From Clostridiales bacterium (GTDB lineage Bacteria > Bacillota > Clostridia > Lachnospirales > Lachnospiraceae), in assembly GCA_021199255.1 (NCBI GenBank), contig JAJQIK010000081.1, forward strand, positions 62,001 through 126,000: a DNA stretch of 64,000 bases, read 5' to 3'. Of this stretch, positions 1 to 64,000 are shown one piece after another (within the stretch, counting starts at the first letter, position 1; each line of letters opens with the position of its first letter). A model generated the notes under the pieces. That model worked only from the letters and a program-made list of their open reading frames with translations, was not told the origin of the DNA and did not search any database. The translations under genes were made by a program, and so were the position numbers.

Positions 1-2
1 TG

Positions 3-758
3 GATCCCTCAACAGGATATTCCGCCGTGGCGTCGGTGCTTTTGTCCTTTTATCATGCGGCGGTATTTATGATTCGCTGGACGCCGGCCTTTGCCATATT
101 GATATGGCTGTCGCTGCTGCCGGTATTATGGAAGCTTACCGCGCGGTCTAAGGGGCAATTTCGGCATCCTGTCTGGGTCACTCTGGGAGCGTACTGCGTG
201 ATTGCGGCCATGTTTACGCCGACGCTGTATGCCGTCGGCATGGTAGGGCTTGCCAGAGTGGACAATATTATACAAATGGTATATTATCTGTGTCTGGTGA
301 TGGCGACCGCCTATTGGCTGGGGTATTTCAACCACAGAGAAGCATACGCGGCAAAAGCGGCTCCTACGCAGGAGATAGACAGTGAAAAAGCGTGCTCCGG
401 GGAAACGGCGGGAGAAGCGCTGGGACGTTTCCTGGAAAAGACCAGAGGCTCCATGACGGCGGTGTGTCTCTGTACGGCGCTCCTGGTGTGGGTGCTGACC
501 GCGGATAAAAACACATACGCCAGTATTTCCGCCCTGCGCTCTCTGGTAAACGGCGATGCGCAGACCTTCTACACGGAGGCAATGGAGCGTTATGAAATCT
601 ATACAGACGAGGATATCGTAGACGTGGAAGTGAAGCCATACAGCGCGAAGCCGGCGCTTTTTTCCTTCGACGATCTGTCCGAGGACGGAGAAAACTGGCT
701 GAATCTGGCGGTGATGCAGTATTATCATAAGGCGTACGTCAGGCTGGCGGAGGATTAG
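3..758 (+). CDS. Integral membrane protein, C-terminal part (5' end outside window)
   Basis: The frame is open to the left edge of the window, so the gene starts upstream; the GTG at 27 is only an internal in-frame codon. About 251 codons are present. The visible part has roughly five hydrophobic segments (for example around residues 9-24, 26-45, 57-80, 85-105 and 145-165), then about 85 mostly polar residues that probably lie outside the membrane. The pattern recalls the large DUF6056-type membrane proteins of glycan loci, but no catalytic motif is visible and that family name is a guess. It is followed 40 bases later by the DUF5672 gene on the same strand. Confidence 0.7.
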   Translation, partial: DPSTGYSAVASVLLSFYHAAVFMIRWTPAFAILIWLSLLPVLWKLTARSKGQFRHPVWVTLGAYCVIAAMFTPTLYAVGMVGLARVDNIIQMVYYLCLVMATAYWLGYFNHREAYAAKAAPTQEIDSEKACSGETAGEALGRFLEKTRGSMTAVCLCTALLVWVLTADKNTYASISALRSLVNGDAQTFYTEAMERYEIYTDEDIVDVEVKPYSAKPALFSFDDLSEDGENWLNLAVMQYYHKAYVRLAED

Positions 759-798
759 GCCGGAAATAGATGTGGAAAAGGATTGAGGATAAAGGGAT

Positions 799-1569
799 AT
801 GAGACAGGGAACAGAGAAACAATTACAACTGCCCAATGTAACGCTGGCGGCAATGACCAGCGTGGATCTCTATGAAACCATCAAAGCCATGGAATACAGT
901 ATGGAAAAGATTGCTTTCGGGGACGTGGTGCTTATCACCCACAGAAGGCCCCTTTTCCTGCCCCCGTCCATCCGTTATTCCCATACCTCTAAACTAGATC
1001 ATATTGATAAATTTAATTATAAAATGGTGTACGAGCTGGGCAAGCACATTCACACAGATTATGTGCTGCTGATCCATGCGGACGGTTTCGTGGTTCATCC
1101 GGAGAGCTGGCGGGAGGAATTTTTGGATTATGATTATATCGGTTCCCCCTGGCCGCTTCCCGAAAATGATTATGCTTACCGCGACGCTAAGGGAGAAATC
1201 TGCAGGGTAGGCAACAGCGTGTCCATCCGCAGCAAACGGCTGCTGGATTTCCCTGGGCAGGCAGGCTTAAAATGGGAAAAAATGGAGGGAGATGATAACT
1301 ATAATGAAGATACCTTCCTCTGCTGTAAATACAAAAATGTGATTGAGGCTGCGGGTATGCGCTTTGCGCCTGTCGAGGTGGCGAAATACTTCGGGCATGA
1401 GCACATGATCCCGGAAATTATGGACGTGGAAGCGCCCTTTGTATTTCATAAATGGCGGGGCAGAAACGCGCAGTATCCGCAATTTGCCAATCCCTGGAAG
1501 GTCAGATGGCAGAAAGTGAAAAACCGGCTTAGGCCTCTGCTGTTCTGGCGGAGAATCGGGAGCCGGTGA
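799..1569 (+). CDS. DUF5672 family protein, putative glycosyltransferase
   Basis: 256 aa with the features of the DUF5672 family, GT-A-like proteins common in polysaccharide loci. Visible landmarks are HADGFVVHPESW (from about residue 93; the H-A-D triad occupies the position of a DxD-like metal site), DYIGSPWP near 112, VGNSVSIRS near 138 and NEDTFLC near 169. There is no signal peptide and no membrane segment, so it should act in the cytoplasm. GAGGA at 785-789 precedes the ATG with good spacing. The stop overlaps the GTG that precedes the next gene's preferred ATG. Donor and acceptor sugars cannot be read from the sequence. Confidence 0.8.
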   Translation: MRQGTEKQLQLPNVTLAAMTSVDLYETIKAMEYSMEKIAFGDVVLITHRRPLFLPPSIRYSHTSKLDHIDKFNYKMVYELGKHIHTDYVLLIHADGFVVHPESWREEFLDYDYIGSPWPLPENDYAYRDAKGEICRVGNSVSIRSKRLLDFPGQAGLKWEKMEGDDNYNEDTFLCCKYKNVIEAAGMRFAPVEVAKYFGHEHMIPEIMDVEAPFVFHKWRGRNAQYPQFANPWKVRWQKVKNRLRPLLFWRRIGSR

Positions 1570-1586
1570 CGAGGACGGAGAAGCAA

Positions 1587-2528
1587 ATGGTATATGATTG
1601 TATTCCCTTTTTTAACGAATTGGATATTTTAAAGCTCAGGCTGCAGATCTTATCGCCCTATGTGGATAAGTTTATCCTGGAAGAAGCCACGGTAACCTTT
1701 TCCGGGGAGCCCAAGCCTATGATTTTTGCTGAAAATCGGGAGTTGTTCGCGGAATTTGAGGATAAGATTATTTATGTGGCGGTGGAGGACTCCCCGATGG
1801 CCGGCGTGACCACCCACGAGCGGGATAAGTATCAGAAGAATCAATTGATCCGTGGAATGGGAGACTGTAAGCCGGAGGATATTATCCTGTTTGGCGATGT
1901 AGATGAGATTCCCAATCCGGAGACTCTGACGGCTCTTTTAGGGCGCTTCGACTCCTCCAGGATCTATCATCTGGCGCAGCGGATGTTTTACTGCTTCCTG
2001 AATATGGAGGAAATATCGGGCAACCTGTTGTCCATCACCGGGGAATTTGACGGGGTGGAGCGCAGACAATGGCTGGGCACGAAGGTATGCAGCTTTGGCA
2101 ATCTGCCCAAGGAAGGGATTGTGTTCTTAAGGGAGGTATCTCCGCAGGATTCCAGAAGCGTGCGGGTCGCCGACGGCGGATGGCATTTCGGTTATATGGG
2201 CGGCAACGGGGAAAGAGACGTGGCCAGGAGGATTGGCGTTAAGGTACAGGCGGCGGCCCATCAGGAATACAACAGACCCCGTTATCTGTCAGAGGCGGTG
2301 GACAGGCTGCTGTGCGGGGAGGATATCTTTGAACGGAACGCGAAATTTGTCCGCGTGAAGATAGATGGGAGCTACCCGGAATATCTGCGGCAGCATCAGG
2401 AAGAGTATGATTTTCTGATGGCGCCGGAAGTAAGCAGGGCGGGTATTTGGTACAAAAAGGTGAAACTGGCGTGCAGGCGGCGGCTCAGGAGACTGCGCGG
2501 GGCTGTGGCGGGAGCAATTCACAGATGA
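1587..2528 (+). CDS. Glycosyltransferase family 17 protein
   Basis: 313 aa. The N-terminus MVYDCIPFFNELD and the motif FGDVDEIPNPE (DVD near residues 104-106) are typical of GT17, the family named for animal beta-1,4-N-acetylglucosaminyltransferase III and widespread as hypothetical sugar transferases in bacterial glycan loci. I chose ATG 1587 because GGAG lies about 7 bases upstream and the family normally begins exactly here; an in-frame GTG at 1566 overlapping the previous stop would add seven residues. The C-terminus is rich in Arg, compatible with membrane association. The bacterial substrate is unknown. Confidence 0.85.
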   Translation: MVYDCIPFFNELDILKLRLQILSPYVDKFILEEATVTFSGEPKPMIFAENRELFAEFEDKIIYVAVEDSPMAGVTTHERDKYQKNQLIRGMGDCKPEDIILFGDVDEIPNPETLTALLGRFDSSRIYHLAQRMFYCFLNMEEISGNLLSITGEFDGVERRQWLGTKVCSFGNLPKEGIVFLREVSPQDSRSVRVADGGWHFGYMGGNGERDVARRIGVKVQAAAHQEYNRPRYLSEAVDRLLCGEDIFERNAKFVRVKIDGSYPEYLRQHQEEYDFLMAPEVSRAGIWYKKVKLACRRRLRRLRGAVAGAIHR

Positions 2529-3811
2529 AGGATGATCGGCGGAGGCGGAAGGGTATGGAGATGATACAGGCAGCGTACAGACGGTTGAGAGACGGCAGGC
2601 TACCCTGGATACTCTTTTATATTGGACTGACCATAGAGCTTCTTATTGTGGTGGTGGATAAAAGTAATTATGCAAATCCCATAGAAGGCTATCTGTTTCG
2701 GCTGACCTTTCTTCTTTTTGCCGTGAAGCTGGCGCTTACCGGATATCATTGGAAGGAGTGGCTGGCCATTGCCGCGCTGGAGGCGGTAGGCTTTTTGTCA
2801 TACCGTATTACGGGGGAAAACGATATCATTCGCATGGTTACCTTTGCGGCGGCGTGCAGGAATATTCCCTTAAGGCAAATGCTGCGATATACCTTCTGGG
2901 TGACCCTGGCGGGCTGTCTGGTCATCATCATGCTTTCTGTGACGGGGATATACGGAGAAATCAGTCTGACCCAGGCTTATGGGCATGAAGCCGCGGAAAC
3001 CACCCGGTATGTGGGGGTGGAGGAAGCTGAGGAAACCCGTTTTACGCTGGGCATGGGACATCCGAATGCCCTGTCCTGCATGTTTTTCATGCTGACGGCT
3101 CTGGGGGTGTACGTATATTTTTCGCGGATGCGGTGGTATCTGTATCTGTTTCTCATGCTTCTTAACGCGGGCGTCTATCTGCTGACCGGCTCCAAAACAG
3201 GCATGTTGATTACGACGGCGTTTCTTGTGGGCGCATGTATAATGACTTATTGCAGATTTTTGCGGCAAAATCTTTTCGTCTATCTCAGCGGAGCGCTTGT
3301 GTTTGCGCTTTGTATCGGCTTCTCCGTGGACGCGGCGGCCTGCGCCCAGAGAGTAAGGGACGCCCAGTGGAATACGTTTTTCTATTTAAATCCGGGGGAC
3401 AATGTCCATATTGTGACATTGGGAAAAATCGACCGTTATATCAATGGCAGAATTGTTTCGCTGACGGATTCGGAGAAGAATGACGGTATGCTGGAGACAT
3501 GGTCGTCCTTTTCCTGTGAGAATAATATGAAGTATTATTTCGATATGGGCTGGGTCAAACTGTTCTACCGCTATGGAGTGATACCGGGGATTCTGTATGT
3601 GGCCGCCTGTCTGGCACTGTTATGGAAGTTCTATAGGCGCAGGGACGCCTGCGGGCTGGTGCTCTTTGTGGTATTTGCACTTTATACGGTGGTGGAGGCG
3701 CACTTGATTTCCGCCTATATCGGCAGAAATTATCTGCTTATGATGATGGGGGCGATGGGAGGCGCTTACACCGCACAGGGAGACAGGGGAACCAGAAAGG
3801 ACGCTCTATGA
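2525..3811 (+). CDS. Wzy-like polysaccharide polymerase (O-antigen ligase/polymerase family), first copy
   Basis: 428 aa with about ten hydrophobic segments and the family signature of a long periplasm-type loop late in the protein. The stretch GHPNALSCMFFMLTALGV followed by LLTGSKTGML is typical of O-antigen polymerase/ligase proteins, which join or transfer lipid-linked repeat units outside the membrane. The start at 2525 overlaps the GT17 stop as ATGA; ATG 2555, ten codons later, has a better GGAGG and may be the true start. The stop overlaps the next ATG the same way. A second, unrelated-looking Wzy candidate sits at 13384-15018. Confidence 0.78.
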   Translation: MKDDRRRRKGMEMIQAAYRRLRDGRLPWILFYIGLTIELLIVVVDKSNYANPIEGYLFRLTFLLFAVKLALTGYHWKEWLAIAALEAVGFLSYRITGENDIIRMVTFAAACRNIPLRQMLRYTFWVTLAGCLVIIMLSVTGIYGEISLTQAYGHEAAETTRYVGVEEAEETRFTLGMGHPNALSCMFFMLTALGVYVYFSRMRWYLYLFLMLLNAGVYLLTGSKTGMLITTAFLVGACIMTYCRFLRQNLFVYLSGALVFALCIGFSVDAAACAQRVRDAQWNTFFYLNPGDNVHIVTLGKIDRYINGRIVSLTDSEKNDGMLETWSSFSCENNMKYYFDMGWVKLFYRYGVIPGILYVAACLALLWKFYRRRDACGLVLFVVFALYTVVEAHLISAYIGRNYLLMMMGAMGGAYTAQGDRGTRKDAL

Positions 3812-4860
3812 TAAGGGTATTGATGATAGGGCCGGACAGAAGCGTACACGGCGGTATTTCCGGTGTGGTCAATAATTACTATGAGGCGGGCTTAGACCGC
3901 AGGATTGCCCTGCATTATATCGGCACCATGGAAGAGGGGGGCTGGCTGCGTAAGCTGTGGAAAGCGGCGGGAGCGTATGTTCAATTTTTAACAAGGCTTC
4001 CCTTTTATGAGATTGTGCACGTAAACATGGCGTCGGATAACAGTTATCGGCGGAAGGCGGTTTTTATCCGCACGGCTCATTTTTTCCATAAAAAAATCGT
4101 AATCCATCAGCATGGCGGAGATTTTGAGACCTTTTATGCAGAACAGCGCAGCGCCAAGGGGCAGGAAAAGATACGAAAGGTGCTGAAAATGGGGGACGCT
4201 TTTTTAGTGCTGGCGCCCCCGTGGAAGGAATTTTTCGGCCGTCTCATCGGTGAGGAAACTATAACGGTACTGCCGGATTCCATCGCCCTGCCGGAGCCGT
4301 TTACCAAGCATTATGATAATCACAGGGTACTGTTTCTGGGGCGATTGTGTAAGGAAAAGGGAATCGGGGAATTGCTTGCCTGTGTGCCGGAGCTTGCCAG
4401 ACGGGTGCCGGATTTCCATTTATATTTAGGCGGCATCTGGGAGGATTCGGCGCTGATGCGGACTGCCCTGCAGGATCAGGAGCATATTACCTGGCTTGGC
4501 TGGGTGGACGGGGAAGAGAAGCGCAGGTGGCTGGCTGACTGCCGGATTCTGGTACTGCCGTCTTATTTCGAGGGGCAGTCGGTGGCGCTTCTGGAAGCCA
4601 TGGCATATTACTGCGGCATTGTGGCGTCGGATACCGGCGGGATTCCGCAGATGATACAGACGGAAGAAACCGGGCTGCTGGTGCCGCCGAAAGATGCCCA
4701 GGCTTTGCAGGCAGGGCTTCTCAGACTGCTGCAGGATGAGGAATTGTGCAGACGGCTGGGTGGCGCGGCGCGCAGTAAGGCGGAGCGGGAATTTGGTATT
4801 GAGGAAAATATGCGGAGACTGATAGAAATCTATGGGAAGCTGCAGGAAAGAACTGATTAG
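3808..4860 (+). CDS. Glycosyltransferase family 4
   Basis: 350 aa GT-B fold retaining glycosyltransferase. The N-terminal domain opens MIRVLMIGPDRSVHGGISG, the glycine-rich loop of GT4 enzymes. The C-terminal domain has FLGRLCKEKGIGEL and the E-x7-E region SYFEGQSVALLEAMAYYCG followed by ASDTGGIPQMI, which bind the nucleotide-sugar donor. Cytoplasmic, no signal peptide. Start ATG 3808 overlaps the upstream polymerase stop (ATGA), so the two are probably translationally coupled. The transferred sugar cannot be deduced. Confidence 0.88.
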   Translation: MIRVLMIGPDRSVHGGISGVVNNYYEAGLDRRIALHYIGTMEEGGWLRKLWKAAGAYVQFLTRLPFYEIVHVNMASDNSYRRKAVFIRTAHFFHKKIVIHQHGGDFETFYAEQRSAKGQEKIRKVLKMGDAFLVLAPPWKEFFGRLIGEETITVLPDSIALPEPFTKHYDNHRVLFLGRLCKEKGIGELLACVPELARRVPDFHLYLGGIWEDSALMRTALQDQEHITWLGWVDGEEKRRWLADCRILVLPSYFEGQSVALLEAMAYYCGIVASDTGGIPQMIQTEETGLLVPPKDAQALQAGLLRLLQDEELCRRLGGAARSKAEREFGIEENMRRLIEIYGKLQERTD

Positions 4861-5842
4861 TGTGATCGTGCCGGTTCATAACGGGCAGGATTATCTGGAA
4901 AAATGCATAGACAGTATTGCGGCGCAGACCTATGAGCCGTTGGAAATCATCGTGGTCAATGACGGTTCTACGGACGCTACGGCGCAGGCCTGCCAGCGGC
5001 TGCGGCATCGGTATTCCCATCTCCGGGTCATAACGCTGCCGGACGTGGGGGTGGCTGCGGCCAGAAACCGGGGGATAGAACAGGCGCAGGGAGACTATCT
5101 TACCTTTGTGGATGCGGACGACAGGCTGCGCCCGGATATGCTCAGCCGTTTGTATGACAGTCTGCAATCTACGGAAAGCGATATGGCGGGCTGCCGGTTT
5201 GCCGCCTGGAGTACCCAGACCCAGTGGGAACAGCTTGCGGACGGCGGGAGAGATGCGGAGGCCGTTCCGGCGCAGGTCTGTGACAGCTATCACTATCTGC
5301 GGAATCATATTCTGCGGGATAACTGCCGCTGTTGGAGTAAGCTTTATCGCAGGAGCCTGATTGGAGAGGTGCGGTTCAGGGAGGAACTGACCATTGGCGA
5401 GGATCTGCTTTTTCTGGTAAATCTGCTGCCCCGTCTGCAAAGGGTGGCGGAGCTGGAATATCAAGGCTACGGCTATTTCCAGAATCCGGGCGGACTGATG
5501 AAGCGCCCCTTTAATCCGGCTTATATGGATCAGATCAAGTGCTGGGAGCTGGCCGGAGAAGAGATTCTAAGGGCGGACGCGACTCTGGAAGCGCAGATTA
5601 ATGGGAAGCTTATGACAGCCATTATGCTGACCGTGGGCAAGATCGCCCTGCTTCCCGGCAGGGAACGCAGGGAGGCAAGGGAGTATCTGGCAATCTGTAA
5701 AGGAAAAATATCCCGCTATAGCGGTCAGAAGGAAAGCTGCGCCTGTCTGCCGAAGGGGTACAGGCTTAAGATCAGGCTGTTTGCCAAATCGCCGGCACTC
5801 TATACGGCGTCCTATCATTTCCTGCAAAGGATAAAGCGGTAA
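4832..5842 (+). CDS. Glycosyltransferase family 2
   Basis: 336 aa inverting GT-A enzyme. SVIVPVHNGQDYLEKC near the N-terminus, VVNDGSTDA near residues 41-49 and the DxD metal site FVDADDRLRPDM near 92-103 are all present. The gene overlaps the end of the upstream GT4 by 29 bases; no good ribosome site precedes ATG 4832 and the start could lie a few codons downstream. It is followed closely by another GT2, a common arrangement in repeat-unit assembly. Substrate unknown. Confidence 0.87.
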   Translation: MGSCRKELISVIVPVHNGQDYLEKCIDSIAAQTYEPLEIIVVNDGSTDATAQACQRLRHRYSHLRVITLPDVGVAAARNRGIEQAQGDYLTFVDADDRLRPDMLSRLYDSLQSTESDMAGCRFAAWSTQTQWEQLADGGRDAEAVPAQVCDSYHYLRNHILRDNCRCWSKLYRRSLIGEVRFREELTIGEDLLFLVNLLPRLQRVAELEYQGYGYFQNPGGLMKRPFNPAYMDQIKCWELAGEEILRADATLEAQINGKLMTAIMLTVGKIALLPGRERREAREYLAICKGKISRYSGQKESCACLPKGYRLKIRLFAKSPALYTASYHFLQRIKR

Positions 5843-5875
5843 AGGACTGTGGAAGAGACAGGAAAGGAACGGGGT

Positions 5876-6895
5876 ATGAAGAAGAAAAATGCGAAAATCA
5901 GCGTAATTGTGCCGGTTTATAATAAAGAGCCCTATCTTAAGGAATGTATTGAGAGTATTCTGGGGCAGACCTATGAGAACCTGGAACTGATTCTGGTAGA
6001 TGATGAATCCACGGATAAAAGCGCGGCCATCTGTGATCGCTATGGGCAGTCAGATGAACGGGTTGTGGTGCTGCATCAGAAGAACGGAGGGCCGACCGCT
6101 GCCTGTGTGGCGGGTATGCGCGCCGCCACCGGCCAATATTATCTGTTTGTGGACAGCGACGATTATGTGGAACGGGATATGCTGGCCAAGATGTCGGAGT
6201 GCCTGAAGAATATCCCCGGAGAAGTAGTCTGCTGCGATCATATCCTGGAAAAGCAGAAGACCACCAGGCCGGTTCGCAGCGCCGCCGCCCCCGGCGAGTA
6301 TACGGGGGATCAACTGGTCAGGGAGATCAAAATGAAGCTGATAGGGCGGGAACAGAAAATCTTTTCCCTGTCCCGCTGTATGAAGCTGTGTGAAAAATCT
6401 GTTTTTCAGGGAAACGAACCATATTATGATTATGATATCCGCTTTGGAGACGATTCTCATCTGATGTATCCCGCCATGCTGAACAGTACCAGAGTCGTGA
6501 TCATGGAAAATGCGTTCTTCTATCATTACCGTTATGTGGAAGGGTCTATTATTCACCGCTATGACGACGGAATCTATGAGAGCGTGGAGAAATTAATTGC
6601 GTCCCTGTCGAAAGCGGCGGCGGATAAGCAGGTACCGGAAGGGCGCCAGGCGGTGGACAGAGAGCATTGCTATATGCTTTTATACGTATTGAAAAACGAA
6701 CTGCGCAGCCCGTATAAAAACTATAAGGCGAAGATTCGGGACATTTTTGGTTCCGCCGGGGTTCAGGAATTAATCAGGAGCACGCCGTTATCGGTTCGGG
6801 AGCGCTCCCACGCGCTGCTGTATCTGGGCATACAGTATCCGGACAGCGGCTTCATCAGTATTCTGCGGTGGATTCTGAAGTTATATGACAGATAG
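5876..6895 (+). CDS. Glycosyltransferase family 2
   Basis: 339 aa GT-A enzyme with ISVIVPVYNKEPYLKECI at the N-terminus, LVDDESTDKS (the usual ND is VDDES here) and the metal site FVDSDDYVERDM. ATG 5876 was chosen because AAGGA lies about 7 bases upstream and the product begins just before the GT2 fold; the upstream in-frame GTG at 5849 has no site. The C-terminal third is hydrophilic and of the EPS GT2 type seen in Lachnospiraceae and streptococci. It sits between another GT2 and a GT11 gene, so it likely adds one sugar of the same repeat unit. Confidence 0.87.
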   Translation: MKKKNAKISVIVPVYNKEPYLKECIESILGQTYENLELILVDDESTDKSAAICDRYGQSDERVVVLHQKNGGPTAACVAGMRAATGQYYLFVDSDDYVERDMLAKMSECLKNIPGEVVCCDHILEKQKTTRPVRSAAAPGEYTGDQLVREIKMKLIGREQKIFSLSRCMKLCEKSVFQGNEPYYDYDIRFGDDSHLMYPAMLNSTRVVIMENAFFYHYRYVEGSIIHRYDDGIYESVEKLIASLSKAAADKQVPEGRQAVDREHCYMLLYVLKNELRSPYKNYKAKIRDIFGSAGVQELIRSTPLSVRERSHALLYLGIQYPDSGFISILRWILKLYDR

Positions 6896-6974
6896 CCGCC
6901 GGGAATGTTATAAGAAGGCATGGATTCCATAAAAGAAGTCCGTGGAGGGAAAGGTTCTCGGAATGGAGGTTCCG

Positions 6975-7886
6975 ATGATTATTATCAGAGTTATGGGCGG
7001 GCTGGGCAATCAACTACAGCAATATGCCCTTTACAGAAAGTATGAAAGCATGGGAGTGGAAGCGCGGCTGGATTTGTCGTGGTTTGACCGGGACGTACAG
7101 GAAAATATGCTGGCGAAGCGTCGGCTGGAGCTGAACCGTTTCGTTGGGCTTCCCATGAAAATTGCCAGCCGGGAAGAGATCAAGGCAGTGTTGGGACGGC
7201 AGTTTGGAGAACCGGAGAAGCTTTGGGCTAAAGTGAAGCGGAAGGTGCGTCCGAAGGCCTCTCCGGTTTTTACAGAGTATGACCAGTACCATCCCCAGAT
7301 ATTGGACTGGAAGAGCAAGTATCTGGTGGGATATTGGGCCTGTGAGAAATATTACGGGGATATTCTGGGGGAAATTCGCGACAGTATCCGCTTCCCCAAG
7401 GGCGGCGATGAGCGCAACCTTATGCTCATGCGGGAAATGGAACAGACTCAGTCCGTCAGCGTGCATATCCGGCGGGGAGATTATCTGGATACGGCGAATC
7501 TGGAGCTGTTTGGCAATATTTGTACGGAAGCCTACTATGACAGGGCGATTGCCTGTATAAAGCGACGCTTCCCGCAGGCGGCGTTCTATCTGTTTTCTGA
7601 TGACAGCGAGTATGTCAGGGCTCATTATCAGGGAGAAGAATATCATATCGTGGATTGGAACCGGGGAGAGGACAGCTTCTATGATATGATGCTGATGAGC
7701 TGCTGCAGGCACAATATCTGCGCCAACAGTACCTTTAGCTTCTGGGGAGCCAGATTGAACAGGCATGGGGACAAGATGATGATCCGCCCCTCCATTCATA
7801 AGAACAGCCAGAGCTGCGTACCGGAAGAAATGAAAAGCTTATGGCGGGGCTGGACGCTGATTTCCCCTGCCGGAGAGATTATTTGA
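6975..7886 (+). CDS. Glycosyltransferase family 11, alpha-1,2-fucosyltransferase-like
   Basis: 303 aa. GT11 landmarks are clear: MGGLGNQLQQYALYRKYE at the N-terminus and VSVHIRRGDYL with HxRRGDY at residues 164-170, then YLFSDDSEYV and a late NSTFSFWGARLN region. This family transfers fucose from GDP-fucose in alpha-1,2 linkage in characterised bacteria. GGAGGT at 6965-6970 places the start at ATG 6975; upstream in-frame GTG 6942 and ATG 6963 are weaker choices. No GDP-fucose synthesis genes are present in the window, so the donor would come from elsewhere or be different. The stop codon overlaps the -35 box of the next promoter. Confidence 0.87.
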   Translation: MIIIRVMGGLGNQLQQYALYRKYESMGVEARLDLSWFDRDVQENMLAKRRLELNRFVGLPMKIASREEIKAVLGRQFGEPEKLWAKVKRKVRPKASPVFTEYDQYHPQILDWKSKYLVGYWACEKYYGDILGEIRDSIRFPKGGDERNLMLMREMEQTQSVSVHIRRGDYLDTANLELFGNICTEAYYDRAIACIKRRFPQAAFYLFSDDSEYVRAHYQGEEYHIVDWNRGEDSFYDMMLMSCCRHNICANSTFSFWGARLNRHGDKMMIRPSIHKNSQSCVPEEMKSLWRGWTLISPAGEII

Positions 7887-7911
7887 TATTTTATGTAAGA
7901 AAAGATATAAT
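7883..7911 (+). promoter_or_regulatory. Strong SigA-type promoter before the priming transferase
   Basis: TTGATA at 7883-7888, a 17-base spacer and a perfect TATAAT at 7906-7911. The -35 box overlaps the stop codon of the GT11 gene. Transcription would start near 7918, giving a leader of about 38 bases with AGGAAAG at 7937-7943 before ATG 7956. It is the best promoter in the left half of the locus and implies an internal transcription unit starting at the initiating sugar transferase. Confidence 0.72.
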
Positions 7912-7955
7912 GGGACTGGATATCCGAATAATAAACAGGAAAGAACCCAAAGACT

Positions 7956-9368
7956 ATGAACCGAAAGAAAAAGATTATTGAAAGCTACGGTCTGTTATTA
8001 TCAGATCTGCTTTGCGTTATAGTTGCATATGTAGCGGCGATTCTTCTGCGGTACCAGAAATTCGCCCGGGTTATGGAACCGGAAGTGCACGTATTGGTAT
8101 GCGTGTTTTTTCTGTTGTTTTGCACGATTTACAGCTTCCTGCTGGACTGGAACAGGAATTTTCTGGACAGGGGGATCTTCGTAGAATTTGTGGCGGTGTT
8201 AAAGCTGAATATCTTTATGGTACTGGCGGTTGCCGGAACTCTTTTTGTGATTCAGCGGGGAGCTGCTTTTTCCCGAATGGTTATGGGCTGTTTCGCCGTT
8301 CTGGACGTGTTTTTGGTGTGGCTGGTGCGGCTCGCCATGAAGAAGCTCCTGCGGGCATATCTGACCTCGGAAGCCAATCTGGTGAAGATGATGGTGATTA
8401 CCAAGGACCGTGTGATGGACCGCACGGTTGCCCAGTTAAAGGAAAAGCTGGATATCAATTATGAAATTGTAGCGCTGGCTTGTGTGGACGAAGAGCGCAA
8501 GGGCGTGATTGTGGATGGTATCAGGGTGACCGCGGACGGAGAGGATGTGCTGGATATAGCAAGGCAGATGCCCTTAGACGAGGCCTTTGTGAATCTGCCG
8601 GATACAGACAAGGGCTATGTCAAAAAGCTCATCTATGAGCTGGAATCCATGGGCGTGGTCTGCCATTATAATATCGATATCATCGACGGCGGACAAAAGG
8701 AAATCACCGTGGACAGCTTCGCGGGCTATACGGTGATGTCCTATTCCATCACGCATTATGATTACCGGCGCATGATGGTCAAACGGCTGATCGATATGGC
8801 GGGCGGCTTGGTGGGGCTGCTGATTACGGCGGTTGCGACGCCTTTTGTGGCGCTGGCAATCCGGCTGGATTCGCCGGGGCCGATTTTCTTTGCGCAGACC
8901 CGTATCGGCAAGAATGGAAGGCGCTTTAAGATTTATAAATTTCGTTCCATGTATATTGACGCGGAGGAGCGCAGGAAAGAGCTGGAAGCGCAGAATGAAA
9001 TGAATGGACTGATGTTCAAGATGGAGAATGATCCGCGGATTACGCGGGTAGGCAGGTTTATCCGCAAGACGAGCATTGATGAGCTGCCCCAGTTTTTAAA
9101 TATTGTAAAGGGCGATATGAGTCTGGTAGGCACAAGGCCTCCCACGGAGGACGAATTTGAGCAGTATAATTCCCATTACAGAAGACGTATCAGTATGACG
9201 CCGGGACTTACCGGGCTGTGGCAGATCAGCGGGCGGAGCGATATCTCTGATTTTGACGAGGTGGTGAAGCTGGATTTAGAGTACATCGATAACTGGTCCA
9301 TCGGGCTGGATATTAAGATCCTGTTTAAGACCGTAGGGGCGGTATTGAGGGGGCGCGGCTCTAAATAA
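7956..9368 (+). CDS. Polyprenyl-phosphate sugar-1-phosphate transferase (WbaP/CpsE-type priming enzyme)
   Basis: 470 aa. Four hydrophobic segments fill the first 130 residues, a CoA-binding-like Rossmann domain follows, and the C-terminal third is the bacterial sugar transferase domain: a membrane anchor after KRLIDMAGG, SPGPIFFAQTRIGKNG, FKIYKFRSMYIDAEER, TSIDELPQFLNIVKGDMSLV, GTRPPTEDEF and MTPGLTGLWQISGRSD. These enzymes transfer a sugar phosphate from a UDP-sugar to undecaprenyl phosphate and start repeat-unit assembly. The length and N-terminal domain match the exopolysaccharide polyprenyl glycosylphosphotransferase family. Which sugar is used (glucose, galactose or an N-acetyl or bacillosamine-type sugar) is not decidable. 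It has its own strong promoter. Confidence 0.9.
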   Translation: MNRKKKIIESYGLLLSDLLCVIVAYVAAILLRYQKFARVMEPEVHVLVCVFFLLFCTIYSFLLDWNRNFLDRGIFVEFVAVLKLNIFMVLAVAGTLFVIQRGAAFSRMVMGCFAVLDVFLVWLVRLAMKKLLRAYLTSEANLVKMMVITKDRVMDRTVAQLKEKLDINYEIVALACVDEERKGVIVDGIRVTADGEDVLDIARQMPLDEAFVNLPDTDKGYVKKLIYELESMGVVCHYNIDIIDGGQKEITVDSFAGYTVMSYSITHYDYRRMMVKRLIDMAGGLVGLLITAVATPFVALAIRLDSPGPIFFAQTRIGKNGRRFKIYKFRSMYIDAEERRKELEAQNEMNGLMFKMENDPRITRVGRFIRKTSIDELPQFLNIVKGDMSLVGTRPPTEDEFEQYNSHYRRRISMTPGLTGLWQISGRSDISDFDEVVKLDLEYIDNWSIGLDIKILFKTVGAVLRGRGSK

Positions 9369-9386
9369 GCGGGAAGGCAAATAGAA

Positions 9387-10592
9387 ATGAGGCGGAAAAT
9401 GAACGTTAAAAACGACAGGCTTGTCATGTACTTGCATGGCGGCAGCGGGAATCATGGCTGTGAGGCGATCGTCAACAGTACCTGCCATATGATAGAGGAT
9501 ATCCCGAAGCTTTTGGTCACCAACAGCGAGAAGGAAGACCGGTATTATTCGCTGGAGCCCTTATGCGATATCCTGCAGGAACGTAAGATCGCGGAGCATT
9601 TCTTTGCCCATGTCTGGTACTATGTATGGCGGCTGGTTTTTCAGGATCCGGAATCCTTTATGCGTTACCGCTTTAGGGATGTGCTGAAGAAGAATCTGGC
9701 GCCGCTCTACGTATCTGTGGGCGGCGATATGTACTGTTATGAATTGTCCAGGAAGGAAGCCATAGTGGCCAACAGCGCCTTTAACAGGGCGGGGGCGAAG
9801 ACTGTGCTGTGGGGCTGCTCCCTGGAACCGGATTTATTGAAGGAACCGGAGGTGGTTGCGGATATGAAGCGTTACGCCCTGATTACGCCCAGGGAATCCA
9901 TTACCGCCCAGGCGCTGCAGGAGGCGGGAGTGACGGATAATGTGAAGCTCTATCCCGATCCGGCGTTTTCCCTGCAGCCGGAAACAATAAGCCTGCCGGC
10001 CGGATTTCAGGAAGGGAATACGGTGGGGATTAATATCAGCCCCATGATTGTCCGCAATGAGACGACGGAGGGGATTACGCTCAGCAATTATAAAAAGCTG
10101 ATGGACTATATTTTGCAGACAACGGACAGCAGCGTTGCGTTAATTCCTCATGTGATGTGGAATTATAATGACGACAGGCTGACGCTTGCTGAGTTATATC
10201 AGGATTATCGGGAGAATGGCCGGGTAATCCTGTTTGAGGATATGTCCTGCCAGAAGTTAAAATATATTATTTCCCGGTGCAGGTTCTTTGTCGGGGCAAG
10301 AACCCACGCTACCATAGCGGCTTATTCCAGTATGGTGCCGACTCTGGTGGTGGGATATTCCGTGAAAGCCAGAGGGATCGCCAGAGATTTGTTTGGGACG
10401 GAGGAGCATTATGTGCTGCCTGTGCAGACCCTGTCGGAGCCGGAGGAGCTGGCAAAAGCCTATATCTGGATCACGGAGCGGGAAGAGCAGATTCGCGGCA
10501 GGCTGGAGCGGATCATGCCCGATTATTGTAAAAAGGCAGCGGAGGCGGGCGCAGAGCTTGCCGGGCTGTGGCGTGAGCTGCACAGGGCGTAA
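9387..10592 (+). CDS. Polysaccharide pyruvyl transferase family protein
   Basis: 401 aa matching the CsaB/WcaK pyruvyl transferase family. Landmarks are LHGGSGNHGCEAIVNS at the N-terminus, VSVGGDMYCYE near residue 110, TPRESITAQ, LYPDPAFSL and FVGARTHATIAAYSS near the C-terminus. Known members use phosphoenolpyruvate to put a ketal pyruvate on a sugar of a cell-surface glycan, giving negative charge or an S-layer anchor site. The gene follows the priming enzyme by 18 bases and precedes the flippase, so it probably decorates the lipid-linked repeat unit in the cytoplasm. ATG 9387 and ATG 9399 are both possible. Confidence 0.85.
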   Translation: MRRKMNVKNDRLVMYLHGGSGNHGCEAIVNSTCHMIEDIPKLLVTNSEKEDRYYSLEPLCDILQERKIAEHFFAHVWYYVWRLVFQDPESFMRYRFRDVLKKNLAPLYVSVGGDMYCYELSRKEAIVANSAFNRAGAKTVLWGCSLEPDLLKEPEVVADMKRYALITPRESITAQALQEAGVTDNVKLYPDPAFSLQPETISLPAGFQEGNTVGINISPMIVRNETTEGITLSNYKKLMDYILQTTDSSVALIPHVMWNYNDDRLTLAELYQDYRENGRVILFEDMSCQKLKYIISRCRFFVGARTHATIAAYSSMVPTLVVGYSVKARGIARDLFGTEEHYVLPVQTLSEPEELAKAYIWITEREEQIRGRLERIMPDYCKKAAEAGAELAGLWRELHRA

Positions 10593-10644
10593 TGCGGAGC
10601 CGGTACTATGCCGGAATGTGCGGATGAATATGGAAAGCGGTTAT

Positions 10645-12186
10645 ATGGGTAGAATACAACAGGCGGAAAAAAATATTATATTCGGTTATCTGAGTAATTT
10701 TGTGACTCTTCTGATGAATTTTATCCAGAGAACCGTTTTTATCTGGGTGCTTGGAAGGACGCTTCTGGGCGTCAACAGTATTTATACCGACGTGCTGAGC
10801 GTCCTGTCTTTGGCGGAGCTGGGGATTGGCACGGCATTGAATTACAGCCTGTATAAGCCTGTGGCCAATGGGGATATTGAGAAAATCAAGTCCTATATGC
10901 GCTTTTATAAGAGAGCGTACACGGCCATCGCGGTGGTTATTGCGGCTGCAGGGATCGCCATATCGCCGTTCTTGAAATATATCCTGAAAAATCCCGGCGA
11001 TTATTCCATGAGGGAGCTGACCATTTATTATTTCATTTTCCTGTTTAATACGGTCAGCACTTATTTTGTGGCATACAAATACAGCCTGACCAATGCGGAA
11101 CAGAAAAATTATATTCAGACCAATGTGACCACGATTACCAAGATCGCGACGGTGCTGGTGCAGATCGCGGTTCTGCTTACCACGGGCAATTTTTTGTTTT
11201 ATCTGCTGGCGCAGCTATTTGTGGAGCTGGCGCAGAAAATTTTTGTCAGCGTCTATCTGAACAGAAGATATCCCTATCTGCGGGAGAAAGATGTGCAGAA
11301 GCTGAGCAATGAAGAGACCAGGGCGGTGACAACCAAAACCAAGGCGCTGGTGCTTCACAAGATCGGCGATGTGGCCAGACTGCAGACAGATGCGATTATT
11401 ATCTCTTCTTTTGTGAATGTGGATACATCCGGCGTGGTAGCAAATTATACGTATATTATTACCTATGTAGGTAACTTTGTGAATGTTATTTTCAGCTCGG
11501 TGGTATCTGGCTTCGGTAATCTGGTGGCTACGGAATCCAGGGAAAAGCAGTATCAGGTCTTTAAGGTATATCGGTTCTTCGCCTGCTGGCTGTTCGGGTT
11601 TGGCGCGGTAGGCTTCTGGCATCTGCTGACTCCGTTGATCGGCGGTCTGTGGCTGGATGAAAGCTGGGTGGTCAGCGGCGTAGTGGTAACGCTGCTGGTG
11701 ATTGATTTTTATTTGAAGGGCGGGCGGAGCGTATTGGAGAATTTCAAAATCGCTGCCGGCGTCTTTGAGCAGGATCGATATCTGCCTTTAATACAGGGCG
11801 GCTTGAATTTAGCGCTCTCTATTGTGCTGGTGCAGAGGATCGGATTGGCGGGCGTTTATGTGGGTACGCTGGTATCCGGTATTTTAGCGAATTTGATCAG
11901 GCCGGTGATTATTTACCGGGTTTGCTTTGACAGGAAAGCGTGGGGGTATTTTGCGGATTCCCTGCGATACATGGCCGTGATCCTGGCGGTTGCGGCGGTG
12001 AATATACCTATCCGGCGTCTGGTGATGAGGGAAACCAATCTGCTGACCTTTGGGGCAATGGCGGTTATCATCAGCGTGATTTATAACAGCGTGTTCTTTC
12101 TGGCGTTTTGTAAGACGGAGGAGTTCGCATATCTGTGGGACGTGGCGGCCAGAAAGCTTCCCTTCCTGTCAAAACATAAGAGGTAA
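10645..12186 (+). CDS. Wzx-type polysaccharide flippase (MOP/MATE superfamily)
   Basis: 513 aa with about twelve to fourteen hydrophobic segments. The N-terminus, with NIIFGYLSNF, RTVFIWVLGRTLLGVNS and LSLAELGIGTALNYSLYKP, is characteristic of the Wzx-like flippases of Firmicutes capsule loci, which turn undecaprenyl-linked repeat units across the membrane. I chose ATG 10645 because family members begin a few residues before NIIFG and GGAAAG is about 8 bases upstream; ATGs at 10624 and 10630 are alternatives. The longer open frame upstream overlaps the pyruvyl transferase and is not used. It partners with one of the two Wzy-like proteins. Confidence 0.87.
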   Translation: MGRIQQAEKNIIFGYLSNFVTLLMNFIQRTVFIWVLGRTLLGVNSIYTDVLSVLSLAELGIGTALNYSLYKPVANGDIEKIKSYMRFYKRAYTAIAVVIAAAGIAISPFLKYILKNPGDYSMRELTIYYFIFLFNTVSTYFVAYKYSLTNAEQKNYIQTNVTTITKIATVLVQIAVLLTTGNFLFYLLAQLFVELAQKIFVSVYLNRRYPYLREKDVQKLSNEETRAVTTKTKALVLHKIGDVARLQTDAIIISSFVNVDTSGVVANYTYIITYVGNFVNVIFSSVVSGFGNLVATESREKQYQVFKVYRFFACWLFGFGAVGFWHLLTPLIGGLWLDESWVVSGVVVTLLVIDFYLKGGRSVLENFKIAAGVFEQDRYLPLIQGGLNLALSIVLVQRIGLAGVYVGTLVSGILANLIRPVIIYRVCFDRKAWGYFADSLRYMAVILAVAAVNIPIRRLVMRETNLLTFGAMAVIISVIYNSVFFLAFCKTEEFAYLWDVAARKLPFLSKHKR

Positions 12187-12221
12187 TTGCGAAAGGAAGA
12201 ATATAGAAGGGAACGAAGCCT

Positions 12222-13358
12222 ATGGAAAAAACAGCTTTGATAGAAACCGCGTGTAAGGATTTGATGAGCTATGGCGTCTGGGATGGAAAGACCAGATTAA
12301 AACGAGGCGTCAAAAAATATCTGCTGCACAGGGAGGCTGGGGCTGAGGATTTGATTTTCTGGCCCACAGGGCTTCTGGCACATGGGCTGTGGAGCTGTAG
12401 GGCGGAGATTCTAAACGCTTTGGCGGGTTCGGACGGTAAGGAACCGAATGAGGACGATTTATGGGCTGGGAGACAACTGCTGGCCGATATCGAGGAGGCG
12501 CTGGCCGCTTATTATAGCAGATGGAGAAGGAAAGGAATGTCCGTTTTTTATCTGGATGATTTGCTTGCCGGGGAAACGATTCTCTCTGTTTTCGAGGAAA
12601 ATTGGAAGCCGGGGGAGGATTCTCAGGGAACTGAAAGCTGCGTTGGTTTTACAAGGGAGCAGTGCGTGGCGGCTCTGGACAGGCTGACGTCCTATGTCCA
12701 AAGCTATCCCCAGAATGAGACGGGGAGCTTTCCTTACCGCGCGTATCAGCAAAACGGCCGCGTTTTTGCGGACGGCGTCGGGCTTGCCTGTCCCTTCCTT
12801 TATCGGTATGGCATAACGTTTGGCCAACAGGAATATTTGGAATTGGCTGTGAAACAAATTGTGAATTTCTTGGCATACGGTATGGATACCGCTACCGGGC
12901 TGCCATATCATGGATATGATGCGGCTGATGGATGTAAATACGGCGTTATCGGCTGGGGGCGGGCTGTTGGCTGGCTGCTGCGGGGCATGGCGGCGTGCGT
13001 GCGCTCGGAGTATGGCAGAGAACGGCTTGCGGGACCGTATCGGGACTTGATCGACGCCGCGTTGGCTTATCAGCGTAAGGACGGCTGTTTTTCCTGGCAG
13101 CTGCAGGCGTTGGACGGCCCGGCGGACACCTCCGCCGCAGGGATGATCTGCGTGGCGTTAAAACAGGGGATAGAACTTGGGATTCTGACAAAGGATTGCT
13201 ATGGTCAGGCGTTACAGGCAGGCAGGAGCGCTATCGAAAGATTCATAAAGGACGGCAGAGTGTACCAGTGCTCAGGAGAATGTCTGGATTTTGCCCAGTA
13301 CCCTCAGAGATACGGCGCTTATCCATGGGCGTTGGGACCGGCGCTGGAGACGCTTTGA
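12222..13358 (+). CDS. Glycoside hydrolase family 88/105-like protein
   Basis: 378 aa, six-hairpin (alpha6/alpha6) type. RVFADGVGLACPFLYRYG carries an Asp (D184) at the place of the catalytic Asp of unsaturated rhamnogalacturonyl hydrolases such as YteR, and YHGYD followed by GVIGWGRAVGWLLRGM matches the second family landmark. GH88/GH105 enzymes cleave unsaturated uronic acids left by lyases. There is no signal peptide, so it should be cytoplasmic. Its place between Wzx and Wzy is odd for a degradative enzyme; it may edit or trim uronic-acid-containing intermediates, or the fold may have been reused. Function is inferred from family only. Confidence 0.72.
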   Translation: MEKTALIETACKDLMSYGVWDGKTRLKRGVKKYLLHREAGAEDLIFWPTGLLAHGLWSCRAEILNALAGSDGKEPNEDDLWAGRQLLADIEEALAAYYSRWRRKGMSVFYLDDLLAGETILSVFEENWKPGEDSQGTESCVGFTREQCVAALDRLTSYVQSYPQNETGSFPYRAYQQNGRVFADGVGLACPFLYRYGITFGQQEYLELAVKQIVNFLAYGMDTATGLPYHGYDAADGCKYGVIGWGRAVGWLLRGMAACVRSEYGRERLAGPYRDLIDAALAYQRKDGCFSWQLQALDGPADTSAAGMICVALKQGIELGILTKDCYGQALQAGRSAIERFIKDGRVYQCSGECLDFAQYPQRYGAYPWALGPALETL

Positions 13359-13383
13359 TAAAGGATTTGGAAAGAGTGGAGCA

Positions 13384-15018
13384 ATGAAGGAAAAGATTGG
13401 GAGAATCGGAAAAGAACACAGCCTGAACGCAGCCTGGGAGGAAGTGTGTTATTTCGGCTTTTTTATCCTGCTGTCTGTGGCCAAAGGACTGGGCTTTTAT
13501 GAGGGTCAGAAGCTGTTTGCGCTGTTGGTGGCTCCGGCGCTGGTTTTAGGCTTTGCCAAGCTGGTAATTTCCTCTTATACGAGGCGGCAGGCTGTTGCGG
13601 TCTTAGCCATACTGGTAATTACGGCTATCGTATATTATAATTCCCGGGAACTGGGGATTGTGTTTCTTGCGCTGACAGTGCTTGGCATGAAAAATATCTC
13701 GGTGGAGAAGGTTTTTCATGTGGGTTTGTGGGTCTGGTCGGGGTGCGCCCTAGCGTTGAGCGTCTTTTCCTTTTTCCGCTTAGAGCATACGATATACAGA
13801 GTCCACTCCAAGCTGGGGCTGGGACATATTTTTCGTTGGAGCCTGGGCTTTACCCACCCTAATATTCTGCATATTACCTATCTGGCATTGTGCGCGTTTA
13901 TTTTATATGAATTGGGCGAAGGCTATCGGCTGAAGCATTTCCTGTATCTTATGGTGGGAAATGTGCTGGTTTTCTTATATTCTGTCAGCTACACAGGCTT
14001 CGGCATTGTGGCGGTTCTCCTGGCGGGCTGCCTGTATGTGCGGATCAGGCCGCGGTTTTGCATGGCGGAAAAGCTTCTGGCGAATCTGGTTCTGCCGGTG
14101 TGTCTGGTACTTTCTTTTGTGCTGCCGAAGCTTCTGTATGATAATCCTATCTGCCATAAGGTACAATATCTGAATTATCTTTTGAATACCAGAATCTGGC
14201 TTGCCGATCAGTTTCTGGTACCGGAATATATGAGCTGGTTTGGCGTAAACACATCGCAGGTAGTCAATTCCACCATGACGCTGGACAATTCCTATGTATG
14301 GGGGTACATCAATTTTGGGCTGATTCCTTTTGCCGTTATCATGCTGGGGTATTTCGCCCTGTTATTTTATGATACCCATAAGCAGAAGACGAGGGAGATG
14401 GTGATTACTGTGTGTTTTCTGGGCGCAGGCTGGACGGAGCCGCTTCTGTTTAATACCTCTTTCAAGAATCTTACCCTGGTTTTTCTGGGCGCGCTTTTGT
14501 TTATCCAGAAAGAAGACGCAAGGCAATACCGTCTGTTCCCCAGGGGGGGAAGCACGATTGCCATTCCCTTTGCGGGGCTGCCGGATTTTGTATACAGCGA
14601 AGCAAAGAAGCTCTGGCTATCCCATAGGAAGAAGCTGGCAGTGTGGGCGGCGGCAGGCGCCATGCTGGGGGCGGCGTTGTGCGGCGCCATTCATGAGGAA
14701 CCGGAGGGATATGTGGTGCAGCGGTTTTATACCGACGGGCTGGAAGAAACTTCTGTTTATTTAGAGAGCGAGGACGATCCTGCCTATGAAGGCTACCGGG
14801 TCATGAATTATCAGGACGCCGACACCCCCATGCAGATTGTGGCGGGCAAGGCGGTGCGATTAGAAACCGTCCGCTATTATGTCGGAAGCATTTTGATAGG
14901 CGGGCTGGCAGGGATTGTGTCAGGCATGGTGTATGTGAGCAGGCAGAAAGTGGGGAGAGGCTGTAAGAAGGCGGACAATGGGGGGATTGGCCAAAGGAAA
15001 GGCTGTGTAGGAAGATGA
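13384..15018 (+). CDS. Wzy-like polysaccharide polymerase, second copy, with C-terminal extension
   Basis: 544 aa. About ten hydrophobic segments occupy residues 15-430, including FRWSLGFTHPNILHI, the His-Pro-Asn signature that O-antigen polymerase-like proteins often carry. After that, residues about 420-544 form an extra region: a hydrophobic segment (LAVWAAAGAMLGAALCG), about 65 polar residues rich in Glu, Asp and Tyr, then another hydrophobic segment (SILIGGLAGIVSGMVYV), which resembles the extracytoplasmic loop between two membrane helices of Wzz-like chain-length proteins. ATG 13384 has GGAG just upstream. The stop overlaps the next gene's ATG (ATGA). Confidence 0.76.
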   Translation: MKEKIGRIGKEHSLNAAWEEVCYFGFFILLSVAKGLGFYEGQKLFALLVAPALVLGFAKLVISSYTRRQAVAVLAILVITAIVYYNSRELGIVFLALTVLGMKNISVEKVFHVGLWVWSGCALALSVFSFFRLEHTIYRVHSKLGLGHIFRWSLGFTHPNILHITYLALCAFILYELGEGYRLKHFLYLMVGNVLVFLYSVSYTGFGIVAVLLAGCLYVRIRPRFCMAEKLLANLVLPVCLVLSFVLPKLLYDNPICHKVQYLNYLLNTRIWLADQFLVPEYMSWFGVNTSQVVNSTMTLDNSYVWGYINFGLIPFAVIMLGYFALLFYDTHKQKTREMVITVCFLGAGWTEPLLFNTSFKNLTLVFLGALLFIQKEDARQYRLFPRGGSTIAIPFAGLPDFVYSEAKKLWLSHRKKLAVWAAAGAMLGAALCGAIHEEPEGYVVQRFYTDGLEETSVYLESEDDPAYEGYRVMNYQDADTPMQIVAGKAVRLETVRYYVGSILIGGLAGIVSGMVYVSRQKVGRGCKKADNGGIGQRKGCVGR

Positions 15019-16976
15019 ATCAGGAGCTGCAATATTGTGAAATCTTAAAAACGAATATTAATGTCACGGACATGGGGAAAACCGTTTCTTATATTATGGA
15101 AAATCTGGAGCGGTTAAGGGGGGATTATATCTGCGTCTCTAATGTGCACACCACGGTGATGGCTTATCGCGACCCGGAATACCGGAAGGTACAGAATGGG
15201 GGCGCTATGGCGCTGCCGGACGGGCAGCCCCTGTCCATTGTCAGCCGTTTCAGAGGCTATCCGCAGGCACAGCGCGTGCCGGGGCCAGATCTGATGCCCG
15301 CCATTTTAAAGCTGTCTGAAAAAAAGGGGTACAAGCATTATTTCTATGGCGGTACAGAACAAACGCTGGCGGAGCTGAAAAAGAAAACGCTGCAAAGATA
15401 TCCCGGGCTGCAGATTGCGGGAATGTATTCCCCACCCTTTCGCAGGCTGACGGAGGAAGAGGATGCAGAAATAACCCGCCGGATAAATGAGAGCGGAGCC
15501 GATTTTATCTGGGTGGCGCTGGGGGCGCCGAAGCAGGAAAACTGGATGTATGCCCATCGAAATCGGGTGAACGGCCTGATGATCGGCGTGGGAGCCGCTT
15601 TTGATTTCCTGGCGGGTACTACGAAGCGGGCGCCTATGTGGATGCAGAAGCTGTGTATGGAATGGCTGTATCGTATCACTCAGGATCCCAGACGAATGAC
15701 GCCCCGTTATCTGAATACGAACTTCGCCTTTCTCTATTATGTGCATCAGGAGAACCGCGCGCTGCGGAAACGGAAAGAGAAGCGCATGCTGCCTGACGGT
15801 AAAAGAAGCGCCGCTTTGGGACAAGAGGAAAAGCTGCGGATTGCCATGATCGGCCATAAGCGGATTCCTTCCAGAGAGGGCGGGGTGGAGATCGTGGTGG
15901 AGGAGCTGGCGGTGCGTATGGCGGCGCTGGGACACAGAGTGGACGCCTATAACAGGTTTGGGCACCATGTGTCAGGGAAGAAGTATGACCAGGAATATGG
16001 CTGGAAGGGGAGAAAGTATTATCAGGGAGTCCGGGTTTATATTGTCCCTACGTTCAGGCGCAGCAGCCTGAATGCCATTGTATACGCCTTTTTTGCCACG
16101 GTCAGGGCTTTGTTTGGCAAGTATGACGTACTGCATTACCACGCGGAGGGATCCTGCGCCATGCTGTGGCTGCCGAAGCTGTTTCGCAGAAAAATTGTGG
16201 TCACGATCCACGGACTGGACTGGCAGAGGGCTAAATGGGGCAATCTGGCGTCCTTTGTGATTAAATTCGGCGAGAAGATGGCGGCGGAATACGCAGATGA
16301 AATTATTGTGTTGTCTGAGAATGTGAAGCGGTATTTTGCGGATACTTATCAAAGGGAGGTTACCTATATTCCCAACGGCGTTAACAGACCTCAAATATGC
16401 CCTCCGGAGATGATTAGGGAGAAGTATGGGCTGGAGAAGGACGGATATTTTCTGTTTCTGGCCAGAATTGTGCCGGAGAAGGGGCTGCACTATTTGATAG
16501 AGGCATTTGAAAAGATTGATACGGATAAAAAGCTGGTCATTGCGGGCGGCAACAGCCAGGCACTGGAGTATATGGAGCGGATTCATCAGATGGCGGCGAA
16601 GGATCAGCGGATTATTATGACCGATTTCGTACAGGGGCAGATGCTGGAGGAATTGTACTCCAACGCCTATGCTTTTATACTGCCCAGCGATGTGGAAGGA
16701 ATGGCGCTGAGCCTTTTGGAAGCCATGAGCTATGGGAAATGCTGTCTGGTCAGCGATATCTGTGAAAACACGGAGGTGACGGAGGATAAGGCGCTGACCT
16801 TTCATAAGGGCGATTCGTCGGATTTGCAGCGTCAGATGGAATTTATGCTGGCACACCCGGAGAAGGTCAGGGAATATGCGGATCAAAGCGCCGATTTTAT
16901 CTGTGGTAAATATGACTGGGATGAAGTGGTGGATAAGACGCTGGAGCTCTATCGCAGATGCTGCCGGAAAGGTTGA
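15015..16976 (+). CDS. Fused bifunctional glycosyltransferase: WecG/TagA/CpsF (GT26) plus GT4
   Basis: 653 aa in one uninterrupted frame. Residues about 1-245 are a complete GT26 domain: VSNVHTTVMAYRDPEYR, LPDGQPL with the likely catalytic D69, VPGPDLM, GAPKQENWM (170-178) and GVGAAFDFLAGTTKRAP (191-207). A charged linker at about 248-272 leads into a GT4 domain from about 274: MIGHKRIPSREGGVEIVVEE (the DUF1972-type loop of CpsF/rhamnosyltransferase-like enzymes), VVTIHGLDWQRAKWG, VPEKGLHYL and SDVEGMALSLLEAMSYG. Standalone GT26 enzymes add N-acetylmannosamine or its uronate as second sugar on the lipid carrier, so this protein may add two consecutive sugars. Confidence 0.88.
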   Translation: MNQELQYCEILKTNINVTDMGKTVSYIMENLERLRGDYICVSNVHTTVMAYRDPEYRKVQNGGAMALPDGQPLSIVSRFRGYPQAQRVPGPDLMPAILKLSEKKGYKHYFYGGTEQTLAELKKKTLQRYPGLQIAGMYSPPFRRLTEEEDAEITRRINESGADFIWVALGAPKQENWMYAHRNRVNGLMIGVGAAFDFLAGTTKRAPMWMQKLCMEWLYRITQDPRRMTPRYLNTNFAFLYYVHQENRALRKRKEKRMLPDGKRSAALGQEEKLRIAMIGHKRIPSREGGVEIVVEELAVRMAALGHRVDAYNRFGHHVSGKKYDQEYGWKGRKYYQGVRVYIVPTFRRSSLNAIVYAFFATVRALFGKYDVLHYHAEGSCAMLWLPKLFRRKIVVTIHGLDWQRAKWGNLASFVIKFGEKMAAEYADEIIVLSENVKRYFADTYQREVTYIPNGVNRPQICPPEMIREKYGLEKDGYFLFLARIVPEKGLHYLIEAFEKIDTDKKLVIAGGNSQALEYMERIHQMAAKDQRIIMTDFVQGQMLEELYSNAYAFILPSDVEGMALSLLEAMSYGKCCLVSDICENTEVTEDKALTFHKGDSSDLQRQMEFMLAHPEKVREYADQSADFICGKYDWDEVVDKTLELYRRCCRKG

Positions 16977-16979
16977 ACG

Positions 16980-18224
16980 ATGAAAATTTTAATGGTGAAC
17001 AAGTTCCTTTACCCTAACGGCGGGTCGGAAACCTATATCTTTAAGCTGGGGGCGCAATTGCAGAAGGAAGGGCATGAGGTACAGTATTTCGGTATGGAGC
17101 ATCAGGGCAGAATCGTGGGAAATCACGCAGAGTGCTATACCTCCGATCTGGATTTTCATAACGGCAGGCTGCGGAAGCTGCTCTATCCCTTTCGTATTAT
17201 TTATTCCGGCGAGGCGAAGAAAAAGCTTACGGTTGTGCTGAAGGATTTCCAGCCGGACGTGGTGCATTTAAATAATATCAATTTTCAACTGACGCCTTCC
17301 GTGATCTATGCGGTGCGCAATTATGAGAAAAAAACAGGGAAACGGATTAAGCTGGTGTTTACGGCGCATGATTATCAGTGGGTATGCCCGAATCATATGA
17401 TGAGGATTCCGGCCACCGGCGAGAGCTGCTTCGCCTGCCGCGGCGGCAATTTTATGCAATGTACGAAAAACCGCTGTATTCATAATTCGAGGGTCAGGAG
17501 CTTACTGGGCTCCCTTGAGGCCGGCTTGTACGATCGGCTTAAGACTTACGCTATGGTAGACGTCATTATCTGTCCCAGCGCATTTATGAAAAAACAGTTG
17601 GATACCAATCCCGTCCTGGCGGGAAAAACAATCCTGCTGCGTAATTTCATAGAAGGAGCTGCGGAAAATGGCGCGTCTTTGGAGAAAGGACAGGAGAAGA
17701 AAGGGACGGAGGGACAGGACAACAAAAAGGATTATGTGATTTATTTCGGACGGTTTTCGGAGGAGAAGGGAACAAAGACGCTGCTGGCCGCCTGTAGGGC
17801 GCTTCCCTGGATTCCCTTTATTTTTGCTGGTACGGGTCCTTTGGAGGAGCAGGTGAATCAGGTGGAAAATATAGAGAACCGCGGTTTTGTGACGGGAGAT
17901 GCGCTGCGCAGGCTGATCGCAGAGGCAAGGTTCAGCGTTTATCCTTCCGAGTGGTATGAGAATTGCCCCTTTTCCATTATGGAATCTCAACTGTATGGGA
18001 CGCCGGTGCTGGCCTCTGATTTAGGCGGGGCGCCGGAGCTGGTGCAGGCGGGGAGGACCGGGGAGCTTTTCCGCGGCGGCGACGGGGAAGAGTTGACGGC
18101 GCATATCCGCGATCTGTGGGAGCAGCCGGAATTATGCAGACAATACAGCCGGAACTGTAAAGAGATAAATTTTGACACAGTAGAAGTATATTGTGGTAAA
18201 ATATTAGAGATTTATAAAGCATAA
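16980..18224 (+). CDS. Glycosyltransferase family 4
   Basis: 414 aa. The N-terminus MKILMVNKFLYPNGGSETYI is the classic GT4 opening. HDYQWVCPNHMM near residue 130, followed by a cysteine-rich insert (CFACRGG, CTKNRC) at about 145-165, is typical of a GT4 subgroup found in Firmicutes and Bacteroides glycan loci; the cysteines may bind metal. The C-terminal donor-binding part has FGRFSEEKGTKTLL and SEWYENCPFSIMESQLYG. A low-complexity Lys/Gly/Glu linker (about 229-245) separates the two Rossmann domains. It starts 3 bases after the fused GT26-GT4 gene. Confidence 0.88.
   Translation: MKILMVNKFLYPNGGSETYIFKLGAQLQKEGHEVQYFGMEHQGRIVGNHAECYTSDLDFHNGRLRKLLYPFRIIYSGEAKKKLTVVLKDFQPDVVHLNNINFQLTPSVIYAVRNYEKKTGKRIKLVFTAHDYQWVCPNHMMRIPATGESCFACRGGNFMQCTKNRCIHNSRVRSLLGSLEAGLYDRLKTYAMVDVIICPSAFMKKQLDTNPVLAGKTILLRNFIEGAAENGASLEKGQEKKGTEGQDNKKDYVIYFGRFSEEKGTKTLLAACRALPWIPFIFAGTGPLEEQVNQVENIENRGFVTGDALRRLIAEARFSVYPSEWYENCPFSIMESQLYGTPVLASDLGGAPELVQAGRTGELFRGGDGEELTAHIRDLWEQPELCRQYSRNCKEINFDTVEVYCGKILEIYKA
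18172..18202 (+). promoter_or_regulatory. Possible promoter upstream of the radical SAM gene
   Basis: A perfect TTGACA at 18172-18177 is followed after 19 bases by TAAAAT at 18197-18202, inside the end of the upstream GT4 gene. The spacer is longer than ideal, so strength is uncertain. It would give a leader of about 45 bases before ATG 18255, which has a clear AAGGAGG. Confidence 0.35.
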
Positions 18225-18254
18225 CGTAAAACCAGATTTCAAGGAGGACGCTGT

Positions 18255-19253
18255 ATGGCACGCAGAACCTTATACGGGACTGTCATTGTAACCTATAGAT
18301 GCAACGCGCACTGTAATATGTGCGACTGCTTTAAGGACCCTACCAGACCGGAAGAGGAGATCACGCTGGAGGACATAAAAAAGCTGCCGGAGATGGCTTT
18401 TACCAATATTACCGGCGGCGAGCCCTTTATCAGACAGGATATTCCTGAGATTGTCAGGGAATTGTACAGGAAATCAGACAGGATTGTCATTTCCACTAAC
18501 GGCTATTTTACGGATCGGATTATTGCGCTCTGTAAGGAATTTCCCAAGGTGGGCATCCGCATCAGTATTGAAGGGCTGCAGGAGACAAACGATAAGATTC
18601 GTGGGATTCCGGATGGCTTTAACAGAGGCTATCGGACATTGAAGACGCTGGTGGAGATGGGGCATCCTGACGTGGGATTCGGCATGACGGTGCAGGATAT
18701 GAACTGTGAAGATCTGGTACCCCTTTACAACATTGCCAATGATATGGGAATGGAGTTTGCCACGGCCACCCTGCACAACTCTTTTTATTTCCGCAAGACG
18801 GATAATAAGATTGAGGATAAATATAAGGTGGCGCAGAATTTTGAAAAGCTGATCAATGAACTATTGAAGAGCAAATCCCCCAAAAAATGGTTCCGGGCGT
18901 ATTTTAATCATGGGCTGATTAATTATATTTACGGCAATAAAAGGCTGCTGCCCTGCGATATGTCAAAGAACGCCTTTTTTATCGATCCCTTCTGCGACGT
19001 CATTCCCTGTAACGGAATGGAGAAAAAGGCTGTCATGGGCAATCTGAGGAAGCAGAGCTGGGAGGAACTGTGGAATTCCGAGCAGGCGCAGGAGGTTCGC
19101 AAGTGTACGAAGAACTGCGGCAGAAACTGTTGGATGATCGGAAGCGCGTCTCCGGCGATGCATAAGTATATATGGGTGCCCGCCTGGTGGGTCATTAAGC
19201 ATAAATTGATAAAGGGCGGCAAATACAGTCTGAAGGAGAATAAGTTTATATGA
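18255..19253 (+). CDS. Radical SAM/SPASM-type enzyme in glycan locus
   Basis: 332 aa. The N-terminal TYRCNAHCNMCDC gives CxxxCxxC with C16, C20 and C23, which would bind the S-adenosylmethionine [4Fe-4S] cluster; TNITGGEPFIRQD follows as the GGE motif and GIRISIEGL marks a later strand. Late cysteines (LPCDM, VIPCNGM, CTKNCGRNCW) are arranged like a SPASM or twitch auxiliary cluster region. It lies between two GT4 genes and its stop overlaps the next start (ATGA). A role in radical modification of a sugar or of a lipid-linked intermediate is inferred from position; peptide substrates, usual for SPASM proteins, are not seen nearby. Confidence 0.85.
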   Translation: MARRTLYGTVIVTYRCNAHCNMCDCFKDPTRPEEEITLEDIKKLPEMAFTNITGGEPFIRQDIPEIVRELYRKSDRIVISTNGYFTDRIIALCKEFPKVGIRISIEGLQETNDKIRGIPDGFNRGYRTLKTLVEMGHPDVGFGMTVQDMNCEDLVPLYNIANDMGMEFATATLHNSFYFRKTDNKIEDKYKVAQNFEKLINELLKSKSPKKWFRAYFNHGLINYIYGNKRLLPCDMSKNAFFIDPFCDVIPCNGMEKKAVMGNLRKQSWEELWNSEQAQEVRKCTKNCGRNCWMIGSASPAMHKYIWVPAWWVIKHKLIKGGKYSLKENKFI

Positions 19254-20386
19254 GATTCCTGTATGTAGCCCCGCGCTATCATACCAATCAGATGGACATT
19301 ATGAAGGGGCTGGTAGAACATGGGCATGAGGTGTGTTTTATCAGCCATTATGCGGCTGCGATAGAGGATTATTCCTATGTGACGCCCATCGTTCTCGGAT
19401 ATTCGCCGTTGTACAGGCTGATCGACAGGCTGTATGTGAAGGTTCTTCACAGGAAAGACCCCACGGCGATTGTCTTTAAGATTCAGCATGGCTTTCCACC
19501 TGTGGGGAAGCTTTACAGGACAATGCGGGATTTTAAGCCGGACGTGGTCATTCTGCGGGAACGTTCCGTGTATTCCATGGCGGCGTATCTGATTTGTCAA
19601 AAAAGGGGTTATCCCTGTATTTTGTATAATCAGAATCCCTTATGGTCCCAGCCGGACAAGAAAGACCTGCTGCACCGGGTAGCGGGGCGATTGTCGCCTA
19701 AGGCGCGGATTACGCCGGTTATGGGGATTCAGAAGCCGGGCGCCTCCCGTAAGGAGAATGATTATTTTGTCCCCTTTGTGGCGGAGCCCCGGAGAGCGCC
19801 GCAGGATAGAACCTATTTCGCGGAGGACACGGTACATATCCTCTGTATCGGCAAATATGAGATCAGAAAGCATCATCTGATGCTGTTGGAGACGGTGCGG
19901 CAGCTTCAGTATCAATACAGGCTGCACTTAACGCTGGTGGGAGAAGCCACCAATCATTTTCAAAAGGATTATTGCGCCCAGGTAAGGGACTATGTGAAGG
20001 AACACCATATGGAGGAGCTTGTTACGGTAAAGGTCAATGTGCCGCGGAAGTGTATGGAGCAGGAATATCTGGCTGCGGATGTGTATGTGCTTCCAAGCAC
20101 TCTGGAGATGGCGTCGGTATCCCAACTGGAGGCCATGAGCTATTCCCTGCCGGTGATTTGCAGCGACACCAACGGCACCGCCTGCTATGTGGAGGATGGC
20201 GTGACCGGCTATCAGTTCCGGGACTGCGATCAGGAAGATCTGTCAGCGAAGCTGGAGCAACTGCTGTCGGATAGGAACCGTATGAAACAAATGGGAGCGG
20301 CAGGCTACCGCGCGCTGGTGGAGAACTATAATTTCGATCGGTATTTTACATCTATCATGCAGATCGTCGAGAAGGAGAAAGGTTGA
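19250..20386 (+). CDS. Glycosyltransferase family 4
   Basis: 378 aa GT-B protein. The N-terminal domain begins MRFLYVAPRYHTNQMDIMKG without the usual GG loop. The C-terminal domain is normal: CIGKYEIRKHHLMLL, LTLVGEATNHF and PSTLEMASVSQLEAMSYSL followed by SDTNGTACYVEDGVTGY. AAGGAG at 19233-19238 precedes the ATG, which overlaps the radical SAM stop. It ends overlapping a TTG-started gene. Substrate unknown. Confidence 0.85.
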   Translation: MRFLYVAPRYHTNQMDIMKGLVEHGHEVCFISHYAAAIEDYSYVTPIVLGYSPLYRLIDRLYVKVLHRKDPTAIVFKIQHGFPPVGKLYRTMRDFKPDVVILRERSVYSMAAYLICQKRGYPCILYNQNPLWSQPDKKDLLHRVAGRLSPKARITPVMGIQKPGASRKENDYFVPFVAEPRRAPQDRTYFAEDTVHILCIGKYEIRKHHLMLLETVRQLQYQYRLHLTLVGEATNHFQKDYCAQVRDYVKEHHMEELVTVKVNVPRKCMEQEYLAADVYVLPSTLEMASVSQLEAMSYSLPVICSDTNGTACYVEDGVTGYQFRDCDQEDLSAKLEQLLSDRNRMKQMGAAGYRALVENYNFDRYFTSIMQIVEKEKG

Positions 20387-21324
20387 GAATTAAAAGAAAA
20401 GTAAAGGATAGTCTCGCGGCGGCGGTCTATTTCTTATATGAAAAGGGAATCCTGCGCAATAGGATCAGGGTACAAACCATCGATGAGACCATTTGGGAGC
20501 TTGTCAATACGGAAAAAAGCATGGTGCGTTTTGGCGACGGCGAGATTGTTATGATCAGGGGAGTGGATCTGATGCTGCAAAAGGCGTCGCCGGAGATCGG
20601 GGCAGGGCTTGCCCGGATACTGGGATATGAATATGACGGTCTGATGGTGACTATCCCCGGCGTTTTTGATACGCTGTCGGATCACCGGAAGGCCAGCAGG
20701 CAGTTTTGGAAGGATCATCTGCTGTTTAGCCGTAAAACCTATGAGAAATACTGTAATCCCAACCGGATTTACGGGACAACCTTTGTGTCCCGGTGTTATT
20801 ATTATCCGAAAGACAGAAGTAAATGCGCCGAATGGTTTGCCAAAATCAAGAAAATATGGGAGAATAAAGACATTGTTATTGTAGAGGGGACCAAGACCCA
20901 TAACGGCGTCGGAAATGATTTGTTTGATACGGCAGGAAGTATTGAGCGGATTATTTGTCCTCCGAAGGACGCTTATGCGGCTCTCCCAGAAATTATGGAG
21001 GCCTGCGGGCAGTACGGCAGGGACCGGCTGTTTCTCCTGTCCATAGGCGTGGCGGCAAAGTTCCTTGCGCTGGAGTTATTTCAAAAGGGATACCGGGTGC
21101 TGGATATCGGCAACATGGATTTGGAGTATGAATGGTATGTCAGGCAGGCGCCGGACAAAATACCTATTCCCAAGCACGATATTATGGGAGAGGCGGCGAA
21201 CCGGGCCATGGCAGGGCAGGAAACGCCGACCCGGCTTCTCTTGCCGCTGCCGGAGGGCGGGATATCCGTCCGGACAGCCATGAGTTATGGGGAGTATCTG
21301 GAGCAGGTGAAGGTATGGCTATAG
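20383..21324 (+). CDS. GT-D fold glycosyltransferase (DUF1792/SP_1767-like)
   Basis: 313 aa. VRFGDGEIVMIRG near residue 48 is the metal-binding DGE motif of the GT-D fold, first defined on a streptococcal glycoprotein glucosyltransferase. Further landmarks are TTFVSRCYYYP, IVIVEGTKTHNGVGNDLF and VLDIGNMDLEYEWY, all typical of this family. The start is TTG 20383, overlapping the previous stop as TTGA with AAGGAG upstream; no better ATG is near. GT-D enzymes elsewhere extend O-glycans on serine-rich proteins, but here the setting is polysaccharide synthesis. Confidence 0.83.
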   Translation: MRIKRKVKDSLAAAVYFLYEKGILRNRIRVQTIDETIWELVNTEKSMVRFGDGEIVMIRGVDLMLQKASPEIGAGLARILGYEYDGLMVTIPGVFDTLSDHRKASRQFWKDHLLFSRKTYEKYCNPNRIYGTTFVSRCYYYPKDRSKCAEWFAKIKKIWENKDIVIVEGTKTHNGVGNDLFDTAGSIERIICPPKDAYAALPEIMEACGQYGRDRLFLLSIGVAAKFLALELFQKGYRVLDIGNMDLEYEWYVRQAPDKIPIPKHDIMGEAANRAMAGQETPTRLLLPLPEGGISVRTAMSYGEYLEQVKVWL

Positions 21325-21357
21325 CGAGAGATGCGCAGGAAAGACGCGGGAGATTAT

Positions 21358-21933
21358 ATGATTGATAGTAAGCAAACCTATTTCAGATACCTGAAGCAGG
21401 ATCAAATTGCCCTTGGAAGACAGAAGGACAGGCGTCCCCGCTTGTTTGGCGATGAGATCTGGAAGTTTGAGAGACTGCTGCGCAAGGTGGAATATTATGC
21501 CAACTGCAGGAGCGGAGCGGCATCTGAAATTATTTATAAATATTATAAATACAGATATCACAGATTGAGCGTAAGGCTGGGGTTTACGATTCCCGTCAAT
21601 GTGTTTGAGGAAGGCCTGGCGATTCCCCACTATGGCGTTATTGTGGTACACGGCAATGCGAAGATCGGCAGGAACTGCCGTTTACAGGAGGGCGTGACCA
21701 TAGGCGCCACAAACGGAAGCCATGAGGCGGCGAGAATCGGGAATAACTGCTATCTGGGCAGCGGCGCCAAGGTACTGGGAGCCGTAACCATAGCCGACGA
21801 CGTGGCGGTGGGGGCGAATGCCGTGGTAACCAGGGATATTACGGAAGCGGGAACTACCTGGGCGGGGAGTCCGGCCAGAAAAGTCAGCGACAAGGATTCC
21901 CACAGCAATTTGTGCCGGGATTTGTTCGGGTAA
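21358..21933 (+). CDS. Serine acetyltransferase-like O-acetyltransferase (hexapeptide repeat)
   Basis: 191 aa left-handed beta-helix protein. The N-terminal half is helical (MIDSKQTYFRYLKQDQIALG) and the second half has hexapeptide turns (IGRNCRLQEGVTIG, IGNNCYLGSGAKVLG, VAVGANAVVTRDI) ending in GSPARK. This CysE-like subgroup is common in capsule loci, where members O-acetylate sugars with acetyl-CoA. GGGAG about 6 bases upstream supports ATG 21358; ATG 21331 is the longer alternative. It follows the GT-D gene and probably acetylates the same glycan. Confidence 0.82.
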   Translation: MIDSKQTYFRYLKQDQIALGRQKDRRPRLFGDEIWKFERLLRKVEYYANCRSGAASEIIYKYYKYRYHRLSVRLGFTIPVNVFEEGLAIPHYGVIVVHGNAKIGRNCRLQEGVTIGATNGSHEAARIGNNCYLGSGAKVLGAVTIADDVAVGANAVVTRDITEAGTTWAGSPARKVSDKDSHSNLCRDLFG

Positions 21934-21993
21934 TCTGCCATGCCGGGCAGCGTACGCAGGCCTGCGGGAAGAAATAAGAGGTTATTTTATTAT

Positions 21994-23769
21994 ATGGATA
22001 AAGCAAGCAAAACGAAGCAGGCAGGGCTGCTGAAGAAATTAGGATATATTTTTGACAAAAAGGACAAATGGAAAATTATGCTTCTTCTGGCGGCGGTGGT
22101 GGCCGGCAGCTTTCTGGAGCTATTGAGCGTCACGGTTTTTATGCCCTTTATTAATATCATATCCGATCAGACTGTGATACAGCGGACATGGTATTTAAAG
22201 GCGGCGTATGATTTCTTCCGGTTTTCCTCCTCTAAGAGCTTTATGATTGCGCTGACCGTTGGGATTATAGGGATCTATGTGATTAAAAATATATATCTGA
22301 TTTTAGAGAAAAATTATATTTTCCGATTCTCTTACCGTACCCAGATGAAGCTGTCTACCAGATTACTGGACACCTATATGAAGGAGCCTTATACCTTTCA
22401 TCTGAATAGGAATATTGCGACCCTGCAGAGAAGTCTGCACGAGGATACCTCTCGTTTTATGCAGGTGATTCTGTATTCGTTGGAGCTGGTGGCGGAGCTG
22501 GCGGTATGCCTTGTCCTGGTGGTCTATCTGATGATTGTCAGCAAGTCGATTACGCTTATCGTACTGGGGCTTTTGGTTTTGTGCGTCGGGATTTTTACCC
22601 TCACGACCAGAAAGTACAGCCGTAAGCTGGGGGAGGATAATCAGGGGTATCAAGGGAAAATTTTCCAGTGGATGAATCAGGCCTTAGGGGGCGTCAAGGA
22701 AATTAAGATTTTGGAGCGGGAAAGCTACTTTACGGGTGAATTTCAGAAGTATTATGCCAAATATGCCAGAGGTCTGCAGATCGCCAGAACGATTTCCATT
22801 CTGCCCAAGTATCTGGTGGAGGCGGTAGCCATGACGGGAATTTTGATTGCCATTGTGGTGAAGCTGCTATTCGGAGAGGCGGATATGACCTATTATCTGC
22901 CGCAGCTTACGGTATTTGCGGTAGCGGCTATGCGTCTGATGCCCAGCGTGGGACGTATCAACGAGCACACCACCAATATGCTGTACGCCCTTCCCTCCGT
23001 GGAGCTGGTGTATCACGATTTGAAGGATATTGAAGGGTATATGGAAGAAAAGAAGCAGGAGGTCAGGGAAGACTGGAATCTGCAAGGAGGAATTGAGGTT
23101 CGGGACGTGACTTATTATTATCCCGATACGGAGGAACCGGTGATTGCGGGAGCCAGCTTTACCATTGAAAAGGGCAAGACGGTGGCTTTCATCGGCGCTT
23201 CAGGAGCGGGCAAGACCACCATGGTGGATATTATTCTGGGGCTTCTGGTTCCCCAGAAGGGCGTAGTAATGGCGGATCATATCAATGTCCATGAGAAGCC
23301 CAAAACCTTCCATGCCCAGGTGGGATATATCCCACAGGTAATCTATCTGTCCGACGATACCATCCGCAACAATATCGCCTTTGGCGTCAGGGAGGAAGAG
23401 ATTGATGAAGGGGCGGTGCTGGCGGCGATGGAGAAGGCGCAGTTGACGGAGTTTATTGACAGCCTGCCCCATGGCCTGGATACCATTGTGGGCGACCGGG
23501 GCGTCAGGTTATCCGGCGGCCAGAGGCAGCGTATTGGTATTGCCAGGGCGCTTTACCATGACCCGGAGATTCTGGTGCTGGATGAAGCTACCTCGGCGTT
23601 GGATAATGAGACCGAGGCGGCGGTTATGGAAGCGATTGAAAATCTGCAGGGGACGAAAACCATGATTATTATTGCGCACAGACTGACAACTATCCGCAAC
23701 GTGGACGTTATCTACGAAGTGGGAGACGGTAAGGTGGAGAAAAGGAAAAAAGAGGAAGTGTTTGGGTAA
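21994..23769 (+). CDS. ABC transporter with fused membrane and ATPase domains (PglK/MsbA-like flippase), copy 1
   Basis: 591 aa. Residues about 20-310 carry six hydrophobic segments of the exporter type; the ATPase domain has Walker A GASGAGKTT, Q-loop GYIPQVIYLSDDTIRNNIAFG, signature RLSGGQRQR, Walker B ILVLDEATSALD and the H-loop IIIAHRLTTIRN. All catalytic residues are present, so it should be an active homodimeric exporter. PglK-type proteins flip lipid-linked oligosaccharides, which fits the setting. ATG 21994 was chosen over 21940 because family members start with a short polar stretch before the first helix. A close relative lies at 49057-50859. Confidence 0.88.
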   Translation: MDKASKTKQAGLLKKLGYIFDKKDKWKIMLLLAAVVAGSFLELLSVTVFMPFINIISDQTVIQRTWYLKAAYDFFRFSSSKSFMIALTVGIIGIYVIKNIYLILEKNYIFRFSYRTQMKLSTRLLDTYMKEPYTFHLNRNIATLQRSLHEDTSRFMQVILYSLELVAELAVCLVLVVYLMIVSKSITLIVLGLLVLCVGIFTLTTRKYSRKLGEDNQGYQGKIFQWMNQALGGVKEIKILERESYFTGEFQKYYAKYARGLQIARTISILPKYLVEAVAMTGILIAIVVKLLFGEADMTYYLPQLTVFAVAAMRLMPSVGRINEHTTNMLYALPSVELVYHDLKDIEGYMEEKKQEVREDWNLQGGIEVRDVTYYYPDTEEPVIAGASFTIEKGKTVAFIGASGAGKTTMVDIILGLLVPQKGVVMADHINVHEKPKTFHAQVGYIPQVIYLSDDTIRNNIAFGVREEEIDEGAVLAAMEKAQLTEFIDSLPHGLDTIVGDRGVRLSGGQRQRIGIARALYHDPEILVLDEATSALDNETEAAVMEAIENLQGTKTMIIIAHRLTTIRNVDVIYEVGDGKVEKRKKEEVFG

Positions 23770-23772
23770 GTA

Positions 23773-25413
23773 ATGGAGAAAAAATGGCCAAACAGGTTTC
23801 AATTTCATAAAAAGCGAACAGACGGACTGTTTTACCTGTCTCTTGTTATGCTTGCGCTCTTCGCCTTTGTATTGATAGGCTCCAGGGAGCCGGTGCTGTT
23901 TGACGACAGCGGCGCTTATCTGACCGTTGATCGGACAGAAGGCGTTATGCCTGTTTATCCGCTGTTTCTGCTGTTTAATCAATATTTCTTCGGCGATGAC
24001 CGTTATCTGCAGGCCGTTATTATGGAGCAGGCTCTTCTGGCGGTGTTTTGCGTGACGCTTTTTGTCAGGGTGATCCGGGAAAAATTTTCCCTGAAATATG
24101 GGGAGTCTTATCTGGCGTTTGGACTATCGCTTCTGCCCTTTACCATGGATCTGCCCCAGGCGATGGCCACTCAGGAAATCCTGACGGAAGGCATAGCCTA
24201 TGCGCTGTTTTATTTGTGGGTGATTCTATTGCTGAAGGCTGTATGGGAGAAAAGCCGCTTATGGTTCCTGGGAGCCTTGGCCATGACCCTTTGCTTATCG
24301 ATGGTGCGCTCCCAGCTCCAGATTCTATTTGGGGTCTGCGGCGTGGTTTTTCTGTACCTGATATGCTTTGGAAGGAAACCAGGGGGCAAAGGCTTCATGC
24401 CGCTGCGCATCATATTGGGTTTGGCCGGCTGTCTGGCGATTATGGGGACGGGGGTTCTTTTGGTATCCCGGATTACTTCAGAATACAAGAGTTTTGTTCG
24501 GGATAATGAAACTTTCTATGCGTTTGTTTTAAAGACACAGATGCCCGGTTCCTATGAAGATTATATAGAGGAAAAGGAGCTGCTGGCGGCTCTTTCGGAA
24601 GAGGGATCAACCGGGAATGTGGGAGAAACGGACTGGAGCAAGGCGTCGGAGGAACAGTTGGCTACAAGGTCATTTGCTACAAGCCAGTATGTGAGCCTGA
24701 TTTTTTCCAGAGGAATGTATGAGGCGGATTTGGAGGACGCGGCGCTGTTTGAGAATGAAATGCTGCGGAATCTTTTTTTGGAGCTCTATGCCGCGGCGGA
24801 CGCTGAAGAACAGAGATATGCCTATGCGCAGAAGGGCTTGTGGATGTGGAAGGATATTGTGGGAGGGATTGGTATGGTGGGGAAGACCTGCCTGGCCGTT
24901 CCATCAGAATATTATGCCGCTTACTATCCGGAAGTAATCAGGTCAGATGATTTCAGCGCTATCCGCAACGCGCATTTGCAGGAGATAGGAATGACGCTGA
25001 TTAAGGCTCATTTCGGCAGATTCCTGTATCATACGCTGATGCTGTTGCCATCGGCATTTATCTGCACCGTGTTTTTTCAAATCGCGCCGATTTATGGGCT
25101 GTGCCATCTGGCGACGCTGTTTCTCTATGTCTCGGCGGCGGCTTTGATGATCTGGGGATATGCGGATCAAAAAGTGAAAAAGGAATATGCCGAATTGATG
25201 GCGCTGGTATTGGGAACCAATGGGGTTATGGTGTTAGTGATATCCCTGGTGTTTTTCGGACAGCAGCGATATCTGGTGTATAATTTTGGCGTTTTTTATG
25301 TGGCCTATGGACTGCTCCTGCAGCAGTTATGGCAGCAGCGTGTTCGTGGCCGGGCAGCGGAGGCGTATGCCCATAAGAAGAAAACCGCTGCCGAAAGAGG
25401 GATTGGAAAGTAA
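23773..25413 (+). CDS. Multispanning membrane protein, GT-C-type glycosyltransferase candidate
   Basis: 546 aa with about ten to twelve hydrophobic segments. After the first one comes an acidic loop with LFDDSGAYLTVDR, the place where GT-C enzymes hold their catalytic Asp, followed by VMPVYPLFLLFNQ; this order matches GT39-like proteins that use polyprenyl-phosphate sugars. A long extracytoplasmic-looking region lies at about residues 240-410. It is followed 5 bases later by a DPM1/GtrB-like GT2, which would make the lipid-phosphate sugar that a GT-C enzyme uses; the pair supports the assignment. Substrate unknown. Confidence 0.68.
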   Translation: MEKKWPNRFQFHKKRTDGLFYLSLVMLALFAFVLIGSREPVLFDDSGAYLTVDRTEGVMPVYPLFLLFNQYFFGDDRYLQAVIMEQALLAVFCVTLFVRVIREKFSLKYGESYLAFGLSLLPFTMDLPQAMATQEILTEGIAYALFYLWVILLLKAVWEKSRLWFLGALAMTLCLSMVRSQLQILFGVCGVVFLYLICFGRKPGGKGFMPLRIILGLAGCLAIMGTGVLLVSRITSEYKSFVRDNETFYAFVLKTQMPGSYEDYIEEKELLAALSEEGSTGNVGETDWSKASEEQLATRSFATSQYVSLIFSRGMYEADLEDAALFENEMLRNLFLELYAAADAEEQRYAYAQKGLWMWKDIVGGIGMVGKTCLAVPSEYYAAYYPEVIRSDDFSAIRNAHLQEIGMTLIKAHFGRFLYHTLMLLPSAFICTVFFQIAPIYGLCHLATLFLYVSAAALMIWGYADQKVKKEYAELMALVLGTNGVMVLVISLVFFGQQRYLVYNFGVFYVAYGLLLQQLWQQRVRGRAAEAYAHKKKTAAERGIGK

Positions 25414-25418
25414 GGACG

Positions 25419-26174
25419 ATGAGAATGAGACAGGAGCCAAGGGTGTTGATTATTATCCCCGCCTATAATGAGGCGGACAATATAGAACATGTAGTCGGCC
25501 ATATGCTGGAGGAAGCTCCTCAGTATGATTATCTGGTGGTCAATGACGGTTCTACGGATAAGACGCTGGAGATATGCCGCGACAGGCGTTTTCATTATCT
25601 GGATCTGTCTGTCAATATGGGAATTGGAGGAGCCGTGCAGGCGGGGTATGTCTATGCCTATAAGAATGATTATGATATCGCGGTACAGATGGACGGCGAT
25701 GGACAGCATGACATCGCTTATCTGGGGGAGATGTTAAAGCCTGTTATAAACAAAGAGGCGGACGTGGTAATCGGTTCCCGCTTCCTGGAGAAAGAGGGGT
25801 TCCAATCTTCCGCGGGAAGACGACTGGGAATCCATATTTTAAGCGGCCTGATCTGGCTGACCACCGGCCGGAAAATCATAGACGTGACCAGCGGCTACCG
25901 TGCCGTGAACCGAAAGTTTATTGATATTTACAGCAAGGATTATCCTATGGATTATCCGGAGCCGGAGGCCATTGTGGAAGCCATTATGCACAGGGGCCGG
26001 GTGAAAGAGGTTCCCGTGCAGATGAGGGCGAGGGAGGGCGGCGCCAGCTCTATTACATGGAAAAAATCCGTTTACTATATGATTAAAGTAACGATAGCGA
26101 TTCTGGTCTGCCGCTTAAGCTATGGCGTTCGGAGAGCGGCGCGGCCGGAAGAGTCAGAGGAACCTTGCAGATAG
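25419..26174 (+). CDS. Dolichol-phosphate mannosyltransferase-like GT2 (GtrB/DPM type)
   Basis: 251 aa GT-A protein of the polyprenyl-phosphate sugar synthase type: VLIIIPAYNEADNIEHVV, VVNDGSTDKTLEI, NMGIGGAVQAGYVYA, VQMDGDGQHD (metal site near residues 91-95), VIGSRFL and VTSGYRAVNR. It lacks the two C-terminal membrane helices of true GtrB, having one hydrophobic stretch (MIKVTIAILVCRLSYG). Members transfer a sugar from a nucleotide to undecaprenyl phosphate for later use outside the membrane. The upstream GT-C gene is the likely user. Its stop overlaps the next frame. Confidence 0.85.
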   Translation: MRMRQEPRVLIIIPAYNEADNIEHVVGHMLEEAPQYDYLVVNDGSTDKTLEICRDRRFHYLDLSVNMGIGGAVQAGYVYAYKNDYDIAVQMDGDGQHDIAYLGEMLKPVINKEADVVIGSRFLEKEGFQSSAGRRLGIHILSGLIWLTTGRKIIDVTSGYRAVNRKFIDIYSKDYPMDYPEPEAIVEAIMHRGRVKEVPVQMRAREGGASSITWKKSVYYMIKVTIAILVCRLSYGVRRAARPEESEEPCR

Positions 26175-26203
26175 GTCTGAGAACAGAAAGGACGAATGGC
26201 GGA

Positions 26204-27112
26204 ATGTTTTTATCAGAGGTGACAGATGGGATAGATGGGAAGCTGATCCGGGACGGTGAATTTCAGACCCTTGAGTATTGCACCGGCAGGCTGGAAGTCC
26301 CTTTCCTTACCTTTATGGGCAATGAAAAGTTTATCCACAGCATGAGCCCTTACGCCAGCTGTGTGTTATGCAGCAGGGAGTTCGTGGGACGGCTGCCGGA
26401 AAACATTCAGGGGGTCTATATGACGGATGCGCCTAAGGAAGCTTTTCAGAAAATCCATAATCGGTTGAAGGATGACGACAGATATCGTCTGCCCCTTAAG
26501 GAAAACAGGATAGGCGCAGACTGCAGGATCAGTCCTAAAGCCGGTATTGCTCCCCGTGGCGTTGAGATCGGCGACAGGGTAGTCATAGAGGACAATGTTA
26601 CGATTTATGAGAATGTAAGAATCGGTAACGATTGTATCATACGAAGCGGCGCGGTGATTGGCGGCAAGGCCTTTACCTTTGCGAGAACCGCCAATCAGGG
26701 TATCCTCAGCATGGAGGATCTGGGACAGGTTGTGATAGGAGACCGTGTGGAGATTTTTTCCCTGTCCCATATAGCGAAAGGAATTCTTCCCACAGATGTT
26801 ACTTATATTGGGGAAGATGTGAAAATAGACGCGCTGGTACAGATTGGGCACGGTACTGTAATCCGAGAGAGGACTTTAGTCGCAGAGGGAGCGGTTATCG
26901 CGGGTAACGTCTTCATAGGAGAAGATTCCTGGGTGGGAATCAACGCCACGGTGTCTAATCGGATCCATATAGGGCGGGGCTCCAGAGTCAGTCTGGGAAG
27001 CGTGGTAACCAAGGATGTACCGGACGGGCAGACCGTTACGGGTAATTTTGCCATAGAGCATACGCACTTTATCAGAAACTTAAAGGAACTGATCCTGAAA
27101 AACGGAAATTAA
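26204..27112 (+). CDS. LpxD-like hexapeptide acyltransferase, copy 1
   Basis: 302 aa. An N-terminal domain of about 95 residues is followed by a left-handed beta-helix of hexapeptide turns (IGADCRISPKAGIAP, IGDRVVIEDNVTIYENV, IGNDCIIRSGAVIGG, KIDALVQIGHGTVI, IAGNVFIGEDSWVG). The organisation resembles LpxD (UDP-3-O-acylglucosamine N-acyltransferase), but lipid A is not expected in this Gram-positive-looking genome; WbpD/PglD-like N-acetylation of an amino sugar is more likely. I chose ATG 26204; the longer TTG 26165 frame overlaps the upstream gene. A second LpxD-like gene is at 59243. Confidence 0.8.
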   Translation: MFLSEVTDGIDGKLIRDGEFQTLEYCTGRLEVPFLTFMGNEKFIHSMSPYASCVLCSREFVGRLPENIQGVYMTDAPKEAFQKIHNRLKDDDRYRLPLKENRIGADCRISPKAGIAPRGVEIGDRVVIEDNVTIYENVRIGNDCIIRSGAVIGGKAFTFARTANQGILSMEDLGQVVIGDRVEIFSLSHIAKGILPTDVTYIGEDVKIDALVQIGHGTVIRERTLVAEGAVIAGNVFIGEDSWVGINATVSNRIHIGRGSRVSLGSVVTKDVPDGQTVTGNFAIEHTHFIRNLKELILKNGN

Positions 27113-27146
27113 CCCGGAAGGGAAGGGCAGAGGGGAGGTAAACGAT

Positions 27147-27542
27147 ATGATACCGTCTACGCTTAGGATTACCTTGATCGTCGCAGTGGTCTGTTACTTC
27201 ATTTTTATTTTATATTTTCTCAAGCAGCGCGCGCTGAATTTGAAATACACCCTATTGTGGCTGCTGGCAGGGATTGTGATGGGAATCCTTGTCGTAGTGC
27301 CGGAATTGCTTACCGCCATTATCCATGTGTTTGGGATTCAGGATAACATGAACGGCCTGTTTATTTTCTGTATTGCTTTTATCCTTATGATCCTGTTATC
27401 CCTGACGTCCATTGCTTCCAGGCAGAACCGCAAGATTCGGATACTGACCCAGGAGCTGGCCATTCTTGACAAGCGGGTGAGGGAGATGGAGGAAGCCTGG
27501 CTTAAGACGCAGGAAACAGATCAATTCCCTTCGGAGAAATAA
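27147..27542 (+). CDS. DUF2304 family small membrane protein
   Basis: 131 aa with three hydrophobic segments (about residues 7-25, 32-55 and 66-88) followed by a charged coiled-coil-like tail (RQNRKIRILTQELAILDKRV). This is the DUF2304 layout; such genes commonly sit next to GtrB-like GT2 genes and may take part in handling polyprenyl-phosphate sugars, but no activity is established. GGGGAGG about 8 bases upstream gives a confident start. It follows the LpxD-like gene and precedes CotH by 3 bases. Confidence 0.85.
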   Translation: MIPSTLRITLIVAVVCYFIFILYFLKQRALNLKYTLLWLLAGIVMGILVVVPELLTAIIHVFGIQDNMNGLFIFCIAFILMILLSLTSIASRQNRKIRILTQELAILDKRVREMEEAWLKTQETDQFPSEK

Positions 27543-27545
27543 GGT

Positions 27546-29435
27546 ATGGCGTACAAAATCAGAAAAAGAGTCTGCCGCGTGGTTTTATTAATTCCATTAC
27601 TGCTGGTATTATACGGACTCTTACGGGAACAAAAAGATATCGTTGCGGTTCAGGGCGACTGTCTTGCAAGCCTTCTTTTTATCATAGAAGAAGGAGCGGC
27701 AGAGAAAACCGTTCTGCCCTTTTACAGTCAGGAGGAGGACATTTATTACCTGTTTCTTCCTGCTTATGCGGATGTGGATAACGTACAGATATCTTTTGAA
27801 GGGGCGGAAAAGGTTATCTTTCAGGAGGGAGGAGCCTGTTATGAATTGAAGACAGGTATGAGCCTTCAAAGCCTTCAGTATGATAAAGTCTATCAGGCGT
27901 CTTTTGTGAAGAATGGGCAGACGGAAAAAACAATGCAGTTGATGGTGAAGCACTCCGCTAACCTGCCGGCGCTCTTTATCGAAACCCAGTCCGGTTCCAT
28001 GGATGCGGTGGACGCTGATAAGGCTTACCGGGAGAATGGGAGCTATGTCCTGATAGATGCAGATGGAACGCTGGTGTATGCGGACGCGTTAGACCATATT
28101 ACCGGCAGGGGTAATTCCACATGGAATTATCCCAAGAAATCCTATAGTATCAAGCTGGCGAATCCGGCGAACCTGCTTGATATGGGGAGCGCACGAAGAT
28201 GGATTTTGTTGAGCAACGTGGAGGATACCACCTATCTGAGAAATAAAATCACCTATGACATGGCTGTCTCAGCGGGAATGGCAGGAGCGCCGGAGTCAAG
28301 GTATATCGATTTATATATTAACCAGGAATATTATGGCATGTATCTTCTGTGTGAGAAGATTGAACCGGGGGAAAACAGAATCCCCATGACGGATTTGGAG
28401 CTGGAAAATGAGAAGTTGAACAAAGATATCGAACAGGCGGAGCCGGTTTATACCCAGTTGAGCAAAGGAGTAGCCCTGGGCGCCAACCCGAAGGACATTT
28501 CCGGCGGTTATCTTATAGAGCGGGATGAGTATTCCAAATATATAGAAGAAATCAGCGGCTTCCAAACATCTTTATTAGGGGATCTGTACGTCATAAAAAG
28601 CCCTGAGTATGCGTCGGCGGAGGAAGTGGCTTATATCAGCGGTCTGTTTGCCCAGATGGAGGAGTCGGTGGCCGCCAGGGAGGACAGCGACGATTATCTG
28701 TACTATATTGACTTGGAATCCTTTGTGCAGAAGTATATGATTGAGGAAATCTGTAAAAATAATGGCGGAGGGGCTACCAGCTCCTATTTCTATAAGCCTG
28801 AGGACTCGGTCAGCACTAAGATTTTTGCAGGGCCGGTCTGGGATTATGATAAGGCCTATGCGGCGGTGGATGGCATTAATAACAGTACCAGAGATTTATG
28901 CTATCTGACACAGCGTAATGAGGGAACGACTTTATTCTGGTATTTGAATTGTCATGCCGGATTCCGGGAAGCCGTGAGCGAATATTACGCAGATTTTTTT
29001 GCCGATTATCTTGCGCAAGTGCTGGAAGTTAAAATGGCGGAGTATGCTTCCTGGATACGCTGTTCGGCGGATATGGATGCGGTCAGGTGGAAGGAAATCT
29101 ATGGGACGCTTGAACCTTATGAGGAGAGAGTCCGCGTGATTGAGGATTTTCTGACAGAGAGGAAAGCTTTTCTGGATGAAATATGGCTGGAAGATGCAGA
29201 ATTATGTACGGTTCATTTTGTGGCGCCGGAATGGTATCGGGATACTTATATGAGCGTCATCAAAGGGGAGTGCCTGACGGAAATACCGATGCAGATAACG
29301 GGTCAGGAGCTGAGCGGCAGGATTTTTGACGGATGGTATACACAGGAGGGAGAGGAATTTGATATGAGCCAGCCCTTATACGAGGATGTGACGGTGTATG
29401 CCAGAAGCCATGAAGCGGCTGAAGGGGATAACTAG
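27546..29435 (+). CDS. CotH kinase family protein, secreted or membrane-anchored, with C-terminal InlB-B-like repeat
   Basis: 629 aa. An N-terminal basic stretch and hydrophobic core (VVLLIPLLLVLYGLL) act as signal or anchor. The CotH domain follows: GRGNSTWNYPKKSYSIK at about 187-203, NQEYYGMYLLCEKIE, then FAGPVWDYDKAYA near 427-439 containing the acidic residues that bind metal and ATP in CotH kinases. The C-terminal 80 residues, ending FDGWYTQEGEEFDMSQPLY, look like a Listeria-Bacteroides/InlB-B repeat. CotH phosphorylates spore coat proteins in Bacillus; the target here is unknown. VTC and DUF4956 genes, frequent CotH companions, lie at 60245-61699. Confidence 0.88.
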   Translation: MAYKIRKRVCRVVLLIPLLLVLYGLLREQKDIVAVQGDCLASLLFIIEEGAAEKTVLPFYSQEEDIYYLFLPAYADVDNVQISFEGAEKVIFQEGGACYELKTGMSLQSLQYDKVYQASFVKNGQTEKTMQLMVKHSANLPALFIETQSGSMDAVDADKAYRENGSYVLIDADGTLVYADALDHITGRGNSTWNYPKKSYSIKLANPANLLDMGSARRWILLSNVEDTTYLRNKITYDMAVSAGMAGAPESRYIDLYINQEYYGMYLLCEKIEPGENRIPMTDLELENEKLNKDIEQAEPVYTQLSKGVALGANPKDISGGYLIERDEYSKYIEEISGFQTSLLGDLYVIKSPEYASAEEVAYISGLFAQMEESVAAREDSDDYLYYIDLESFVQKYMIEEICKNNGGGATSSYFYKPEDSVSTKIFAGPVWDYDKAYAAVDGINNSTRDLCYLTQRNEGTTLFWYLNCHAGFREAVSEYYADFFADYLAQVLEVKMAEYASWIRCSADMDAVRWKEIYGTLEPYEERVRVIEDFLTERKAFLDEIWLEDAELCTVHFVAPEWYRDTYMSVIKGECLTEIPMQITGQELSGRIFDGWYTQEGEEFDMSQPLYEDVTVYARSHEAAEGDN

Positions 29436-29438
29436 AAG

Positions 29439-30557
29439 ATGCTTAAGATTGCGGTAGATTTATTATGGCTGCGCCCGAAGAAGGTCGGGGGCACAGAATT
29501 TTATATCAGGAATTTGCTGGACGGCTTCTTACAACTGAAGGAGCCTTTTCACCTTTTCCTGCTGGTATCTAAGGATAATAAAGAATCTCTGGAGCATTAT
29601 GGCAGGGACGAGAGAATCACCCTGTTGGAAACCGGAGTGGTGTCTGCCAATATTCCGGGAAGAATTCTGTGGCAGTTTTTCTGTCAGAACAGATTTTTGC
29701 GGAAGAATGATATTCGTAAATGCTTTATCCCGGTGTATTGCAGACCTTTGCTGAACGGCGGCATTACCTATGTCAATGTGATTCATGATTTGCAGGCGGC
29801 GCACTATCCGCAATATCATCCCTTTCATGAGATTGCGTATTCCAGGCTCTGCTGGTGGCTGGACGTCCATTGCTCGAAGCATATTGTGGCGATTTCAGAC
29901 TGGGTGAGAGACGATATTATAGAAAGATACCATGTGAAGCCGGAGAAAATTACCACCATCTACAATCCTATTACGGTTAACCGAGAGGAAACCGTCCCCT
30001 TTGAGGAACTGGCGGAGAAGTATCGGATTAAGGAAAAGGAATTTTATTATACTGTGGCACAGTTGATTCCTCATAAAAATTTGGATACGCTCATAGAGGT
30101 CATGAGCCGGATTAAGGAGCGGCGGCTTGCGCTACCTTCTAAGCTGCTGATTTCCGGCGTTAATGGGGAGAGCCGCAGGCAACTGGAGGAGCGGATTAAG
30201 GACAGGGAACTGGAACAGGAGATCTGCCTGACCGGTTTCGTGGAGAATAGGGAGAGAAACACATTGTATCAGTACAGCAGGGCATTCCTGTTTCCCAGTG
30301 TCTTTGAGGGATTTGGCATGCCGCCGGTGGAGGCCATGCTCTTTGGAACGGTGGTCATTGCTACCGACAAAACCTGTATCCCGGAGGTGACTCAGGGGAA
30401 GGCTAATTATGTGGAAGATCCCTATGATGTGGAGGAATGGATTCGGGTGATGCAGAATCCGGTCAACCGAATCGGGGAAATGGATTTTGGCGTATATGAC
30501 CAGGGGACATTGACCGGAAGGTATTATCATTTGCTGAAGGATATGTTTGCGGATTGA
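29439..30557 (+). CDS. Glycosyltransferase family 4
   Basis: 372 aa. KVGGTEFYIRNLLDGF at the N-terminus is the GT4 glycine loop, VIHDLQAAHYPQYH the acceptor-side His region, and the C-terminal half has AQLIPHKNLDTLIEVM, GFVENRERNTLY and PSVFEGFGMPPVEAMLFG with the E-x7-E pair. This is the mannosyl/rhamnosyltransferase-like subgroup of GT4. It starts 3 bases after cotH and is followed by a GT2; both belong to the same + strand run. Confidence 0.88.
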   Translation: MLKIAVDLLWLRPKKVGGTEFYIRNLLDGFLQLKEPFHLFLLVSKDNKESLEHYGRDERITLLETGVVSANIPGRILWQFFCQNRFLRKNDIRKCFIPVYCRPLLNGGITYVNVIHDLQAAHYPQYHPFHEIAYSRLCWWLDVHCSKHIVAISDWVRDDIIERYHVKPEKITTIYNPITVNREETVPFEELAEKYRIKEKEFYYTVAQLIPHKNLDTLIEVMSRIKERRLALPSKLLISGVNGESRRQLEERIKDRELEQEICLTGFVENRERNTLYQYSRAFLFPSVFEGFGMPPVEAMLFGTVVIATDKTCIPEVTQGKANYVEDPYDVEEWIRVMQNPVNRIGEMDFGVYDQGTLTGRYYHLLKDMFAD

Positions 30558-30576
30558 GGAAGGCAAGGTCATCAGA

Positions 30577-31488
30577 ATGGAACGGCTTGCGGTTATTTTA
30601 GTGAACTATAATGGGAAGCAGTACAATGAGGCCTGTATAGAGTCTATTCTGGCGGCTCAGGCTCTATGGGATAAGAAGATCATCGTGGTGGACAACGGTT
30701 CGCAGGACGATTCCCTGCAGATTCTTCGGCAGCGCTATGAAAACTGCGAGGCAGTAGAACTGCTCCCATTGGACGATAATTATGGTTTCTCTTATGCCAA
30801 TAATGCAGGGATACGAAGAGCCATGGAAGAGGGAGCGGACTATGTGCTGCTGTTGAATAACGATACGGAGATCGCCCCGGATATGCTGACAGGTCTGGAG
30901 CAGTGTGCGAAACGGCATCCCGACAGCATGATTGCACCCAAGATTTATTACAGCGACCGCAGAGAGGTGATCTGGTCCGCGGGCGGCAAGGTGTCCCCGT
31001 TGGTTCGGAAAGTAAGTCATATCGGCGTGGGACAGACGGACAGAGGGCAGTTTGCAGAAGAGAAGGAAGTCGGTTTCGCCACGGGCTGCGCCCTGCTGAT
31101 TCCCTGTAAGGTCATCAGGCGGGCGGGTTTTCTGGACGAGCGGTTTTTTTTGTATTATGAGGATACGGAATACAGTTTCCGCTTAGGTAAGCTTGGCATT
31201 TCCATTTATTACTGCCCGGAGGCGGTTCTGTATCATAAGGTAGGCGCCAGCTCCAAAGGAGCGGATAGTCCCTTATGCGCTTACTATATTGCCCGTAATT
31301 GGCTGTTGTGTAATCAGAAGCATTTGGGGAAACGCTATCCCCTCTTTTTGGGATATTATATGGTAAACAGGACAGTCTGCTGTCTGCTTTGGCTGGCACA
31401 GGGCAAGGGGGAGCTTGTCAGGGCGACCTGGAGGGGAATCAGGGATTTTCAAAAGGGAAGGTTTGGAAAAGCCTCCTGCTACGGCTGA
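30577..31488 (+). CDS. Glycosyltransferase family 2 (rhamnosyltransferase-like)
   Basis: 303 aa. LAVILVNYNGKQYNEACIES, VVDNGSQDDSLQIL, LLLNNDTEIAPDM (the metal site is NNDTE, as in the WbbL/RfbN-type subgroup) and FFLYYEDTEYSFRLGKLG make this a GT2 of the kind annotated as rhamnosyl- or galactofuranosyltransferase. ATG 30577 lies just before the fold; the TTG at 30547 overlaps the previous gene and lacks a site. The C-terminus has short amphipathic helices. Sugar specificity is not predictable. Confidence 0.87.
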   Translation: MERLAVILVNYNGKQYNEACIESILAAQALWDKKIIVVDNGSQDDSLQILRQRYENCEAVELLPLDDNYGFSYANNAGIRRAMEEGADYVLLLNNDTEIAPDMLTGLEQCAKRHPDSMIAPKIYYSDRREVIWSAGGKVSPLVRKVSHIGVGQTDRGQFAEEKEVGFATGCALLIPCKVIRRAGFLDERFFLYYEDTEYSFRLGKLGISIYYCPEAVLYHKVGASSKGADSPLCAYYIARNWLLCNQKHLGKRYPLFLGYYMVNRTVCCLLWLAQGKGELVRATWRGIRDFQKGRFGKASCYG

Positions 31489-31535
31489 AATCATTCGGCG
31501 GTAAGCGTTTGCATTGGCAGAGGGAGTGTGCTATT

Positions 31536-32642
31536 ATGAGAAAAGGTTATTATATCCATTTTCAGGGACGGGAATCTATCGGGGTCAGTAAGAAGATCGA
31601 TATGCAGATGGAAGAGCTCAGGAAATATTATGATATGCGGGAGTTAGAGATCAGGACGCCCGACAGGTCTTTGCCGGAGCGGATTTTTGGCTTGCTTCCC
31701 ATCATGTCGATCAGAAGAAATTATGACGAAGCACTGGAACAGTTAGATGATCCTGACTTTCTTTATGTCAGAAGAACGGTTGCCGACCGGGCGTATCTGC
31801 GTTTCTGGAAGAAAGTAAAGGAACGATATCCTGACTGTAAAATCGTTATAGAGATTTTTTCTTATCCCTATGATAAGGATGACTTTGGGAAATGGAACGC
31901 ATGGCCTTTTTATTTGAAGGAGCTGCTTTACCGCCCGAAGCTGCGGCGGTATGTGGATCGGTTTGTGACTTATACGGAGGATGAGGAGATCTTTGGAGTC
32001 CCCACGATCCGTTCTACCAACGGGATTAATATAGACCGGATAAGGCGGATTCGGGGAGAATTTCAGGAAGGAAGCATCCGTCTGATCGGTGTGGCGTTTA
32101 TGCAGAGACATCATGGGTATGAACGCCTGATTGAAGGGCTGCGCCAGTATTATCAGCGCCATCAGCAGCCGGAGTATCAGATTTATATGCATCTGGTGGG
32201 CGACGGGCCTGAGAAGCCGTTTTATCAGGAACTGGTACAACGATACGGGTTGGAAAATTTTGTGAAATTTTATCCCACCATGTCAGGGCAGGAATTAGAT
32301 GATCTGTACGACCAATGCGATATTGCGCTTGCTTCTTTCGGTATGTATAAGGCGGGGTTTCATGGGAAAATGAGCGCCTTAAAGACCAGAGAGTGTTTGG
32401 CGAAGGGCATGCCGTTACTTACCGGCTGCGCTATTGACGTATTGGACGAGACGTACCCCTATGCCAGACTTTTCCCCAATAATGGCAGCGTGGTTGACGG
32501 AGATGAAATTGTCGCTTTTTATCAAAAGCTGAGGCTTTTGACGGTGGACAAGCAGGAAATGGCTGACCGGATCAGGAGCTTTGCCGTCGCCCACGTCAGT
32601 ATGGAAGCCGTAATGAAACCGATTATAGAATATGTCAAATGA
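31536..32642 (+). CDS. GT-B type glycosyltransferase (GT4-like)
   Basis: 368 aa, clearly related to GT4 but divergent. The N-terminal MRKGYYIHFQGRESIGVSKK replaces the usual glycine loop. The donor-side half is recognisable: IRLIGVAFMQRHHGYERLIE, MHLVGDGPEKPFYQELV, DQCDIALASFGMYKAG and SALKTRECLAKGMPLL. GGGAG at 31522-31526 supports ATG 31536; the open frame extends upstream over the GT2 end without a site. It precedes the sugar-nucleotide genes. Confidence 0.78.
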   Translation: MRKGYYIHFQGRESIGVSKKIDMQMEELRKYYDMRELEIRTPDRSLPERIFGLLPIMSIRRNYDEALEQLDDPDFLYVRRTVADRAYLRFWKKVKERYPDCKIVIEIFSYPYDKDDFGKWNAWPFYLKELLYRPKLRRYVDRFVTYTEDEEIFGVPTIRSTNGINIDRIRRIRGEFQEGSIRLIGVAFMQRHHGYERLIEGLRQYYQRHQQPEYQIYMHLVGDGPEKPFYQELVQRYGLENFVKFYPTMSGQELDDLYDQCDIALASFGMYKAGFHGKMSALKTRECLAKGMPLLTGCAIDVLDETYPYARLFPNNGSVVDGDEIVAFYQKLRLLTVDKQEMADRIRSFAVAHVSMEAVMKPIIEYVK

Positions 32643-32674
32643 TTGTTAAAGAAGATGGAGAAAGGGAACACGCC

Positions 32675-33751
32675 ATGATTACGCATATTGTGGGCAATCG
32701 CCCGCAGTTTATTAAGCTGGCGCCGTTGTATCAGGAACTGGACAAGGCCGGCTGCGGGCAGAATATTATTCACAGCGGACAGCACTATGATGAAAATATG
32801 TCCGATGTGTTTTTTGAAGAATTAGGAATCCCGGCGCCTTATGTGAATCTGAAAGCGGGAGGCGGCAGCCATGCCCAGATGACCGCCAGAATTATGACGG
32901 GATTGGAAGAAGAATTGTTAAAGACCAATCCGGAACTGGTGATCCTCTACGGAGATACCAATACTACCATGGCCGGCGCGGTGGTGGCGGCTAAGCTGTG
33001 CATACCGATTGCCCATGTGGAGGCTGGTCCCAGGGTTCATTGCAGAGAGAACCCGGAGGAATGTAACCGTATTGTCACGGATCACTTGTCGGATATCCTC
33101 TTTTGTCCTGATGAGATTTCCATGGAAAATCTGCGCAGGGAGGGCTTGGGCGACCGGGCGTACAGGACAGGCGATATCATGTATGATACCTATCTGTCCA
33201 TTGCTGAGAAGACGGAGCAGGAGCCTGTACAGGAAGAAATTATTGTGATGACCTGGCACAGACAGGAGAATACTTCCGATAAAGAGAGAATGGACAGTAT
33301 TTTAAACCTGGTGGCACAATTGGACGGCAAAGTAGTCTGTCCGTTACATCCCCGTACCCGAAAATGTCTGGCGCAGTACGGGTTATTGGAAAAAGCGGAA
33401 GCGCTGCCTAACTTTGAAATGATAGATCCTGTGGGATATCTGGAGATGGTGGGGCTGATGCAGAGAGCCAGGCTGATCTTGACAGATTCCGGCGGTGTGT
33501 CTAAGGAATCTGCATACGCGGGAGCCAAATGTTTATTTATGGTAGAACTGGATATATGGGAGGATCTTGTTCGGGAAGACTGGATTCATAAGGTGGATCC
33601 GCAGGATCAGACGAAAGTAGCGGAGGCGCTTAAGTTTGCCAGAGAAGCGAAACATGTACCATTGCCTGACAGGCCGAGATATTATGGGGACGGCCATGCG
33701 GCGGCCAAAATGGTGCGGGCGCTGCGGGAACGACAGCTTTTGAGAGTATAA
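32675..33751 (+). CDS. UDP-N-acetylglucosamine 2-epimerase family (WecB/WbpI-like, non-hydrolysing)
   Basis: 358 aa. MITHIVGNRPQFIKLAPL, HSGQHYDENMSDVFF, YGDTNTTMAG, HVEAGPRVHCRENPEECNR, MTWHRQENTSD and LTDSGGVSKESAYAGA are the hallmarks of the epimerase that converts UDP-GlcNAc-type sugars to the ManNAc form. VEAGPR has Pro where WecB usually has Leu, and SKES replaces the common QEE, closer to WbpI-like members. Next to WlbA/WbpB and WbpE homologues it probably epimerises a diacetamido-uronic acid rather than UDP-GlcNAc. GGAGAAAGGG upstream favours ATG 32675 over the ATG at 32639 overlapping the previous stop. Confidence 0.85.
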   Translation: MITHIVGNRPQFIKLAPLYQELDKAGCGQNIIHSGQHYDENMSDVFFEELGIPAPYVNLKAGGGSHAQMTARIMTGLEEELLKTNPELVILYGDTNTTMAGAVVAAKLCIPIAHVEAGPRVHCRENPEECNRIVTDHLSDILFCPDEISMENLRREGLGDRAYRTGDIMYDTYLSIAEKTEQEPVQEEIIVMTWHRQENTSDKERMDSILNLVAQLDGKVVCPLHPRTRKCLAQYGLLEKAEALPNFEMIDPVGYLEMVGLMQRARLILTDSGGVSKESAYAGAKCLFMVELDIWEDLVREDWIHKVDPQDQTKVAEALKFAREAKHVPLPDRPRYYGDGHAAAKMVRALRERQLLRV

Positions 33752-33780
33752 ACTGCTCTGACATGGAGGATTAGGGTGAA

Positions 33781-34866
33781 ATGAAGATTACTATGAAATA
33801 TGCATTGATCGGGTGTGGGAGAATTTCACCGAACCATATAGTAGCGGCACAGAAGAATCATTTGGACATTGTGGCAATCTGTGATCTGGAGCCTCATAAT
33901 ATGAGGGACAAGGTGGTGAAGTTTAAGCTTCCGCCTACGGTCAAATGTTATACGGACTATCGGGAAATGCTGGAGAAGGAAAAGCCGGAGCTTGTTGCCA
34001 TAGCGACGGAAAGCGGCAAACATGCCCAAATAGCCCTTGACTGTATGACCATCGGCCATGCAAATCTGATTATTGAGAAACCTATCGCCTTGTCCTTAGC
34101 TGACGCGGATCGGATTATTGAGACTGCGAAAAAGGAAAAGCTAAAGGTTTGCGCATGTCATCAGAACCGTTTCAATAAATCCATTCAGAAGATTCGTGAA
34201 GCGGTGGAAATGGAGCGCTTTGGCAGAATGTTTTACGGCACGGCGCATATCAGATGGGCTAGAGACTACGAGTATTATTCCAGAGCCAAATGGCGGGGCA
34301 CCTGGGAACAGGACGGCGGCGCACTGATGAACCAGTGTATTCATAACATAGATTTGCTGCGCTGGATGATGGGGGATGAAATCGACTGTGTAGTGGGAAT
34401 GACGGATCGGCTGAAACACAATTATATAGAAGCGGAGGATCTGGGCATCGCCCTGATTCAATTTAAGAATGGCGCCTATGGCATTATAGAAGGCACTACC
34501 AATGTATATCCTTCTAATCTGGAGGAGACCCTGTATCTGTTTGGAGAGAAGGGTACGGTCAAGGCGGGGGGCAGCTCGGTTAATGTGATTGAGGAATGGC
34601 GCTTCGCAGATGTGCTGGATAATCCGGAGGAAGTAAAGGCTCAGTTTCATGAAAATCCGCCTAATGTGTATGGTTATGGGCATACGCCGCTATACGCGGA
34701 CGTTGTCGAGGCGATTGAACAGGACAGAGCGCCCTATGTAGACGCGGAGGCAGGCAAACGGGCGCTGGAGCTGGTGCTTGCGATCTATCAGTCGGCGGCT
34801 TCCGGGGAAATGGTTAAGCTGCCGATGGAAAGCTGCGCGACCACAGATTTTAGCGGTAGATTTTAA
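33781..34866 (+). CDS. Gfo/Idh/MocA oxidoreductase, WlbA/WbpB-like UDP-GlcNAcA 3-dehydrogenase
   Basis: 361 aa. The Rossmann motif YALIGCGRISPNH, the EKPIALS loop (Lys-Pro at the catalytic position) and the substrate side KWRGTWEQDGGALMNQCIHN are close to the WlbA/WbpB pattern. These enzymes oxidise C3 of UDP-N-acetylglucosaminuronate so that an aminotransferase can add a 3-amino group. CHQNRFN near residue 123 is another WlbA landmark. The aminotransferase is the next gene, 18 bases on. No UDP-GlcNAc 6-dehydrogenase (WbpA) is in the window. Confidence 0.87.
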   Translation: MKITMKYALIGCGRISPNHIVAAQKNHLDIVAICDLEPHNMRDKVVKFKLPPTVKCYTDYREMLEKEKPELVAIATESGKHAQIALDCMTIGHANLIIEKPIALSLADADRIIETAKKEKLKVCACHQNRFNKSIQKIREAVEMERFGRMFYGTAHIRWARDYEYYSRAKWRGTWEQDGGALMNQCIHNIDLLRWMMGDEIDCVVGMTDRLKHNYIEAEDLGIALIQFKNGAYGIIEGTTNVYPSNLEETLYLFGEKGTVKAGGSSVNVIEEWRFADVLDNPEEVKAQFHENPPNVYGYGHTPLYADVVEAIEQDRAPYVDAEAGKRALELVLAIYQSAASGEMVKLPMESCATTDFSGRF

Positions 34867-34884
34867 TCTTGGAAAGGCATTGTA

Positions 34885-36012
34885 ATGGAATTTCGTGATT
34901 TAAAAACGCAATATCGGCAGAATCAGAAAGCGATCGACCGCGCCATTGCGCAGGTTATGGAGAGCACTCATTTTATCAGCGGTTCTCAGGTGGAGGAATT
35001 AGAGGAAAAGCTGGCGGAATATGTGGGCGTAAAGTATTGTATTACCTGTGGAAACGGTACGGACGCGCTCTTGCTTGCGCTTATGGCATGGGATATCGGA
35101 GCGGGAGATCTGGTGTTTGTGCCGGATTTTACGTTTTTTTCGTCGGCAGAGGTGATTGTCGCGGTAGGGGCCACCCCGGTCTTTGTGGACGTGGATTATG
35201 ATACCTTCAATATGGACGTGGACAGCCTGAAACAAGCCATCGATTCAGTAGAGGAGCAGGATCGGCATCGTATGAAAGCAGTGGTTGCGGTGGATTTGTT
35301 CGGACAGCCGGCAAGACTGGACGCAATCAGAAAGGTTGCCTCCGATTATGGAATGTTGCTTCTGGAGGATGGCGCGCAGGGCTTTGGGGGCGAACTGAAT
35401 GGCAGAAAGGCATGCAGCTTTGGGGATATTTCCACGACCTCCTTTTTTCCCGCAAAACCCCTTGGGTGTTATGGGGATGGCGGCGCGGTCTTTACAGACC
35501 ATGAGGAATGGGCCAATGTGATCCGCTCCCTGCGGGTACACGGAAAAGGCGCCGATAAATATGATAATGTAAGAATTGGCATGAATTCCCGCCTGGATAC
35601 TCTGCAGGCGGCTGTTTTAATAGAGAAGCTGAGAATTTTTAAAGAATATGAGATGGAACAGTGCGATAAGGCCGCGGCGCTTTATACGGACAGACTGGAA
35701 AAGGTGGTGCATACGCCGAGGGTGCTTCCTGAGATGCGTTCCAGTTGGGCGCAGTATACGGTGAAGTTTGATGACGGTGAATTACGGGATCGGGCAATAG
35801 CAGCTTTGAAGAAACAGGGCATACCCACGGCGGTGTATTATGCCAGGCCGATGCATTTGCAGAAGGCTTTTGCGGGGATTCCCTCATCTGCGGAAAAGCT
35901 TAAGGTCAGTACGATGCTGTGCGACGTTGTGTTATCGCTGCCGATGCATCCTTATTTGGAGGAAGAAACGATTGCGCGGATTTGTGATGCAATGATAGAG
36001 GTTGCCTCCTGA
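34885..36012 (+). CDS. DegT/DnrJ/EryC1 aminotransferase, WbpE/WlbC-like
   Basis: 375 aa PLP-dependent sugar aminotransferase. MEFRDLKTQYRQNQKAID, THFISGSQVEELEEKL, TCGNGTDALLLALMA, EDGAQGFGGELNGRKACSFG and TTSFFPAKPLGCYGDGGAV are all present; the Lys of PAKPLG is the PLP lysine. The sequence is of the WbpE type, which makes UDP-GlcNAc(3NH2)A from the 3-keto product of the preceding dehydrogenase. Acetylation would then need a WbpD-like enzyme, for which the LpxD-like genes at 26204 and 59243 are candidates. Confidence 0.9.
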   Translation: MEFRDLKTQYRQNQKAIDRAIAQVMESTHFISGSQVEELEEKLAEYVGVKYCITCGNGTDALLLALMAWDIGAGDLVFVPDFTFFSSAEVIVAVGATPVFVDVDYDTFNMDVDSLKQAIDSVEEQDRHRMKAVVAVDLFGQPARLDAIRKVASDYGMLLLEDGAQGFGGELNGRKACSFGDISTTSFFPAKPLGCYGDGGAVFTDHEEWANVIRSLRVHGKGADKYDNVRIGMNSRLDTLQAAVLIEKLRIFKEYEMEQCDKAAALYTDRLEKVVHTPRVLPEMRSSWAQYTVKFDDGELRDRAIAALKKQGIPTAVYYARPMHLQKAFAGIPSSAEKLKVSTMLCDVVLSLPMHPYLEEETIARICDAMIEVAS

Positions 36013-36043
36013 ACCGTGAAAGTTTTTCAAAGGGACGGCTGCT

Positions 36044-37267
36044 ATGAAAAGAAAGCTATATCTGATTACGAAAACATTTCCCTATGAGGGCGGAGAAACA
36101 GCGTTTTTATCTCCGGAATATCCATATTTGACGGAGAATTTTGATGTGACGGTGGTCACTACCGAGCCTATTGACAAAGGAGAGGGGATGCCATCGGTGA
36201 TTTCACTCCTCCCAAGCGTAGGATTTACGGATAAATTATGGGGAATGGTGCGTTTTCTTGCCAACGGGGACGCGTGGAGAGAATTGGCGGATATTATGCG
36301 TTCCGGGCATGATCGGTTATCTCAGATCGGCAGAGGATTGATGTTTGGAACCGCTGCCGAGAATTTTTACAGGCGTCTGTGCAGGGAGACGGGCATGGGC
36401 AGGGAAACCGATGCTATTTATTATTTTTACTGGGCGGATTATAAGTGCTTTGGCCTGACGATGCATCACAGGAAATATCCCCATATTCAGATTGTGGCGA
36501 GAACCCATGGCTATGAGCTCTATGACGAGAGAGAGTTATATGGCAGGCAGTTTTTTAAGCCGCAGATGGACAGGGAGCTTGAGCGGCTTGTATTCGTATC
36601 GGAATATGGTAAAAATTATTATCTGCGCAACTATCATAAGCAGGACAGCGTTAAGTATCCGCTGCATCGTCTTGGCATCAGACAGCATGCGGCTCAGGCG
36701 CCGCAGCAGGCGAGAAATAAGGGATTTGTGCTTGTGAGCTGCTCTAATGTAATAGAGATTAAGCGCATTGATTTGATTATAGAAGGTTTGGCATTGGTGG
36801 AAGATTCCGTGACATGGATACACATTGGTGATGGAGTCTTGAAAAATAGTTTACAGGAAAAGGCAAAAGAGATTCTGGGGCACAAGGAAAATATTACTTA
36901 CGAATGGAAAGGCGCCCTTCCGAATCATGCAGTGATGGATTTCTACCGGCAGCAGCCGGTGCACTGTTTTATCACGACCACCTCTACAGAGGGAGGCAAT
37001 CCGGTGTCCATACAGGAAGCATTGTCCTATGGGGTACCTGTTATTGGGACGAGGGTTGGCGATATCCCTTATATGGTGGATGGAAATGGTATTCTTCTGA
37101 GCCCCAATCCCACCCCGGGGGAGATCGCGGAAGCGGTTACCCAGATGTGCCGGCTGGAGGAGGAAGCGTATGGGATATGGCGGGAAAATGCGCTTCATAA
37201 GTATTTGCGGGATTATGATGCGGATAAGCTGCATCCTGAGATGGCGGCAGAACTGCTGGGATTATGA
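36044..37267 (+). CDS. Glycosyltransferase family 4
   Basis: 407 aa. MKRKLYLITKTFPYEGGETAFLSPE opens like the amylovoran/colanic-acid GT4 subgroup; the middle ARTHGYELYDERELYG holds the acceptor-side His, and LVSCSNVIEIKRIDLII, HIGDGVLKN and TSTEGGNPVSIQEALSYGV give the donor-binding half with its E-x7-E region. AAAGGGACGG precedes the ATG. It directly follows the diacetamido-uronate genes and is a candidate to transfer that sugar. Confidence 0.87.
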   Translation: MKRKLYLITKTFPYEGGETAFLSPEYPYLTENFDVTVVTTEPIDKGEGMPSVISLLPSVGFTDKLWGMVRFLANGDAWRELADIMRSGHDRLSQIGRGLMFGTAAENFYRRLCRETGMGRETDAIYYFYWADYKCFGLTMHHRKYPHIQIVARTHGYELYDERELYGRQFFKPQMDRELERLVFVSEYGKNYYLRNYHKQDSVKYPLHRLGIRQHAAQAPQQARNKGFVLVSCSNVIEIKRIDLIIEGLALVEDSVTWIHIGDGVLKNSLQEKAKEILGHKENITYEWKGALPNHAVMDFYRQQPVHCFITTTSTEGGNPVSIQEALSYGVPVIGTRVGDIPYMVDGNGILLSPNPTPGEIAEAVTQMCRLEEEAYGIWRENALHKYLRDYDADKLHPEMAAELLGL

Positions 37268-37304
37268 CATGATGTAAATAGCGATTTGGAAACGGACAAT
37301 AGAT

Positions 37305-39011
37305 ATGGCTGATCAAAAGGAATTGCGGGGCTGGCTGGCAGCCCGGAATCTGAATATTGACTGCCTTGGACGAGGGCAGGCGCTGGGAGATGGCGTAGCA
37401 CAGTACACGAATCTGCTGCATAAATTTCCTCAGGATGAAATCTTCCTGCATGACGGGAAACGGGTTTGTTTCCTGACGGGATATGTCTATCATATACAGG
37501 ATTTCCTGCAGGCGGAGAACCATCGGAGATGGGACGATGCTTTCGTTGCGTCAATGGAGCGGGATATCATGGCGCATTTTCAGAAACTGCGGGGAGCTTT
37601 CTGCGGTTATACTTATAAGAAGGATGAAAAACAGGCGCTGATTTATACAGATCATACCTCTAATAAGGCGGTTTATTACTATACCAATGGCGATACATGG
37701 ATTGTTTCTAATTATGTAGATTTTATAGCGCGCGTTTTGCGGGCAAATGGAATCACTTTTCATTTTAATCCCGTTGCCGCACAATATATGCTGACGTACG
37801 GATACATGTTGGATGACAGTACCTATATCAAAGAAATCCACAGACTGATGCCGGGATGTTACGGCGTTATCGACGGCAATGGGATTAAAATCACACAATA
37901 CTATAAGCTGGCCTGTCATGAACAGGAGATGTCGGAGGAGGAAGCGCTGGAGAGACTGGATGTCTCCTTCCGGCAGGCGATAGACCGGGAATTTGGTAAG
38001 GACAGGGAATATGGCTACCGGCATCTGGTAGATTTAAGCGCAGGGCTGGACAGCCGTATGGTGTGTTTTGTGGCTCATGATATGGGTTATACGGAGCAGA
38101 CAAACCTGTCTTATAGCAAGCTGGGATACCGGGACGACCTGATTTCCGGTAAAATTGCCCGATATTTGGGACATGAGTATCTGTTTAAATCGTTAGATGA
38201 TATCCGATGGATGTATGATATTGATGAAATGACATTAAAAAATAACGGGGCGGCCATTTGTCTGGGAATAACGGGAGGCAACCGAATGTTGAAAACCGTT
38301 AATATGGAAGGGTTTGGAATCGAACATACGGGCATTATTGGCGGACCTACCATGGCCAGCTATTATCAGGATAAAAATCTGGCCTATGGCAAACCTCAAT
38401 ATGGCCTGAACGGGTATTCCGATAAGCTGCATTATACCTTTGATGAAAAGGTGCTGGAACAACATGAGACACAGGAGGCTTTTGCCATGAATACCAGAGG
38501 ACTTCTTGGAATGCAGGTCTCATATATGACGCGTCAGAATTATTTAGAGACTTCTTCTCCCTTTGCGGATGTGGATATGCTGGAAACTGCCTTTTCGATT
38601 CCGTTTGAATACCGCAGAGGAGACAGGTTGTATTTGAGATGGATTGCGGAGAAATATCCCGACGCGGCAAAGTTCGGCTGGGAGAAATGGGGTGGTGTAA
38701 AGCCCCAAAAGAGCCATATTTTCCTGCGGAAAATCAAAACTACGCAGCGGCTGGCCTATGGATATTTGTGCAGGCTGTTTTCCATGGAAAATGCACAATC
38801 CATGAATCCCATGGATTACTGGTATCATAACAATACCTCCATCAGAAATTATTTAGATAAAATGTATGAGGACAGAATTGGCAGCAGGGTGTTTGGGCAG
38901 GAGCTGGCGGCCGATATGAAAAAGCTGTATGAGACGGGGAATTTTATTGATAAAAGCCTTGTCCTGACGGTGCTGAGCGCGGTGCATCTGTATTTTGGGG
39001 ATAACGATTAG
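37305..39011 (+). CDS. Asparagine-synthetase-like protein without glutaminase cysteine
   Basis: 568 aa. The C-terminal part is an AsnB-type ATP pyrophosphatase domain with the P-loop-like VDLSAGLDSRMV near residues 243-254. The N-terminal part still resembles the Ntn glutaminase fold (YTYKKDEKQALIYTDHTSNKAVYYY) but there is no Cys after the initiator Met (it reads MADQKE), so it cannot use glutamine in the normal way. WbpS-like relatives in Pseudomonas O-antigen loci amidate uronic acids. Its place just after the uronate genes makes sugar-acid amidation the best guess; a role in peptide-like bonds is possible. Confidence 0.78.
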   Translation: MADQKELRGWLAARNLNIDCLGRGQALGDGVAQYTNLLHKFPQDEIFLHDGKRVCFLTGYVYHIQDFLQAENHRRWDDAFVASMERDIMAHFQKLRGAFCGYTYKKDEKQALIYTDHTSNKAVYYYTNGDTWIVSNYVDFIARVLRANGITFHFNPVAAQYMLTYGYMLDDSTYIKEIHRLMPGCYGVIDGNGIKITQYYKLACHEQEMSEEEALERLDVSFRQAIDREFGKDREYGYRHLVDLSAGLDSRMVCFVAHDMGYTEQTNLSYSKLGYRDDLISGKIARYLGHEYLFKSLDDIRWMYDIDEMTLKNNGAAICLGITGGNRMLKTVNMEGFGIEHTGIIGGPTMASYYQDKNLAYGKPQYGLNGYSDKLHYTFDEKVLEQHETQEAFAMNTRGLLGMQVSYMTRQNYLETSSPFADVDMLETAFSIPFEYRRGDRLYLRWIAEKYPDAAKFGWEKWGGVKPQKSHIFLRKIKTTQRLAYGYLCRLFSMENAQSMNPMDYWYHNNTSIRNYLDKMYEDRIGSRVFGQELAADMKKLYETGNFIDKSLVLTVLSAVHLYFGDND

Positions 39012-39048
39012 AGTAGGAAGCTTATAACGCTCCGGAATGAGGATTGAA

Positions 39049-40443
39049 ATGAAAAAGCAAGTACAGGAAGTGGATTTTCTTATTATTTATGAGCATAAAG
39101 TAAGAGAACTTGAAAATATGTGCCTGATCAAATATGAGTTAGAGAGAAGAGGGTATCGGGTTGTTATCCGCCATATCGAGGATCAGGAGGCGTTAGAAGC
39201 GGTTAAGCCTGTCTATCATGCTAAGGTGGTGACGACCATGGCATGCTATCAGAACGCTTCGCTGGAGTGGCATACCAAGGATTTTGTGACATTTGACAAA
39301 GTCATTGATATGCAATGGGAAAATATTGTATATCCGAAAGATGAAAGGGCGGGAGTTTTTAAGAATTATACCGGTATTGGAAGAGAAGTGGTCAGAGTCT
39401 CCTGGGGGGAGGCAAATAAAAGAAGGCTATTGGAATCAGCCCATATGGATCCGAGGAACATCAAGGTAGTGGGGCACGTGGGAATGGATTTTCTCAGGGA
39501 CGAATTAAAAGGTTATTATCTGGGCAGAGAAGAGCTCTTCAGGGAATACGGCCTGCCGACGGACAAAAAGGTGCTTTTGTTTGCGTCTCCTTTCTATGCG
39601 GATAATCTGTCGGAGGAATATATTGCGGGCATGTGCAGGAAGCACGGAGAGGATTGGCGTGATTATTACGATTTTATGATGCGCTCCGAGAAGGCTATTT
39701 TGGAGTGGATGGAGAGACTTTGCAACAGCAGGGACGATGTGCTTGTTATTTACAGACCTCATCCGGGACATATCGGCAGACATATGTCGGAGGTGGAAGC
39801 AAGGTGCAAGCATTTCAGGGTGATCAGCGACCGCTCCATTAAGCAGTGGATTGTGGCAAGCGATATTGTATATACGGGCAATAGCTCTACTATTGTAGAG
39901 GCATTTTTCGCAGGGAAAATGTGTTATCTCCTGTTCCCTTATGAGACGACGGAAGGCTTTGAACTGAAGCTGGTCAGCGCTGGCAGGAAGGTCAGAACCT
40001 ATGAGGAATTTGCCCGAACCGTGGAGGAGAAGAATCCCGCATTCCCTATTGAAAAGGAAGCGATCAACGAAATTTATCTGGTGGATGAAAAAACTCCCAG
40101 CTATTTAAAATTTGCGGATATGGCGGAGGAGGTTTTAAAGGACGATTCTTATGCCCTGACTAAGCGGCAGCTTGCCTCCTACCGCCGAAAACAGCCCCTT
40201 GGTGTCAGGCTTCAAAAGAAGCTTCAGCGCTGGGACTGGTTTTATGACCGTTACCGGGCGGCGCTGGCAGATGATAACTGTCATAATAAATGGATTGTAA
40301 AGCAGAGGGAACTGCGGCAGCGTCAGGCACAGGCGCATAAGCGATTTGAAATCGAGAGTACAAGCGAAGAAGAAATCAATGACATTATCGCCAGAATTGC
40401 GGCGCAGCTGGATCATCAGCCATTGCCGTCTGAGCAGGAATAG
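39049..40443 (+). CDS. GT-B-like surface carbohydrate transferase, candidate ulosonate transferase
   Basis: 464 aa. No membrane segment. Landmarks are VVGHVGMDFLRDE, VLVIYRPHPGHIGRHM (the RPHP motif of capsule KpsS/KpsC-like, TagF-like and polysialyltransferase-like GT-B enzymes) and DIVYTGNSSTIVEAFFAGK, the donor-binding loop of the same group. NCBI-style names for such proteins are vague (surface carbohydrate biosynthesis protein). Being next to a CMP-sugar synthetase, it could be the CMP-ulosonate-using transferase; this is inference. GAGG 6 bases before ATG 39049 favours that start over 39037. The C-terminal 90 residues are highly charged and Gln-rich. Confidence 0.7.
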   Translation: MKKQVQEVDFLIIYEHKVRELENMCLIKYELERRGYRVVIRHIEDQEALEAVKPVYHAKVVTTMACYQNASLEWHTKDFVTFDKVIDMQWENIVYPKDERAGVFKNYTGIGREVVRVSWGEANKRRLLESAHMDPRNIKVVGHVGMDFLRDELKGYYLGREELFREYGLPTDKKVLLFASPFYADNLSEEYIAGMCRKHGEDWRDYYDFMMRSEKAILEWMERLCNSRDDVLVIYRPHPGHIGRHMSEVEARCKHFRVISDRSIKQWIVASDIVYTGNSSTIVEAFFAGKMCYLLFPYETTEGFELKLVSAGRKVRTYEEFARTVEEKNPAFPIEKEAINEIYLVDEKTPSYLKFADMAEEVLKDDSYALTKRQLASYRRKQPLGVRLQKKLQRWDWFYDRYRAALADDNCHNKWIVKQRELRQRQAQAHKRFEIESTSEEEINDIIARIAAQLDHQPLPSEQE

Positions 40444-40473
40444 AGAAAATAGAGGAAAACGGAGGAAATCATT

Positions 40474-41154
40474 ATGAGCAACACAATCACAGCAGTAGTA
40501 CCGGTGAAAGGCAGCAGTTCCAGATTGCCGAACAAGAATATCTTACCCTTTGGGGATTCTAATTTATTACAGCACAAAATCGAGCAGTTAAAACAGGTTG
40601 AAGGACTTCACGAAATTATCGTTTCTTCCGATTCTGATGAAATGCTTGCTATCGGCGAGCAATGCGGCGTTAAGGCGATCAAAAGACCCATTCAGTATGC
40701 CAATGAATCAGTGCCTTTCGGTATGTTTTTGGAGTATGTGTGCGATATTATTGAAGGGGATCATTTGATGTGGGCGTGCGCGACATCTCCCTGTGTAGAG
40801 CCTTACCTGTACGAGAAAGCAATTAAGACTTACTTTGAGAAATTACAGGAAGGGTATGATTCTCTGGTCACCTGTTCTCCTTATCAGACCTATCTGATGG
40901 ACGAGAACGGACCGCTGAATTTCAAAATGGGACTGGAGCATAAAAATTCCGAACAGCTTCCGCTGCTGTATCACTTTACCAACGGTATTGACCTGGCGCC
41001 CAAGGACAAAGTGAAGGAATGGCATTATAATTACGGCCCCCGTTATTATAAGCTGTTGGTGAACAAAAGAGAAGCGGCGGACATCGACGATGTATATGAT
41101 TATGAAATGGCTAAGGTTTTATATGCCATGAAGGATCCGAAGCCTACGGTATAG
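40474..41154 (+). CDS. CMP-sugar synthetase (acylneuraminate cytidylyltransferase family)
   Basis: 226 aa. The NeuA/KdsB fold is clear: AVVPVKGSSSRLPNKNILPF (nucleotide-binding loop at residues 8-27), EIIVSSDSDEM, RPIQYANESVPFG, CATSPCVEP and REAADIDDVYDYEMA at the end. Such enzymes activate 2-keto-3-deoxy sugar acids with CTP. GGAGG sits 9 bases before ATG. The following genes encode an aldolase and a KdsC-like phosphatase, so this is the activation step of an ulosonic-acid pathway whose sugar is not sialic acid in the usual sense, as no NeuB is present. Confidence 0.87.
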   Translation: MSNTITAVVPVKGSSSRLPNKNILPFGDSNLLQHKIEQLKQVEGLHEIIVSSDSDEMLAIGEQCGVKAIKRPIQYANESVPFGMFLEYVCDIIEGDHLMWACATSPCVEPYLYEKAIKTYFEKLQEGYDSLVTCSPYQTYLMDENGPLNFKMGLEHKNSEQLPLLYHFTNGIDLAPKDKVKEWHYNYGPRYYKLLVNKREAADIDDVYDYEMAKVLYAMKDPKPTV

Positions 41155-41193
41155 AAGTATGCCGCGGTCGGAAGAGATCAGGAAGGAGACACG

Positions 41194-42804
41194 GTGATTG
41201 GAATGAGTATTCAATTATTGGACTGCACCCTCCGGGACGGCGGGTATATTAATGATTGGAACTTCGGTGAACACACCATTCGGGATATCTTGGCGAAGTT
41301 AATTGAATCCGGTACAGATTATGTGGAGGTTGGGTTCCTTCGCGATTGTGAGTATATGCCGGACAAGTCTCTTTTTAATAACTGTGCGGAGATCGAGAGA
41401 ATCCTGCCAGAGAAACGGGGTAAGACAAAGTTTACGGCGATGGCGCTTCATAATCAATATGATATTGATAAGCTGGAGCCCTGGGACGGCAGAACCATTG
41501 ACGCCATACGGGTAACCTTTCATGATTATGATATTGATGAAGGACTTGCCTATATCCGCAGGGTAAAGGAAAAAGGGTATAAGGTCTTTATCAATCCCAT
41601 TAACATTATGGGCTACAGTGATGAGATGATCTTGCAGCTTCTTCATAAAGTGAATGAATTGCAGCCCTATGCTTTTTCTATCGTGGATACGTTTGGCTCC
41701 ATGATGCGCGAGGATTTGCTTCGTATTTATTCGCTGATCGAGCATAATTTGAGCAAAAATATTGTAATCGGCCTGCATCTGCATGAGAACCTTGCGTTGT
41801 CTTATTCGCTGGCGCAGGAGTTTATCAATATCAAAGCCAGTGACAGGGAATGTGTGATAGACGCTTCCATGCTGGGAATGGGGCGTTCGCCGGGCAACCT
41901 GTGCATGGAACTGATTATGGATTATATGAATAAGAAACAATCGGGGCATTATGATGTGAATCCAGTATTGGACGGTATTGACGACCATATTGCGCGGCTG
42001 AAACAGATAGAGCCATGGGGATACAATACCGCCTATTCGATTTCGGCCAAATATAATCTGCACCGGAATTATGCGGAATTTCTGCTGGATAAGGGTCGGT
42101 TGCGCGCAAAGCAGATCAATCAGATATTGGGCAGCATTGCGGCTGACAGGAAAACGGCCTTTGACAAGGCTTATATTGAAAAGCTGTATCAGGATTTCCA
42201 GAACAATGCCATAGACGATAAGGAGACCCTGCAGAAGCTGTCTCAGGAAACAGCGCATAGAAAGTGCCTGATTCTGGCTCCGGGTTCCAGTATTCTGGAG
42301 GAAAGGGAGAAAGTGGAGGCTTATCTTGCAAAGGAGAAGCCTGTGGTATTTTCCGCGAATTTTGTACCGGAGACCTATCGCGCCGATTATGTGTTCTGCT
42401 GTAATGCCATGCGTTTGGAAACTATTATGGGCAAAAGAAATCTTCCTAAGCTGATTATTACCTCCAATCTTCTGGATATGTGCGAAGAAGCGCGATGGGA
42501 ACAGGAGCAGCCGCCGGAAGTGCTTGGCGTGGATTATATGGATTTGAACTTTCGAGAAAATGAACCTCTGGACAATAGCGTAATCATGCTGCTCCGGCTG
42601 TTAAAAAAGCTGGAAGTGGATCATGTGGCGCTGGCAGGCTTCGACGGTTATCAGACGGATCGCAAGGCGAATTATGTGGCGGATTATATGGCGAGCCAGC
42701 ATACAAAGGGAGAAGAAGAAAATCAGAAAATCAAAAGCTGCATGGAGCAGATGGAGAAACAGATGGAGGTTCAGTATGTGACAGAATCTCTTTATCAGTA
42801 CTAG
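41194..42804 (+). CDS. DRE-TIM (HMGL-like) aldolase with extra C-terminal Rossmann-like domain
   Basis: 536 aa. Residues about 6-290 are a DRE-TIM metallolyase barrel: LLDCTLRDGGYINDW (R14-D15), DYVEVGFL, FINPINIMGYS, VDTFGSM and IGLHLHENLALS with the two metal-binding His near 195 and 197. 4-hydroxy-2-oxovalerate aldolases and HMG-CoA lyases have this fold. From about residue 350 there is a second domain (CLILAPGSSI, VFSANFVP, YVFCCNAMRLE, HVALAGFDGY) that recalls DUF115/MptE-like or GT42-like Rossmann proteins. GTG 41194 has AAGGAG 5 bases upstream; ATG 41203 is possible. Pyruvate plus sugar aldehyde condensation is the suggested reaction. Confidence 0.8.
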   Translation: MIGMSIQLLDCTLRDGGYINDWNFGEHTIRDILAKLIESGTDYVEVGFLRDCEYMPDKSLFNNCAEIERILPEKRGKTKFTAMALHNQYDIDKLEPWDGRTIDAIRVTFHDYDIDEGLAYIRRVKEKGYKVFINPINIMGYSDEMILQLLHKVNELQPYAFSIVDTFGSMMREDLLRIYSLIEHNLSKNIVIGLHLHENLALSYSLAQEFINIKASDRECVIDASMLGMGRSPGNLCMELIMDYMNKKQSGHYDVNPVLDGIDDHIARLKQIEPWGYNTAYSISAKYNLHRNYAEFLLDKGRLRAKQINQILGSIAADRKTAFDKAYIEKLYQDFQNNAIDDKETLQKLSQETAHRKCLILAPGSSILEEREKVEAYLAKEKPVVFSANFVPETYRADYVFCCNAMRLETIMGKRNLPKLIITSNLLDMCEEARWEQEQPPEVLGVDYMDLNFRENEPLDNSVIMLLRLLKKLEVDHVALAGFDGYQTDRKANYVADYMASQHTKGEEENQKIKSCMEQMEKQMEVQYVTESLYQY

Positions 42805-42845
42805 GGGATCGCTTGGATACCTCCCGGAAAGGCAGGATTTGCAGT

Positions 42846-43367
42846 ATGAAGGATTGGAAGAAAATCAAATATCTGGTTATCGATGTGGACGGCACCATGA
42901 CGGACGCCGGTATCTATTATGACGAGCATGGCAATGAATTAAAGAAGTTTTGTACCAAGGACGCGGCAGGCTTCTTCGCCGCGAGACAGGCGGGAATCAA
43001 GGTTATGGTGCTTACGGGAAGAGAGTGCGCCGCCACCACCCGCAGAATGGGCGAGATGAAAGTGGATTATCTGGTACAGAACTGTAAGGATAAAGTCGCC
43101 TACCTCACAGAATTTATGAAGGCAAATGCGATTCAGGGGGAAGAGATAGGATATCTGGGAGATGATCTCAACGATTTGCCGCCCATGAGGCTGTGCGGCT
43201 TCGTGGGCTGTCCGGAGGACGCCTGCCGGGAAGTAAAGGAGCAGGCCGATTATGTGTCCTGCCGGGCAGGCGGGCACGGGGCTGTGCGGGACATGATAGA
43301 GTATATGCTGCGGGAGAGCGGCAGGTGGGAGAAGGCTGTTAAGGAAATTTACGGGATCGGCGTGTGA
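42846..43367 (+). CDS. KdsC-like HAD phosphatase (3-deoxy-ulosonate 8/9-phosphatase type)
   Basis: 173 aa. IDVDGTMTDAGIYYDEHGNE carries the nucleophile D13 and acid D15, MVLTGRECAATTRR the second motif and YLGDDLNDLPPM the metal-binding DD. The small cap-less form is that of KdsC and related phosphatases, tetramers that remove phosphate from KDO-8-phosphate or KDN-9-phosphate-type sugars. With the upstream aldolase and CMP-synthetase it forms synthesis, dephosphorylation and activation steps. AGGA 8 bases before ATG 42846 decides the start against TTG 42813. Confidence 0.87.
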   Translation: MKDWKKIKYLVIDVDGTMTDAGIYYDEHGNELKKFCTKDAAGFFAARQAGIKVMVLTGRECAATTRRMGEMKVDYLVQNCKDKVAYLTEFMKANAIQGEEIGYLGDDLNDLPPMRLCGFVGCPEDACREVKEQADYVSCRAGGHGAVRDMIEYMLRESGRWEKAVKEIYGIGV

Positions 43368-43410
43368 AACAGCTGCAGTTACAGATAGGATAACGGAAGG
43401 TAATATTGAT

Positions 43411-44478
43411 ATGGGCGCAATGGATTTTCTTAGAAAATCGGAAAAACTGGTATTTTGGAATCGCTGCAGAATACACAGCAAAAAAGAGGATTTCAGGGAA
43501 ATGGTTCTGAATGGTTACCACAATCCGGATTTTCTGGAACTGCATCACTTAGGAGATGAATATAAAGGCTGTATTATTTACTGCGCGGAAGAGACTGGAA
43601 ATGGCATCGGTTTTTTTGCGGAACTGGGGATGACTCTGATTAAGCTTTATTTTGCGGATGAACGTGGAATGGTTCCTTATATCCGTTGGGGAGAAAGCTA
43701 CGTTTATTATGAACCGAAGGGTATTCGTGGAGAGAAAAATGCATTTCTGCATTATTTTAAACCAGTCTCAGAGGTGCAGTCGGTGGAGCATGCTTGCCAT
43801 GTACTGTATCAGGCTTCCTGGCATTGTAACCAGGTAAAAGCGCTATATGGCGCGGTCAGCTATGACGTGTCAGAAGACTATATAGACGCTATGGCGCGGA
43901 TGCTCAGGAAATATATTCACTATAATGATGAGACGGAACAATATCTGGAAAGTCAATATAGTAGCCTGCTGGGCGGTAAAAGAACCATAGCGGTGCATTA
44001 TAGAGGGACAGATTTCAATAAAGGCTATAATAATCATCCGATTCCGGTGCAGGCTGAGCAGGAAATAAACAAGGTCAGAGAACTGATGAAAAAGAAGGAT
44101 TATGAGCAGATATTTCTGGCGACAGATGAACAAGCGATCGTAGAACGTTTTAGGCAGGAGTTTGGAGAGCGGGTCAAAGTATACGAAGATACCTTTCGAG
44201 ATCATGGCAGCGGGGAATCCATCGCATTTAGCAAATCGGAGAGAGAAAATCATCATTATAAGCTGGGACTTGAGGTGTTAAGAGATCAGTATACGCTGAC
44301 CCACTGTGATGGAATTGTCTGCGGATATTCTAATATCACATTTATTGCGAGGGTAATGCGCAGGGCATGGTTTGAGGAGGAGTGGGAGGATTATTGTCTG
44401 ATTGATAATGGATTGTATCATAATCAAAACAGCTTTAGCAACAGTAAGAATGCCAGGAAGGTTAACCAATGGAGTTAA
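43411..44478 (+). CDS. Fucosyltransferase-like GT (HxRGTD type), copy 1
   Basis: 355 aa. IAVHYRGTDFNKGYNNHP near residue 192, then IFLATDEQAIVERF and IVCGYSNITFIARVM, are the three landmarks of the NodZ/O-fucosyltransferase-like GT-B families (GT23/GT65/GT68 superfamily) that bind GDP-fucose with HxRG. Bacterial members in glycan loci are mostly uncharacterised. It shares this pattern with the protein at 48002-48973. GGAAGGTAA precedes ATG 43411; ATG 43420 is an alternative. Confidence 0.78.
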   Translation: MGAMDFLRKSEKLVFWNRCRIHSKKEDFREMVLNGYHNPDFLELHHLGDEYKGCIIYCAEETGNGIGFFAELGMTLIKLYFADERGMVPYIRWGESYVYYEPKGIRGEKNAFLHYFKPVSEVQSVEHACHVLYQASWHCNQVKALYGAVSYDVSEDYIDAMARMLRKYIHYNDETEQYLESQYSSLLGGKRTIAVHYRGTDFNKGYNNHPIPVQAEQEINKVRELMKKKDYEQIFLATDEQAIVERFRQEFGERVKVYEDTFRDHGSGESIAFSKSERENHHYKLGLEVLRDQYTLTHCDGIVCGYSNITFIARVMRRAWFEEEWEDYCLIDNGLYHNQNSFSNSKNARKVNQWS

Positions 44479-44498
44479 CGTTATAGTGAGGGAATCGA

Positions 44499-45602
44499 AT
44501 GAGAGGCAGAATGAATGTTTATCTGACAACCGGTAAGAAAAATTATAAATATGCTTATGTGGCGATCCAGTCACTTTTTGAGCATAACAGAAACTCGGAG
44601 ATCTACCTGTATATTGTCTCTGAGGATCTGGAAGAGAAGGATTTGCCATATGAATATGCTTTGGCAAAACAGTTTGGAAATCACATTATTATTCTGCGCT
44701 TTGACGAAAAGCGGGCAGGCGGGCAGATTAAGCTTCAAAAGGGAGATCATTGGGTCATCGGCACCATGTCCAGTTACTGGCTTTTTCATGAATTGCTTCC
44801 AAAAGAAGTAGACAGGATTATCATGATAGAGTCGGATACGGTAGTGGTAGGCGATTTATCGGAGATCTATCAGATGGATTTTGGGGATAACTATGTGATT
44901 TGCCCAGGCCCGGAGCACAAGCCGAAGAACCATAGGGAATTTATGGAGAGTATTGGCGGGGAGTGCCTGACCTTTGTGCTGTCTATGTATGATGTGGAAC
45001 GGATCAGGAGAGATTTTACGCTGGAAGATATTTTACAGACCGATGTGGATATCAGGGCGAAAGCCGGCAATTCCATGATGGAACTGGTTTTTGGGAAGCT
45101 TTTTACAGGCAGGATCAAATTTGTTCCGGGAAAGGATTCCTGCATTGACGAGAACGAAAGATATATAGAGGAGCTTGGCTACGATTATCTGGCGGAATGT
45201 GAAAAGACGGCCAAAATCATACATTTTTCTTCCTACAGTGATTATAGTAAACCTTGGAATCCCGTATTTCTGGTGCCCGGTTACGCGGTGTGGTGGAAAT
45301 ATGCTGTGAACAGTCCCTATTATAAAGAGTATATTGAGCGCCAGTGGCAGTATTATCATAACACACGCCAGCGGCAGAAAAAAATTGCGAAGAATATCAG
45401 TTACCGCAATATTCTTATCGCAGCGCTGGTTATCATGACGGTCATGTTGAGCGGAATCAGCATTTGTGCAGGAGCCGGGCTTGTGGGAACTTTAGTTATC
45501 GTAGGTTGTGCGGTTCTATCCGTATGTGCGGCGATTCTTGTCAGAAGGGTGTCGATGCTGGCAGGGAAGTGGGGGGAATATGCTAAGTGCAGAAGAACAT
45601 AG
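44499..45602 (+). CDS. Glycosyltransferase family 8-like protein with C-terminal membrane helices
   Basis: 367 aa. NVYLTTGKKNYKYAYVAIQS and IIMIESDTVVVGDLSEIYQM place it in GT8 (retaining GT-A, LgtC/glycogenin-like). The usual DxD is E111-S112-D113 here, an unusual change at the metal site. KIIHFSSYSDYSKPW late in the domain is the expected His-containing motif. Two hydrophobic segments (about 302-322 and 325-347) near the C-terminus suggest membrane attachment. Its stop lies 2 bases from the stop of the convergent minus-strand gene. ATG 44499 or 44511. Confidence 0.82.
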   Translation: MRGRMNVYLTTGKKNYKYAYVAIQSLFEHNRNSEIYLYIVSEDLEEKDLPYEYALAKQFGNHIIILRFDEKRAGGQIKLQKGDHWVIGTMSSYWLFHELLPKEVDRIIMIESDTVVVGDLSEIYQMDFGDNYVICPGPEHKPKNHREFMESIGGECLTFVLSMYDVERIRRDFTLEDILQTDVDIRAKAGNSMMELVFGKLFTGRIKFVPGKDSCIDENERYIEELGYDYLAECEKTAKIIHFSSYSDYSKPWNPVFLVPGYAVWWKYAVNSPYYKEYIERQWQYYHNTRQRQKKIAKNISYRNILIAALVIMTVMLSGISICAGAGLVGTLVIVGCAVLSVCAAILVRRVSMLAGKWGEYAKCRRT

Positions 45603-45604
45603 CT

Positions 45605-46558
45605 TTATTTTCCCTTTGTATGATAAGCTTCCTTTTCCCCAGGCCAATATGCCAGTCCTCTATCATGCAAAAAATGCATTAAATGACTGGGTTTCCATAT
45701 TAATTTGAATAATGGATTCCAAAATAGAATACTCATAGGACTCATTATATATTTTATGTCAGAATGGCCATATTCTATTGAGACGGCATCATATTCTTTT
45801 GACAAGAAAAAGCGATCCTTAAGAGCAGATTTCATGGAATCATAATAATTAACGGCATGCCGTAAAGAAGACCATTCTCTAAGAATATAGGAATCAGGAT
45901 GTCTGGTCAAAACCCAAGAGCCATATGTTTCGAATTCGCTGAAAGAGGCGGTGGTTTTTAAGTTATCTGCTTTTGCAGCGTTAAGAATTTTTTCCCAGAA
46001 GGAAGTTCCGACAATGGAGATGTTGTTTTCTATTTCGTTGATCATTTCCAGAACGTACTGTTTTTTGAATACCATATGTTCACTGATAAAGGAACCCCTG
46101 GCAATTTTATTAACATCAGGAAACAGAGTATTAATGGTTGAAAAGTAAGGAGCATGGTATTCGGTTTTCATATCAAAATAAGGGAGACCTGTTGTAGAAT
46201 CAAAGAAACTGCAAGGTTTGACCAAGGCGGTATCAGCATCCCAGACAAGATAATATTCATTTTGGGTTATATGGGCATAGCATAGCTTAAGAAATTGCTG
46301 GTAATACCAGGTTGGTTTGGAAAAACTACTTTCAGTTATGTGATAAAAATAGGATGTTACTTCAGATAATGAAATAAGCTCTTCCTCATTAATAAATAAA
46401 ACGCTATCGTTCCATAATTCCGAGATGGCATCGTAGACCTTTTCGCAGCCAATGACAATAATATTATTGGCTACAATATATTTTTTGATATAGGTTATAT
46501 TATCACGTAATTTGAAACAATCATTAAAAGATACTGGAATAATGATATCCATTTTCAT
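45605..46558 (-). CDS. DUF6492-like glycosyltransferase
   Basis: 317 aa, the only glycan gene on the minus strand. MKMDIIIPVSFNDCFKLRDN opens a GT-A fold, and YYLVWDADTALVKPCSFFD holds a DxD-type site (WDAD). FETYGSWVLTRHPDSYILRE is typical of the DUF6492 group. I chose ATG 46558 because GGAGAA at 46569-46574 is ideally spaced; ATG 46576 has nothing upstream. The gene is visibly AT-rich against the left neighbours and has its own promoter. This looks like the left part of a separately acquired segment. Confidence 0.78.
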   Translation of the reverse strand: MKMDIIIPVSFNDCFKLRDNITYIKKYIVANNIIVIGCEKVYDAISELWNDSVLFINEEELISLSEVTSYFYHITESSFSKPTWYYQQFLKLCYAHITQNEYYLVWDADTALVKPCSFFDSTTGLPYFDMKTEYHAPYFSTINTLFPDVNKIARGSFISEHMVFKKQYVLEMINEIENNISIVGTSFWEKILNAAKADNLKTTASFSEFETYGSWVLTRHPDSYILREWSSLRHAVNYYDSMKSALKDRFFLSKEYDAVSIEYGHSDIKYIMSPMSILFWNPLFKLIWKPSHLMHFLHDRGLAYWPGEKEAYHTKGK

Positions 46559-46600
46559 ATAGCGCTTGTTCTCCATATATTATATTTTTAATACTCTTAC

Positions 46601-46629
46601 AATATACAATAAGACATTTCATATTGCAA
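46601..46629 (-). promoter_or_regulatory. Promoter of the minus-strand DUF6492 gene
   Basis: On the minus strand TTGCAA (46629-46624), a 17-base spacer and TATATT (46606-46601) form a good SigA-type promoter. Transcription would begin near 46594, leaving a short leader with GGAGAA before ATG 46558. Confidence 0.55.
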
Positions 46630-46654
46630 GCGCAGGGCATGTTGATAAAGATAA

Positions 46655-46683
46655 TTGATTTACAGGGATAAAGATTATATAAT
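46655..46683 (+). promoter_or_regulatory. Promoter of the rightward AT-rich segment
   Basis: TTGATT at 46655-46660, exactly 17 bases, then TATAAT at 46678-46683. AAGGAGA at 46734-46740 follows, 7 bases before ATG 46748. It is divergent to the minus-strand promoter 26 bases to the left, so the intergenic region 46559-46747 is a two-way control region. Confidence 0.7.
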
Positions 46684-46747
46684 GAAATAGATGTTTGCAA
46701 AACAGAGTCTAATATTATAGAGAATTATAAGAGAAGGAGAAGTTCTT

Positions 46748-47962
46748 ATGCGTATTATGGTAGCGGTTCCTTCATTTTGGCCTTCTCAGGATGGAGTGGC
46801 CAGTATTACCGGCTATTTGGCAGAGGGATTAGCGGCAAAAGGGCATGAAATCTATGTACTTACCAGTGCAGGCAAAGGCGGCCTACAGGAATTGCCGGAG
46901 AGAGAAATGCATGAGGGAGTAACCATTACCAGAATGAGGGTGCACACACAATGGCCTCTTTTTATTAGGGGACGAGACAAGAAAAGCACTGAACAGACGT
47001 ATTGGAAATATATCAGGGACTATAATCCGGATGTGCTGCTGGTGGTTTGCGCGCAGACTTGGACGTTGGATTGGATTATACCTTATTTGAAGAGGCTGCA
47101 ATGTGTAAAAGTGTTTTATTCTCATGGATATTCGTTGTTGAAGGAGAGATATTCTTATCAGGAATATTTGAAGAAAAGAAATATAGTAGGGGCATGGGCG
47201 GAATATAAGTGCAAAAAATATTATGATCATTTATATAAATATCTTAAACTTTTTGACAGAGTTATTTATCTGTCCGAACAGAGTAATGCAGCACTGTATG
47301 CCGAAAAGCATGCATTAGTTAATGGGACAATATTGAAAAATGCCATAGATGATCGATTTTTTGACGAGACGATGAGACATCAATATCATGATACTGAATT
47401 GATAAGTTATCTTTTTGTTGCAAATTTCAATGAAAATAAAAATCAGGAGATGCTCATTCGGGCGTTTTGCCGTGCAAAGATTGGAAAGAGCCGCCTTGTT
47501 TTTGTAGGATTTGAGAAAAATGAATATTACGACCATCTACAAGACGTTATGGGAGAGGAGTTGGATCAAAGGCAGGAAAAAGAGGTCGTTTTTTATGTGC
47601 ATATCAGTCGGCAGGAAGTTCTCAATTTGTATAAAACATGCGATGTGTTTGTCTGTCCAAGCAAATCCGAGATTTATCCGATCGTGGCTCATGAGGCGGC
47701 GGCAACAGGCATGCCTGTTATAAGTACAGATGTGGGTATATATAGTAAAATTACGGGTGCATATATCGTAAATGATGTGGAACAGATGCGAACTGCTATA
47801 GAGGATTTATACAATCATACGGAAGAAAGAAAACGCAGAGGACAGGCTGCATATGAATGGATATGTGGACAGGGATGCAGGATTCAGGATAAGGTAGACT
47901 GGCTGGAGGAGGATTTGCAACGTTTGTTGTTAAAGAGTAAGCCGTTAAATAGTGAAGATTGA
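46748..47962 (+). CDS. Glycosyltransferase family 4
   Basis: 404 aa. MRIMVAVPSFWPSQDGVAS is a GT4 glycine-loop N-terminus; VFYSHGYSLLKERYSYQ is the acceptor region; FVANFNENKNQEMLIRAF, VFVGFEKNEYYD and CPSKSEIYPIVAHEAAATGM form the donor site with the E-x7-E spacing. It is the first gene of the AT-rich rightward run and has a good promoter and AAGGAGA ribosome site. Sugar unknown. Confidence 0.88.
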   Translation: MRIMVAVPSFWPSQDGVASITGYLAEGLAAKGHEIYVLTSAGKGGLQELPEREMHEGVTITRMRVHTQWPLFIRGRDKKSTEQTYWKYIRDYNPDVLLVVCAQTWTLDWIIPYLKRLQCVKVFYSHGYSLLKERYSYQEYLKKRNIVGAWAEYKCKKYYDHLYKYLKLFDRVIYLSEQSNAALYAEKHALVNGTILKNAIDDRFFDETMRHQYHDTELISYLFVANFNENKNQEMLIRAFCRAKIGKSRLVFVGFEKNEYYDHLQDVMGEELDQRQEKEVVFYVHISRQEVLNLYKTCDVFVCPSKSEIYPIVAHEAAATGMPVISTDVGIYSKITGAYIVNDVEQMRTAIEDLYNHTEERKRRGQAAYEWICGQGCRIQDKVDWLEEDLQRLLLKSKPLNSED

Positions 47963-48001
47963 TTCGCATACTTTAACCGATGTAAGGAAAGCGCGAAGGG
48001 C

Positions 48002-48973
48002 ATGTTAAATAAAATTAATTGCTTCATTAAAAAAATCAGAGATTTTTGTGGGCTGGAAGGATATTATTTTTTGAAAAGAATAAAGGCTCAATATTATATT
48101 ATTATTCGCTCTGAGGGGGGTGCCGGTTTTTTTTCAAATTATATGTGGGTTTTGGGACATATTGTTTTTGCCCGTAAGTTAGGATATATTCCGGTGGTAG
48201 ATATGAAAAATTATCCGACCTTGTATAGTGAAAATGCTCCGATTAATGGAATTGATAATGCTTGGAATTATTATTTTGAGGATGTTGATACAGTTACTTT
48301 GGAGCAGGCATATAAAAGCGGGCGGTATGTACTGGGTAGAGATAAATACTTAACAAAATATGCGGAGAAATATAGTCTTCCTAATTATCGCTATCCAACA
48401 GAACAAATGATAGATTATTATGGAGATATCATTAACAGGAATATAAGACTTCGGCAGGAGTTGAAGACGGAGTATGATCTAGCATGGCGGTGCAGTGTGC
48501 AGCCTGATGATCATGTGTTGGGAATTCATATACGGGGAACAGATATGAAAAACGATCTGGGGCATCCTATGCCTGCTTCTGTAGAAACATATTTATTGTA
48601 TACCAGACGTATGCTGAAGCAATATCCGGAAATTAATAAAATTTTTCTTGCAACAGATGAAAACAATGTAAAGGAAGCTTATGAAAAAGCCTTTGCCGAC
48701 AATGAAGGAGTATTATTTATGAATGAAGCGTTTCGTGTATGGGACAAGGGGGAAAAAAGAAAAATTGGAGTTCATGAGACCAAGGTGATCAATCCGCGGC
48801 AGAATCATAAATACCTTATGGGGAAAGAAGTGTTGCAGGATGCTTGGTTCCTGCATAGATGCGACTATTTAATATGCGGACATTCTAATGTTGCCAATGT
48901 GGTAATGCTGTGGAATCAGAAGCAGTTTAAACAGGTGGTTTGTGTAGATGTACAAGAGGAAAAGGTATTATGA
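48002..48973 (+). CDS. Fucosyltransferase-like GT (HxRGTD type), copy 2
   Basis: 323 aa. GGAGFFSNYMWVLGHIVFARK near the N-terminus, VLGIHIRGTDMKNDLGHP near residue 177, IFLATDENNVKEAYEK and LICGHSNVANVVMLWN match the three motifs of the protein at 43411, so both belong to the same HxRG GT-B superfamily, though overall similarity looks low. AAGGAAA 11 bases upstream supports ATG 48002. AT-rich like its neighbours. GDP-fucose as donor is the family default, not demonstrated here. Confidence 0.77.
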   Translation: MLNKINCFIKKIRDFCGLEGYYFLKRIKAQYYIIIRSEGGAGFFSNYMWVLGHIVFARKLGYIPVVDMKNYPTLYSENAPINGIDNAWNYYFEDVDTVTLEQAYKSGRYVLGRDKYLTKYAEKYSLPNYRYPTEQMIDYYGDIINRNIRLRQELKTEYDLAWRCSVQPDDHVLGIHIRGTDMKNDLGHPMPASVETYLLYTRRMLKQYPEINKIFLATDENNVKEAYEKAFADNEGVLFMNEAFRVWDKGEKRKIGVHETKVINPRQNHKYLMGKEVLQDAWFLHRCDYLICGHSNVANVVMLWNQKQFKQVVCVDVQEEKVL

Positions 48974-49007
48974 TAATGACAAGACATAATAGAATGAAGT
49001 AAGTTGT

Positions 49008-49037
49008 TTGGCGTTATTATGAATGAGCGAATATAAT
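49008..49037 (+). promoter_or_regulatory. Possible promoter before the second ABC flippase
   Basis: TTGGCG at 49008-49013, an 18-base spacer and a perfect TATAAT at 49032-49037, all in the 83-base gap before ATG 49057. The leader would be only about 12 bases long, so the element may be weak or the match fortuitous. Confidence 0.4.
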
Positions 49038-49056
49038 GGGACTGGGTGAGCATTAG

Positions 49057-50859
49057 ATGAAATATATTTGGAGAGATATAAGCAGTTTGAGGGATGTTTT
49101 TAGAAAATTAAGATATATTCTTAATAGACAGCAGAAGAAGTATGTTGTTGTTGTATTTGTTATGACGATTTTGGGAGCGGGATTTGAGACGTTAGGAGTT
49201 TCCATAATAATACCGCTTGTGCAGTCATTCTTGTCGGCAGATACCTTATTACAGAATAAGTATATACAACCGATAGCTGTATTTTTAAATATTTCTACAG
49301 GTACTCAGTTAATTATATGGCTTTCTATAGCTGTTATTCTGGTTTATATTCTTAAGAATACTTATATGGTACTCTTATCTTATGTCAGAGTTAAATTTGG
49401 TACAAAAGTTAAAAGGGAATTATCTGTCAAAATGATGTATTCGTATATGGATAGAGAATATGCATATTTTCTCAGGGTAAATACTGAAGATGTGCTTCGA
49501 GGTATAGGCTATGATGTCAGTGGCGTTTACGAGATGCTGTTGCAGCTTTTTCGGATTATGTCAGAATGTTTAACAGCGTTTTGTATTTGTGTTTTCATCT
49601 TTTATACCGATGCGATGATGGCTGTCGGAGTGATAGTCGTTATGGGTATTGCACTGTCTGTGTTGATGCTGTTTTTCCGGGGAAAAATGAAAAAAATAGG
49701 TGCTTATTACAGACGGTGTACAGTAGAAGTTAATAAATATCTTCACGAAGCTTTTCAGGGAATAAAGGATGTTCTTATTTTTCATAAGGAAGCGTATTTT
49801 GTTGAGCATTATGCGACATCTTTTGCTAATCAACAGAAGGTAGAGGTAAAGAAAACAATTGCGTCCGAGAGCCCGGCATATTTGATTGAGGCAATTTGTG
49901 TTACGGGATTGATTACTGTTGTGGGAATGAAAGTGGTATTAGGAAGTGATGCGGCGGCTTTTATCCCCCAGTTGGCAACCTTTGCTTTAGCGGCGTTTCG
50001 TATTTTACCTTCAATTGGTAAAATTTCTGCTGGGTTTAATCAATTGATTTACGCCTGTCCTGCATTGAACGCAACCTATAATAATTTACAAGAGGTGGAA
50101 AATTATAAGAAAGAGACAAGGATACAGCCGCAGACAGTGGGAAATCCGCAAGAGAAAATAGTGCTTCGACAGGATATTAGAATACAGGATATTTCATGGC
50201 AGTATCCAAAATCTGATAAGAAAGTGTTGGAGCATTTGTCGTTGGTGATTCCTAAAGGCAGGTCTGTGGCATTTATTGGACAGTCGGGCGCGGGTAAATC
50301 TACGCTGGCAGATATTTTATTAGGCTTGCTGGTGCCTGATCAAGGGGATATTTTGGTTGATGGAATTAGTGTGTATCAGGAAATAGATTCATGGAAAAGA
50401 ACAGTAGGTTATGTACCTCAATCGGTGTTCCTTACGGATGATACTATTCGGAATAACATTGCCTTTGGCGTTGCCGCAAAGGATATTGATGAAGCTAAAG
50501 TGCGCAGGGCAGTAGAACAGGCACAACTAACCGATACTATAGCGGAACTCCCAAATGGATTAGATACGTTTTTAGGTGAACGGGGGATTCGATTTTCGGG
50601 CGGACAAAGGCAAAGAGTGGCGATTGCGAGAGCACTTTATAATGATCCGGATATCCTGATTTTAGATGAAGCTACAGCGGCATTGGATAATAATACGGAA
50701 AATGCGGTTATGGAAGCTATAGACGCACTGCATGGTTATAAGACGCTGATTATCATAGCGCATAGACTTACAACAATACGTAATTGTGATGAAATATATG
50801 AGATTACGGAAGGTAAGGCAATACGTAGGACTAAAGAAGAAGTTTTAGGAGGCGTTTAA
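49057..50859 (+). CDS. ABC transporter with fused membrane and ATPase domains (PglK/MsbA-like flippase), copy 2
   Basis: 600 aa. Six hydrophobic segments in the first 330 residues, then GQSGAGKSTLADILLGLLVP (Walker A), GYVPQSVFLTDDTIRNNIAF, RFSGGQRQRVAIARAL, ILILDEATAALDN and IIIAHRLTTIRNCDE. All ATPase residues are intact. The DDTIRNNIAFG stretch and the C-terminal RLTTIRN region are nearly the same as in the copy at 21994-23769, so the two are paralogues from one subfamily, but codon use here is much more AT-rich. It probably flips a second lipid-linked oligosaccharide. Confidence 0.88.
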   Translation: MKYIWRDISSLRDVFRKLRYILNRQQKKYVVVVFVMTILGAGFETLGVSIIIPLVQSFLSADTLLQNKYIQPIAVFLNISTGTQLIIWLSIAVILVYILKNTYMVLLSYVRVKFGTKVKRELSVKMMYSYMDREYAYFLRVNTEDVLRGIGYDVSGVYEMLLQLFRIMSECLTAFCICVFIFYTDAMMAVGVIVVMGIALSVLMLFFRGKMKKIGAYYRRCTVEVNKYLHEAFQGIKDVLIFHKEAYFVEHYATSFANQQKVEVKKTIASESPAYLIEAICVTGLITVVGMKVVLGSDAAAFIPQLATFALAAFRILPSIGKISAGFNQLIYACPALNATYNNLQEVENYKKETRIQPQTVGNPQEKIVLRQDIRIQDISWQYPKSDKKVLEHLSLVIPKGRSVAFIGQSGAGKSTLADILLGLLVPDQGDILVDGISVYQEIDSWKRTVGYVPQSVFLTDDTIRNNIAFGVAAKDIDEAKVRRAVEQAQLTDTIAELPNGLDTFLGERGIRFSGGQRQRVAIARALYNDPDILILDEATAALDNNTENAVMEAIDALHGYKTLIIIAHRLTTIRNCDEIYEITEGKAIRRTKEEVLGGV

Positions 50860-50862
50860 TTT

Positions 50863-51966
50863 ATGATAAGGGAAATAAAGTTGTCTTGTTTGATTACGAA
50901 TTATAATCAAAAAGAATGGATTATAGATGCTGTCGAATCTGTTTTGCACCAAAATATACAATATAACTATGAAATTTTGATTGGAGATGACGGTTCGAAT
51001 GATGGATCATTGGAATTGTTACAGCAAAGATATGAGCGGATTCCGCAGGTTAGAATTTTGATACAGGATAGAAAAGAAGGGTGCAAAGAATTCCCCAACT
51101 GGAGACATAGTCGACTAATCTTTCGATTGATTGACGAAGCCAGAGGAGAGTATGTTTCTATCTTGGATGGGGATGATTATTTTTGCGATACGAACCACTT
51201 TCAACATAAGATAGACTTGCTTGAGAGAAGTGAGAATAAAAGATGTGTTGCCTGTTATGGTAATATGTATAGAGAAATTGAGGGCAGATTAGAGTTTTAT
51301 ACAAAGGTGCCATATACAGAAGGACAGTATCAGTGGTCAGAACAAAGACCCTATATTCATTTGGCGACGGCTGTTATTCGCAAACGATTCTTGGAGGATG
51401 TGCCGCGAAATATTTATTATGAGGAATTTGCTGACGGACAGGTTACTTTATGGCTGGCTCGTAAAGGTATATTTTATTTTGAACCGACGCCGTGTTTTGT
51501 ATATCGTATTTTATCAAATTCTATATGGAACGGCGCATCTAAGGAATTGAATATGTTACGCGGCGTTATAGTTAGTGATTTGAATTATCAGGCATATGGA
51601 GAACGGGAAATGTATATACATTGTAAAAATCCAATTCTCGCATTGTATAAAAAGAAAAATATTGCGGGAGATATCGACTATGAAATGTGGAATGCTTTTA
51701 CGGAAAAATATCATGCCAAAGTGGCGCATATGCTGTTAAACAGAGAAAGTTTAAAACTGAATGAACGGGTATGGTTGTATGTTTTTTGCTTTAGATTAAG
51801 GGCACCATGGGAAATATTATACAAGAAGCTTCTGGGATATGGAATTGGAATCGTGCAAATCTGCAATCCTAAAAATTCGATGGAGCAAAAACAGATGTTA
51901 ATGAGTAATTGGTGGGCGCGTATTAGACGGCAGGGTGGACGTGGTGAACAGGGGACGCCTAATTGA
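50863..51966 (+). CDS. Glycosyltransferase family 2
   Basis: 367 aa. LSCLITNYNQKEWIIDAVES, IGDDGSNDGSLELL and VSILDGDDYFCDTNHF (metal site DGDD) define a GT2 of the kind found in LPS/EPS loci. GGAGG inside the end of the ABC gene gives a strong ribosome site. It is the last gene of the AT-rich run; a hairpin terminator follows at 52140. The C-terminal 60 residues are basic. Confidence 0.86.
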   Translation: MIREIKLSCLITNYNQKEWIIDAVESVLHQNIQYNYEILIGDDGSNDGSLELLQQRYERIPQVRILIQDRKEGCKEFPNWRHSRLIFRLIDEARGEYVSILDGDDYFCDTNHFQHKIDLLERSENKRCVACYGNMYREIEGRLEFYTKVPYTEGQYQWSEQRPYIHLATAVIRKRFLEDVPRNIYYEEFADGQVTLWLARKGIFYFEPTPCFVYRILSNSIWNGASKELNMLRGVIVSDLNYQAYGEREMYIHCKNPILALYKKKNIAGDIDYEMWNAFTEKYHAKVAHMLLNRESLKLNERVWLYVFCFRLRAPWEILYKKLLGYGIGIVQICNPKNSMEQKQMLMSNWWARIRRQGGRGEQGTPN

Positions 51967-52032
51967 TGCAACGGAACAATATGATCTGTGCATATAATAA
52001 ATCTTAGATATATAATATTGGAAGAAGATAGG

Positions 52033-52131
52033 ATGAACCCGCTGAATCATACGGTTTCTGCCCATAGCTGTATTATACAGGGATGTTATGGTATGTTAAG
52101 AAGGCCTATCTTATTTCTGGTTCTGGGATAA
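52033..52131 (+). CDS. Possible small ORF of 32 codons, unrecognised
   Basis: ATG 52033 to TAA 52131 encodes 32 residues beginning MNPLNHTVSAHSC and ending in a hydrophobic tail (ILFLVLG). A purine-rich stretch (GGAAGAAGATAGG) precedes it but is not a classic ribosome site. I do not recognise it. It is the only open frame in the 236-base gap between the GT2 gene and the minus-strand gene; it may be noise. Confidence 0.2.
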   Translation: MNPLNHTVSAHSCIIQGCYGMLRRPILFLVLG

Positions 52132-52139
52132 ACTTTAAT

Positions 52140-52190
52140 GCAAGTACCCCAAAGCCATATTTCGGCTTTGGGGCACTTGCTTATTGTCTT
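52140..52190. terminator. Strong hairpin terminator, possibly two-way
   Basis: Left arm 52140-52156 and right arm 52164-52180 pair over 17 bases with a single mismatch around a 7-base loop (arms read GCAAGTACCCCAAAGCC and GGCTTTGGGGCACTTGC). On the + strand TTATTGTCTT follows. It lies between the end of the glycan run and the end of the convergent minus-strand gene, so it can stop transcription from both sides; the U-tract is imperfect. Confidence 0.7.
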
Positions 52191-52202
52191 ATGATTCAGA
52201 GA

Positions 52203-52826
52203 TTATGATAACGGATAGAATTTACCAACCGTTCCGTCATAAGCAATACTATGGGAGACCTCTGACTCGCTGTATTCAACAGGAAGGGCAACGCTCATAA
52301 TATGGCTGATGACAGTTCCGTCGTTGATGTCGTTGCGAAGATAAACGTCCACTTTCTCAATTGGCGTCATACTTGCGCTCTGGCCAAACGGAATACTGAT
52401 GGCATTGATCGGGTTGTTGGCAAAAGCACGGCCGTTTACAGATACATCCTGTGCCAGACCGAAAGTAAGGGCCGGATATCCCTTCATGCTGTTTTTAACG
52501 GCATAGGTATTAGCAGCCAACTCGCTACAGGGTTCCGCGCCGGCAAAATAGCCTTCGTTAAAATCATAGATGATTTTGGTGGAAGCTTTCCTGTCGGAGA
52601 GCTTATTGATCGTTGCCCCGCCCTGAACCTCAGTGTTGGAAGCATAAATAGCGAATTCCGTTGTCCACTGGATGGTATTGTGCATAAACGGCCTAAAGCT
52701 GATCCATGCAACATCTTTCCCGGCACTTCCTTCCGTGTGCTTTACGATGATGATCTTTTCATCTGCAGCATAGATGGTCTGCAGATCTGTTTCTGTGATG
52801 TTAATGTTTAATTCATAATTTGGCAT
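52203..52826 (-). CDS. Unrecognised beta-rich protein of 207 aa next to the split sigma factor
   Basis: Minus strand, ATG at 52826 with a perfect AAAGGAGA about 7 bases upstream, so it should be well translated. I do not recognise the family. The protein starts MPNYELNINITETDL, has no signal peptide, no membrane segment and no Cys-rich or nucleotide motif (one Cys), and alternates hydrophobic and polar residues (for example KIIIVKHTE, VAWISFRPF, TIQWTTEFAIYAS, ALTFGLAQDVSVNG), suggesting a beta-sandwich such as a lectin or pore-former type fold; this is only a composition-based idea. It has a TATAAT at 52898-52893 but no -35 of the usual kind, and lies downstream of the sigma operon's terminator. 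Confidence 0.75.
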   Translation of the reverse strand: MPNYELNINITETDLQTIYAADEKIIIVKHTEGSAGKDVAWISFRPFMHNTIQWTTEFAIYASNTEVQGGATINKLSDRKASTKIIYDFNEGYFAGAEPCSELAANTYAVKNSMKGYPALTFGLAQDVSVNGRAFANNPINAISIPFGQSASMTPIEKVDVYLRNDINDGTVISHIMSVALPVEYSESEVSHSIAYDGTVGKFYPLS

Positions 52827-52892
52827 ATTTGTTCTCCTTTACTTTTTTTGATAATGAATGAAAACCGGTTAATCATTCTGCCAAGCGCTTAT

Positions 52893-52921
52893 ATTATAAC
52901 AAAGACGTTTTGATTAAAAAA
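52893..52921 (-). promoter_or_regulatory. Promoter region of the 207-aa gene, -10 without SigA-type -35
   Basis: On the minus strand TATAAT lies at 52898-52893. Seventeen bases further up the sequence is only a T-run (the U-tract of the terminator), not TTGACA-like. This could be an extended or activator-dependent promoter, or one read by the neighbouring split sigma factor. The leader to ATG 52826 is about 60 bases. Confidence 0.4.
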
Positions 52922-52957
52922 AGCAGGGTCTGTAAAAAATATTTTTATTTTTCCTGC
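52916..52957 (-). terminator. Rho-independent terminator after the split sigma operon
   Basis: Read on the minus strand: GCAGG (52957-52953), an inner AAAAATA/TATTTTT stem, CCTGC (52927-52923), then seven T (52922-52916). It separates the two sigma genes from the 207-aa gene, which therefore has its own promoter. Confidence 0.6.
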
Positions 52958-53032
52958 AAGGATAAAAATGATATTTGGCAGTAATATTTTTCAGGTTAAT
53001 TATCCGGATTAATCGACCTGAATCTATATAAA

Positions 53033-53046
53033 ATAGTTTAAACTAT
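53033..53046. repeat. 14-base perfect palindrome
   Basis: ATAGTTTAAACTAT at 53033-53046 is its own reverse complement and touches the stop codon of the region-2 gene. It may be an operator-like site or chance in AT-rich DNA. Confidence 0.35.
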
Positions 53047-53267
53047 CAGATTTTTGGGCAGGCTGCTGAAATATGTTCCTGATATTGCTCTTTAAAGTGA
53101 TCTTCATTAAAATGAAAATTCTGGATACAGGTAAACAATGTGATTTTACATTCGCTGAATAAATCCATATCGAGGTGGCCATAAATGTAACTGTACCTAT
53201 AAAGCAGGCGTTCATACTTGCAAAATAATGAAGTTAAATTTTCAGGAGTCAGATTATTATCAAACAT
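53046..53267 (-). CDS. Sigma region 2-like small protein (RsoA/Tn916 Orf8-like, HTH_16 type)
   Basis: 73 aa. The stretch NLTSLFCKYERLLYRYSYIY followed by DLFSECKITLFTCIQNF resembles the core-binding helices of sigma-70 region 2 and the short Orf8 protein of Tn916 or RsoA of Bacillus subtilis. ATG 53267 overlaps the end of the upstream region-4 gene by 8 bases and has AAAGGAA with good spacing, so the pair is translated together. No region 4 is present in this protein, and no region 2 in its partner. A longer open frame from 53318 is out of place. Confidence 0.62.
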   Translation of the reverse strand: MFDNNLTPENLTSLFCKYERLLYRYSYIYGHLDMDLFSECKITLFTCIQNFHFNEDHFKEQYQEHISAACPKI

Positions 53268-53676
53268 TGTCAGACAATTCCTTTCTGAGATTTTTAAATG
53301 CCGCGGTTTTAATATCATGGACGGATTGCGGTTTGATTTTCATAATGGAAGCAATTTGACGATCTGAATAGCCGCCTAGAAAGGACAACCGCATATATTC
53401 CTGCTGACGTTCTGTCAGACAGGAAATGATGTCGAGAAAATCATAATCATAGGTATCTTCCCAGACGGGTTCCGTGTATGTTTCAAGAAAATCCGTTGTA
53501 ACTTCGGCCTGATTCTGTCTGGAAGAACGTATCAGGTACTTCTTTCGGGTTTCTCCAAGACTTTTGTTAAGGTAAGAAAAAAACATCTTTTCTTTTGCAA
53601 GCCTCATGAATTCCTTTTCAGATGGTTCACTATGATTTTGGAAATATAGTTCCGCCAGGTCGTATTTTTTATCCAA
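53260..53676 (-). CDS. Sigma-70 region 4 protein (SigO/Tn916 Orf7-like), first gene of split sigma pair
   Basis: 138 aa. Residues about 84-135 are a sigma region 4 helix-turn-helix: LTERQQEYMRLSFLGGYSDR then QIASIMKIKPQSVHDIKTAA and FKNLRKEL, the -35 recognising part. Residues 1-80 show no region 2. The start is TTG at 53676 with AGAGG and AAAGGAA upstream. The organisation, DNA-binding subunit first and core-binding subunit second with overlapping frames, is that of the SigO-RsoA two-subunit sigma factor of B. subtilis and of Orf7/Orf8 in Tn916. No integrase or excisionase is present here. Confidence 0.72.
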   Translation of the reverse strand: MDKKYDLAELYFQNHSEPSEKEFMRLAKEKMFFSYLNKSLGETRKKYLIRSSRQNQAEVTTDFLETYTEPVWEDTYDYDFLDIISCLTERQQEYMRLSFLGGYSDRQIASIMKIKPQSVHDIKTAAFKNLRKELSDNV

Positions 53677-53810
53677 TTCCTTTGTCCTCTTTAATCGTCA
53701 AATTTAGTTTATATAATAATAAAGAGCAAAATTCGAGTAAAATAAGGCAATCGAAAAAATATATTATAATTATAGTAAATTTGCGGTGACAGGGAATTTC
53801 TAAAGCCTGA

Positions 53811-53839
53811 TTGTTGTACTTCGATTTGTATGGTATAAT
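53811..53839 (+). promoter_or_regulatory. Possible promoter toward the epimerase remnant and AAA-ATPase gene
   Basis: TTGTTG at 53811-53816, 17 bases, TATAAT at 53834-53839. It would read through the epimerase remnant into the AAA-ATPase-like gene at 54077 with a leader of about 230 bases. Confidence 0.5.
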
Positions 53840-53849
53840 ACATAAATTA

Positions 53850-54019
53850 AGGGTTCTATATGGAGTTAGGGATATTGATGAGTCTGAGATTGGTTGGTTC
53901 GCTTTAGAAAGCTGACGGATTGGGCTCCCCAATATACTTTGGAACGGGGGATTGGGGAAACTATTACCTGGATCAGGGAGCATATGGATTGTTATAAAGC
54001 GGATATGTATAATATATAA
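53850..54019 (+). pseudogene. Remnant of an NAD-dependent epimerase/dehydratase C-terminus
   Basis: From 53921 to the TAA at 54019 one frame encodes about 32 residues, WAPQYTLERGIGETITWIRE then HMDCYKADMYNI, which reads like the very end of an extended SDR sugar epimerase or 4,6-dehydratase. In another frame, 53850-53912 gives VLYGVRDIDESEIGWFALES, a plausible preceding segment, so at least one frameshift and a large deletion are implied. No catalytic part remains. It marks where a glycan gene was cut by an insertion or rearrangement. Confidence 0.55.
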
Positions 54020-54076
54020 GAAAAAGGCAGAGATGAGTGCAGAAAGAAATAAAGCTGACGAATTGGAGGGCGCAGG

Positions 54077-55744
54077 ATGGCAAAAAAGAAAAATTTGCCG
54101 ATAGGCTTTGACGATTTCAGGAAGATCCGCGAACAGGATAAATATTTCGTGGACAAATCTAAGATGATAGCGGAATTCCTTGATTGCGGCGATGAGGTTG
54201 CGTTGATTACGCGCCCCAGGCGTTTCGGAAAGACCTTAACCATGACGATGCTGAGGGAGTTCTTTGACATCACGAAGGACAGCCGCAGTATCTTTGAAGG
54301 GCTCGCAATCATGGATACGGAATACGCGCCTCTGCTTAATTCCCGCCCTGTGATTTACTTCACGCTAAAGGACTGCAATGCACAGACTCCGGAGGAACTG
54401 GCGGCGATGCTGTGCGGTGCGCTTTCGCAGGAATACGGTAAATATTATGAGATTGCCAGGGAAATGCCCGATAAAGTGGCGGAATTTGACTATTTTGAGA
54501 AGCTTTGTGCTAAAATACAGGAAAGAACGGCGACGCTGACAGATCTTGCCGGCAGCGTGTCCCTCTTGGAACAGGTGGTGTGTAAACTATACGGGCAGCC
54601 GGTCATCCTGCTTTTGGATGAGTACGATACGCCGGTTATGGGCAGCCACCAGTACGGCTACCATGATAAGGTGTCCGCTTTTATTGCGAATTTCTACGGG
54701 AGCGCGTTAAAGGGGCAGCAGGCGCTGGGCAATGCCCTGCTCACTGGGATACAGAGGGTGGCGAAGGAGAGCATCTTTTCAAAGCTGAATAACGTAATTG
54801 TCTATACTGTGCTTGACAAGACGTATGCGCAGTATTTCGGTTTTACCGAGAAGGAGACAAGGGAGATGTTGGAATACTATGGGCTTTCCCTAAATGATGA
54901 CGTGAAGCAGATGTATGACGGTTATCAGATGGGCGGTTATGAAAGCTACAACCCCTGGTCAATTTTGAATTACTGCAAGAACAGGGAGCTTCGCCCGTAC
55001 TGGGTTAATACGTCAAGCAATAAGGTAATCAGGGACAGCTTAAATGGTGCGAACCAGGCTTTCCGCCAGGACTTTGAGGCGCTGGTGGAGCATGGGGAGG
55101 TAGAGGTTGCCGTGAACCTTGAGACTTCCTACGAGGAACTCCAGAATAATGCCACGCTGTGGGGGCTTTTTATCAACGCGGGCTATCTGACGGTCAAGGA
55201 GCGGACGGATTACGACCTGTGGGCCGTCAGGTTTGTCAACAGGGAAGTGAAGGCTGAGTTTAAAAACATAGTGGCGGAGTCAATCGGAACAGACGGAGGA
55301 GATTTCTCACATCTTGCCAGTGCGCTTGCAAGATGCGACTACGGGAAATTCTGCGAGAGCTATAAGAAGATTGTCCTGAACTGCACCAGCTATTATGATT
55401 CCATAAAGGGCGCGAAGCAATACGAGAACCCCTACCATATGTTGGCGCTGGGGATGATGATATCGCTGGATTCCATGTATGAGGTCAAGAGTAACCTTGA
55501 GACAGGAGACGGGCGGCCGGATATCCTGATGATATCCAAAGAACCGGGTAAGAGGGCGCACATCATGATAGAAATTAAGTGCAGGGAAGACGCTGCTGCG
55601 GGCACGAAGGAAGCCTTGGAGCAGATAAAGGAAAAGCGCTATGCCGAGGGGCTGCGCGCGATGCAGCCAGAAGGGGAGATCTTATGCCTTGGCATTGCAC
55701 ATCCTGCAAAAAGATGTGTGATTGAGCGTTGGATGTACGCGTAA
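54077..55744 (+). CDS. AAA-ATPase-like/PD-(D/E)XK nuclease-like protein (DUF1703 type)
   Basis: 555 aa. LPIGFDDFRKIREQDKYFVD is the usual opening of PF09820-type proteins, RPRRFGKTLTMTMLREFF near residue 46 holds the degenerate P-loop GKT, VILLLDEYDTPV the Walker B, and the C-terminal GRPDILMISKEP plus IMIEIKCRED gives the D...ExK pattern of a PD-(D/E)XK nuclease-like domain. Members are multicopy in Lachnospiraceae and Bacteroides; their role is unknown, with mobile or defence-like behaviour often suggested. GGAGG sits 7 bases before the ATG. It has nothing evident to do with the glycan genes. Confidence 0.85.
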   Translation: MAKKKNLPIGFDDFRKIREQDKYFVDKSKMIAEFLDCGDEVALITRPRRFGKTLTMTMLREFFDITKDSRSIFEGLAIMDTEYAPLLNSRPVIYFTLKDCNAQTPEELAAMLCGALSQEYGKYYEIAREMPDKVAEFDYFEKLCAKIQERTATLTDLAGSVSLLEQVVCKLYGQPVILLLDEYDTPVMGSHQYGYHDKVSAFIANFYGSALKGQQALGNALLTGIQRVAKESIFSKLNNVIVYTVLDKTYAQYFGFTEKETREMLEYYGLSLNDDVKQMYDGYQMGGYESYNPWSILNYCKNRELRPYWVNTSSNKVIRDSLNGANQAFRQDFEALVEHGEVEVAVNLETSYEELQNNATLWGLFINAGYLTVKERTDYDLWAVRFVNREVKAEFKNIVAESIGTDGGDFSHLASALARCDYGKFCESYKKIVLNCTSYYDSIKGAKQYENPYHMLALGMMISLDSMYEVKSNLETGDGRPDILMISKEPGKRAHIMIEIKCREDAAAGTKEALEQIKEKRYAEGLRAMQPEGEILCLGIAHPAKRCVIERWMYA

Positions 55745-55804
55745 CCGTAGTTTCCCTTGTGAAGCAGATGTTCGAAATGATGACGGGAGATTTATTTTAA
55801 GGAA

Positions 55805-56767
55805 ATGAAAAAACAAAACATTCAATTATTAAGAATTATAGCTTGTTTTGGAGTGTTTGCAGTTCATATGGTTCCAGTGCTTGGAGTGGAGCAGTCCTCG
55901 GTCTGGTCTAAAATGGGATATGGTTCAAAGGGAGTATATTTATTTTTCCTGATAAGTGGGTTTGTAACTTATGTATCGCTTGATAAAACGGAAGAGTTTA
56001 ACTGGGTCAAATATTATCAAGGCAGGATGATTCGGATATTACCTCTTTACTATTTGGTTATTTTGTACTGGTTTATTTTACATCAGTATATTCTTTGCGA
56101 CACACCGGGGGGGGTATATTCAGAATGGTTGCGATATGCGTTTCTGGTAAATAAAACCCTGCCTTCCAGCGATGATTTTTGGGCAAACATAGGTGCCACG
56201 TGGACAATGAGTTCCTTTGCGCTGTTTTATGTTCTGGTTCCAGTGATCAGAAAATTTGTACAGACTTTTAAAAGCGCGCTGACAGTGTGGCTTGGGCTGT
56301 TTATCATTAGCGAAATATTGGTTCGTTTTTTTACTGTTGATGAAGCGATGTCAATTTGCTGCCTGCACTATTTCTTATTTGGAATAGTGGCTTTTTACGC
56401 AGTAAAAGAAGGGAAAAAAGACTCGTATTTTTTAATATGTGAATTAGGAACTTTACTATTCTTGTTCCTGCGTGGTACATGGAATAATACATTTTGGTTA
56501 ATGATTTTTGGTGTCCTACTGGTTACTACAGAAAAAATAAGTATTCGTAATACACGAATCGCCAGGTTGATTGACATTTTGGATGAGCATAGTTATGATG
56601 TCTATTTGATTCATCCAATAATTTTAGAATGGATATCTAAGCTTGCATCAGACAATCAAGGATTATGCTTAGGCGCGGGAATTTTAGGGACTGCTTTGAC
56701 CGTAATCATTGTGCATAACTTGATCGAAAAACCTTTGCAACATAAATTGACAGCATTGATAATGTAA
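55805..56767 (+). CDS. Acyltransferase 3 family membrane protein
   Basis: 320 aa with about ten hydrophobic segments. LLRIIACFGVFAVHM (the family His at residue 20), GSKGVYLFFLISGFV and RMIRILPLYYLVILYW are the standard acyltransferase 3 motifs. Such proteins O-acylate surface sugars across the membrane. AT-rich compared with the AAA-ATPase gene before it. The ribosome site (AAGGAA) is very close to the ATG. It restarts the glycan gene run after the interruption. Confidence 0.85.
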   Translation: MKKQNIQLLRIIACFGVFAVHMVPVLGVEQSSVWSKMGYGSKGVYLFFLISGFVTYVSLDKTEEFNWVKYYQGRMIRILPLYYLVILYWFILHQYILCDTPGGVYSEWLRYAFLVNKTLPSSDDFWANIGATWTMSSFALFYVLVPVIRKFVQTFKSALTVWLGLFIISEILVRFFTVDEAMSICCLHYFLFGIVAFYAVKEGKKDSYFLICELGTLLFLFLRGTWNNTFWLMIFGVLLVTTEKISIRNTRIARLIDILDEHSYDVYLIHPIILEWISKLASDNQGLCLGAGILGTALTVIIVHNLIEKPLQHKLTALIM

Positions 56768-56835
56768 GTGGTTTTAAAATTGTTAGTGCTATATAGAAGA
56801 GAATAGGATTGCTTACGGAGGTATAAGACAACGAT

Positions 56836-57816
56836 ATGAAATTGATGATTCAGATACCTTGTTATAATGAGGCGGAAACCTTGGAAATTGCGTTGAATGA
56901 CCTGCCTAAACAAATAGACGGGATCGATGAGATAGAATATCTGATTATTAATGATGGAAGTAAGGATAATACCGTGGAGGTAGCCCGTAACTGGGGCGTT
57001 CACTATGTGGTGAATTTTAAACAGAATAAAGGTTTGGCGAAAGGTTTTATGGCGGGAATTGACGCATGTCTGCGTCATGGCGCGGATATTATAGTCAATA
57101 CAGATGCGGATAACCAATATTGCGGAGAAGATATAGAGACGATTATCAGGCCGATTCTGGATGGCAGGGCGGACGTAGTGATCGGGGAACGCCCAATCGA
57201 TGAAACGGAACATTTTTCTCCGGTGAAGAAGAAACTGCAGCATTTAGGGAGCTGGGTGGTCAGAAAAGCGTCCCATACCAATATTCCCGATGCGCCAAGC
57301 GGTTTCAGGGCATATAGCAGGGAAGCGGCCATGCATTTAAATGTGGTGAACGATTATACCTATACATTAGAAACGATCGTACAGGCGGGCAGAAGTAAGA
57401 TGGCGATTATGAGCGTACCCATCAGGACAAACCCGGAACTGCGTACTTCCAGATTATTTCACAGTATGTGGGGCTATGTGAAAAAGTCCATGCTGACCAT
57501 TTTGCGGGCTTTTATGTGGTACAAGCCGTTATATTGTTTTACAATGGTTGCGTTAGTGCCCTTTCTGATAGGGTTGGGAATAAGCGTTAGATTCCTTATT
57601 TATTATTTTAATGGGACGGGAAATGGACATATCCAGTCGCTTATCTTGGCGTGTACTTTGCTGATTATTGGTTTTATTACTTTCGTGATCGGACTGCTTG
57701 CGGATCTGATTGCGGCCAATCGTAAGATACTGGAGGATGTGCAGTATCATGTGCGGAAGATAGAGTATGACGGGACGGAAGAGTCCAAATCAGATGGAAT
57801 TAAAGAAGAATTTTAA
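56836..57816 (+). CDS. GtrB/DPM-like glycosyltransferase family 2 with two C-terminal membrane helices
   Basis: 326 aa. LMIQIPCYNEAETLEIALND, LIINDGSKDNTVEVA, VNTDADNQYCGEDIE (metal site) and IPDAPSGFRAYSREA give the DPM-type catalytic domain; two hydrophobic hairpin helices (about residues 233-258 and 271-295) anchor it, as in GtrB. It would make polyprenyl-phosphate sugar from a nucleotide sugar. The GT-C protein at 61731 or the acyltransferase-rich module around it may use the product. GGAGG is 14 bases upstream. Confidence 0.87.
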   Translation: MKLMIQIPCYNEAETLEIALNDLPKQIDGIDEIEYLIINDGSKDNTVEVARNWGVHYVVNFKQNKGLAKGFMAGIDACLRHGADIIVNTDADNQYCGEDIETIIRPILDGRADVVIGERPIDETEHFSPVKKKLQHLGSWVVRKASHTNIPDAPSGFRAYSREAAMHLNVVNDYTYTLETIVQAGRSKMAIMSVPIRTNPELRTSRLFHSMWGYVKKSMLTILRAFMWYKPLYCFTMVALVPFLIGLGISVRFLIYYFNGTGNGHIQSLILACTLLIIGFITFVIGLLADLIAANRKILEDVQYHVRKIEYDGTEESKSDGIKEEF

Positions 57817-57838
57817 AATGATTTAGGAGACAGCAGCT

Positions 57839-58480
57839 ATGAAGAATAAGGTTAAACAACCTGAGGGGAATTATTTTGACAAATACAATTCAAATAACTT
57901 AGTGGTAAAGAAAATGATGGCCGGTTTTTTTGGAGCATATGAAGACATTCTAAATAAAATCGATATTATAGGAGAAGACGGTAATATTTTAGAAGCAGGA
58001 TGCGGTGAGGGAGAAGTAACTGATTTTATATATCATCAGATACGAGGTGCAAATATAGAGGCTTTCGATATATCTGAAAAAGTCATTTCAATAGCGAAAA
58101 AGAGATGTGAACACACAGATATTTCTTTTAGAGTTGGCAGCATTTATAATATCGGAAGCAGAAAATATGATCTGGTTATATGTAGCGAAGTGCTTGAACA
58201 TTTGGAATATCCGGAAAAAGCTCTGGAACAATTAAAAAATTGTACTAATAAATATATTATTTGCAGTGTCCCAAGAGAACCAATCTGGCGTATTTTAAAT
58301 ATGGTAAGAGGAAAATATATCAGAGAACTTGGGAATACACCCGGGCATATAAATCATTGGTCAAGAAAATCTTTTTTGAATTTTCTCCAAAAAAACGGCT
58401 GTGAAATTGTTGATGTGAAAAATCCGCTTCCATGGACAGTGGTTCTGTTAAAAAGTAGTTGTAAGAAGGAAGGCAAATAA
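57839..58480 (+). CDS. Class I SAM-dependent methyltransferase
   Basis: 213 aa. LEAGCGEGEVTDFIYH is motif I (SAM-binding), IEAFDISEKVISIAKKR motif II, and YDLVICSEVLEHLEYPEKAL the DxxxxxxVLEHL region of the Methyltransf_11 fold. Cytoplasmic. AT-rich. TAGGAGA 9 bases before the ATG. The stop overlaps the next ATG by one base. In this setting methylation of a sugar hydroxyl is likely, for instance as a chain-ending or decorating step; the target is not known. Confidence 0.85.
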   Translation: MKNKVKQPEGNYFDKYNSNNLVVKKMMAGFFGAYEDILNKIDIIGEDGNILEAGCGEGEVTDFIYHQIRGANIEAFDISEKVISIAKKRCEHTDISFRVGSIYNIGSRKYDLVICSEVLEHLEYPEKALEQLKNCTNKYIICSVPREPIWRILNMVRGKYIRELGNTPGHINHWSRKSFLNFLQKNGCEIVDVKNPLPWTVVLLKSSCKKEGK

Positions 58481-59211
58481 TGAACTTTACTTATCAGGCC
58501 TATCGCGGGCTTCTCGTACTTCTGAGAGAAAAGGGATATGCGTATTGCAATTATCACAATTATATGCAGGCAGACAGAAGCGTGATTCTGCGCCATGACA
58601 TTGATATGAATATTGACAAGGCTGTGCAGATGGCGCGGCTTGAGCAGCAAATGGGCGTGTCTTCCACTTATTTCGTATTGGTTACCAGCAACTTCTACAA
58701 TATTTTTTCCGGCGAAAATCAGAGTATGCTCCGCGGGCTGCGTGAAATGGGGCATGAGGTAGGGCTGCATTTTGACGAGGCGAAATACGATGAAACAGAG
58801 GATATGGTGCAGGCTATGGAACAGGAGGCGGCTTTGCTGGAGCAGTGTATGGGCTCCCCGGTGCGAAGCGTATCCATGCACAGACCTTCCAGAAAAACTC
58901 TGGAAGCGGATTATCTGGTGCAGGGTGGCCATATTGTAAACAGCTACGGGACGGAATTTTTTCGGAAGCATAAGTATGTGTCTGATTCCAGACGATGCTG
59001 GCGCGAAGATGTGCAGGGAATGATCAGAAGCGGAGAATATGACCGGCTGCATATTTTGACGCATGCTTTCTGGTATGACGAGACGGAGCGGACTGCGAAA
59101 GAGGCCTTAAAGGATTTTTGCGAGAGCAGGACGGGCTGCTGTTATGAATGGATGCAGGATAATGTCAGGGATTTGGAAGAAATTTTAAGCAGATCGGAGC
59201 TGGGCAGGTAG
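58480..59211 (+). CDS. Polysaccharide deacetylase-like protein (NodB homology fold)
   Basis: 243 aa. VILRHDIDMNIDKA near residue 31 (HDID carries the metal-binding Asp pair of NodB proteins), GHEVGLHFDEAKYDE with the second His, and LHILTHAFWYDE late are the landmarks. No signal peptide, so it would act in the cytoplasm, unlike secreted peptidoglycan deacetylases; cytoplasmic members of this subgroup are common in glycan loci. It overlaps the methyltransferase stop by one base and precedes the LpxD-like gene by a few bases. Confidence 0.8.
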   Translation: MNFTYQAYRGLLVLLREKGYAYCNYHNYMQADRSVILRHDIDMNIDKAVQMARLEQQMGVSSTYFVLVTSNFYNIFSGENQSMLRGLREMGHEVGLHFDEAKYDETEDMVQAMEQEAALLEQCMGSPVRSVSMHRPSRKTLEADYLVQGGHIVNSYGTEFFRKHKYVSDSRRCWREDVQGMIRSGEYDRLHILTHAFWYDETERTAKEALKDFCESRTGCCYEWMQDNVRDLEEILSRSELGR

Positions 59212-59242
59212 ATTGCTAAAATACGCGGAAATGAGGTATGAT

Positions 59243-60130
59243 ATGGTAACGTTGGGGCAGATAGAAGCTTATTTGACGCAAGAGCGGCAGGAGTATCGGG
59301 TTCAGGCGGCGGAAAATGCGGCCATACAAGGATTTTCTTCTTTGGATCATTATCAGCCGGGAACGCTGACTTGGATTAAGTCCGTTGAAAGATGGAATGG
59401 GAAACTGCCGGAGATTGCGCTGTGCATCGTGCAGGAGGGCGTGGATGTTCCTTTGCGGAATCAGATCATCTGCCGGAATTCGAAGCAGGTGTTTTTTAGT
59501 GTCATAGAACATTTCTTTGCGGTAGGGGAGGAGCAGGAAGCGATTGGCCGAAATACTGTAATCGGTTCTGGTGTAAAACTGGGTAATCATGTGAGGATAG
59601 GGCATAATTGTTCTATTACAGGAGACGTCGTCATCGGGGACGATACGGTGATTTCCGATAATGTGGTGATTAAGAATAAGGTGCGCATTGGCAAAAGATG
59701 TACCATACAGGCGTTAACGATGATTGGCGAAGACGGATTTGGCGCCTATGAGGAGGAGGATCACCGTAAGGTCATGATTAAGCATTACGGCGGTGTGACC
59801 ATTGGCGATGATGTTTTTATCGGAAGCCATGTGGATATTGAACGGGGCACAATTGACGATACTTATATTGGAGACGGCACAAAGATAGCGCCCTGTACGC
59901 TTGTGGCGCATAACGCAAGCGTGGGCAAGGATACGGTGCTGATCTGTTCCCATTTGTATGGAAGCGCCCGCGTGGGGGAGAATAGTTGGGTGGCAGGCAG
60001 TATTGTGAAGAATCAGTGCCGTATCGGTGACCATACAATGATAGGGATGGGGTCTGCGGTAATCCGGGATATGGCGGATAACAAGGTTGCCGTAGGGATT
60101 CCGGCCAGAGTGATCCGTGATAATTTCTAA
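59243..60130 (+). CDS. LpxD-like hexapeptide acyltransferase, copy 2
   Basis: 295 aa. A short N-terminal domain (MVTLGQIEAYL to about residue 90) is followed by hexapeptide turns: IGRNTVIGSGVKLG, VRIGHNCSITGDVVIGDDTV, VTIGDDVFIGSHVDIERGT (the His-containing loop as in LpxD), IAPCTLVAHNASVGKD and a VGIPARVIRD end. The domain order is that of LpxD. GAGGT 6 bases upstream fixes ATG 59243; earlier TTG 59213 and ATG 59231 are weaker. N-acylation of an amino sugar on a nucleotide is likely. Confidence 0.8.
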   Translation: MVTLGQIEAYLTQERQEYRVQAAENAAIQGFSSLDHYQPGTLTWIKSVERWNGKLPEIALCIVQEGVDVPLRNQIICRNSKQVFFSVIEHFFAVGEEQEAIGRNTVIGSGVKLGNHVRIGHNCSITGDVVIGDDTVISDNVVIKNKVRIGKRCTIQALTMIGEDGFGAYEEEDHRKVMIKHYGGVTIGDDVFIGSHVDIERGTIDDTYIGDGTKIAPCTLVAHNASVGKDTVLICSHLYGSARVGENSWVAGSIVKNQCRIGDHTMIGMGSAVIRDMADNKVAVGIPARVIRDNF

Positions 60131-60155
60131 ATTTTTTATGAATTATGTGAATAAT

Positions 60156-60184
60156 TTGTGTTAATGGTTCTCAAACATTTATAA
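60156..60184 (+). promoter_or_regulatory. Possible promoter of the VTC-DUF4956 unit
   Basis: TTGTGT at 60156-60161, 17 bases, TTATAA at 60179-60184, in the 114-base gap after the LpxD-like gene. The leader to GTG 60245 is about 55 bases and ends in GGGAGGA. The gap is otherwise empty. Confidence 0.4.
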
Positions 60185-60244
60185 AAGTGGTAGAACAGAG
60201 TAAGCGGCGGTTGACGATTTCGCAGGGCATCCGGGGAGGACAAG

Positions 60245-60925
60245 GTGTATAGAGTAGAGGATAAGTATAATTGCAGCGGGCAGGAGCTGTATCTTTTGCA
60301 GCGCAGGCTGGAGGGCGTTTTAAAAGCCGACAGTAATGAGAACAATCCGGACGGATACAGTATCGTCAGCCTGTATTTTGACGATTTGGAGGACAACTGT
60401 CTGCATGATACTGTGGACGGCGTAAATGTGCGTGACAAATATCGAATCAGGATATATAATAATTCCTTGGATGCCATCAGGTTGGAAGTGAAATCCAAGA
60501 GAGATAACCGTATCTGGAAGAAGTCCGGTATGATTACGAGGCAACAGATGGATTCGCTGATGCGCGGAGAGTGCATAGAAGCCTCTTCCTCTTATGATGA
60601 TCCGGCGGCTCTTTTTAATCTTGCCATCCGTACACGAGGGCTTCGCCCCAGGGTAATCGTGGCCTATGAGCGGAAGGCCTACATATTTGAGCCGGGCAAT
60701 ACCAGAATTACGCTGGACAGGAATGTGCGCGCCAGCAGCCGCGTATGGGACTTTGGCCAGGCGGACATCAGTTATGATTTTCTGGATACTTACGATAAGG
60801 TGTTAGAAGTAAAATACGATGAATTTATTCCGGATTTTCTGCTTCAATTATTAGAGCTTGGAAATTTGCAGCAGACTTCTTATTCTAAATATCAGTTGTG
60901 CAGGGAGCGGTATTTATCGCCTTGA
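60245..60925 (+). CDS. VTC-domain protein (polyphosphate polymerase-like)
   Basis: 226 aa. The tunnel-fold landmarks of the VTC catalytic domain are present: YRVEDKYNCSGQE at the start, VSLYFDDLEDNCLHD, YRIRIYNN, LEVKSKRDNRIWKKSG, RVIVAYERKAYIF and LEVKYDEFIPDFL. In yeast Vtc4 this domain makes polyphosphate from ATP on basic residues of the tunnel. The start is GTG 60245 with GGGAGGA upstream. Next gene is DUF4956, its usual partner in bacteria. Whether it makes polyphosphate here is inferred from family. Confidence 0.83.
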   Translation: MYRVEDKYNCSGQELYLLQRRLEGVLKADSNENNPDGYSIVSLYFDDLEDNCLHDTVDGVNVRDKYRIRIYNNSLDAIRLEVKSKRDNRIWKKSGMITRQQMDSLMRGECIEASSSYDDPAALFNLAIRTRGLRPRVIVAYERKAYIFEPGNTRITLDRNVRASSRVWDFGQADISYDFLDTYDKVLEVKYDEFIPDFLLQLLELGNLQQTSYSKYQLCRERYLSP

Positions 60926-61018
60926 TTCCCGATGTTTTTGAAGCTCAGGCGTAACCTTACACATGGTAAAATAAACAACAGAAAGCGGCAGGGAAGCCGT
61001 TTCGGGATGGAGGACAAC

Positions 61019-61699
61019 ATGTCAATTAAAGATGTCATTAAGAGCAGCGTATATGAAAGCCTGGGCGGCGGCACGAACCTGTCGGCAGGCAATATCATTT
61101 TGATACTTGGTGTTGCGTGCCTGCTGGGGCTGTACATTTTCGCGGTATATAAATTATCCAGCAAATCCGCGTTTTATTCCAAGGATTTGAATGTGACGAT
61201 GGCGGGGATGCCGCTTATTATCGCGGCGATTATGATTGCGATGCAGTCTAATCTGCTGGTGTCCCTGGGTATGGTGGGAGCGTTATCCATTGTCAGATTT
61301 CGTAATGCGGTGAAGAATCCGGTTGACCTGTTGTATTTGTTCTGGTCGATCAGCACCGGTATTATTGTAGGCGTGGGACTTTATGTACTGGCATTGGTGC
61401 TCTGTATTGTGATGACCATACTTCTTATTGTGCTGGACATGATTCCAAATGCCAAAGCGCCGGATTTATTAGTTCTTCGGGTCAAGGAGGAGGAAATGGA
61501 CTATGCCGGGCTGGAGAAGCTGTTGAAGGAGTACTGCAGATACCATAAGGAAAAGTCGAGATGTATCAAAAATGGAGAAACGGAGATGATCATTGAGATG
61601 AGGTCTTCGAAGAAGGAAGAGCTATTGCGGAACCTGTCGGCGGACAAGCATATGACGCAGGTCAACTGTATTTCCCACGACGGAGAATGTAGAGTATAG
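61019..61699 (+). CDS. DUF4956 membrane protein
   Basis: 226 aa. Four hydrophobic segments lie at about residues 20-38, 55-75, 80-90 and 103-128, with LVSLGMVGALSIVRFRNAVK, the family signature, between them, followed by a soluble C-terminal domain of about 95 residues (LLVLRVKEEEMDYAGLEKLL). GGAGG 5 bases before ATG 61019 decides the start; the open frame extends to 60932. DUF4956 genes are found next to VTC genes and may form the membrane partner of the polymerase. Function unproven. Confidence 0.83.
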   Translation: MSIKDVIKSSVYESLGGGTNLSAGNIILILGVACLLGLYIFAVYKLSSKSAFYSKDLNVTMAGMPLIIAAIMIAMQSNLLVSLGMVGALSIVRFRNAVKNPVDLLYLFWSISTGIIVGVGLYVLALVLCIVMTILLIVLDMIPNAKAPDLLVLRVKEEEMDYAGLEKLLKEYCRYHKEKSRCIKNGETEMIIEMRSSKKEELLRNLSADKHMTQVNCISHDGECRV

Positions 61700-61730
61700 A
61701 ATGTCGGGGGATTAGGATAAGGGAAACGAT

Positions 61731-63659
61731 ATGGTAATTGCCGTTTTATTGTTATATAGTAATATTCATATGTATAAAATAAGAAAGAACATCCCTACGG
61801 CGGGTCTCAATACATATATTGAGGCCTGTTGTGTCTGGATGCTCTTTTTGTTTACAGTGACAGAGGGATTATCCCTGATTCATGGAGTCCGCTTTCTGTT
61901 TCTGGCGGGAGCCTGGGGGGCGTTTGATGCGGTGCTGGCGGCATTATGCCTGATACAGTGGAAGAGACTGGGTGTCGGAGTCCCAAGGCTGCGCGGTATC
62001 AGATGGCCGCAGGGACATGTCTATTACGGTATCTTACTGGCGGCAGGGCTTGCGGTTCTGGCGCTGGCGCTTCTGACCACCCCCAATAACTGGGATTCTA
62101 TGACTTATCACCTGTCCCGCATTGCCTACTGGGCTCAGAACCGGTCTGTGGAGCATTATGCGACCAATTCTCTGAGGGAGATTGCCAGCCCGGTACTGGC
62201 GGAGTTTGTCAATTTGCATGTGTATATCTTATGCCGGGGCAGGGATACGCTTTGCAATCTGCTACAGGCGGTTTCCTATCTTACCTGCGCCGTTCTGGTG
62301 GGAGAAATTGCGCGGAAGCTGGGGTGCGGCAGGCTTTTCCGTTTTCTGGCCATGCTGTTATATATGTCCATGCCAATCGCTTTCGCGGAGGCGCTGACGA
62401 CCCAGGTGGATCATTTTGCCACGGTCTGGCTGCTTTTCTATGTGTATTTGCTGCTGGGGCTTGTGCAGCAGAAGGAGCCGTTGACCTGTCAGACGGAGAC
62501 TGCGGGCAGGGTGTGCGCAATGGGTCTGTGCGTGGCATGGGGATATCTGACGAAGCCGTCGGTTTGTTTCGGAATGGTGATTTTCGCGGTCTGGCTGTTG
62601 GTCGTGTGTATTGCGAGAAAGGATCCCATCAGCAGTCTGGTCAGGCTGGCGCTGTGCGCGCTGCCCTGCGTTGTCCTGCCGCTGATACCGGAGCTTATGC
62701 GTAACTTCGCCACCTTCCATTCCTACGCCAGTAAGATCACAGGAGCGAGACAATTGGTGGGAACATTGCAGCCGTCCTATGTATTTGTGAATTTTGTGAA
62801 AAACTTTACCTTCAATATGCCTATTGCGCTGATCCGGGACAGCGAGGAGCTGTTTGCGGGATTAGCGGTGGGGGCGGCGGAGCTTCTGGGGGTAGAGCTG
62901 AACGCCGAATCGATTTCTGAAAACGGCAGAGAGTTTGGCCTGCATGAGGCTCAGACCTATGGATACGATACGGCGATTAATCCGATTGTGCTCTGGGCGT
63001 TTATTTTCTGTGTGGTATGGGCGCTGATCCGTATCAGGAGGACGGACTGGAAGGCGATTACAAGCGGTTATCTGCTCTGCGCAGCCGTTTCCTTCTGCGT
63101 ATTCTGCGCGGTGCTGCGCTGGGAGCCTTTTGTGACGCGGTACATGCTATCCTATCTGGCGCTGTTGTGTCCCATGATTGCTACCCAGCTTCAGCTTGCT
63201 ACGGCTGGAAGGGAAAGGGAGAAATGGAAGTATGGCATTGTGAGCACTGTCGGTTTTCTCTGCGTGGCAGAGCTGGTGAATCTGGTGGACTACCATGCGG
63301 ATATCTATAAGGGAGGCGCTGACAACAGACCCTATGGATATTTTGCTTCCAGAAGGGACGAAACGCAGTATTATGCGGACGTGGTAGATGAGATTAAAGG
63401 CGGGGGCTATCAGACGGTAGGACTGTATGTGGTGAAGGGCGATGCATATCAGTATCCGTTGTGGGCAATGCTGGGAAGCAGGCGCTTAGAGCATGTCAAT
63501 GTGGCCAATGAGTCGGCGGTGTATGTCGATGAAAGCTTCACGCCGGAGTGCATTATCTGGTTTGCGGCGCTCCCGGAGGAAGCGATGGAGATTAACGGCG
63601 TTGTCTATGACCGGGTAACGGATCTGGGAGAGGATCACTATTTGCTGACGGCACAATAG
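61731..63659 (+). CDS. GT-C-type multispanning glycosyltransferase candidate
   Basis: 642 aa with about twelve hydrophobic segments. After the second or third helix comes TTPNNWDSMTYHLSRIAYWA and NRSVEHYATN, a motif shared by GT39-like GT-C proteins in bacterial glycan loci; the Asp of NNWDS is a likely catalytic residue. The C-terminal about 120 residues are soluble and probably outside the membrane. It lies downstream of VTC and DUF4956 and may use the sugar lipid made by a GtrB-like enzyme. Its stop is 6 bases from the stop of the convergent gene at the right edge. Confidence 0.75.
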   Translation: MVIAVLLLYSNIHMYKIRKNIPTAGLNTYIEACCVWMLFLFTVTEGLSLIHGVRFLFLAGAWGAFDAVLAALCLIQWKRLGVGVPRLRGIRWPQGHVYYGILLAAGLAVLALALLTTPNNWDSMTYHLSRIAYWAQNRSVEHYATNSLREIASPVLAEFVNLHVYILCRGRDTLCNLLQAVSYLTCAVLVGEIARKLGCGRLFRFLAMLLYMSMPIAFAEALTTQVDHFATVWLLFYVYLLLGLVQQKEPLTCQTETAGRVCAMGLCVAWGYLTKPSVCFGMVIFAVWLLVVCIARKDPISSLVRLALCALPCVVLPLIPELMRNFATFHSYASKITGARQLVGTLQPSYVFVNFVKNFTFNMPIALIRDSEELFAGLAVGAAELLGVELNAESISENGREFGLHEAQTYGYDTAINPIVLWAFIFCVVWALIRIRRTDWKAITSGYLLCAAVSFCVFCAVLRWEPFVTRYMLSYLALLCPMIATQLQLATAGREREKWKYGIVSTVGFLCVAELVNLVDYHADIYKGGADNRPYGYFASRRDETQYYADVVDEIKGGGYQTVGLYVVKGDAYQYPLWAMLGSRRLEHVNVANESAVYVDESFTPECIIWFAALPEEAMEINGVVYDRVTDLGEDHYLLTAQ

Positions 63660-63665
63660 TTTTCG

Positions 63666-63998
63666 TTATTTTCCATAAATAACCAGATCGTTTGTGACCG
63701 GCTGGCTGTTCGTATAAGGATTTCCGTCCTCGTCCCACAGTGTTTCGCAGAAAAAATGTACTTTGACCTCTTCTATGACGTCATCCGGAATGGTTTCGCC
63801 GTCCTTAATCCAATATTCCGTATCCCTGTATTCTTCGTTTGTTCCGGAATTAATGAAGAGAATATAGTGGTATTGTTCCGGGAAGTTCAGGCGGTTATAT
63901 AGATGCTCTGTCCGTGTTTGGATGTATTCGACCATATCGGAGACGGCTGACTCATAATCCGTATAATGAGGAGAATGATAACCGTCGTCCTGCCAGCG
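63666..63998 (-). CDS. C-terminal part of a minus-strand gene entering from the right edge
   Basis: The frame is open to the window end, so the visible ATG at 63935 is internal; about 110 codons are present. The visible part reads HYTDYESAVSDMVEYIQTRT then EHLYNRL and ends DLVIYGK. The stretch before EHLYNRL resembles the C-terminal helices of CotH-type proteins (an end of helix with RT..LYN), but this is a faint likeness. No domain can be assigned with confidence. It ends the rightward glycan run by convergence with the GT-C gene. Confidence 0.55.
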   Translation of the reverse strand, partial: RWQDDGYHSPHYTDYESAVSDMVEYIQTRTEHLYNRLNFPEQYHYILFINSGTNEEYRDTEYWIKDGETIPDDVIEEVKVHFFCETLWDEDGNPYTNSQPVTNDLVIYGK

Positions 63999-64000
63999 CT

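Follow-up and report, generated by a model that had tools for sequence, protein, structure and literature searches.

Whether a bacterium makes sialic-acid-like sugars and Kdo is commonly predicted from whether its genome encodes NeuB or KdsA. A surface glycan cluster of a Clostridiales bacterium (Lachnospiraceae) raises the question of whether a CMP-activated 3-deoxy-2-ulosonic acid can also be made and transferred non-canonically, with an aldolase replacing NeuB/KdsA. The cluster lies in the stretch of DNA analyzed here, hereafter the window, i.e., the 64,000 nt from 62,001 to 126,000 on the forward strand of contig JAJQIK010000081.1 (assembly GCA_021199255.1). Judging from its sequence and from that of related loci, a four-gene cassette in this window probably does so. 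The genes, their families, a conserved metal-ligand pattern and a recurring linkage are read directly from the DNA, and from them we infer the reactions. A search at abstract level of mainly open-access journal literature, with passages of PMC3962088, returned no description of such a cassette.

The initial annotation described four adjacent genes coding for a GT-B transferase, a CMP-sugar synthetase, an aldolase and a KdsC-like phosphatase. All four open reading frames are indeed present on the plus strand, co-directional and closely spaced (gaps of 30, 48, and 41 bp with ATG starts), and each family assignment was borne out by a profile score over the family cut-off. The first gene (39037–40443, +), for which the start had earlier been placed at the second ATG of the frame (39049), codes for a GT-B-like transferase of the TIGR04396 surface carbohydrate family (150.8 bits, subfamily cut-off 125). 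It remotely resembles BFO_1060 and CDP-glycerol glycerophosphotransferases, the match to the BFO_1060 family being weak (108.2 bits, cut-off 200), and a literature search for BFO_1060 returned nothing; it is the proposed transferase for the CMP-activated acid. The second gene (40474–41154, +) codes for a member of the NeuA/KdsB superfamily of CMP-ulosonate synthetases (PF02348, 49.8 bits, Pfam cut-off 22.6), which is weakly PseF-like: PseF (TIGR03584) is its best model, although its score of 70.9 bits falls far below the equivalog cut-off of 205.7. The last gene (42813–43367, +) encodes a KdsC-family HAD phosphatase (TIGR01670, 129.7 bits, subfamily cut-off 106.95), whose best-scoring model is the KDN-9-phosphate phosphatase equivalog NF058599, under its cut-off (138.3 vs. 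180 bits). An ATG at 42846 is a likelier start for this gene than the TTG at 42813, as it better fits the usual length of relatives.

Between synthetase and phosphatase lies the gene for a two-domain DRE-TIM (HMGL-like) aldolase (41194–42804, +; GTG start, with an ATG at 41203), which exceeds the Pfam cut-off of PF00682 (56.7 vs. 29 bits). Its best NCBIfam models are 4-hydroxy-2-oxovalerate aldolases, under their cut-offs (60.2 vs. 229 bits and, for the equivalog TIGR03217, 51.8 vs. 286 bits). The N-terminal metal aldolase domain, of the kind found in PDB 3dxi and DmpG, spans approximately residues 1–300 counted from the ATG at 41203, and is followed by a second domain of about 200 residues that the initial annotation did not mention. 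Arg11, Asp12, His192, and His194 are kept in all 88 aligned rows (87 two-domain proteins, some partial, and the single-domain paralog L045), and Asp12, His192, and His194 also occur in five of five single-domain rows; by correspondence with the DmpG positions, we take the Asp and the His-x-His pair to be metal ligands. At the position of DmpG His21, the catalytic base, i.e., after the RDG motif, 85 of the 88 rows carry a tyrosine (Tyr15), a departure that weighs against the aldolase reading. The five solved relatives that were matched are all aldolases or a putative aldolase. The closest, 3dxi from Bacteroides vulgatus, shares the CTLRDGGY motif; it differs in being a single domain of 320 residues, with a molecule name that says only “putative aldolase.” A single-domain relative is also found in the window genome, on contig C12. 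The fold of the C-terminal domain is perhaps MptE-like. Matches to the MptE-like family PF01973 are weak (E ≤ 1 for 10 of 36 members, with 2.7e-4 as the lowest value and the window protein outside these 10), as is an hhalign comparison with five MptE-like neighbors (probability 16%, E 0.0016, 48 columns), and the match to 8sd5 has an E-value of 0.049; these matches are too weak to build on for a CMP-binding domain of MptE-like or sialyltransferase-like type.

The surroundings of the aldolase were scanned in two sets of 42 and 40 loci (82 in total; the second set includes genome G006 and excludes the window genome), over 6 kb either way as far as each locus extends. A CMP synthetase occurs within this distance in 36/42 and 21/40 loci, a HAD phosphatase of KdsC or HAD-IA type in 39/42 and 24/40, and a transferase of the first gene's family or of the polysialyltransferase family in 36/42 and 7/40, so that the linkage of these families recurs in other genomes. 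With a single NeuB sequence and E. coli KdsA as queries, none of the 82 loci showed a relative of either enzyme over these 6 kb; a tightly linked synthase in relatives would have spoken against the aldolase route. The sequence cluster to which the window's transferase belongs is represented in 30 of 43 aldolase loci, a count that takes in the window's own locus, and partner families are swapped between loci while the aldolase stays. Counting against the route, no phosphatase was found within 6 kb in 8 of the 21 synthetase-linked loci of the second set, and in neighbor lists read by eye, window-type cassettes were not accompanied by any conserved gene that would supply an acceptor aldehyde of their own.

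A genome-wide survey of 200 Lachnospiraceae-family genomes carries this association beyond the neighborhood. The aldolase was matched in 43 genomes, of which 40 with a full-length protein were kept (G006, G009, and G130 were dropped). In 20 of these 40, a PF02348 protein is encoded no more than 1 kb from the aldolase, and extending the distance to ~5 kb raises the count to 22, when simple arithmetic (71 matches in 40 genomes of ~3 Mb) gives a chance expectation of approximately 0.1 genome. KdsB-type synthetases, defined as TIGR00466 matches with E up to 1e-20, occur in 17/200 genomes, 10 over the curated cut-off and 7 below it: 14 are located at most ~5 kb from an aldolase, 2 beside a true KdsA, 1 is unresolved and none has neither partner (8 and 2, respectively, among the 10 over the cut-off). 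Leaving out the two next to KdsA, 15 KdsB-type genes remain, and all 15 are in aldolase genomes, even though the full aldolase is present in only 40 of the 200. True NeuB was found in 23 of the 40 aldolase genomes, and 11 of the 22 with an aldolase-synthetase pair have neither true NeuB nor true KdsA; of these 11, three (G134, G146, and G187) match neither model, and the other eight have a weak match that is a DAHP synthase over cut-off. Weak PF03102 matches (E ~1e-6 to 1e-11) were left uncounted although they pass the Pfam cut-off of 22.1 bits, by which alone 144/200 genomes would “have NeuB.” Counting them as true NeuB was rejected: in all 11 aldolase genomes with such matches (G015, G021, G056, G088, G108, G117, G120, G150, G163, G168, and G171), the protein with a sub-cut-off TIGR01362 match scores over the equivalog cut-off of the DAHP synthase model TIGR01361. 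The weak match and the DAHP synthase occupy the same place in G015, G021, G108, G168, and G171, and are presumably identical in the other six.

These results support an aldolase in place of NeuB/KdsA, as the initial annotation had put forward, and suggest the following pathway. The metal-dependent aldolase, taking over from the PEP-dependent synthase, would add the enolate of pyruvate to an aldose phosphate, yielding a phosphorylated 4-hydroxy-2-oxo acid, i.e., a 3-deoxy-2-ulosonate phosphate. From their families, the KdsC-type phosphatase would then remove the phosphate and the NeuA/KdsB-type synthetase would form the CMP-sugar; the GT-B transferase next to them, judged by its family and by where its gene lies, would deliver the sugar to the surface glycan of the surrounding cluster. 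Phosphate removal and the spending of CTP could pull the reversible aldol step forward.

The absence of a PEP-dependent synthase that the initial annotation noted applies to the locus and not to the whole genome. KdsA (TIGR01362) has no match at E 1e-5 anywhere in the window genome; a sole PF03102 (NeuB) match was found outside the window (C60:995–1714, within a NeuB gene at C60:884–1933), ~101 kb from the aldolase. This enzyme might make the ulosonic acid that the cassette dephosphorylates, activates and transfers, the aldolase having another role in the same glycan. NeuB is encoded elsewhere in 35/35 sampled genomes of the window's subgroup, where support for the aldolase route is weaker for that reason; together with the 23 of 40 aldolase genomes that have true NeuB, this makes it a possible source for the window cassette. 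The best models of the window proteins point the same way, PseF for the synthetase and KDN-9-phosphate phosphatase for the phosphatase, both below cut-off, and in Bacteroides a NeuB-family KDN-9-phosphate synthase works with a KdsC-type phosphatase. However, this distant NeuB passes the equivalog cut-off for PseI (460 vs. 340.25), and the synthetase beside it passes that for PseF (277.4 vs. 205.7). The two form a complete pair of their own, found likewise in three scanned relatives, and we therefore give more weight to the aldolase and less to NeuB. Moreover, NeuA adjoins NeuB or sits one gene off in 12 of 13 NeuB loci (L096, L097, and L098 hold both genes), none of the 13 has a KdsC match, and the aldolase-synthetase pair is kept in the 11 genomes without NeuB or KdsA. 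A supply from NeuB thus appears very unlikely.

A different objection concerns the chemistry of the aldolase itself. PF00682 also contains Claisen-type condensing enzymes, and the protein has a weak match (29.3 bits) to an isopropylmalate/citramalate synthase model, so the product might be a non-sugar acid, made with an acyl-CoA and then CMP-activated. We regard this as highly improbable, since the aldolase models score higher, the solved relatives are aldolases or a putative aldolase, and a sugar acid is suggested by loci such as L036, where the synthetase passes the KdsB equivalog cut-off (164.6 vs. 155.2). There is also a slim chance that the linkage reflects one operon serving two sugars, with the aldolase making a short 4-hydroxy-2-oxo acid or acting on a glycan sugar other than the substrate of the CMP synthetase. 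No CMP synthetase is found near the aldolase in 19 of the 40 loci of the second set; 18 of these 19 contain a ThDP enzyme, likewise a consumer of 2-oxo acids, often together with CDP-dideoxysugar genes. The aldolase product may therefore not be destined for CMP activation in every locus. Two separate sugars are made less likely by the confinement of KdsB-type genes not beside KdsA to aldolase genomes and by the 11 genomes in which the search turned up no alternative synthase to make the acid. Phosphonate and phosphinate pathways, in which an HMGL-like enzyme is paired with a cytidylyltransferase, were also weighed and, for general reasons, not adopted.

The aldolase route, which we favor, resembles the canonical Kdo and nonulosonic acid pathways (KdsA or NeuB, KdsC where a phosphate is made, and KdsB or NeuA) in its synthetase superfamily, its KdsC-family phosphatase and its surface glycan cluster, and differs in having an HMGL-like aldolase instead of a nearby PEP-dependent synthase. 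DmpG/BphI (1nvm, 8ih7) belong to the same family by sequence and show the same pattern of Arg-Asp and His-x-His, whereas the window aldolase scores below their cut-off, carries Tyr for the catalytic His, has an extra C-terminal domain and occurs in a biosynthetic sugar context. Similar in chemistry are the catabolic sugar-acid aldolases NanA and Kdo aldolase, which join pyruvate and aldoses into 3-deoxy-2-ulosonic acids, NanA belonging to a Schiff-base family that acts mostly in breakdown; compared by description only, the window enzyme would perform the same reaction as a metal-type enzyme accompanied by a phosphatase and a CMP synthetase. Should the proposal hold, many Gram-positive gut commensals and some marine bacteria would have such sugars that current predictions miss, KdsB-type genes in organisms without KdsA would be explained, and a family of biosynthetic pyruvate aldolases would become available for making rare sugar acids.

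The loci without a synthetase resemble the YerE-type pathway of CDP-branched sugars (yersiniose): they often contain RfbF, RfbG, and RfbH, and almost all of them have a ThDP enzyme similar to acetolactate synthase. In contrast with that pathway they add the aldolase, often with the phosphatase, which suggests an acyl donor that is a 2-oxo acid larger than pyruvate. The aldolase may be a biosynthetic glycan-assembly enzyme found across phyla, its dephosphorylated 4-hydroxy-2-oxo acids being either activated with CMP, as Kdo- or nonulosonate-like sugars, or transferred by decarboxylating ThDP enzymes onto CDP-dideoxy sugars to give branched ones; on this broader reading we are evenly divided. 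If true, one enzyme would both replace KdsA/NeuB and supply an undescribed pathway to branched sugars. A search of plasmids gave 10 matches, six of which were examined (H1, H2, H3, H5, H6, and H7). For single-domain members, the plasmids of Priestia, Niallia, and Paraburkholderia count against a general claim: no CMP synthetase is annotated beside the single-domain relatives in Priestia and Paraburkholderia, and on the Niallia plasmid, unannotated there, profile models found the aldolase alone and no synthetase. Plasmids of Leisingera, a marine alphaproteobacterium, do carry an aldolase-KdsB-HAD triad, at ~25% identity.

The four genes described in the initial annotation were borne out in their order and families. 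They lie co-directionally at 39037-43367 of the window, separated by intergenic gaps of 30-48 bp, and code for a TIGR04396-type GT-B-like protein, a CMP-sugar synthetase (PF02348), a two-domain aldolase (PF00682) and a KdsC-family phosphatase. Upstream are found genes for a UDP-GlcNAc 2-epimerase, a Gfo/Idh oxidoreductase and a DegT aminotransferase (32639-36012) and an asparagine-synthase-like gene (37305-39011), while further transferase-like genes follow downstream. The same region also bears genes coding for a polysaccharide pyruvyl transferase family protein (9387-10592), a glycoside hydrolase 88 family protein (12222-13358), a radical SAM/SPASM protein (18255-19253) and a CotH kinase domain protein (27546-29435). 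The cassette region is part of a long surface-glycan locus on C60, the contig of the window. The gene families at 32639-39011, assigned by profile matches, resemble those of the WbpI/WbpB/WbpE type of pathway, in which a diamino-uronic acid is formed and later amidated.

The aldolase had been proposed to replace a PEP-dependent synthase (NeuB or KdsA) said to be absent, which holds for the cassette but not for the genome (3.08 Mb, 99.28% complete). The KdsA model found no match in this genome at E 1e-5, but a single NeuB is encoded at C60:884-1933. It immediately follows a synthetase gene (93-866), and the contig it shares with the aldolase places it ~101 kb upstream of the latter. This NeuB scores as the pseudaminic acid synthase PseI (460 bits for a cut-off of 340.25) and falls under the N-acetylneuraminate synthase cut-off (285.9 vs. 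399.65 bits), and the adjoining synthetase scores as PseF (277.4 bits, cut-off 205.7). Since the NeuB of the genome scores as a PseI beside a PseF (C60:93-1933; loci L001 and L095), the synthase is missing from the cassette rather than from the genome, and has a partner of its own. It is possible that NeuB supplies the acid to the cassette in the window subgroup: all 35 sampled genomes of this subgroup (L002-L034, L042, L043) carry NeuB, as do 38 of the 42 genomes overall, which counts against the aldolase route. However, among 13 NeuB loci (the window's own and those of 12 relatives having a single NeuB), a NeuA-type gene is adjacent to NeuB or one gene off in 12 and a KdsC match was found in none, and PseI and PseF recur in the three relatives scanned (L096, L103, L104). 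By these profile scores and gene neighborhoods, the subgroup NeuB seems to belong to a distinct pathway for pseudaminic acid that has a synthetase of its own. A NeuB-family gene also lies ~99-116 kb from the aldolase in four relatives (L006, L024, L027, L030), presuming that contigs of matching length are the same contig.

Comparative genomics supports the aldolase as a putative biosynthetic stand-in for NeuB/KdsA, beyond what the window sequence alone showed. A scan with the aldolase alone returned 42 loci (48-85% identity), mostly under Lachnospiraceae names, the others under Clostridium, Bacillus, Blautia, Eisenbergiella, etc. or plain “bacterium.” Within 6 kb of the aldolase, a CMP synthetase occurs in 36/42 and a HAD phosphatase in 39/42, with no NeuB or KdsA relative in any. 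In a survey of 200 family genomes with a completeness of 90% or more, the aldolase was matched in 43, at full length in 40; a PF02348 gene lies within ~5 kb of the aldolase in 22 of these 40 (within 1 kb in 20), and such genes are scarce, at ~1.8 per genome (71 in the 40). The expected conservation of linkage was thus found in both surveys. Of 21 loci from the family genomes in which a synthetase is linked, 8 showed no phosphatase within 6 kb of the aldolase.

What we consider to favor the aldolase most as a candidate stand-in is the pairing of KdsB with either aldolase or KdsA. KdsB-type matches (E up to 1e-20) occur in 17/200 family genomes, 10 of them over the curated cut-off; 14 of the 17 genes lie within ~5 kb of the aldolase, two lie ~1 kb from a true KdsA (G099, G155), and in genome G171 a distance of 0.9 kb separates the aldolase from the end of its 28-kb contig, KdsB being on another. 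No KdsB-type genome had neither aldolase nor KdsA. The ten over the cut-off split 8:2 between aldolase and KdsA, and two genomes with true KdsA (G016, G086) showed no KdsB match. True NeuB (E below 1e-40) is present in 23 of the 40 aldolase genomes, G099 having KdsA too, leaving 17 without either synthase. Weak PF03102 matches were obtained in 11 of these 17, the proteins behind the weak KdsA-model matches there all scoring as DAHP synthases over cut-off (11/11), and G001, G011, G134, G146, G176 and G187 gave no match to either model. A synthetase lies within ~5 kb of the aldolase in 11 of the 17 (G015, G021, G088, G108, G120, G134, G146, G150, G163, G168, G187), and NeuB and KdsA model searches revealed no other source of the acid in them.

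Partner families vary around a constant aldolase. In L035-L037 (families scanned in L036 only), it has on one side a KdsB-type synthetase, which in L036 reaches 164.6 bits against a cut-off of 155.2, and on the other a phosphoglycolate-phosphatase-like HAD protein; an L-ribulose-5-phosphate 4-epimerase family gene adjoins. In L038-L041 (scanned in L039 only, the others assigned by similarity), it occurs with KdsC, a polysialyltransferase-family protein and KdsB; elsewhere its partners are PseF-like or NeuA-like synthetases. Besides the triad and the gene of the epimerase family, region L036:554-10234 encodes an IspD/TarI-like cytidylyltransferase as well as a fusion of a TarF-like glycerophosphotransferase with an MptE-like domain. 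Three Leisingera plasmids (Alphaproteobacteria) encode an aldolase relative (~25% identity), followed directly, in the two opened, by an annotated 3-deoxy-manno-octulosonate cytidylyltransferase and a HAD hydrolase. The aldolase is rare in the wider phylum (2/347 other genomes, E 1e-45): L093 has an adjacent KdsB and L094 is of the ThDP-enzyme type. Directly after the KdsB-aldolase pair of L093 lies a gene (334-1359, minus strand) that resembles PfkB-type (2-keto-3-deoxygluconate kinase-like) sugar kinases on a reading of its first residues only and may be the edge of another operon.

This second context emerged from 40 family loci, 21 with a CMP synthetase within 8 kb of the aldolase and 19 with none. 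An acetolactate-synthase-like ThDP enzyme is found in 18 of the 19 (L063, L065, L067, L068, L070-L080, L082, L084, L086) vs. 1 of the 21, the lone exception being L048, the G171 locus with KdsB on another contig. Companions in the 19 include RfbF (13), RfbG (11), RfbH (12) and a HAD-IA phosphatase (10), family names being taken from proteins of L070 and L072. These loci possibly represent an undescribed branched CDP-sugar pathway. Since CMP-ulosonate synthetases and ThDP ligases both consume 2-oxo acids, both contexts would point to a 4-hydroxy-2-oxo acid product. Outside Bacillota, a ThDP-type context is found on a Desulfobaculum bizertense plasmid (L088:4822-9005), where the aldolase has a single domain and is accompanied by RfbH and by two genes whose annotation is that of transketolase parts.

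As for the final acid, the partner synthetase is of KdsB type in some lineages, which suggests octulosonates there, while the window's PseF-like synthetase and a KDN-9-P-phosphatase-like score, both below cut-off, hint at another acid. No earlier description of the aldolase cassette was found in the parts of the literature searched, and there is a reasonable chance that it constitutes a general alternative route.

The N-terminal domain of the aldolase best matches the putative aldolase 3dxi (E 5.8e-31), followed by the 4-hydroxy-2-oxovalerate aldolases 8ih7, 1nvm, 4lrs and 4jn6. Arg11, Asp12, His192 and His194, invariant in 88/88 aligned rows, correspond to Arg, Asp and His-x-His in 1nvm, whereas Tyr15 occupies, in 85/88 rows, the position of the catalytic histidine of DmpG. 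Conserved patterns of the C-terminal domain, which weakly resembles MptE-like proteins, include G-x-S, S-N-x-x-R and A-G-x-D-G. The window genome also encodes a single-domain relative (29% identity) on another contig (C12:68731-69597; L045:1429-2406, minus strand); no glycan gene was noticed in this 3.9-kb locus, where it sits between genes that read as chorismate synthase-like and tyrosyl-tRNA synthetase-like.
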